32,369 bases of DNA from Granulicella sp. (GTDB lineage Bacteria > Acidobacteriota > Terriglobia > Terriglobales > Acidobacteriaceae): NCBI GenBank assembly GCA_025359825.1, contig JANYER010000272.1, positions 1 through 32,369 of the forward strand. The letters are read 5' to 3'. Under the pieces are notes generated by a model, which saw only the letters and a list, made by a program, of their open reading frames with translations, was not told the origin of the DNA and ran no database searches. Positions 1-32,369 of the stretch are shown here, one piece after another (position 1 is the first letter of the stretch; each line of letters starts with the position of its first letter). A program made the position numbers and the translations under genes.

Positions 1-38
1 AGCGGGCCTGAGAGATCTCTCAGGCCTGCTATTTTTTG
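1..38 (+). terminator. Rho-independent terminator of an upstream gene
   Basis: AGCGGGCCTGAGAGATCTCTCAGGCCTGCT is a near-perfect 30-nt inverted repeat with one G/T mismatch, followed by ATTTTTTG. Confidence 0.85.
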
Positions 39-44
39 TTCTTG

Positions 45-74
45 TTGACATAGTTTTGGTGCCGAACTTATAGT
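45..74 (+). promoter_or_regulatory. Putative sigma70-type promoter for the cytochrome/quinoprotein operon
   Basis: TTGACA (45-50), 17-18 nt spacer, TTATAG/TATAGT (68-74); lies just after the terminator and about 70 nt upstream of the first CDS. Confidence 0.55.
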
Positions 75-146
75 CGGTTGCAATGATTCTTTCTAAATCT
101 AGCGCGCAGAAGCGTTAAGCCAATCGTTTAAGGAAATGTACCCGCA

Positions 147-989
147 ATGAATTCGACTTCAAAGAGAGCTCTGCAGGTCGCATCGGTGCCTGCCGCCGTA
201 ATGCTGTTGCTGATCCCCGGTATTGCCGCGCAGAACCCTAATGGACAGGCGCGGCCACCCGTTACGGTTGGATCGCAAGGCCCCATCCCGGTGCATGCCA
301 AGTTCACGCCTGCCCAGATGGAGGCCGGTAGCACCCTGTTTCTACAGAACTGCGCGTTCTGTCATGGGAAGGATGCTGGCGGCGGCGAAAGCGGGCCGGA
401 CCTTACACGGTCGAAACTGGTGACGGCCGATAAGGCAGGTGAGGGAATCGGCGACGTGGTTCGAAATGGCCGAGTTGAAAAGGGTATGCCTCGATTTAAC
501 CTGGCGGATGCAGATTTATTGAATGTGGTGGCGTTTATCCACTATCAACAGGATGCCGCTCTCTCGCAGACCGGTACACGTAAAGGTGTGGATGAGTCCG
601 ATCTTAAGACCGGCAATGCAGCTGCCGGTAAGGCTTACTTTGAAGGTAAAGGTGGATGCGTGAAGTGCCACTCTGCTACTGGCAACCTGGCTGGCGTTGC
701 ATCGCGATTCTCAGGGCTGGGGTTGGAGCAGCAGATGCTCTATCCGCGGAATGCCAAGGCGACGATTACCGTAAAGACACGGTCGGGGGAGAGTCTGACT
801 GGGCCGCTGGCGTACCAGGACGAGTTCACGGTTGGACTGACAGATAAGTCCGGCACCTATCGATCGTGGCCCGCAGCCGCGGTGACCTTCAAGGTCGACC
901 GCCCGGCGGATGCCCATGTGGTGGCTATGAGCAAATACACGGACGACGACATCCACGATGTTCTCGCCTACATCCAGACCCTTAAGTAA
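147..989 (+). CDS. Secreted diheme c-type cytochrome
   Basis: Sec-type signal peptide (ALQVASVPAAVMLLLIPGIAAQ); two CXXCH motifs (CAFCH, CVKCH); candidate axial Met in GMPRF and VVAMSKY; cytochrome-type C-termini (LLNVVAFIHYQQ, IHDVLAYIQTLK). Confidence 0.9.
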   Translation: MNSTSKRALQVASVPAAVMLLLIPGIAAQNPNGQARPPVTVGSQGPIPVHAKFTPAQMEAGSTLFLQNCAFCHGKDAGGGESGPDLTRSKLVTADKAGEGIGDVVRNGRVEKGMPRFNLADADLLNVVAFIHYQQDAALSQTGTRKGVDESDLKTGNAAAGKAYFEGKGGCVKCHSATGNLAGVASRFSGLGLEQQMLYPRNAKATITVKTRSGESLTGPLAYQDEFTVGLTDKSGTYRSWPAAAVTFKVDRPADAHVVAMSKYTDDDIHDVLAYIQTLK

Positions 990-1023
990 GAAGCGATTTG
1001 ATTGACGGAGCCAGAGAGCCTTT

Positions 1024-2610
1024 ATGGGATGCATGAAAGCAGTTGGAGCTATAGTACTGGCCGCGAGCGTCGCGACCGCTGTGCCTTACGTGTCCGCGCA
1101 GAATGTAGATGCGGCAATGTTGAAGAATCCACCTAAAGATAGCTGGCCCGGATTCCATGGCGACTATAGCGGCCGTCGCCACAGCGCGCTGACACAAATC
1201 ACACCCGCCAACGTGAACGCTATCACGGTGAAGTGGGCGTTCCAGACACAGTTGAATGGCGCCCTGAAGGCCACGCCGATCCTTGTGGACGGGATTCTCT
1301 ACTTTACGATGCCGGACAATATATGGGCCATCGATGCGCGCAGCGGGCACCAGCTTTGGCGGTATACGGCACCTCCGAACAAGGCGTTCCATATTGGGCA
1401 GCGTGGCGTGTCCGTTTATAAAGACAAGCTGTATTACATGTCTTCGGACGCGCACCTGCTGGCACTCGACGCGAAGAAGGGGACGGTGCTGTGGGACAAG
1501 GTCGTTGCCGATTCCGGCAAGGGGCAGTGGGCGACCATGTCTCCGCTGATTGTTGGGAACCATGTGCTGGTAGGGGCTTCGGGCGACTTCGACAACCTGC
1601 AGGGATTTCTACGGGCGATTGACCCGGAGACGGGCGAGACGCAGTGGAATTGGTTCGCCACGCAGCCAGTAGGCACGCCGAAGATGACGACGGGTGGCAA
1701 TATCTGGATGACTGGGACGTACGATCCGGAGCAGAACCTGGTGTTCTTTGGGACCGGGAATCCGACGCCTGTGCTGAATGGCAAGGTTCGCCTGGGCGAC
1801 AACCTTTATACGTGCAGCATCGTTGCGATCAATCCGGATACGGGCAAGCTGGCGTGGGCGTTTCAGCCCTCTCCCCACGATACGCATGATTGGGATGCGT
1901 CTGAAGTTCCGGTGCTTGTGGATGGGATGTTTGAAGGCAAGCCGCGCAAGATGCTCATGCAGGCTTCGCGCAACGGGTACTTCTTTGTAGTGGACCGCAC
2001 GACCGGCAAGAGTTTGCTGACGACCAACTTTGGTCCGGTGAACTGGACGTTGGGGATCGATAAGGAAGGACGTCCAATTCCGAATCCGGCGAAGGAGCCT
2101 GCTCCAGATGGTCGCCTGATTGCGCCGGATGAGGGCGGAATGACGAACTACCGGTCGCCGAGCTTCGATCCGAAGACGGGGCTGTTTATTGTGAGCGCTT
2201 CGCCGAGCTATAGCTTGTATTTCTCCAAGCCTGCGGATGGTGCCTATGGATGGGCTGGTGCGGACTATGGCCTCTGGAGCGTCGGGGTGCTGGAGGCAAT
2301 CGACTATAAGACAGGCAAAGTTCGTTGGTCGCATGATCTTGGGCAACGTGCAGGATCGGGTGTGTTGACGACGGACTCCGGACTTACGTTTAGCGGCGAT
2401 AGTGCGGGTAACTTTCTGGCGCTGGATACGGCCACTGGCAAGACTCTGTGGCATGCGGGCTCCGGCTCGCAGATCGCTTCGACACCCATCACGTATGAGC
2501 TGGATGGACATCAGGTCGTCCTGTTGAGCGGCGGCGGCGTGCTGTATGCGTGGGGACTTCCGGACAGGGCCGTGGCAGCTGCCACGGTGAACAAGACTGC
2601 TTCCAAGTAA
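1024..2610 (+). CDS. PQQ-dependent (quinoprotein) dehydrogenase, 8-bladed propeller type, no fused cytochrome domain
   Basis: Signal peptide (AVGAIVLAASVATAVPYVSAQ); repeated propeller W-motif strings (AIDARSGHQLW, ALDAKKGTVLW, AINPDTGKLAW, AIDYKTGKVRW, ALDTATGKTLW); PHDTHDWDASEVPVL segment typical of the family. Confidence 0.88.
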   Translation: MGCMKAVGAIVLAASVATAVPYVSAQNVDAAMLKNPPKDSWPGFHGDYSGRRHSALTQITPANVNAITVKWAFQTQLNGALKATPILVDGILYFTMPDNIWAIDARSGHQLWRYTAPPNKAFHIGQRGVSVYKDKLYYMSSDAHLLALDAKKGTVLWDKVVADSGKGQWATMSPLIVGNHVLVGASGDFDNLQGFLRAIDPETGETQWNWFATQPVGTPKMTTGGNIWMTGTYDPEQNLVFFGTGNPTPVLNGKVRLGDNLYTCSIVAINPDTGKLAWAFQPSPHDTHDWDASEVPVLVDGMFEGKPRKMLMQASRNGYFFVVDRTTGKSLLTTNFGPVNWTLGIDKEGRPIPNPAKEPAPDGRLIAPDEGGMTNYRSPSFDPKTGLFIVSASPSYSLYFSKPADGAYGWAGADYGLWSVGVLEAIDYKTGKVRWSHDLGQRAGSGVLTTDSGLTFSGDSAGNFLALDTATGKTLWHAGSGSQIASTPITYELDGHQVVLLSGGGVLYAWGLPDRAVAAATVNKTASK

Positions 2611-2634
2611 CTCCGAACAGGTGAGGTAAGACCG

Positions 2635-3642
2635 ATGAAGAAGTGGCTCTGCGCATTGGTAGTCAGCGTGGTTTGGATTCAGGCAGCAGGCGCAATGGCC
2701 GCCACACACATCAAAGTACTGCTACTGGACGGCGAGAGTGGAGGCCCGTACCACAACTGGAAGGCGGAGACGCCGATCCTGAAGATGGAGTTGGAGGAGA
2801 CGGGGCTGTTCGACGTCGACGTGTTGACGGCGCCTCCCGCTGCGGGGGACTTTAGCCAGTTCCATCCTGAATGGAAGAAGTACCAGGTAGTGGTTTTCAA
2901 CTATGACGCGCCGGATGAACGCTGGTCGAGCGAGGTGAAGGACTCGTTTGAACAGTACATCAAGCAGGGCGGCGGGCTGGTGACAACGCATGCGTCAGAC
3001 AATGCCTTTCCGAAGTGGCAGGCGTACAACGAGATGATTGGCATTGGTGGGTGGCGCGGGCGTACGGAAACCGCAGGTCCTTACGTCTATTACAAAGATG
3101 GCAAGCAGGTGGCAGATGACAAGCCGGGCCGTGCAGGAAACCATGGGCTACGTATTCCGTTCAAAGTGAGGGTGCAGGATCCGACCCATCCGATTATGAA
3201 GGGCCTGCCGAAGATGTGGATGCATCAGGGCGATGAGCTCTATTCGAAGCTGCGCGGACCTGGAAAGATGACGGTGCTGGCGACTGCGTACTCAGACCCT
3301 GCGAATCGTGGGACCGGCTTCGATGAGCCACAGTTGATGGTGTCGCAGTGGGGCAAAGGGCGCATCTTCCATACGACGTTTGGGCATGATGTGATGGCAC
3401 TTAGCTCCGTCGATTCGATTGTGACCTTTCAGCGAGGGACGGAGTGGGCGGCGACTGGCAAGGTAACGCAGCCTGTGCCAGCTTCTTTCCCGACTGCGAA
3501 CTCAGTAAGCTATCGCGCTGACATCGCAGTAAAAGATCCTAATGCTGGCAAAGGTATGAATGTGTTCGATGCACCACCACCGCCCCGTCCTTCTGGCGCA
3601 CCCGGTGAACCGATGCCACCAGCCACCACGCCGCCGAGATAA
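2635..3642 (+). CDS. Secreted ThuA-domain protein
   Basis: Signal peptide; ThuA-like strings KVLLLDGESGGPYHNWKAETPILKMELEETGLFDVDV, YIKQGGGLVTTHASDNAF, HPIMKGLP, GKGRIFHTTFGHD; Pro-rich C-terminal tail. Confidence 0.85.
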   Translation: MKKWLCALVVSVVWIQAAGAMAATHIKVLLLDGESGGPYHNWKAETPILKMELEETGLFDVDVLTAPPAAGDFSQFHPEWKKYQVVVFNYDAPDERWSSEVKDSFEQYIKQGGGLVTTHASDNAFPKWQAYNEMIGIGGWRGRTETAGPYVYYKDGKQVADDKPGRAGNHGLRIPFKVRVQDPTHPIMKGLPKMWMHQGDELYSKLRGPGKMTVLATAYSDPANRGTGFDEPQLMVSQWGKGRIFHTTFGHDVMALSSVDSIVTFQRGTEWAATGKVTQPVPASFPTANSVSYRADIAVKDPNAGKGMNVFDAPPPPRPSGAPGEPMPPATTPPR

Positions 3643-3686
3643 GCTAGCTTGGTACTAAGAAATTCGGGGAGAGACAGAGCATCGAC

Positions 3687-4748
3687 ATGAAGACGATTAA
3701 GGGACCTGGAATCTTTCTCGCCCAGTTTGCTGGAGACGAAGCACCATATAACTCGCTAAGCGATATCTGTGGCTGGGCTGCTGGACTAGGATTTAAAGGG
3801 ATACAGATTCCGAGCTGGGATGGCCGCTTCTTTGATCTAGAGCAAGCTGCTGAGAGCAAGACCTACTGCGATGAAATTCGCGGCACGATCGCAAAGCACG
3901 GTCTGGAGCTGACTGAGCTTTCCACGCATCTTCAAGGGCAGCTGGTGGCTGTGCATCCAGCGTACGATGCTTTGTTCGACGGCTTTGCGCCTGCTGCGGT
4001 GCATGGTGCACCAGTTGAGCGGATGAAGTGGGCGATCGAGCAGCTCCACTTTGCTGCGAAGGCCTCGCGCAATCTTGGGTTGGACCGTCATGCTACGTTT
4101 TCCGGTGCTTTGGCCTGGCCTTATCTCTATCCGTGGCCGCAACGCCCGGCAGGTTTGGTGGAGACTGCATTTCAAGAGTTGGCGAATCGGTGGAAGCCGA
4201 TCCTTGATGTCTTTGAGGAGAATGGCGTCGATCTTTGCTACGAGATTCATCCGGGTGAAGACCTGCATGATGGGTCTTCGTTCGAGATGTTTCTGGAACT
4301 GGTGAAGGGGCATCCGCGCTGCAACCTGTTGTTTGATCCGAGCCACTTCGTACTGCAGCAGTTGGACTATCTGGAGTACATCGATCTTTATCATGACCGC
4401 ATCAAGATGTTCCATGTGAAGGACGCTGAGTTTCGGCCTTCAGGACGACAGGGCGTGTACGGCGGGTTCCAGTCGTGGGCCAACCGTGCGGGCCGCTTCC
4501 GCTCTCTGGGTGACGGGCAGGTAGATTTTGGCTCGATCTTCTCGAAGCTGACGCAGTATGGCTTTGATGGCTGGGCGGTGATGGAGTGGGAGTGCTGCAT
4601 CAAGAGCTCGGAGCAGGGAGCACGCGAAGGCGCACCGTTTATCCAGAAGCACATCATTGAGACGGCGACGAAGGCGTTCGATGACTTTGCGGGCGCCGGG
4701 ACGGACCAGCAGATGCTGAACCAACTTCTGGGTCTGAAAAAAAGCTAA
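3687..4748 (+). CDS. Sugar phosphate isomerase/epimerase-like TIM barrel (AP endonuclease 2 family)
   Basis: ICGWAAGLGFKGIQIPSWD, CYEIHPGEDLHDG, CNLLFDPSHFVLQQLDYLEYIDLYHDRIKMFHVKDAE and GWAVMEWEC metal-binding/TIM-barrel motifs; no signal peptide. Confidence 0.85.
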   Translation: MKTIKGPGIFLAQFAGDEAPYNSLSDICGWAAGLGFKGIQIPSWDGRFFDLEQAAESKTYCDEIRGTIAKHGLELTELSTHLQGQLVAVHPAYDALFDGFAPAAVHGAPVERMKWAIEQLHFAAKASRNLGLDRHATFSGALAWPYLYPWPQRPAGLVETAFQELANRWKPILDVFEENGVDLCYEIHPGEDLHDGSSFEMFLELVKGHPRCNLLFDPSHFVLQQLDYLEYIDLYHDRIKMFHVKDAEFRPSGRQGVYGGFQSWANRAGRFRSLGDGQVDFGSIFSKLTQYGFDGWAVMEWECCIKSSEQGAREGAPFIQKHIIETATKAFDDFAGAGTDQQMLNQLLGLKKS

Positions 4749-5004
4749 TGCGTGAGTGAGGCATCTGGGAGAAAGCTTCGCTTGGGTAGGGTGGGCGGTG
4801 GCCCCAGATATGTGCAGCCTCATCAGGACCGGGCAGAGTTGGTGACGGCACGATTGGAAGAGCGTCAGTGGTTCGGCTGAGCTGTCGCGGAGAATTGCCT
4901 CGACCGCTCCGAAGCTGACATGTGGGCTATCATCACACCATATGCAACAACTCTGTTCGCAATTCATTTCGTATTTTGAATGTGGAACGATAGGCTCTTT
5001 GGCG

Positions 5005-5034
5005 TTGACAAGTTGAAGTAACGCTCTATATATT
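5005..5034 (+). promoter_or_regulatory. Putative sigma70-type promoter upstream of xylB
   Basis: TTGACA (5005-5010), then TATATA (5027-5032, 16-nt spacer) or TATATT (5029-5034, 18-nt spacer); about 90 nt upstream of the xylB ATG. Confidence 0.5.
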
Positions 5035-5120
5035 TTTGGACGGAAACTTAATATAGCCCCTACATCCCGGGAAGGCAAACGAGTGTATTCAGAGTTTATT
5101 TTTTTCAACGGAGCGCTGCT

Positions 5121-6599
5121 ATGTACCTGGGAATAGATTGCGGCACCCAAGGTACGAAGGCGCTTCTGATGACTGCCGATGGGGTTGCCCATGGGCGAGG
5201 GTATGCCGCCCACCAACTGATCGAGCGACCGACCGGAGCGAGAGAGCAGGATCCGCACTGGTGGGTCGATGCCATGCGCACAAGCATCAGGCAGGCTGTT
5301 GGGCTGCGGGGCGGTGAGGTATTGGCGATTGGTGTCTCGGGCCAGCAGCATGGGCTGGTTGTTCTGGATGAGGCCAAGCAGGTCATCAGACCGGCGAAGC
5401 TGTGGAACGATACGGAGACTGCGCCACAGAACGCAGCGCTGGTGGAGCGGCTAGGCGGCAAGAGTGCCGTGATGCAGCGATTTGGGATTCTTCCGTTGAC
5501 GGGATACACGGTCTCCAAACTCCTGTGGTTGAAGGAATGCGAGCCGGAGAACTTCAGCCGGATTCGCCACATTCTGTTGCCGCATGAGTATCTGAATTTC
5601 TGGCTGACGGGAAAGATATGCGCGGAGTATGGCGACGCCTCGGGGACGGCGTTCTTCGATGTGCGGACGCGCTCCTGGATACGAGAGATTCTGGATGAGA
5701 TCGATGGCGGGACGGGGCAATTGGCTGCGAGCCTGCCACCGCTGCTCTCGGCTGAAGAGATGGTGGGTGTAGTACGCGCGGAGGTTGCTGCGGAGTTGTC
5801 GCTTTCGCCGGGGTGCATGGTCTCGACCGGCGGTGGAGACAACATGATGGGCGCGATCGGAACGGGCAATGTACGCGAAGGGATCGTGACACTGAGCTTG
5901 GGGACCTCGTCGACGGTCTATTCGTTTCGGGACCAGCCGAGTGAGATGGATGCGAGCGTTGCGCCGTTCTGCTCCTCGTCGGGTGGATGGCTTCCGCTGG
6001 TGTGCACGATGAATGCGACCAACGTTATTACCCAGGCCTTGAAGGTGCTGGGTAAGAGTGTCGACGATATCGATCCGGTGCTGGCTTCGACTGTGCCGGG
6101 AGCGGACGGCATCACGTTTCTGCCGTTCCTGAATGGAGAGCGGACGCCCGATCTGCCGACTGCGCAGGGTAGCGTCTTTGGGCTTTCGGCTACTAATTTT
6201 TCTGCAGACAACTTTCTGAGGAGCTTGATTGAGGGCGTGACCTTTGGGATTCTGAACGGGCTGCAACTGATTTTGCAGGGCGCACCTGCTACGACGATTC
6301 AGCTGATCGGCGGTGGTGCCCGGTCAAAGGAGTGGCGGCAGATGCTAGCCGACGCGACGGGAGCGTTAGTGCAGATTCCGCTAGAGGAAGAGGCGGGTTG
6401 TCTGGGCGCTGTGATCCAGGCCATTTACGCGTACGACCACTCCAAGGGGACTGCTCCAAGCTTTGCCGATCTTTCAAAACGGCTGGTGAAGATCGACGAG
6501 GAAAAGACCGTTCTTGCACGACCGGAGAATCTGGAGCTGTATCGTGTGGCGCGGGAGAGATACAACCAGACCCTTGCGGCACAGTATCCAGACCGATGA
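5121..6599 (+). CDS. xylB: Xylulokinase (FGGY family)
   Basis: MYLGIDCGTQGTKALL, GVSGQQHGLVVLD, LWNDTET, GYTVSKLLWLKECEPENF, GDASGTAFFDVRTRSW, FLPFLNGERTPDLP, LIGGGARSKEWRQMLAD. Confidence 0.93.
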   Translation: MYLGIDCGTQGTKALLMTADGVAHGRGYAAHQLIERPTGAREQDPHWWVDAMRTSIRQAVGLRGGEVLAIGVSGQQHGLVVLDEAKQVIRPAKLWNDTETAPQNAALVERLGGKSAVMQRFGILPLTGYTVSKLLWLKECEPENFSRIRHILLPHEYLNFWLTGKICAEYGDASGTAFFDVRTRSWIREILDEIDGGTGQLAASLPPLLSAEEMVGVVRAEVAAELSLSPGCMVSTGGGDNMMGAIGTGNVREGIVTLSLGTSSTVYSFRDQPSEMDASVAPFCSSSGGWLPLVCTMNATNVITQALKVLGKSVDDIDPVLASTVPGADGITFLPFLNGERTPDLPTAQGSVFGLSATNFSADNFLRSLIEGVTFGILNGLQLILQGAPATTIQLIGGGARSKEWRQMLADATGALVQIPLEEEAGCLGAVIQAIYAYDHSKGTAPSFADLSKRLVKIDEEKTVLARPENLELYRVARERYNQTLAAQYPDR

Positions 6600-6665
6600 G
6601 TAGACTCTCGTGCATGAAGCGAGGGCATTCCACTATTGCTTCTATGAAACAGATTGGAGATTCGC

Positions 6666-7997
6666 TTGGCTGATACAGTTTTCAGCAATTTTTCTACGGT
6701 GAAGTTTGAAGGTGCAACTAGCTCGAACCCGCTTGCCTACCAGTTCTACGACGCCGACAAGGTGGTATTGGGTAAGCCCTTGAGCGAGCATCTTCGTTTT
6801 TCGGTGGCATACTGGCACTCGTTTGCGATGACGGGGGGCGACCCATTTGGCGGGGCTACGATTCATCGACCATGGATGGCAGCGGGTGATGCGATTGCTC
6901 AGGCTAAGGTGAAGGCGGATGCGGCGTTTGAACTGTGTCGCGTATTGGATCTGCCTTTCTTTGCGTTCCATGATGCGGACATTGCTCCGGCGGATGAAAG
7001 CCTGGGCCAGACGCTGCGCAACTTCCATACTATCGTCGACTATCTGGATGAAAAGATGAGCCAGTCGAAGACGAAGCTGCTTTGGGGAACGGCGAATCTG
7101 TTTTCGCATTCGCGGTTTATGGCGGGCGCTTCGACGAACCCCGATCCGGATGTGTTCTCGTGGTGCGCGGCGACGGTGAAGCACTGCATGGACGCGACGA
7201 TGCAGTTGGGTGGATCGAACTATGTTCTGTGGGGCGGGCGCGAGGGATATGAGACGCTGCTGAACACGGATATGAAGCAGGAGTTGGAGCAGATGGGGCG
7301 CTTCCTCTCGCTGGTGGTGGAGTACAAGCACAAGATTGGATTTAAGGGACAGATACTGGTTGAGCCGAAGCCGAAGGAGCCTACCGCCCATCAGTACGAC
7401 TTCGACACGGCTACGGTGTTTGGGTTTCTGAAACGGTTCGGCCTGGAGAATGAGGTGCGGGTGAATCTGGAGGCCAACCACGCAACGCTGGCAGGGCATA
7501 CCTTCGAGCATGAGATTGCTACGGCTGGGGCGCTGGGGATTTTGGGCTCTCTGGATATCAATCGTGGCGACCCGTTGCTGGGCTGGGACACGGACCAGTT
7601 TCCGAATGATCTATGGTCGTTGACGCTTTCGATGTATCACGTCATCAAGGCCGGTGGTCTCGGCCTGGGTGGATGCAACTTCGATGCGAAGGTGCGGCGG
7701 CAGAGCTTTACACCCGAGGACCTAGTACACGCACATGTAGGTGGAGTGGACCTATGTGCGCGCGCGTTTTTGAGCGCTGCCAACCTGATTGAAGAGGGGC
7801 AGTATGATGCCTTGCTTACAGACCGCTATGCCGGATGGAAGACGCCTGAGGCGCAGGCGATGTTGCGTGGGCAGCGGTCGCTGGAGGAGATTGCTGCGAA
7901 AGCGGAGCTGGATGAGATTTGCCCGCTGCCACAGTCTGGGAAACAAGAGCGGATTGAAAACCTGTTGGCGCGGAAGATCTACACTCTGCCGTATTAA
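6666..7997 (+). CDS. xylA: Xylose isomerase
   Basis: [138 protein letters not shown] start at 6666 preferred (GGAGA at 6656-6660); the ORF track starts at TTG 6654. Confidence 0.93.
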
Positions 7998-8216
7998 GTG
8001 CAGGCGGTATTCTTCGCGGCAGACGCACGTACGTCTTGCACCGGCAGGGAGGCTTAGGGCGGTTTCCCTGTTGCTGTGGAGTGGATGCCATCGTTCAGTA
8101 CCGTCTTCCTTGAGAGAAAACGGCCACGAAAGTGAAACCTCCCCTGTACCCCACAGGAAAACCGCTCTAGTTGTCGACGCAAGCGACGAGGCAACCAAAT
8201 AAAAAGCTAGCAGCCA

Positions 8217-8987
8217 TTAGAAGTGATGCAAGCTCTCAACGGATGGCGCTTTCTTGTCTTCTTGATGATGAGAGGTTGCGTCTTTGGAGGTTGGCCACTC
8301 CACAGGGCGAGGGCCACTATTTTCGATCGACCTGCTGACGAGGTCTCGAGAGCCTAAGCCAACCGCTAGTGCCAGCGCGAGCACGATGCCGCCAAACAAG
8401 ATGCCGAAGGCGAGGTCCACGATGGTACCGCCAATCTCCAGGTGGTCAAGGATCATCGCAGTGGTTAGAACCAGCACCAGCCATTTGACTCCGAGGGAGA
8501 GCAGGCGCGCGTATTGAAACTTTGCGTTGACCGCGCCGATGAGGACAGAGCGGGACAAAAACCTTGCAATCAGATTGCCGGCGATGAGCAAGAGGGTCGC
8601 ACCTACCAGGTGAGTGACGTATGGCAGCAGAAGCATCGAAATGTGGGAACTTCCGGAGTAGGCGGCGTCAAAGGACAGGATTCCAATGATGACCCCGAGC
8701 ACAAAGCAGCCCCAGAACGTGGCGCGCGTCAGGAGGACCGCCGGACTATGGGAGGGGGACCAGTCCTGAATGTTGGTCATACTGGCGACGGTGTGGCTGC
8801 GGGATAAGCGCTCATCGAATTTGATTGCGATGAGGATTCGGCTGAGCAGCGCAGCCAGCAACGCGCCTACCAGGGTCAGCAACAGAACTGCGGCTAATAA
8901 GGCCAGAAGTCCGGGCAGAATGCTGGCGAGTTTAAAGAGAACGCGATGTGCGGACTGGCTGAGAGCAAAGTGAATTTGTTGACCCAT
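8217..8987 (-). CDS. TM-helix repeat / MscS-like integral membrane protein
   Basis: Several hydrophobic segments; LGVKWLVLVLTTAMILDHLEIGGTIVDLAFGILFGGIVLALALAVGLGSRDLV resembles the conserved TM-helix family. Start at 8987 preferred because AGGGAGGA lies inside the longer ORF just upstream. Confidence 0.65.
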   Translation of the reverse strand: MGQQIHFALSQSAHRVLFKLASILPGLLALLAAVLLLTLVGALLAALLSRILIAIKFDERLSRSHTVASMTNIQDWSPSHSPAVLLTRATFWGCFVLGVIIGILSFDAAYSGSSHISMLLLPYVTHLVGATLLLIAGNLIARFLSRSVLIGAVNAKFQYARLLSLGVKWLVLVLTTAMILDHLEIGGTIVDLAFGILFGGIVLALALAVGLGSRDLVSRSIENSGPRPVEWPTSKDATSHHQEDKKAPSVESLHHF

Positions 8988-9064
8988 GATGTTTCCTCCC
9001 TGCAATGACTACCGAAACTCGGTTTGATATTCGTTGGCTTGTTCCTTCTTTTCTAATCGAGTTT

Positions 9065-10330
9065 TTATGGATTGAATCTGTCTGGCCAGCGCCAACGCGA
9101 TACCAGGTAGGCCTTGTCGTTCTCGAAGGCGGCGGCGAGGTTTTGAATGTGTTTCTCGGGCGGTTCGCCGGAATCGGAGAGACGGATGTGCGATGCGACC
9201 CAGGCGAGGTAGAGAGGCGTGAGCGCGCCGAGGAGATGTCCGCGGTTGAGCGTTCGCTGACGGTACGCGAGGATGAAGTCGTAGACGATGCGGACCCAGA
9301 GGGCATCGCTCATATGGAAGCGCTCGGCGGGCATGAGCGACAGGTGCTTGAGGCCCACCAGGGAGTTGGGCGGCAGGACAAGCGACCAGATTCCGGAGAG
9401 GTTGGTATAGGCGAGGCGAAAGGCATCGAGCATGGGCTGTACATCGGGCCATGGGACAGTGGAGGCGATTGCAGCCGGGACAGCCTTTGCCGGCTGCAAG
9501 GGACGAACGCGCTGCCAGTAGGTCGCCTTCGCGTCGATATCACTGAAGAGAGAACCTAAGACCACCGCTAACAGTGCATTAAGATCCGTAGGCGGCGGTT
9601 GAGGGGAAGAGTATAGGCCAGTCGGCACCTCAACGATGGTGAAGTTGTTGATGGCTGCTTCGGTGACAGGCCAGACGATTGCGTCTTCTGATCCTAAGGA
9701 CGCCAACGCAGGTCTAGCTCGCAGTGCGAGCCGCTCTGCCATGCGATACGAGAGGCCAAGATCGACGGATAGGGGAAAGCGTGGGAACGCTCCGAAAAGC
9801 GTGCGGGTTAGAGGATAGAGAATGGCTGAGTTGACCAAGCCTTGATGGGAGCCGATTTGATAGTAGGGAACTGCAAGATCGACGTTGCCTGCGAGTACCG
9901 CGACTCCAAGTTTAAGAAGGGAGGCAGGGCTGAGCGAGTCCGACTCTGCGCCGAGGATGAGACAAGCCTTCGCGCCGTGGTCCTGCATGGCCTGGAAGGC
10001 GTAGACGTAGTCTGCAGCGGTGATAAATCGATTTGCGATGGAAAGGGATGAGGCTGGTACGGGCAGTGTCTGAAGATTGGGGAAGCTATCCGCTGCAATT
10101 GCTGCTGCGTCGTATCCGGGTGTTGCAACGAAGACACCCTGTCCGGGATCTTGCCCCTCGAAGGTCTGATTCAAGTGAGACAGAGTGAGGGCGAAGGATT
10201 CGCTGGACCGCGGACTGAGCCATACCAGCAGGCCCTCCAGACTAGCCGGATTACCCAGAGTAGCGGGCGAGCCGTGGGGCTCGGGGTGGAGGGTCGTTCC
10301 AACGTTGCTTGAATTAAGGTCCGTCGTCAT
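9065..10330 (-). CDS. GT-A-like glycosyltransferase distantly resembling glucosylglycerate synthase (GpgS/GT81-like), motifs degenerate
   Basis: ACLILGAESDSLSPASLLKL in the place of a DxD segment; DLAVPYYQ...LVNSAILYPLTRTLFGAFPRFPLSVDLGLSYRMAERL; C-terminal LNRGHLLGALTPLYLAWVASHI...EDNKAYLVSRWRWPDRF-type architecture. Start codon overlaps the treS stop (ATGA). Confidence 0.5.
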   Translation of the reverse strand: MTTDLNSSNVGTTLHPEPHGSPATLGNPASLEGLLVWLSPRSSESFALTLSHLNQTFEGQDPGQGVFVATPGYDAAAIAADSFPNLQTLPVPASSLSIANRFITAADYVYAFQAMQDHGAKACLILGAESDSLSPASLLKLGVAVLAGNVDLAVPYYQIGSHQGLVNSAILYPLTRTLFGAFPRFPLSVDLGLSYRMAERLALRARPALASLGSEDAIVWPVTEAAINNFTIVEVPTGLYSSPQPPPTDLNALLAVVLGSLFSDIDAKATYWQRVRPLQPAKAVPAAIASTVPWPDVQPMLDAFRLAYTNLSGIWSLVLPPNSLVGLKHLSLMPAERFHMSDALWVRIVYDFILAYRQRTLNRGHLLGALTPLYLAWVASHIRLSDSGEPPEKHIQNLAAAFENDKAYLVSRWRWPDRFNP

Positions 10331-12144
10331 CTTTCAGTCTTTCTGGTCAGGTCTGAACGCTGTGCAGTATCGGGAGCATCGGGTGTCAGGGGCACCTGAA
10401 CTTCCGTATCGCCTGGGTGTCGTGCAAGCTCTGCAGCCTCCTCATCGCTGAGTGAGGCGGGCGGTTGGGGGGCCTCTGGTGCGGGTTGCAGCTCCAGCCA
10501 GAAGAACGAGTACGGCGTGAGTGTGACGGCGTAAAGCTGCTGGGAAATGGGTGGAAATGGGACGTAGCCGAGCATTTCTACGGGGACGCACCCTGCAAAT
10601 TGGGCGAGATCGAGTAATGCCGGCTGTGCGAAGCGAGAGAGATTTGCGACGCAGAGGACAGTCTCGATGTGACCGTCGAGAAGAGTGTAGCGACGGAGGT
10701 AGGCTAGGACTTTGCGGTTGGTAGGGCTGAGAAATTCAAGCGTACCGCGACCGAAGACCTGGAAGAGTTTGCGAAGAGCAATCATGTTGCGCGTCCAGTG
10801 GAGCAACGATGACTGGTCCGATAGCTGGGTCTCTACATTGACGGCCTGATAGCCATAGATTGGGTCCATGACGACGGGAAAGTAGAGTCTCTCCGGCACT
10901 GCAGTGGAGAAGCCGGCGTTGCGGTCGGGGTTCCAGTGCATCGGAGTGCGAACGCCGTTGCGGTCGCCGAGATAGATGTTGTCGCCCATGCCAATCTCGT
11001 CTCCGTAGTAGACGATGGGGGTGCCGGGAAAGCTGAAGATCAGGGAGTTGAGAAGTTCGATGCGGCGGCGATTGTTGTCGACCAAGGGAGCGAGGCGGCG
11101 ACGGATTCCTACGTTGATCCGCATCTTGGGATCGGCGGAGTAAGCGTAGTACATGTAGTCGCGCTCGTCGTCGGTTACCATCTCGAGGGTGAGTTCATCG
11201 TGGTTGCGCAGGAAGAGTGCCCACTGACAGTTATCCGGAATGGGGGGCGTCTGGGCCATGATGTCGGTGATGGGAAGGCGGTCTTCCTGACGTAAGGCCA
11301 TGTAGATGCGCGGCATCAAGGGGAAGTGGAAGGCCATGTGACACTCATCCCCGTCGCCAAAGTAGGGACGGACGTCGCTGGGCCACTGGTTGGCTTCCGC
11401 GAGGATAATGCGGTTGGTGTAGTCGGCATCTATGGCGGCGCGGATACGTTTGATGGCGGCATGGGTCTCCGGGAGAGACTCGCAGCGGGTGCCGTCTCGC
11501 TCGTAGAGGTAGGGGATGGCATCCATGCGCAGTGCATCGACGCCCATGTCCAGCCAGAAGCGCATGGCCTTCAGAACCTCTTCCATGACGGCTTCGTTAT
11601 CGAAGTTGAGGTCTGGCTGATGGGAGAAGAAGCGATGCCAGTAGTAGGCACCAGCAACTTCGTCCCAGGCCCAGTTGGACTTCTCCGTGTCTTTGAAGAT
11701 GATGGGCACGTCTCTATAACGTTGGTTGTCCTGGGACCAGACGTAGAAGTCTCGCAGCGGAGAGCCGGAGGGAGCGTTGCGGGCTGCCTGAAACCACGGA
11801 TGTTGATCCGAGGTGTGATTGATCACCAATTCAATGAGCACCTGCATACCGCGTTTGTGAGCTTCATCCAGGAAGGCCTTGAAGTCGGCGAGCGTTCCAT
11901 AGACCGGATTCACGTCTACGTAGTTGGCAATGTCGTAGCCGTCGTCGCGTAGTGGAGACGGAAAAAATGGAAGCAACCAGAGACAGGTCACTCCGAGGTC
12001 CTGGAGGTAGTCGAGACGGGAGATCAAGCCGGGAAAGTCGCCCACTCCGTCGCCGTTGGAATCCTGAAAGGCACGAACGTGCAACTCATAGATAATCGCG
12101 TCTTTGAACCATAGGACATCGGTCGCACTGCCGGCTTTCTTCAC
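10327..12144 (-). CDS. treS: Trehalose synthase / maltose alpha-D-glucosyltransferase (GH13)
   Basis: WFKDAIIYELHVRAFQDSNGDGVGDFPGLISRLDYLQDLGVTCLWLLPFFPSPLRDDGYDIANY, DMGVDALRMDAIPYLYERDGT, ILAEANQWP, LFLRNHDELTLEMVTDDERDYMY, PIVYYGDEIGMGDNIYLGDRNGVRTPMHW. GTG start. Confidence 0.93.
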   Translation of the reverse strand: MKKAGSATDVLWFKDAIIYELHVRAFQDSNGDGVGDFPGLISRLDYLQDLGVTCLWLLPFFPSPLRDDGYDIANYVDVNPVYGTLADFKAFLDEAHKRGMQVLIELVINHTSDQHPWFQAARNAPSGSPLRDFYVWSQDNQRYRDVPIIFKDTEKSNWAWDEVAGAYYWHRFFSHQPDLNFDNEAVMEEVLKAMRFWLDMGVDALRMDAIPYLYERDGTRCESLPETHAAIKRIRAAIDADYTNRIILAEANQWPSDVRPYFGDGDECHMAFHFPLMPRIYMALRQEDRLPITDIMAQTPPIPDNCQWALFLRNHDELTLEMVTDDERDYMYYAYSADPKMRINVGIRRRLAPLVDNNRRRIELLNSLIFSFPGTPIVYYGDEIGMGDNIYLGDRNGVRTPMHWNPDRNAGFSTAVPERLYFPVVMDPIYGYQAVNVETQLSDQSSLLHWTRNMIALRKLFQVFGRGTLEFLSPTNRKVLAYLRRYTLLDGHIETVLCVANLSRFAQPALLDLAQFAGCVPVEMLGYVPFPPISQQLYAVTLTPYSFFWLELQPAPEAPQPPASLSDEEAAELARHPGDTEVQVPLTPDAPDTAQRSDLTRKTER

Positions 12145-12467
12145 TCGGAGAACCTCTCTTACTTACCGAACCTCATTACCGAAATTCGAGCTGATGCATT
12201 ATGACCTATTGTCCTTGTGATTGCGGCGAGAGAGTTCGGGGTAGTCCAATCCAATCAATGTGATGCGATCCACAGGCCAGTCGTTTGCCTGTCGTGATCT
12301 TCACCCGCTCAAAATGGTGTTTTCAAGGGACTTAGACGATGGGTTTTATGACGTACAACCCCATCCTGGTTTTGCGACTCTAAACCCACTTCTGAATCAG
12401 TTTGAGTCACGCAATGCCTATGCGTGAACTGTGACATTTGAGCCGCATCTCAGATTGGCTATTGATC

Positions 12468-15137
12468 ATGCTTCGTACTCCCGTTTCTACCTATCGACTC
12501 CAACTTCACAAAGATTTCGCGTTTGACGATGCAGGCCGCATTGCGGATTATTTGGCTGAACTCGGCGTAACTCACATCTATAGTTCCCCGTACCTGATGT
12601 CCGCACCGGGGAGTACGCATGGCTACGATGTCGTGGACCATCAACGCGTGGATGAGGAGTTGGGTGGAGCTGAAGGCCACGAGCGATTCTGCCATCGTCT
12701 GCATGAGCTTGGCCTAGGGCAAGTTCTGGATCTTGTGCCGAACCACATGTCGCTCCGGCGCGAGAACCGCTTCTGGTGGGATGTACTGGAGAACGGGACT
12801 TCGAGCCGCTACGCATCGTTCTTTGATATCGACTGGCAATCTCACGAAGAGCGTCTTAGAAATAAAGTTATGCTACCAATTCTTGCCGATCACTATGGGA
12901 GGGTGCTGGATAGTGAAGGTATCAAGCTCACACGCGACGGAGGGTTGTTCTACGTTGAATGTGCCGGGCAGGAACTGCCGATTGCGCCGCCCACACTGCC
13001 CTCTATTCTGAGTCGCGCGGCGGAGTATGCGAAGTCGGACACGCTCAATTTTCTGGCTGTTGCCTTTAGACGCCTTCCGGCTCCGGAGTACGTTGACCGG
13101 CGCACTATTCTTGGACGTCATCGCGATAAGACGGTCCTGTATGGCTTACTGCAGCGACTGTGCGAGGAAGATTCCAATGTCCGTGAACAACTTGATGCGG
13201 TCGTGGCGGAGATTAACTCGAACAAGGACGCGCTGGATGATCTGCTGAATCAGCAAAATTACCGCCTCTCCTATTGGAAGGCCGCAGATCAGCAGCTTGG
13301 GTATCGCAGATTCTTCGATGTCAATTCGCTAATCGGCGTGCGGATGGAGCGAGAGCACGTATTCGAAGAGACGCATGCCCTGGTGCTGGATTGGCTGGAA
13401 CGAGGCATGCTGGATGGTGTGCGGGTGGACTATCCGGATGGGCTGCGCGACCCGCACCAATACTTCCAACGCCTGCGCGAACGTGCACCCCATGCATGGA
13501 TCGTAGGCGAGAAGATTCTGGAGCCGAACGAGTTCCTGCCGGCAAGCTGGCCGATCCAAGGTACCAGCGGCTATGACTTTCTTAATATGGCACTCGGCGT
13601 GTTGGTACGGCCAGAGGGTCTGGCTGAGCTCGATACGGTGTATTCCGACTTTATTGGTGGGAGCGCTTCCTTTGCAGCGATTGCACACGAAAAAAAGATT
13701 GCAATCGCAAAGGAATCGCTCGGCAGCGACGTCAACCGATTAACCTCCTTGCTGGTAGAGATCTGCGAGTGCAACCGCAATCAGCGGGACTACACACGAG
13801 CGGAGATGCGACGGGCAATTCGCGAGCTGGCAGCTTGCTTTCCTACCTATCGCAGCTACGTGCTCCCCGAGCGTAACGAAATTACTGTTGCCGACAGAAT
13901 TGTGATTGCGCAGGCCATCGAATGTGCAAAGTCTAAGCGACAGGACATCGACGCAGACCTATTCGACTTTATGCACGAGATTCTTACGCTGGGTGTGACC
14001 GGCAAGCTGGAGACTGAGTTCTTGCTGCGTTTTCAGCAATTTACTGGTCCAGTGATGGCTAAAGGTGTGGAAGATACAGCGTTCTACTGCTACAACCGAC
14101 TGACCGGCATGAATGAAGTGGGAGGTGATCCGGGACGAGATGGGTTGTCGGTCGAAGACTTTCACGTCTATTGCGCCAAGATGCAGGCTAACCATCCTCT
14201 AACGATGACGACGCTTTCTACGCATGACACCAAGCGGAGCGACGATGTGCGTGCCCGGCTTGCGACGCTTACTGAACTACCCGGCCACTTCAAAGCGGCC
14301 GTGCATCGGTGGTCGAGGATGAATGCAGAGTTCCATGCGGTTCATGCCAATGGCGGCCCGATCTTCGATCGCAATAGTGAGTACTTCTACTACCAGACGC
14401 TGATCGGTGCATGGCCGATTGAGCTTGACCGGATTACCTCGTATATGGAAAAAGCGATGCGGGAGGCCAGGCAGCAAACCTCGTGGTCGGCCAACAATGT
14501 CGACTTTGAAGCGGAGATGAGGAGCTTTATCGAGAAGACGCTGCAGCATGAGCCATTCCTGAAAGAGCTGGAACAGTTTGTGGAGTTCGTGCGGCCCGCG
14601 GGGCGGGTGAACTCCTTAGCGCAGACTCTAATGAAGAGCACCGCACCGGGTGTCCCAGACCTATACCAGGGCGCAGAGTTGTGGGACTTGAGCCTGGTAG
14701 ATCCTGACAATCGCAGGCCGGTTGACTACGCTCTGCGCTGCAGACTGCTGAATGAGATGAAGAGAATGTCAGTCGAACAGGTGATGGAGAGGATGGATGA
14801 GGGATTACCGAAGTTGTGGACGATCTATCATTCCTTGCAGTTGCGGCGCGTACACCCTGATTGGTTCGGCGCGGAAGGGGCGTACCGTCCTCTTCGGATT
14901 AGCGGAACGAAAAAAGACCATGCTCTGGCCTATTTACGAGGTGGAAATGTCATTACTCTGGTGCCACGTTTCACGATCAAGCTGCGCGAAAATTGGGGAA
15001 ATACCGGTGTGGCATTGCCGCAGGGAGAATGGCGAAATCGGTTGACTGGCGGAGTAATCAGCGGTGGCCGGGTGTCCGTCGAAGCACTACTGCGAGAGTT
15101 TCCAGTTGCGCTGCTGGTACGCGAAGGTCAGGCTTGA
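12468..15137 (+). CDS. treY: Maltooligosyl trehalose synthase
   Basis: PVSTYRLQLHKDFAFDDA, YLAELGVTHIYSSPYL, GSTHGYDVVDH, VLDLVPNHM, DGVRVDYPDGLRDPHQYFQRL, WIVGEKILEPNE, GTSGYDFLN, TLSTHDTKRSDDVRARL, PGVPDLYQGAELWDLSLVDPDNRRPVDY. ORF opens at 12438 but ATG 12468 is the more likely start. Confidence 0.94.
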   Translation: MLRTPVSTYRLQLHKDFAFDDAGRIADYLAELGVTHIYSSPYLMSAPGSTHGYDVVDHQRVDEELGGAEGHERFCHRLHELGLGQVLDLVPNHMSLRRENRFWWDVLENGTSSRYASFFDIDWQSHEERLRNKVMLPILADHYGRVLDSEGIKLTRDGGLFYVECAGQELPIAPPTLPSILSRAAEYAKSDTLNFLAVAFRRLPAPEYVDRRTILGRHRDKTVLYGLLQRLCEEDSNVREQLDAVVAEINSNKDALDDLLNQQNYRLSYWKAADQQLGYRRFFDVNSLIGVRMEREHVFEETHALVLDWLERGMLDGVRVDYPDGLRDPHQYFQRLRERAPHAWIVGEKILEPNEFLPASWPIQGTSGYDFLNMALGVLVRPEGLAELDTVYSDFIGGSASFAAIAHEKKIAIAKESLGSDVNRLTSLLVEICECNRNQRDYTRAEMRRAIRELAACFPTYRSYVLPERNEITVADRIVIAQAIECAKSKRQDIDADLFDFMHEILTLGVTGKLETEFLLRFQQFTGPVMAKGVEDTAFYCYNRLTGMNEVGGDPGRDGLSVEDFHVYCAKMQANHPLTMTTLSTHDTKRSDDVRARLATLTELPGHFKAAVHRWSRMNAEFHAVHANGGPIFDRNSEYFYYQTLIGAWPIELDRITSYMEKAMREARQQTSWSANNVDFEAEMRSFIEKTLQHEPFLKELEQFVEFVRPAGRVNSLAQTLMKSTAPGVPDLYQGAELWDLSLVDPDNRRPVDYALRCRLLNEMKRMSVEQVMERMDEGLPKLWTIYHSLQLRRVHPDWFGAEGAYRPLRISGTKKDHALAYLRGGNVITLVPRFTIKLRENWGNTGVALPQGEWRNRLTGGVISGGRVSVEALLREFPVALLVREGQA

Positions 15138-15176
15138 TGTAGTTTTATAAGCTGAGGGTGGAGGATCGAAGGCACG

Positions 15177-16916
15177 ATGCATAGCTTTAGTGTGTGGGCC
15201 CCCAAGATCAAGCGGCTGGCGGTGAAGGTGGGCCAGCAGACTTATCCGATGAGTGGTCCGAACGAGCAAGGCTATTGGAATGCCTCAGTGGACGAGGCGG
15301 TTGCCGGATCGGATTACGCGTTTTTGCTGGACAGCGATACGACGGCTTATCCCGACCCGCGCAGTGCCTGGCAGCCGCATGGTGTACATGGCGCTTCGCG
15401 GATTGTTGATCAAAGTGCTTTCTGCTGGACCGATCAAGCGTGGCAGACACCGCCGCTGGAAACCGCGATCCTCTACGAGCTCCACGTAGGAACGTTTACG
15501 CCGCAAGGCACGTTCGATGCTGCGGTGGAGCGGCTCGACTATCTGGTTGCGTTGGGGATCACACATGTTGAGCTGCTGCCGATCACGGAGTTTCCAGGAG
15601 ATTTTGGTTGGGGATACGATGGCGTTTCTCTATTCGCGGTGCGCCATCAGTATGGCGGCCCAGACGGGCTCAAGCGGCTTGTCGATCAGTGTCATCAACA
15701 CGGACTCGCGGTGATTGTCGATGTGGTCTACAACCACTTCGGACCGGTAGGGAATTACGCGAACAAGTTTGGCTTCTATCAAAGTGACAGACACCATACG
15801 CCGTGGGGCGAGGCCATCAACTTTGAGAGCGGCGGTAGCGACGAGGTGCGGCGCTTTTTTTGTGACAACGCAATCATGTTCCTGGCTGACTATCACGTGG
15901 ACGGGCTGCGCCTGGATGCGGTGCATGAGTTTATCGATCAGTCCGCGATTCACTTCATGGAGCAGCTTGCCATTGAGGTAGACGCTCTCTCCAAAAAGCT
16001 GGGACATCGGAAGGTCCTGATCGCAGAGAGTGATCTGAACGACCCACGCTTGGTCACACCGCGCGATCAGAGAGGATATGGGCTGGATGCGCAATGGAGT
16101 GATGACTTTCATCATGCGCTCTTTACCATCCTCCACCCTTCGGAGAAGACCGGTTACTACGCCGATTTCGGGTCTCTAGCCATGCTTGCCAAGGCACTGA
16201 AAGAAGCGTTCGTCTACGACGGGCAATACTCGTTGTACCGGGGCCACTCGCATGGCCGTTCTGCCCAGGGTCTATCGCTACATCGCTTTCTTGGATACAT
16301 CCAGAATCACGATCAGGTTGGCAATCGCGCAACGGGCGACCGTCTCGAACACATCATCGGGCCGGAGCTCTCCAAGGTAGCGGCTGGGCTGGTGTTGATG
16401 GCGCCTTTTATCCCGATGCTGTTTCAGGGAGAGGAGTTTGCGGCGTCCAGCCCGTTCCAGTTCTTTGCGCACCATGAAGAGGCGGAGCTGGCAAAGGCTG
16501 TCTCTGAGGGCCGCAAGCGTGACTTTGCAGCTTTTGGATGGCATCCGGATTCGGTGCCAGACCCCGAGAGCCAAGCGACTTTTGAACGCTCCACTCTGAA
16601 GTGGGACGAGGTGACGATGCCGCCGCATCAGGAGATGCTGACGTGGTACACCGACCTCATCCGTCTACGCCGGGCGACTCCGGGCTTGAATGTTGGAGAT
16701 GCAAGCACGATTGAAATTACGTTTGACGAGTCGGAGCGTTGGCTGGTTATGGATCGCGGAGCAATTCAGGTTGTGTGCAATTTCAGCGATGCTGTGCAAA
16801 CGTTGCCGTGTAAGCCAAACGCCAGCCTGCTGCTGGCTTCCTCATCGGAGGTGCGTTGCGCTGAGTCAAATGTCGTTCTGCCAGCACGGAGCCTGGCGAT
16901 TACAACCGCACTCTAG
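15177..16916 (+). CDS. treZ: Malto-oligosyltrehalose trehalohydrolase
   Basis: ILYELHVGTFTPQGTFDAAVERLDYLVALGITHVELLPITEFPGDFGWGYDGVSLFAV, VIVDVVYNHFGPVGNY, DGLRLDAVHEFIDQ, LIAESDLNDPRLV, YIQNHDQVGNRATGDR, MLFQGEEFAASSPFQFFAHHEE. Confidence 0.94.
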   Translation: MHSFSVWAPKIKRLAVKVGQQTYPMSGPNEQGYWNASVDEAVAGSDYAFLLDSDTTAYPDPRSAWQPHGVHGASRIVDQSAFCWTDQAWQTPPLETAILYELHVGTFTPQGTFDAAVERLDYLVALGITHVELLPITEFPGDFGWGYDGVSLFAVRHQYGGPDGLKRLVDQCHQHGLAVIVDVVYNHFGPVGNYANKFGFYQSDRHHTPWGEAINFESGGSDEVRRFFCDNAIMFLADYHVDGLRLDAVHEFIDQSAIHFMEQLAIEVDALSKKLGHRKVLIAESDLNDPRLVTPRDQRGYGLDAQWSDDFHHALFTILHPSEKTGYYADFGSLAMLAKALKEAFVYDGQYSLYRGHSHGRSAQGLSLHRFLGYIQNHDQVGNRATGDRLEHIIGPELSKVAAGLVLMAPFIPMLFQGEEFAASSPFQFFAHHEEAELAKAVSEGRKRDFAAFGWHPDSVPDPESQATFERSTLKWDEVTMPPHQEMLTWYTDLIRLRRATPGLNVGDASTIEITFDESERWLVMDRGAIQVVCNFSDAVQTLPCKPNASLLLASSSEVRCAESNVVLPARSLAITTAL

Positions 16917-19900
16917 TGTTTAGCTTCCTTCAACACGGAGCGGGTCTGGAGGCTGCGAATGTGCGTCCGGCTGAGGGGTCGCTCGTGCAGCAGAAGTTCC
17001 GAAGCGAGTACTTTCGGGTTCTCGTGGAACCAATGTTGGAAGGCATCTTCACACAAGATATTGGTGATTGCCATCAGTGACATGCCTTGATGATGGGCCA
17101 TCCATGATCGAACGAACAGTGGATTTCTCCGGTCGCTGAAATCTACGGCTTCGTAGAATCCATAGTCTCCGACCCATCCTTTCGCTTTCATCGTTTCCAG
17201 GTTCGCAAACGCTTGCTTGCGCGCAAAGGGCATCGCCAAGAAGGTGGAGTATGGAGAGATAACTGGGCCGTCTTCAGCGCCATACTTCAATGCCAGATTT
17301 GGAACGCCCCATGCGCGATAGAGGTATCGGCCCTGTGGATCGGTCTGACCGAAGCCAGATTCGGAAATGCCCCACGGAATTCCCCGAACGTGTTTGCGTT
17401 GAATTTCGACGACAGAATCCAGCGTTCGGGATACAAGACTATTGGGGTAAGTCCTCATCCAAAGGGCGGGCATCATGTACTCGAACATGGTGCCCGTCCA
17501 CGAGATAAGTGCAGCACAGCCGTTGACAGAGGTGTGGGTCCGATCCAGGCGGAACCAGGCACTTTGAGGAATGTCTCCCGTGGCAATGGCGAGGAAGTAT
17601 GCCATGCGGGCTTCCGAAGCAAAAAGGTCGTAGCATGAATTAATAATTTCGCCACGGTCATCATCGTAGCCAATCGACAGCAGCGATCTGGATGGAACGA
17701 AGAGGAAGTCGAAGCGCATGTCGTCTGCGAATTGCTCCGCTAGCCGAGAGATACGCAGGATAGTGTGGAGGAGTAGTCCTAGGCGCTCGACTACGGCTGG
17801 AAGGAGGTTGGCCAGTTCGCGGGCGGCCTCCCTGTGCTGCGATTCTTCCCATTGAGCGCAGAGTTTTTGAAGCGCACGGACTGCGTCCTGTGCTTCCGCT
17901 AAGACCGGGACCGATTGCTGATTAAATGCCAGCTTGCGAAACTCTGGGCTGCTGGTGATCGAATTAAAGCGAGGGAACAACCATGGGGTGTACTGCGCTA
18001 TAAAGGAGTTCGCAGCGTCTTGCCGACGAGCCATTTCTTCAGCTAGCCATGTATCAGATGTTGTGCCGGATTTCTGCTGGATTGCATCTGTGGAATTGAG
18101 GGACCACTCGAGGAGTGTGGAGTTTAGGAGAGGCTGCTTGAGCAGGTCTTGGGTGCCACCATGAAGCGTACGCATAGCAGCGGCGAGGTTTCCGCTATCG
18201 ACCGTCGATATGATGCGGGGAATGATGGGTTTCAGGGTCTCGATGTCATACCAGTTATAGATGTGGCCGTGATGCTTCTCTAACGTCTCATAGGTTCGCA
18301 GTGTGTTGAGCGTAAGAGTCGCGAACTGATCCAGTGTTATGAAGCCTAGTTTTAGCGCGGCCTGTCGGGCGTTGATCAACATGCCGAGGTTGGTGGGGGA
18401 GAGGGTTCGAACCTGTCTCAGATCTTTCTCTTCAACATTGTCGGGGATGAGCCAATGATTTTGCGCTCCCCCAAACTCGGAGAAGTATCTCCACGTGAGA
18501 AGGGCGTAGTCGTTTAAGACGTGGCGCTCTCGCGTCGACAAGGATTTTGTTGAGCTGCGAAGAGGTGAATCGAGCCAGACGGCGATGAGTGGAGCGATGG
18601 CCCACAGAAACAGGATGGGGCCCGCAGCAATGAGCGTCGTAGGGCGAATGATGCCGATGAGTATGGCGAGGATGATCGAGAGCGCCGGGCTCAGGGATAG
18701 GTACAAATCCAGCGTGCTTCGCGAACTGGATGATTCGGACTGGGCTGCTGTTTCCCATTCCAGCAGGCGTTTGCCTGTTATATGTCGTCGCACCATGGAG
18801 CGGATGATTGCGTCCAGCGATAGGAGGGTTTGCTGGAAGATGAACGTAAGGGTCAGCAGGTTGAAGCCGAGGGAGCCCAGGAAGGTTCGGATGCTGTCCT
18901 CAGCTGCGTCCGCGCTCTTTGTTGCTACGGCGCGCGAGAGACCGAAGACCAGTTCTACAACGACCGGTGCCAGCAGAAGGGTGAGGGTAACGAAGGTCCA
19001 GTACCAGGGCGGGCCCGGTAGAAAGAGCCAGCCGCAGATCAGTAGGAGAAAAGTAATCGGCTCGACCAGGCTGCGGCGCAGGTTATCGAAGATCTTCCAG
19101 CGAGAGATGACGTTGATGGGGTTGGCGACATACTTGCCCGACTCATCGGGAACTTTATCGAGGAGCCACTGTGCAATCTGCCAATCGCCACGTACCCAAC
19201 GGTGTTTGCGGCGCGTGTAGGCTGAGTGGCGGGACGGATAGTCGTCTATCAATTCGACGTCGCTGGCCAGACCCACGCGAGCGTAGGAGCCTTCGATCAG
19301 ATCATGCGAGAGGAGGGTATTGCGTGGGAAGCGATGGTCGAGCACCTGATGGAAGATGGCAACTTCGTAGATACCTTTGCCTGCGAAGATGCCTTCGCCG
19401 AAGAGATCCTGATAGACGTCGGAGACGGCGCGTGTGTAGATGTCGAAGCCGGTCTCTCCTGAGTAAAGTGCTGCTAGGCGCGAACGGGAGGCGGAGGCTA
19501 CGCTGACTCCTACGCGCGGTTGCAGAATTCCATAGCCGGCAGTGACGATTCTCGATCGCGAGTCGACGATGCCTTGATTTAATGGGTGCGCCATTGCCCC
19601 TACTAACCGAGCGGCTGTGCCGCGCGGGAGCTTGGTGTCCGAGTCGAGCGTGATGACGTAACGAACTTTGCTAAGTGCATCGATGGGCCCGACCTTTACC
19701 GGAAAGCTATCGAAGGCACCCAGCAAGAGTTGGTTGAGATCGAGCAGCTTGCCTCGCTTCCGCTCCCAGCCCATCCATACACCCTGGCGGCGATTGTAGA
19801 TCCTGTGACGATGCAGCAGCAGAAAGCCTCCGCCTCCAAGCCAATCCGAGTACTTTGCGTTGAGCTCGTTGGTTAGCTTGACTGCGAGATCGACCAGATC

Positions 19901-21292
19901 ATTTCGATCTTCTGCATGGGGCTTTTCGTCGGAGTCCGGAAGGTCGGTCAGAACAGCAAAGTGGAGATTGGGGTACCGGTTCGACAGGTATCGGACCTCC
20001 ATGTCCTTGAAGATTTCCCGAGTCTGTTTCTCGTTTATTAAGAGAGTTGGTACTGCAACGACGGCAGTGTGCTCTATTGGGATCGACTTCGAAAAATCCA
20101 TCTTGGGCAGAGCGTGTGGAGTCTGAATCGCACCAACAGTGCTGTTGACCAAGGCGGATGCACCTTGGGTTGCAGGCAGCAGAGCGAGCAGCAGTGCACC
20201 CATGGTCAACGTAAATTCATGAGCAGGAACAAGCGGTGCAATCAGCGCAGCAATCAACACGATGGATAGAACGGAGATCGAGATGATGTAGATGTCTACT
20301 TTGTAGCGGTGTAAGATTGCGCCGATTTTTTGTGTGACGGGTGGGTGATAGCCGATTCGAACTTTTAGTTGCTCGATGCCTTCCGCCAGCAGGTAGTAGC
20401 CCACATGCGCAAGGCGTCTTTGAAGACGGGCGTCGGCCACGGGTGTTGTCGTCGCCAAGCGGGACAGCTCAAGCACTGCCTGAGCAATTTCTACCTCGCT
20501 GCAATCGGCATGCTTCGCGAGTGCCGCTATCTGCTCCCGATAGGATGCCCGGCCCTCTTCCTCCATGTTCCCGTAGGCGCCGGTTGGATCTTCCAACAAG
20601 ATGGTGTGGAACGGAACGATCTGCTCCAGGAGCAGCCGCCATTCAAACTGATGGAGTCTCCGCAAGGAATGGATGGGCGATGAGAACGGGGAGTGCTCAA
20701 TCGACGGCATCGGGCCCGCTGCCACTGTAGCGTCCGCTCGATCGATAAGAAACTCGAGCTGCGCTAACTTGAGCGCGTCTGGTAGCAGCAAAACCTCGGT
20801 ATAGGAGAGGGGATGGTGGCGCTGAAGCTCATGGCTGTATTGCAAGAAAGATTCCTGCGACCAGATTCCTTGTACTGCGACCAGGTATTGCTCAACTAAA
20901 TGCAGGACGCGGGGGATGGCCCGTTCTTCTACGCGGACGGCTGGGACGCGTGCGAACTTGCTGTGGCCGGCTTCAATGGCTTTGAGCAACATTTCGAACA
21001 ACCGGACACTCTCGAGAAACTCAAGAGGTGGGGTAAGTCCTTGTGTTGTCGTCATCGCCTGGAAGGAGTGCACCCGTTCGGCCAGGCGCCTCTTAAGGGA
21101 CGCCAACCTCGCTTTCAAAACCAGGATGTCTGGTTCCAACTGAATGCTTCGAATCTGGGTCGCCACATGCTGCGCATGCAAACGTAGATCGTTCTCGGAG
21201 ATCGAGGACCGCTCCCGTAGACCAGTCTCCTTCTGCTCCGTGGGCAGATGCGGGGAGGGGACAGCGACGAAGTTGGTTCCGAGCTCTGCCAT
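16913..21292 (-). CDS. Cyclic beta-1,2-glucan synthase-like protein: GT84-type transferase plus glycoamylase-like (GH189-type) domain; C-terminal GH94 region absent
   Basis: TLDSDTKLPRGTAARLVGAMAHPLNQ (DxD), RKHRWVRGDWQIAQWLL (QxxRW-like), several TM segments, C-terminal IPWGISESGFGQTDPQGRYLYRAWGVPNLALKYG...VISPYSTFLAM...YGFYEAVDF...SWMAHHQGMSLMAI...ELLLHERPL. ORF ends at residue 1459. Good RBS (AAGGAT) before ATG 21292. Confidence 0.87.
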   Translation of the reverse strand: MAELGTNFVAVPSPHLPTEQKETGLRERSSISENDLRLHAQHVATQIRSIQLEPDILVLKARLASLKRRLAERVHSFQAMTTTQGLTPPLEFLESVRLFEMLLKAIEAGHSKFARVPAVRVEERAIPRVLHLVEQYLVAVQGIWSQESFLQYSHELQRHHPLSYTEVLLLPDALKLAQLEFLIDRADATVAAGPMPSIEHSPFSSPIHSLRRLHQFEWRLLLEQIVPFHTILLEDPTGAYGNMEEEGRASYREQIAALAKHADCSEVEIAQAVLELSRLATTTPVADARLQRRLAHVGYYLLAEGIEQLKVRIGYHPPVTQKIGAILHRYKVDIYIISISVLSIVLIAALIAPLVPAHEFTLTMGALLLALLPATQGASALVNSTVGAIQTPHALPKMDFSKSIPIEHTAVVAVPTLLINEKQTREIFKDMEVRYLSNRYPNLHFAVLTDLPDSDEKPHAEDRNDLVDLAVKLTNELNAKYSDWLGGGGFLLLHRHRIYNRRQGVWMGWERKRGKLLDLNQLLLGAFDSFPVKVGPIDALSKVRYVITLDSDTKLPRGTAARLVGAMAHPLNQGIVDSRSRIVTAGYGILQPRVGVSVASASRSRLAALYSGETGFDIYTRAVSDVYQDLFGEGIFAGKGIYEVAIFHQVLDHRFPRNTLLSHDLIEGSYARVGLASDVELIDDYPSRHSAYTRRKHRWVRGDWQIAQWLLDKVPDESGKYVANPINVISRWKIFDNLRRSLVEPITFLLLICGWLFLPGPPWYWTFVTLTLLLAPVVVELVFGLSRAVATKSADAAEDSIRTFLGSLGFNLLTLTFIFQQTLLSLDAIIRSMVRRHITGKRLLEWETAAQSESSSSRSTLDLYLSLSPALSIILAILIGIIRPTTLIAAGPILFLWAIAPLIAVWLDSPLRSSTKSLSTRERHVLNDYALLTWRYFSEFGGAQNHWLIPDNVEEKDLRQVRTLSPTNLGMLINARQAALKLGFITLDQFATLTLNTLRTYETLEKHHGHIYNWYDIETLKPIIPRIISTVDSGNLAAAMRTLHGGTQDLLKQPLLNSTLLEWSLNSTDAIQQKSGTTSDTWLAEEMARRQDAANSFIAQYTPWLFPRFNSITSSPEFRKLAFNQQSVPVLAEAQDAVRALQKLCAQWEESQHREAARELANLLPAVVERLGLLLHTILRISRLAEQFADDMRFDFLFVPSRSLLSIGYDDDRGEIINSCYDLFASEARMAYFLAIATGDIPQSAWFRLDRTHTSVNGCAALISWTGTMFEYMMPALWMRTYPNSLVSRTLDSVVEIQRKHVRGIPWGISESGFGQTDPQGRYLYRAWGVPNLALKYGAEDGPVISPYSTFLAMPFARKQAFANLETMKAKGWVGDYGFYEAVDFSDRRNPLFVRSWMAHHQGMSLMAITNILCEDAFQHWFHENPKVLASELLLHERPLSRTHIRSLQTRSVLKEAKH

Positions 21293-21349
21293 TTAATCCT
21301 TGGTCCTTTTGATTCTTGAATCGCTCGATTTTTTGGGTGCGGCAGAGAA

Positions 21350-23188
21350 TTACCGATAACTTGCCGCTTGCATTTCAAACATCTGGGCATACAGACCGCC
21401 AGTGTTCATGAGTGATTGATGATTTCCTTCCTCGATCAAACGGCCGTTTGAGAGCACGACGATTCGGTCTGCGATTCGCACTGTTGAAAACCGGTGAGAG
21501 ATCAGGAGTGCCATCTTGCCTTCGGTCAGCTCCGCAAAGCGCTCAAAGACTTCCAGCTCGCTGCGGGCATCCAGAGCGGCGGTGGGCTCGTCGAGAACCA
21601 GTAACTGAGAGTCGCGGAGGTAGGCGCGGGCAAGAGCCATCTTCTGCCATTCCCCACCCGACAGCTCCACACCCCCTTCGAACCGTCGTCCCAGAATCTG
21701 GTCATAGTGGTGTTCGAGTTTGGTGATTACAGTGTCCGCAAGGCTCTTGTGGGCGGCCGATTCGATACTGCTGCGGTCATCGATTTTGTTGATGCTGCCT
21801 ACAGCGATGTTGTCGAGGGCACTCATTTCATAGCGCATGAAGTCTTGAAAGACGACTCCGATCTCCTGATGGAGGTCTTCCATGGAGTATTCGCGCAGAT
21901 CAATTCCATCCAGAAGTATTTGACCTTCGGTTGGATCGTAGAGCCGGGTGATGAGTTTTACGATAGTGGTTTTTCCCTGGCCGTTCTCGCCCACCAATGC
22001 CACTCGCTGGCCGGGTTCCAATAAAAAATTGAAGTCCTTGAGGACAGTCCGGGAGGTGCCCGGATAGGTAAAGGAGACGTTCCGAAACTCGAAGCCAGTT
22101 CGAACCGGACGCGGAACTGACAGCGCATTGGGCTTTGACTGGACTGTTGCTTTCATATCGAAGAAGGCGACCAGGTCGGTCAAGAAAAGGGCCTGGTCTG
22201 CGATGCCGGAGGCAGTTGAAAAGACCTGTTGCAGATTGGAACTCGCCTGCTGAATCGCAGCGGTAAGGAAGGTGAACTGGCCGATGTCGTAGTTGCCGCC
22301 CAGGGTTCGCCAAATCACAAAAATATAAGCACCGTAGTATCCAAGCGTTCCGACGATTCCAAGCAGGCCGCCGACAATCAGCTTGGATCGCGACAGGGCT
22401 ATGTCTTCCCGGTAGATCTCATTGGCAAGGGTTTGAAATCGTTCACTGAAGAATTGACTGAGGCCAAAGAGTTTGACCTCCTTTGCACCTTGGCGGCCGC
22501 CAACTACCTCGCGAAGATAATCCATCTGCCGCTTGGTAGGGGTTTGGCGGAAGTTTTTAGCATAGCCAAGGAAGGCGTAGTGAGCCTCTCCAAGGAAGGC
22601 GGGCAGGACTCCTACAGCCAGCATCAGTAACAGCCAAGGGGATGCCCAGGCCAGTGCAATGGAAAAGATTGCAGTCAGGAGAATTTGCTGGAACAAACGC
22701 CCCATCTGCTGGATCATCACCAAGCGGTCCGTGGCCTGCACACGAGCCCGTTCGAGCCGGTCATAGAAGACTGGATCTTCGTAGGTCGTTAGATCGAGGG
22801 TGGCCGCCTGCTCCATGACTCGCACACTGATGTACTGCGTGTACCGATTGCCCTGCAAGGCATCGAAGTAGTCGATAGCCCGCATGACAAGGCCGAGGAG
22901 CACATTCAGGCCAACTTCCGCAGCTACCAGTTGCCAGAAGTGGGGAGCCAGCGCGTGTTGGCGCAACGCACCGGCAATACCGTTGATGATGTATTGCGCT
23001 ACCTTGGCCATTGCGAATGGAAGTGCCGCCGCAACGATGCGCAGAACAATTCCCCAGATCACTGCGCTTCGACTGGACTCCCACAAAATGCGAAGCACAG
23101 GCCAGACGTTTTTCAGCGCGCGCAGTCTGTCGCGCCAAGGATTGGCTTTAGTGTTGGTGCTGGATTCTATGCGTAAAGAACTCGACAT
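21350..23188 (-). CDS. ABC exporter, fused permease-ATPase (half transporter)
   Basis: Walker A GENGQGKTT, Q-loop FQDFMRYEMSALDNIAVG, signature LSGGEWQKMALARAYL, Walker B LLVLDEPTAALD, H-loop LISHRFSTVRIADRI; N-terminal TM domain. ORF opens at 23422; start at ATG 23188 (MSSSLRIESS) preferred. Confidence 0.88.
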   Translation of the reverse strand: MSSSLRIESSTNTKANPWRDRLRALKNVWPVLRILWESSRSAVIWGIVLRIVAAALPFAMAKVAQYIINGIAGALRQHALAPHFWQLVAAEVGLNVLLGLVMRAIDYFDALQGNRYTQYISVRVMEQAATLDLTTYEDPVFYDRLERARVQATDRLVMIQQMGRLFQQILLTAIFSIALAWASPWLLLMLAVGVLPAFLGEAHYAFLGYAKNFRQTPTKRQMDYLREVVGGRQGAKEVKLFGLSQFFSERFQTLANEIYREDIALSRSKLIVGGLLGIVGTLGYYGAYIFVIWRTLGGNYDIGQFTFLTAAIQQASSNLQQVFSTASGIADQALFLTDLVAFFDMKATVQSKPNALSVPRPVRTGFEFRNVSFTYPGTSRTVLKDFNFLLEPGQRVALVGENGQGKTTIVKLITRLYDPTEGQILLDGIDLREYSMEDLHQEIGVVFQDFMRYEMSALDNIAVGSINKIDDRSSIESAAHKSLADTVITKLEHHYDQILGRRFEGGVELSGGEWQKMALARAYLRDSQLLVLDEPTAALDARSELEVFERFAELTEGKMALLISHRFSTVRIADRIVVLSNGRLIEEGNHQSLMNTGGLYAQMFEMQAASYR

Positions 23189-23389
23189 TTTGATTCGTTG
23201 AGGTGGTCTTTTGATCTGGGCTGATTTTTTGAGATGAACATGAGATGGACCGAGGGAGGCCATTAGCAGAGCACAATGGTATGTCTGCGTATGTAACTGT
23301 ATGAAACGCAATTTTTCGGATGCTTTTTTTAGGGATTTAGTAGCCTGAAAAATCTGCTTATTCCCGGGTAAAAATGAGTTTGTCCACGG

Positions 23390-23423
23390 CAGAAATTTCT
23401 GCATCGTTAATTTCCGCATCATT
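23390..23423. promoter_or_regulatory. Possible operator: 12-bp perfect palindrome overlapping a tandem 15-bp repeat
   Basis: CAGAAATTTCTG (23390-23401) is self-complementary; AATTTCTGCATCGTT (23394-23408) is followed directly by AATTTCCGCATCATT (23409-23423), 2 mismatches. Located in the intergenic region between divergent exporter genes. Confidence 0.4.
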
Positions 23424-23564
23424 CATTTTCCCTGTTGAAGGGATATCCATCGGTATCCGCGCGGTTGGTCGGTCCATGCAGACAGATGGCGTGCAGAGGG
23501 TGCTGGACGATCATTTTTTCTGTCCTTTTCTCCTGTTTCGGAACGTTTTGCGTGGCGTGTTCTG

Positions 23565-23592
23565 TTGTCTAGTTACGCAATCGCGCTATAGT
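23565..23592 (+). promoter_or_regulatory. Putative promoter of the polysaccharide export operon
   Basis: TTGTCT (23565-23570), 16-nt spacer, TATAGT (23587-23592), upstream of the SLBB gene. Confidence 0.4.
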
Positions 23593-23666
23593 TCGGTAAG
23601 CTGTACGCGTGACATGAAGTTCGAGAGAACCCCTATAAGGGGGGACTTGCCGGGCATCGAAATATC

Positions 23667-26204
23667 GTGAAGAGACAGGACCTAGCCAGCGTGAATGCAG
23701 GAAACATAAGGACTTATACGGGCAGAACCAGACGTTCCCTGGTTGGCGCAACCACTTGTTTCTGCTTGTTTGCACTTGTCCTCGGTCCCCTTGGGTCCCG
23801 TCTGCGTGCGCAGACTTCCGAGAATGGATTGGATGATTTGCGACCTGTCGTTCCATTCCCCGTGGCGCCCCTCATGGTTGGTGGAGCGATGCAATCGTCG
23901 GGGCTGGAGGGGCAGCGTGACACGAATCCGCCCAGTAGTACGCCCACGACTACCACTACGCGCAAGACTTCGACCGGTACAGCGCGGAGCACGGCGGGCG
24001 CTGACACCGGTGAAGAGCGTCGTGCGAACCGAGCGGCTGCAGTACCTCCGGCTCCGACTGAGTTTCAGCGAATGATCGCTTCGACGACGGGTCGACTGTT
24101 GCCGATTTTCGGGGCGTCGTTGTTTGTGGGGGATGTACCTTCGACGTTTGCTCCGGTGGACGACATCCCTGTGTCTCCGGATTACGTGATCGGACCCGGG
24201 GATGAGCTGCGCCTGCAGCTTTGGGGCCAGGTGAATCTGGAAGGCTCGTTTGTTGTTGACCGAACGGGAATGATCTCCGTGCCGCAGATGGGTACGATCC
24301 ATGTTGCCGGGCAACGCTATGACCGGCTGAATGAGTTTTTGCGGTCGGAGTTTGGGCGGGTGTACCGGAACTTCAACCTGACGGTGACGATGGGGCAGCT
24401 CCGTACGATCCAGGTGTTTGTTGTGGGACAGGCGACCCGGCCAGGGAGCTATACGATCAGCTCTCTAAGCACATTGCTGAATGCACTATTCACGTCAGGC
24501 GGCCCGCTGCCGCAGGGCAGTCTGCGCGATATCCAGGTGAAGCGTGGAGCGCAGACGATCGTCCACTTCGACCTGTATGACCTGCTGCTGCACGGGGACA
24601 AGAGCAAAGATATCGTCCTTGCGCCGGGCGATGTGATCTTTATCCCTCCGGTAGGGCCGCAGGTGGGGTTGTTGGGAAGTGTGAACAACGCTGCGATCTA
24701 TGAACTCAAGAAGGACGCCACGGGCACGACTACGGTGGCCGACCTGCTGGAGCTTGGTGGGGGGCGGACGAGTAGTGCAGCGGGATCGCAGGCCCGGTTG
24801 GAGCGGATTGTGGACCGCTCGGTGTTGAGCGTTATCGATGTTGATCTGCTGAAGCCGGAGGCTACACCCTTACAGGGTGGAGATGTCGTTTCGGTGATCT
24901 CGGTTGTCGACCACTTTAAAGATGCAGTTACGTTGCGGGGGAATGTTGCAAACCCGGGGCGGTATGTATGGCACGCGGGCATGCGTGTCAGCGACTTGAT
25001 TCCGAACAAAGAGTCGCTGGTGACACGGAACTACTGGCAGAGACGCAACCAGCTTGGGCAGCCCATCAATGAGTATCAGCCAGGTGCGGCGGATACGGGC
25101 GCGACGGGTTCGTTGCAGGTGAGCGGCTCGTCCACCGATGCGGCATCCGATCGGGTGACGCAGGGTGGAGCGGCGCGAACGAGTGAGGGTGGCAGCTCGG
25201 TGGCAGCGGCTCTCTCCGGTACGAACGGAATATTTCCCGCCAAGACGGACGTGGTCTTGAGTGCCCCCGATATTAACTGGAGCTACGCAGTGATTGAGCG
25301 GCAGAAGGCGTCGGACCTGACGACTACACTGGTCTCGTTCAACCTGGGTAAGGTGATTCTGGAGAGCGACCCGAGCCAGAATCTGGAGCTGCTTGCCGGC
25401 GATGTAGTGACGATCTTTTCGACAGCGGATCTAAGAGTGCCGAGTTCGCAGCAGACGCGCTTCGTGCGGCTGGAGGGAGAGTTTGTCGCTTCGGGTGTCT
25501 ATAGCGTGCAGCCGGGGGAGACGCTGCGGCAGCTGTTGAAGCGCGCCGGCGGACTGACTTCGGATGCTTATCTGTACGCTTCGGAGTTTACGCGGCAATC
25601 TACCAAACGGGTGGAGCAACAGCGTTTGAATGAGTATGCCGACCAGTTGGAGGCACAAGTTTCGGCGGAGTCGACAGGGCTGGCAGCGAAGGCGATCAAT
25701 GATCGCGACGCTTCGGCTGCAGTAGCTTCGGCGGCAAACGCTCAGGCTGCCATCGCTCGTCTGCGACGTATTCAGCCGGTGGGACGGATTGTGCTGCAGT
25801 TGAAGCCGGACAGCCGAAGCGTTGACGAAATTCCTGACCTTGCGTTGGAGGATGGCGACCGCTTTGTGGTGCCGCGTGTGCCCTCGAATGTGAATGTGGA
25901 AGGGCAGGTTTATAGCGCGACAGCGTTCGTGTTTGAACGCGGCAGGCGGGTAAAGGACTACCTGAAGATGGCAGGAGGTCCGAGCCGCCAGGCAGACACC
26001 AAACGTACCTTTGTTCTTCGTGCCGACGGGTCGGTGTTGAGTCATCAGTATGCGAACCTGGAGCGATCACTGATGTTCCCTGGCGATACGATTGTGGTCC
26101 CGCTACAGGTGGATCGCCGCGCTGTACTGCGAACACTGGTGGATATAGCGACGGTGGTTGGTCAGTTTGGAATTGGTGTTGCGGCCATTAATGTATTGAA
26201 GTAA
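23667..26204 (+). CDS. Multi-SLBB polysaccharide export protein (Wza-like outer-membrane exporter)
   Basis: Signal peptide; PES/SLBB strings PDYVIGPGDELRLQLWGQVNLEGSFVVDRTGMISVPQMGTIHVAGQ, VFVVGQATRPGSYTISSLSTLLNALFTSGGPLPQGSLRDIQVKR, and further SLBB-like repeats (GEFVASGVYSVQPGETLRQLLKRAGGLT, VEGQVYSATAFVFERGRRVKDYLKMAGGPS). GTG start at 23667, or GTG 23691. Confidence 0.9.
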   Translation: MKRQDLASVNAGNIRTYTGRTRRSLVGATTCFCLFALVLGPLGSRLRAQTSENGLDDLRPVVPFPVAPLMVGGAMQSSGLEGQRDTNPPSSTPTTTTTRKTSTGTARSTAGADTGEERRANRAAAVPPAPTEFQRMIASTTGRLLPIFGASLFVGDVPSTFAPVDDIPVSPDYVIGPGDELRLQLWGQVNLEGSFVVDRTGMISVPQMGTIHVAGQRYDRLNEFLRSEFGRVYRNFNLTVTMGQLRTIQVFVVGQATRPGSYTISSLSTLLNALFTSGGPLPQGSLRDIQVKRGAQTIVHFDLYDLLLHGDKSKDIVLAPGDVIFIPPVGPQVGLLGSVNNAAIYELKKDATGTTTVADLLELGGGRTSSAAGSQARLERIVDRSVLSVIDVDLLKPEATPLQGGDVVSVISVVDHFKDAVTLRGNVANPGRYVWHAGMRVSDLIPNKESLVTRNYWQRRNQLGQPINEYQPGAADTGATGSLQVSGSSTDAASDRVTQGGAARTSEGGSSVAAALSGTNGIFPAKTDVVLSAPDINWSYAVIERQKASDLTTTLVSFNLGKVILESDPSQNLELLAGDVVTIFSTADLRVPSSQQTRFVRLEGEFVASGVYSVQPGETLRQLLKRAGGLTSDAYLYASEFTRQSTKRVEQQRLNEYADQLEAQVSAESTGLAAKAINDRDASAAVASAANAQAAIARLRRIQPVGRIVLQLKPDSRSVDEIPDLALEDGDRFVVPRVPSNVNVEGQVYSATAFVFERGRRVKDYLKMAGGPSRQADTKRTFVLRADGSVLSHQYANLERSLMFPGDTIVVPLQVDRRAVLRTLVDIATVVGQFGIGVAAINVLK

Positions 26205-26228
26205 CGATAAGACGACAAGCAGCGCTGG

Positions 26229-27467
26229 GTGGAATTAGGAAAGGATTCGGGGTTATCAGTGATGCCTAATGGGATGGATGACGAGAACGCAAACAGCGAA
26301 GCGGCAGCCAGTCGCGAAGTCGATCTGCTCGTCATCGTGCTTGTGTTGCGTAGGGACTTGCCCCGTATTGTATTTTTTTCGATTATCGGCTTCGCAATAA
26401 TGCTGGTTGTGATGTTGATTACGAAGCCTGTTTTTTCTTCGACGGCAGTGTTGCTGGTGCCGCAGACAAATCCATCGGCGAGCTCACTGGCATTGCAATT
26501 GGCGACAGGTGGGCTGGACCTTACCGGGGGTGGGTATGAAATCTATCAAGACATTCTGCGCAGCCGCACAGTGGCGGACCATCTGGTCCAGCAGTACGAC
26601 CTGAAGAAGGTCTATGGTGCAAAGACCCTGATGGACACGCGCGCCGTACTGGCGAAGCGGACGTTGATCGACAGCGCGAAGGAAGGATTGGTCCGGGTCA
26701 CGGTTGAAGATGTGGATCCAAAGCGGGCCGCAGACCTGGCGAATAGCTACCTTTCCGAACTCGATACGACAAACCAAGGCCTGGCCATTACCTCAGCTGG
26801 GCAGCAGCGTGCGTACTTCGAACGGGAGATGATCAAGGAGAAGAATGCGCTGGCGGACGCCGAGGTAGAGCTTAAGCGAACCCAGGAGAAAACTGGTGTG
26901 CTGGTGCCACAGTCGCAGGCGATGGCAAACCTGAATTCCCTTGAGACGACCCGAGCACAGATACGACTTCGTGAGGTGCAGTTGGGTGCGCTGTTGCAAG
27001 GGGCAACCGAGCAGAATCCGGAGGTCATCCGGTTGCGCGCCGAGATCGCAGGACTGGGGCGTCAACTACAAAGGATGCAGACAGGCGGAGGCGGCAGCAT
27101 CAGTGGCTTGCCCACCTCGAAGACTCCAGAGATTGCTTTGGAGAGCCTGCGAAAAGCCCGCGAGGTAAAGTTTCACGAGATGCTGTTTGAAATGCTCGCG
27201 CGACAGTATGAAGGAGCCAAGCAAAGCGAGGCGAAGACAGTGTCCATGATTGAGGTGCTGGACCATGCGGTACCGGCGGAGCGAAAGAGCTGGCCTCCGC
27301 GGACGTTGTTTTGCCTGATTGGTCTGCTGGGCGGTGGGGTGATCGGAGTATGTGTAAGCCTGTTCCGAATATTTTTGCAGAATGTTCGCAGTAATCCTGA
27401 GAACCAAAAGCACTACCAGGCAATCGTCGCCGTGCGGCCTGCCCACTCACAACGGGCTGCTGAATAG
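26229..27467 (+). CDS. Wzz/chain-length-determinant-like polysaccharide co-polymerase (no fused kinase domain)
   Basis: N-terminal TM (IVFFSIIGFAIMLVVMLI), STAVLLVPQTNPS, coiled-coil centre (YFEREMIKEKNALADAEVELKRTQEKTG), C-terminal LDHAVPAERKSWPPRTLFCLIGLLGGGVIGV. Start uncertain (GTG 26229 or ATG 26262/26274). Confidence 0.82.
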   Translation: MELGKDSGLSVMPNGMDDENANSEAAASREVDLLVIVLVLRRDLPRIVFFSIIGFAIMLVVMLITKPVFSSTAVLLVPQTNPSASSLALQLATGGLDLTGGGYEIYQDILRSRTVADHLVQQYDLKKVYGAKTLMDTRAVLAKRTLIDSAKEGLVRVTVEDVDPKRAADLANSYLSELDTTNQGLAITSAGQQRAYFEREMIKEKNALADAEVELKRTQEKTGVLVPQSQAMANLNSLETTRAQIRLREVQLGALLQGATEQNPEVIRLRAEIAGLGRQLQRMQTGGGGSISGLPTSKTPEIALESLRKAREVKFHEMLFEMLARQYEGAKQSEAKTVSMIEVLDHAVPAERKSWPPRTLFCLIGLLGGGVIGVCVSLFRIFLQNVRSNPENQKHYQAIVAVRPAHSQRAAE

Positions 27468-27514
27468 ATGAGTGGTCTGGGGCAATACGAATGGTGTGCT
27501 GCGGAGGGCCTAGA

Positions 27515-28855
27515 ATGAGATGGGTCCATTGGGTCTTCACAGTGTGCCTATTGACGGCGTCGTTCGATATTTTCCTGGTCTTCACTCTGGGTGGAACGGT
27601 GCGAATCGCTCAGCTTTTGATGATTCCAGTGTGTGTCGCAGCGCTGGCGAAGGTCGCCCAACATGGCCGTGTGGACTGGCCGCGTGGAGGTGTCTGGCTG
27701 CTGGTGTGGTGTGGCTTTCAGGTATTGTTTTTGCCCGTCAGCATCGACCTGAGTTTCTCCATGCGGTATCTGCTGTTTCTGTTTATTACAGTTCTCTGCT
27801 TCTTTGCCGTGGTTCAGCTCTATGGCACCAGCCGATTTATTAAGCCCTTGATGATGTCCTATCTCGTCTCGTATGTCGCGATCGCATTCTTCGGCATATT
27901 TCAGTTGGTGACACCGGTTTTGCATCTTGGCAGCTATTTTGTGATGCAGTGGATTGTTCATGACCGGTTTGCTCGTATCAACGGGTTTAGTTATGAGCCC
28001 TCTTACTACGCAACCTATTTGATGACCGGGTGGATTATGCTGGTCGATCTTCGCTACTCCAAGGCCCAACTCACTGCCGGTCGTCGATGGAGATGGTTTA
28101 CGTTACTGGTGGGCCTTTCACTATTTCTTTCGACGAGCAAGTCCGCATGGATCTTCATGATGGTGGAGGGTGTTACACGGGGCTTTCCCATCTTGAAGCA
28201 ATGGGTGGGACAGATAGGGCGACGTTTCTTCTCGGGTCGGCTGGTGGTGCAGATCCCTCGTGCCCGCGTTGTCTTGCTGCTGGTGGTTTGGGCGGTGGGG
28301 TTGGGGCTGGGACTGCGCTCGTTGGGGCAGGCGATTAATCTCAATATTTTTCTAGCGGGTACTGGATTGAACCATACCGCTGCTCATTCCGTGAATGAAC
28401 GTCGCGACCGTTTTCTCGACACGGTAGTAGTGTTTGAGGAGCACCCGTTTATTGGCCGGAGTTTGGGTGGAGTTTCGAGCCGTATTTCGGAGCGTCATGG
28501 AGTTACAAATGACGGTAAGACCTATCTTGGCTTTCCGGTCATGATGGATGTGCTGGCTGCAAGTGGATTGATCGGAATCGTTCCATTCTTGCTGTTTCTA
28601 GGGACGAATACGATCGGTTTCTTGGGTCTAATACGGGAACGGTGGTCCGATGAACGTGCGAAATGGCTTCGTGCTCTGATTCGAGGGACGGTATTTTTGT
28701 GGTTGATCCTGAGCATTGATCAGAACGTGCTGCGAATTTATGTGTGGTTTCATATGTCTGTAGTTGCTGCTGTTGGTCTGCACCTAAGCTCAATCCGAGG
28801 ATTTTCTGGCAAAGGCAACTCTGCCGAAATGCAGACTGCGGCCCAGCGCAGTTGA
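27515..28855 (+). CDS. O-antigen ligase/polymerase-like (Wzy/WaaL-type) integral membrane protein
   Basis: Many TM segments; [40 protein letters not shown], and a large loop [28 protein letters not shown] 27515 has GGAGG about 7 nt upstream. Confidence 0.78.
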
Positions 28856-28907
28856 GTGGGCGATAATTGAATCTCCAGTGCGCAGGCACTGTGAACGAAA
28901 GGTAAGG

Positions 28908-30023
28908 ATGAAACACGGAATCTTGGTGACGGGTGGTGCTGGGTTTATTGGGTCGAACTTTGTGCTGGATTGGCTGGGTGCTGGATTGGGGCCGGTGGTG
29001 AATCTGGATGCCCTGACCTATGCTGGCAATCTGGAGAACCTGGCTTCGATGGAAGGCAATCCGGGACATACGTTTGTTCGTGGAGACATCGGCGACCTAG
29101 CCCTGGTACAGGGTTTGCTGGAGAAGCACCGGCCGTCGGCGATAGTGCACTTTGCGGCGGAGAGTCACGTTGACCGGTCGATTGTGGGGCCTGAGACTTT
29201 TCTGCGGACAAACATCGATGGCACGTTTACGATGTTGCAGGCGGCGCGCAAATACTACGACGGGTTGGAGGGAGCAGAGCGGGAGCGGTTCCGCTTTCTG
29301 CATGTCTCTACCGATGAGGTGTACGGGACGTTGTCTCCGACGGACCCGGCGTTCCACGAGGAGACACCCTATGCGCCGAACTCGCCATACGCTGCTTCGA
29401 AGGCTGCGAGCGACCACCTGGTCCGCGCTTGGCTGCATACCTATGGGCTGCCGACGATCATTACCAACTGCTCGAACAACTATGGTCCGTACCAGTTTCC
29501 AGAGAAGCTGATTCCGCTGATGATTGCGAATGCGCTGGCAGGCAAGGCGCTGCCGGTGTACGGTGACGGCCAACAGGTTCGCGACTGGTTGTACGTCGGC
29601 GACCATGCCAGTGCGTTGCGGGTAGTGCTGGCGAACGGACGCGTGGGCGAGACCTACAACGTCGGTGGAGGAAACCAGCGCACTAATCTTGAGGTGGTCA
29701 CGACGCTATGTGCTTTGCTCGATGAGCTGGTGCCGGAGTCGAAGTTCAAGCCGCACTTCCAACAGGTGAAGTACGTTACGGACCGTCCGGGACACGATCG
29801 CCGCTACGCGATCGATGCACGCAAGCTCGAAGGCGAGCTGAAGTGGAGCGCGCAGGAGAGCTTCGAGACCGGGCTGCGGAAGACGGTGCAATGGTATCTC
29901 TCCAATGCCGAATGGGTGTCGAATGTAACTAGCGGCGCGTACCAGCAGTGGGTGACGAAGAATTATGGAGATCGCACGGCTGTCGCAGGGACAGCAGCGG
30001 CTGGCACAGAGGGGGCACGATGA
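28908..30023 (+). CDS. rmlB: dTDP-glucose 4,6-dehydratase
   Basis: [117 protein letters not shown] opens at 28878; ATG 28908 preferred. Confidence 0.94.
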
Positions 30024-30895
30024 AGGGAATTATTCTGGCTGGCGGATCGGGGACGCGTCTGCATCCGGTGACGCAGGCGGTGAGCAAGCAATTGCTGCCG
30101 GTGTATGACAAGCCGATGATCTATTATCCGCTGTCGGTGCTGATGCTGGCTGGGATTCGCGAGGTGTTGATCATCTCGACGCCGGAGGACACGCCGCGGT
30201 TCGAACAGCTCCTGGGCGACGGCACGAAGTGGGGCCTGTCGTTGATTTATGCGGTGCAGCCTTCGCCGGATGGGCTGGCGCAGGCTTTCATCATTGGAAA
30301 AGAGTTTCTTGCTGGTGAAGGGTGCTGCTTGGTGTTGGGCGACAACATCTTCTACGGACATGACTTTGCCAAGACGCTACGAACTGCGGCTGCAGGCGGT
30401 GACGGTGCGACGGTATTTGCGTATCCAGTGCTGGACCCAGAGCGCTACGGTGTGGTGGAGTTTGATGCAGACCGGAAGGCGATCTCAATTGAAGAGAAGC
30501 CGTTGAAGCCGAAGTCGCGCTATGCGGTGACAGGTGTCTATTTTTACGATGCGCAGGTGGTCTCTATCGCAGAGGGTTTAAAGCCCTCACCCCGTGGTGA
30601 GCTCGAGATTACGGATGTAAACAAGTGGTATCTGGAGCGTGGGCAACTGCGCACGGAGCTACTCGGCCGGGGAATTGCCTGGCTGGATACGGGCACGCAT
30701 GACTCGTTGCTGGAGGCGTCGATGTTCATCCAGACGATTGAGAAGCGGCAGGGGCTGAAAGTGGCGTGTCCGGAAGAGATTGCGTATCGGCTGGGATACA
30801 TCACCAGCGACGAGCTGAAGGCGCTGGCAGGCAAGATCGCGAAGAGTACTTATGGTCAGTACCTGCTGCGAGTTCTGGAAGAGACGGTCTACTAG
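30020..30895 (+). CDS. rmlA: Glucose-1-phosphate thymidylyltransferase
   Basis: [121 protein letters not shown] overlaps the rmlB stop (ATGA). Confidence 0.95.
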
Positions 30896-31827
30896 TGAGC
30901 AGTGTCGTGACGGCTCGTGGAATCTTGTTGACTGGCAGCTCCGGTCAGGTAGGGGGTGAGTTACTGCGCACACTGCAGCCGTTGGGTGCGGTCACGGCTC
31001 CGGTGCGAGGGCAGGTTGACCTGGCAGATGTGGCTGGCGATTTTCGTTTGTTGCGAGAAACTATTCGGCAGGTTAGGCCACGATGGATTGTGAATCCGGC
31101 GGCATATACGGCGGTGGACAAGGCAGAGAGCGAGCCGGAGCTGGCCTATGCGGTGAATCGAGATGCAGTGCGGGTGATGGGTGAGGAGGCGCAGAAGATC
31201 GGCGCTGTGGTGCTCCACTTTTCTACGGACTACGTGTTCGATGGAACTGGCGCCAAGGCCTATGTGGAAAGCGACGCCACCGGGCCGGTGAGTGTGTATG
31301 GCGCAAGCAAGCTGGCGGGGGAACTAGCGCTGGTAGAGAGCGGCGCAGCGCATGCGATCTTTCGGACGAGCTGGGTGTACGGCGGGACGGGGAAGAACTT
31401 TCTGCTGACGATTTTGCGGCTGGCGCGAGAGAAAGAGAGTCTCAAAGTTGTGGCGGATCAGTATGGTGCTCCCACCTGGAGCCATGACCTGGCCGCGATG
31501 ACCGCAGCGGTGATGCAACGGTGCGAGACGGAGTCGGCAGACTCGTCACTGGAAGAAGCGATGCAAGGGTTTGGCGGTTTGTACCATGCGGCTGGCGCGG
31601 GAGAGACGACGTGGTTTGGATTCGCGGCGAAGGCCGTACGGCAGGTGCGCGAGCGTGAGCCGGAGTCGAAGTTGGCGGAGATCGCTGCGATTCCAACTTC
31701 GGAGTATCCCACGCCCGCGCGGCGGCCGGAGAACTCGCGCCTGAACTGCGATAGGCTGGAGAAACAGTTTGGGTGGAGGATGATGGATTGGCAGGAGTCG
31801 CTGCGGAGGGTATTGTCGGAGCTGTGA
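30895..31827 (+). CDS. rmlD: dTDP-4-dehydrorhamnose reductase
   Basis: GILLTGSSGQVGGELLRTL, WIVNPAAYTAVDKAESEPELAYAVN, VVLHFSTDYVFDGTGAKAYVESDATGPVSVYGASKLAGE, FRTSWVYGGTGKNFLLTILRLARE. GTG start overlaps the rmlA TAG by 1 nt. Confidence 0.92.
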   Translation: MSSVVTARGILLTGSSGQVGGELLRTLQPLGAVTAPVRGQVDLADVAGDFRLLRETIRQVRPRWIVNPAAYTAVDKAESEPELAYAVNRDAVRVMGEEAQKIGAVVLHFSTDYVFDGTGAKAYVESDATGPVSVYGASKLAGELALVESGAAHAIFRTSWVYGGTGKNFLLTILRLAREKESLKVVADQYGAPTWSHDLAAMTAAVMQRCETESADSSLEEAMQGFGGLYHAAGAGETTWFGFAAKAVRQVREREPESKLAEIAAIPTSEYPTPARRPENSRLNCDRLEKQFGWRMMDWQESLRRVLSEL

Positions 31828-32267
31828 GTACGCGACGGTTTGACCATATCGGGGTAGTCGTAGGGGAGCTGGCAACCGGGCGGGAGTTGCTACAGGCGAT
31901 GTTGGATGTGTCGTACTGGACCGAGGTCTTTGAGGACGCCGACATTGGGGTGCTGGTACAATTTGGCCGCAGCGAGACCGGGCCTTGCTATGAGCTGATC
32001 GCTCCGTTTGGCGAGGCAAGCCCTATCGCAGGGTCGTTGCGGGGGGGACGTAATGTTCTGAACCATGTTGCGTATCTGGTTGCAGATCTGGATGCGGAAG
32101 GTGCCCGAATGCTGGAGCAGGGCTGCATTGCCACGGGTGCGGCGCAGCCGGCGGTGGCCTATGGCCGACGGCGGGTACAGTTCTGGATGTCGCCGCTGCG
32201 TTTTATGGTGGAGTTGATCGAGGCGCCAGAGCATGAGCATGTCTACATCACGTTCGGAGAGGCATAA
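31824..32267 (+). CDS. VOC/glyoxalase-fold protein (methylmalonyl-CoA-epimerase-like)
   Basis: FDHIGVVVGEL, YELIAPFGEASPI, LNHVAYLVADLDA, FMVELIEAP: His/Glu/His/Glu metal-ligand pattern of VOC proteins. GTG start at 31824 overlaps the rmlD TGA (GTGA). Confidence 0.8.
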   Translation: MSTRRFDHIGVVVGELATGRELLQAMLDVSYWTEVFEDADIGVLVQFGRSETGPCYELIAPFGEASPIAGSLRGGRNVLNHVAYLVADLDAEGARMLEQGCIATGAAQPAVAYGRRRVQFWMSPLRFMVELIEAPEHEHVYITFGEA

Positions 32268-32270
32268 GCC

Positions 32271-32369
32271 ATGTCGGTCGAGTTACATTGGTTGCCAGAG
32301 AACGAAGCGTGGCGGGAAGAGCTCGCGAGCCTGAATCGTGCAAGCGGAGATGGTTGGGCTGCGTTGCAG
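32271..32369 (+). CDS. N-terminal fragment of a CDS running off the window, possibly FkbH-like / HAD-IIIC
   Basis: ATG 3 nt after the VOC stop; reads MSVELHWLPENEAWREELASLNRASGDGWAALQ without a stop. The LHWLP..xxWREELxxL start resembles FkbH-like N-termini, but only 33 residues are visible. Confidence 0.45.
   Translation, partial: MSVELHWLPENEAWREELASLNRASGDGWAALQ

Follow-up and report, generated by a model that had tools for sequence, protein, structure and literature searches.

The short synthase and its active sites

The window, that is, the whole stretch of 32,369 nucleotides analysed here, carries on its reverse strand an intact gene for a 1459-residue protein related to the cyclic glucan synthases Cgs and NdvB. 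The features of the locus are as follows.

10327-16916: treS/treY/treZ
15177..16916, + strand: treZ, convergent with the synthase gene and overlapping its stop by 4 bases
16913-21292, - strand: short synthase ORF, ATG start, 1459 aa, intact
16916..16969, - strand: C-terminal tail of 18 residues in place of the GH94 half, from the alignment
16970..18568, - strand: GH189 cyclase domain, residues 909-1441, with E1227 (acid/base), E1311 (nucleophile) and the supporting E1271, H1400 and H1401
19013..20095, - strand: GT84 glucosyltransferase, about residues 400-760, with D450, D550, D664, R698 and the primer Y619
20303..21292, - strand: N-terminal scaffold domain, residues 1-330, from a model of residues 1-430 compared with Cgs structures
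21350..23422, - strand: B-type ABC exporter (permease plus ATPase), 690 aa, 57 bases upstream of the synthase; putative glucan exporter
23667-31827: exopolysaccharide cluster (EpsE/Wza-like, Wzz)

The protein contains the motifs DSDTKLPRG and RWVRGDWQ. A Pfam search of it finds PF10091 at residues 1225-1426 (E 6.5e-23) and a weak GT2 match, and no GH94 domain (PF17167). With phmmer, residues 205-1441 align with residues 287-1521 of the Agrobacterium Cgs (8RF0, E 4.6e-202); towards its C-terminus the protein also matches the GH189 domain of the Thermoanaerobacter Cgs (8WY1). The cyclase of the Agrobacterium enzyme spans residues 979-1535 and its GH94 half begins at 1536 (PMC10901819). Because the alignment ends at Cgs residue 1521, close to the published border at 1535/1536, the stop of the short synthase corresponds to the boundary between the cyclase and GH94. 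The preliminary description of a synthase-like ORF that stops before GH94 is thus borne out by the ORF, its motifs, Pfam and phmmer. The search for a GH94 domain inside the ORF, named there as a point on which the claim could fail, turned up none.

Structure prediction of the C-terminal part, also proposed in that description, returned the GH189 fold. The model of residues 909-1459 (pLDDT 91.2, pTM 0.91) has 8WY1 as its best structural match (E 2.4e-36, TMq 0.85), and for the model of residues 1-430 (pLDDT 82.7) the sole significant matches are the Cgs cryo-EM structures. Since the alignments and both models match Cgs or 8WY1, scaffold, GT84 and cyclase are all present in the short synthase.

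The active-site residues were compared across the aligned sequences of 27 short synthases and 27 others. D450, D550, D664 and R698 are equivalent to Agrobacterium D527, D624, D739 and R773, and the primer tyrosine Y619 to Y694; all five are identical in the 54 sequences. So are E1227, E1271 and E1311 of GH189, the first and last of which correspond to E1356 and E1442 of TiCGS, and H1400 and H1401 are identical in 27/27 short forms. The roles of the GT84 and primer residues are taken from PMC10901819, and those of the GH189 residues from PMC10834661 and PMC11842490. Short and other synthases differ consistently at only 10 alignment positions, one of them an indel and none a known catalytic residue. 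This comparison of positions revealed no clear feature in the short forms that compensates for the loss of GH94.

The window synthase therefore has the GT84 aspartates, RW motif and primer tyrosine of Cgs as well as the acid/base and nucleophile glutamates of GH189, in an (alpha/alpha)6-type domain that can be aligned with 8WY1. What it lacks is the C-terminal GH94 half, the cyclase being followed by 18 residues. As it lacks this feature and shows the other Cgs features tested, we place it in a GH94-less subfamily of the GT84-GH189 synthases.

Distribution of the short form and the search for GH94

The same end point recurs in 80 named Acidobacteriota loci, which are the best matches to the window synthase and so lean towards close relatives; the closest named ones are Granulicella, Terriglobus and Edaphobacter of the family Acidobacteriaceae. 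Homologues in these loci that are uncut by contig ends terminate at most a few dozen residues from where the cyclase ends, except in L108, where the ORF has 1671 aa and the extra tail is an artefact of a frameshift and Ns. In the loci compared, 0-43 residues follow the aligned cyclase in short forms and 1301-1409 in GH94-bearing relatives, whose full length is about 2700-3040 aa. A search of 292 genomes of the order found the short frame in 147, all at least 90% complete apart from the window's own (85.8%, 483 contigs), and several of them single contigs.

In a tree of the shared region, which is unrooted and supported by SH-aLRT only, all short forms fall into one clade (SH-aLRT 100) apart from the GH94-bearing synthases. 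Two more families (G041/G043 and G422/G624) contribute short forms to the clade, and one of these genomes, G422, carries one long and one short synthase. With L108 scored as short, the architecture changes once on the tree. As long forms are widespread, GH94 was likely lost at the base of the short clade.

These data bear on whether the gene is a truncated, degenerate or misread version of a full-length synthase. The unusual length is the one observation in favour of this. Diverged homologues across many genera and in further families end alike, the active sites are intact, and a six-frame search of the window genome finds no GH94; this explanation, which the preliminary description had raised against itself as a sequencing error, is accordingly ruled out for practical purposes. 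Its statements that NdvB/ChvB-type synthases are about twice as long (2687-3037 aa for GH94-bearing homologues) and that the missing half is not a frameshifted neighbour hold as well: the convergent treZ occupies the downstream space, which leaves no room for a hidden half.

Two observations concern the form and location of the gene. The synthase of G009 and G023 is encoded in two pieces by overlapping ORFs, one for an N-terminal scaffold of 309 aa and the other for a GT84-GH189 protein of 1159 or 1174 aa (L063 7950-12276, L116 7733-12059 and L117 6367-10760; L063 and L116 look like one genome). On a contig of a MAG labelled Rhodanobacteraceae (L060 7908-12395), the short synthase (54% identity) and its ABC gene (76%) are Acidobacteriaceae-like, through either misbinning or horizontal transfer.

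The missing activity could be supplied in trans, by a stand-alone GH94 phosphorylase that trims the chain. Some GH94 above the Pfam cut-off is indeed present in 26/147 short-form genomes. Most of these hits are of two kinds: divergent ORFs, which score 34-92 bits, and ORFs some 800-900 aa long, which score 526-601 bits and match cellobiose-type phosphorylases in size and probably in function. In G076 and G183 the GH94 lies in frames of Cgs type. The other 121 genomes, single-contig ones included, have no GH94 above the cut-off, and the six-frame search with PF17167 gave no match in the window genome, at 85.8% completeness. A phosphorylase acting in trans is thus very improbable, and a general stand-alone GH94 partner was dropped after searches of the window's own genome, 60 relatives and the 292 genomes of the order. 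The genome-wide search suggested in the preliminary description came out negative for the window genome. Of its proposal that length control is different or acts in trans, the first part stands, in that a real glucan synthase lacks the GH94 half, whereas control by a separate GH94 protein does not.

Some Acidobacteriaceae (L123, L124 and L125, from G012, G002 and G008) have divergent GH94-like ORFs roughly 930-960 aa long that score 77-97 bits.

Genes linked to the synthase

A homologous ABC gene lies directly upstream on the same strand in 76/76 named loci with upstream sequence; the remaining 4 of the 80 start at a contig edge. It is also found in L115, L154 and L155, which represent the two outlying short lineages. 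No such ABC gene was found beside long synthases, within about 0.4-5 kb of upstream sequence for most of them. The fixed linkage suggests that the protein exports the glucan. It is an exporter of the same general type as ChvA/NdvA/Cgt, but the window protein scores 184/585 and 240/733 bits against the chvA models TIGR01192 and NF010178, below the curated NCBIfam cut-offs, so that it does not qualify as ChvA/NdvA by this measure. It scores better for MsbA than for chvA, and the MsbA score is below the cut-off too.

The surroundings in the window have an osmotic and envelope theme, though the association of these genes with the synthase is not conserved. At 8217-16916, on the other side from the exopolysaccharide cluster, lie treS/treY/treZ and a mechanosensitive-channel-like ORF. 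The trehalose genes, present in only 2-4/80 loci, were dropped as functional partners, and Wzz of the exopolysaccharide cluster, found in 0/80 neighbourhoods, as a length controller. Rfam gave no RNA element upstream of the synthase (window 21000-24000).

Within 8 kb of the synthase, 34/80 loci encode a PF10091 protein about 450-500 aa long, such as the putatively Tat-secreted one at L056 4428-5831, and its solved relatives include beta-1,2-glucanases (8XUL, E 1.1e-67; 5GZH). The window genome has such a glucanase-related gene on another contig (L180 669-2066, C186), with a twin-arginine-like N-terminus, and a second PF10091 gene is missing from only 5/147 short-form genomes. The linked glucanase-related proteins are an independent pointer to beta-1,2-glucan as the probable product of the synthase. 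The proximity, the copy elsewhere in the window genome and the near-universal second gene would also fit a secreted GH144-type beta-1,2-glucanase that controls or corrects size in trans, by trimming or recycling the exported glucan. Such an enzyme would, however, act after ring closure and export, where turnover is as likely a role, and by a hand count the gene is frequent in synthase-free genomes too, about half of them having it. We regard this control as improbable, and GH144 as an obligate partner or size controller was dropped, being too common in genomes without Cgs.

Proposed ring formation and control of ring size

Our main reading, to which we give a probability of roughly 0.7, is that the GH94-less synthase and its ABC partner carry out priming, extension, ring closure and export, with size set without phosphorolysis. 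GT84 would glucosylate its own Tyr619 and extend a beta-1,2 chain from UDP-glucose. GH189 would then cut and close the chain through E1227/E1311 by intramolecular transglycosylation, leaving the primer, and the ABC protein would export the ring. Ring size would depend on how small a loop the GH189 site is able to close and on the geometry from primer to cyclase. Since the GT84, primer and GH189 residues are conserved, it can be argued that the ring chemistry is the same beta-1,2 chemistry as in Cgs; the ring-size distribution is likely different.

Several results on known enzymes are relevant. On its own, the GH189 domain produces rings of DP 17-26, the smallest being 17, and shows no hydrolysis (PMC11842490, PMC10834661); as nothing under DP 17 is formed, a lower size limit is intrinsic to GH189. 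The long enzymes give shorter products when phosphate is present, and they can do without the GH94 active site (PMC10901819). With no phosphorolytic trimming, rings larger or broader than the usual DP 17-25 are therefore expected. When Brucella Cgs is truncated within its phosphorylase domain, cyclic glucans continue to be formed; their DP is higher and their export is poor (PMC11071196). The GH94 half of the Agrobacterium enzyme scaffolds the chain, and its deletion abolishes function (PMC10901819). The Agrobacterium and Brucella results would be reconciled if a synthase and an exporter matched to each other produced and exported larger rings. Two points count against the proposed mechanism: the Agrobacterium enzyme needs the GH94 half while the comparison of positions revealed no compensating feature in the short form, and the ABC protein scores under the ChvA cut-offs.

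It is also conceivable that the main product of the short synthase is linear beta-1,2-glucan, GH189 acting intermolecularly by disproportionation when the GH94 surface is missing, and that linear chains are exported. GH189 alone does disproportionate short chains, the choice between cyclic and linear product depending on chain length (PMC10834661, PMC11842490), and in Agrobacterium the GH94 half has been suggested to position the chain so that it can be cyclised (PMC10901819). Yet long chains are cyclised by the isolated GH189 without any GH94, the products of the truncated Brucella enzyme are reported as cyclic (PMC11071196), and the cyclase residues are all conserved. A mainly linear product is therefore unlikely, if less so than size control by a secreted glucanase. 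Returning to the cyclic product, a fuller version is more tentative and in our estimate falls somewhat short of even odds: a compact, self-sufficient Acidobacteriota synthase in which GH189 and its coupling to the exporter set the size, with neither phosphorolysis nor a GH94 surface, and which would make distinct, larger cyclic beta-1,2-glucans.

A GH94 active-site residue is stated to be conserved in known Cgs homologues, and the GH94 half is regarded as measuring the chain as it grows (PMC10901819). The short clade is a natural counter-example to a GH94 requirement and offers a natural experiment on the parts that determine ring size. An enzyme of about 1450 aa instead of 2800 aa would be useful for structural work and glucan production. 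Judged from the genes, the findings suggest that a major soil phylum, the Acidobacteriota, makes cyclic beta-1,2-glucans.

The short synthase shares with the three-domain Cgs/NdvB (Agrobacterium 8RF0, Brucella Cgs) the order of scaffold, GT84 and GH189 and the catalytic and primer residues. It differs in the absence of the GH94 half of about 1300 residues, for which the short forms have 0-45, and in forming a separate clade with an ABC exporter gene fixed upstream. GH189 likewise acts without GH94 in the isolated domain from Thermoanaerobacter italicus Cgs (8WY1) and in the engineered Brucella Cgs with a truncated phosphorylase, but these are laboratory constructs and the short synthase is natural and conserved. 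The NdvB-like, BcsA-related 'orphan' proteins of pseudomonads have also been proposed as cyclic beta-glucan synthases without GH94, but are described as cellulose-synthase-like and presented as a novel family (PMC10237404). A search of the open-licence full-text literature found no earlier description of the Acidobacteria short synthase. Short-form sequences are already in public genomes, and plasmid-borne long homologues are mostly annotated there as 'glucoamylase family protein'.
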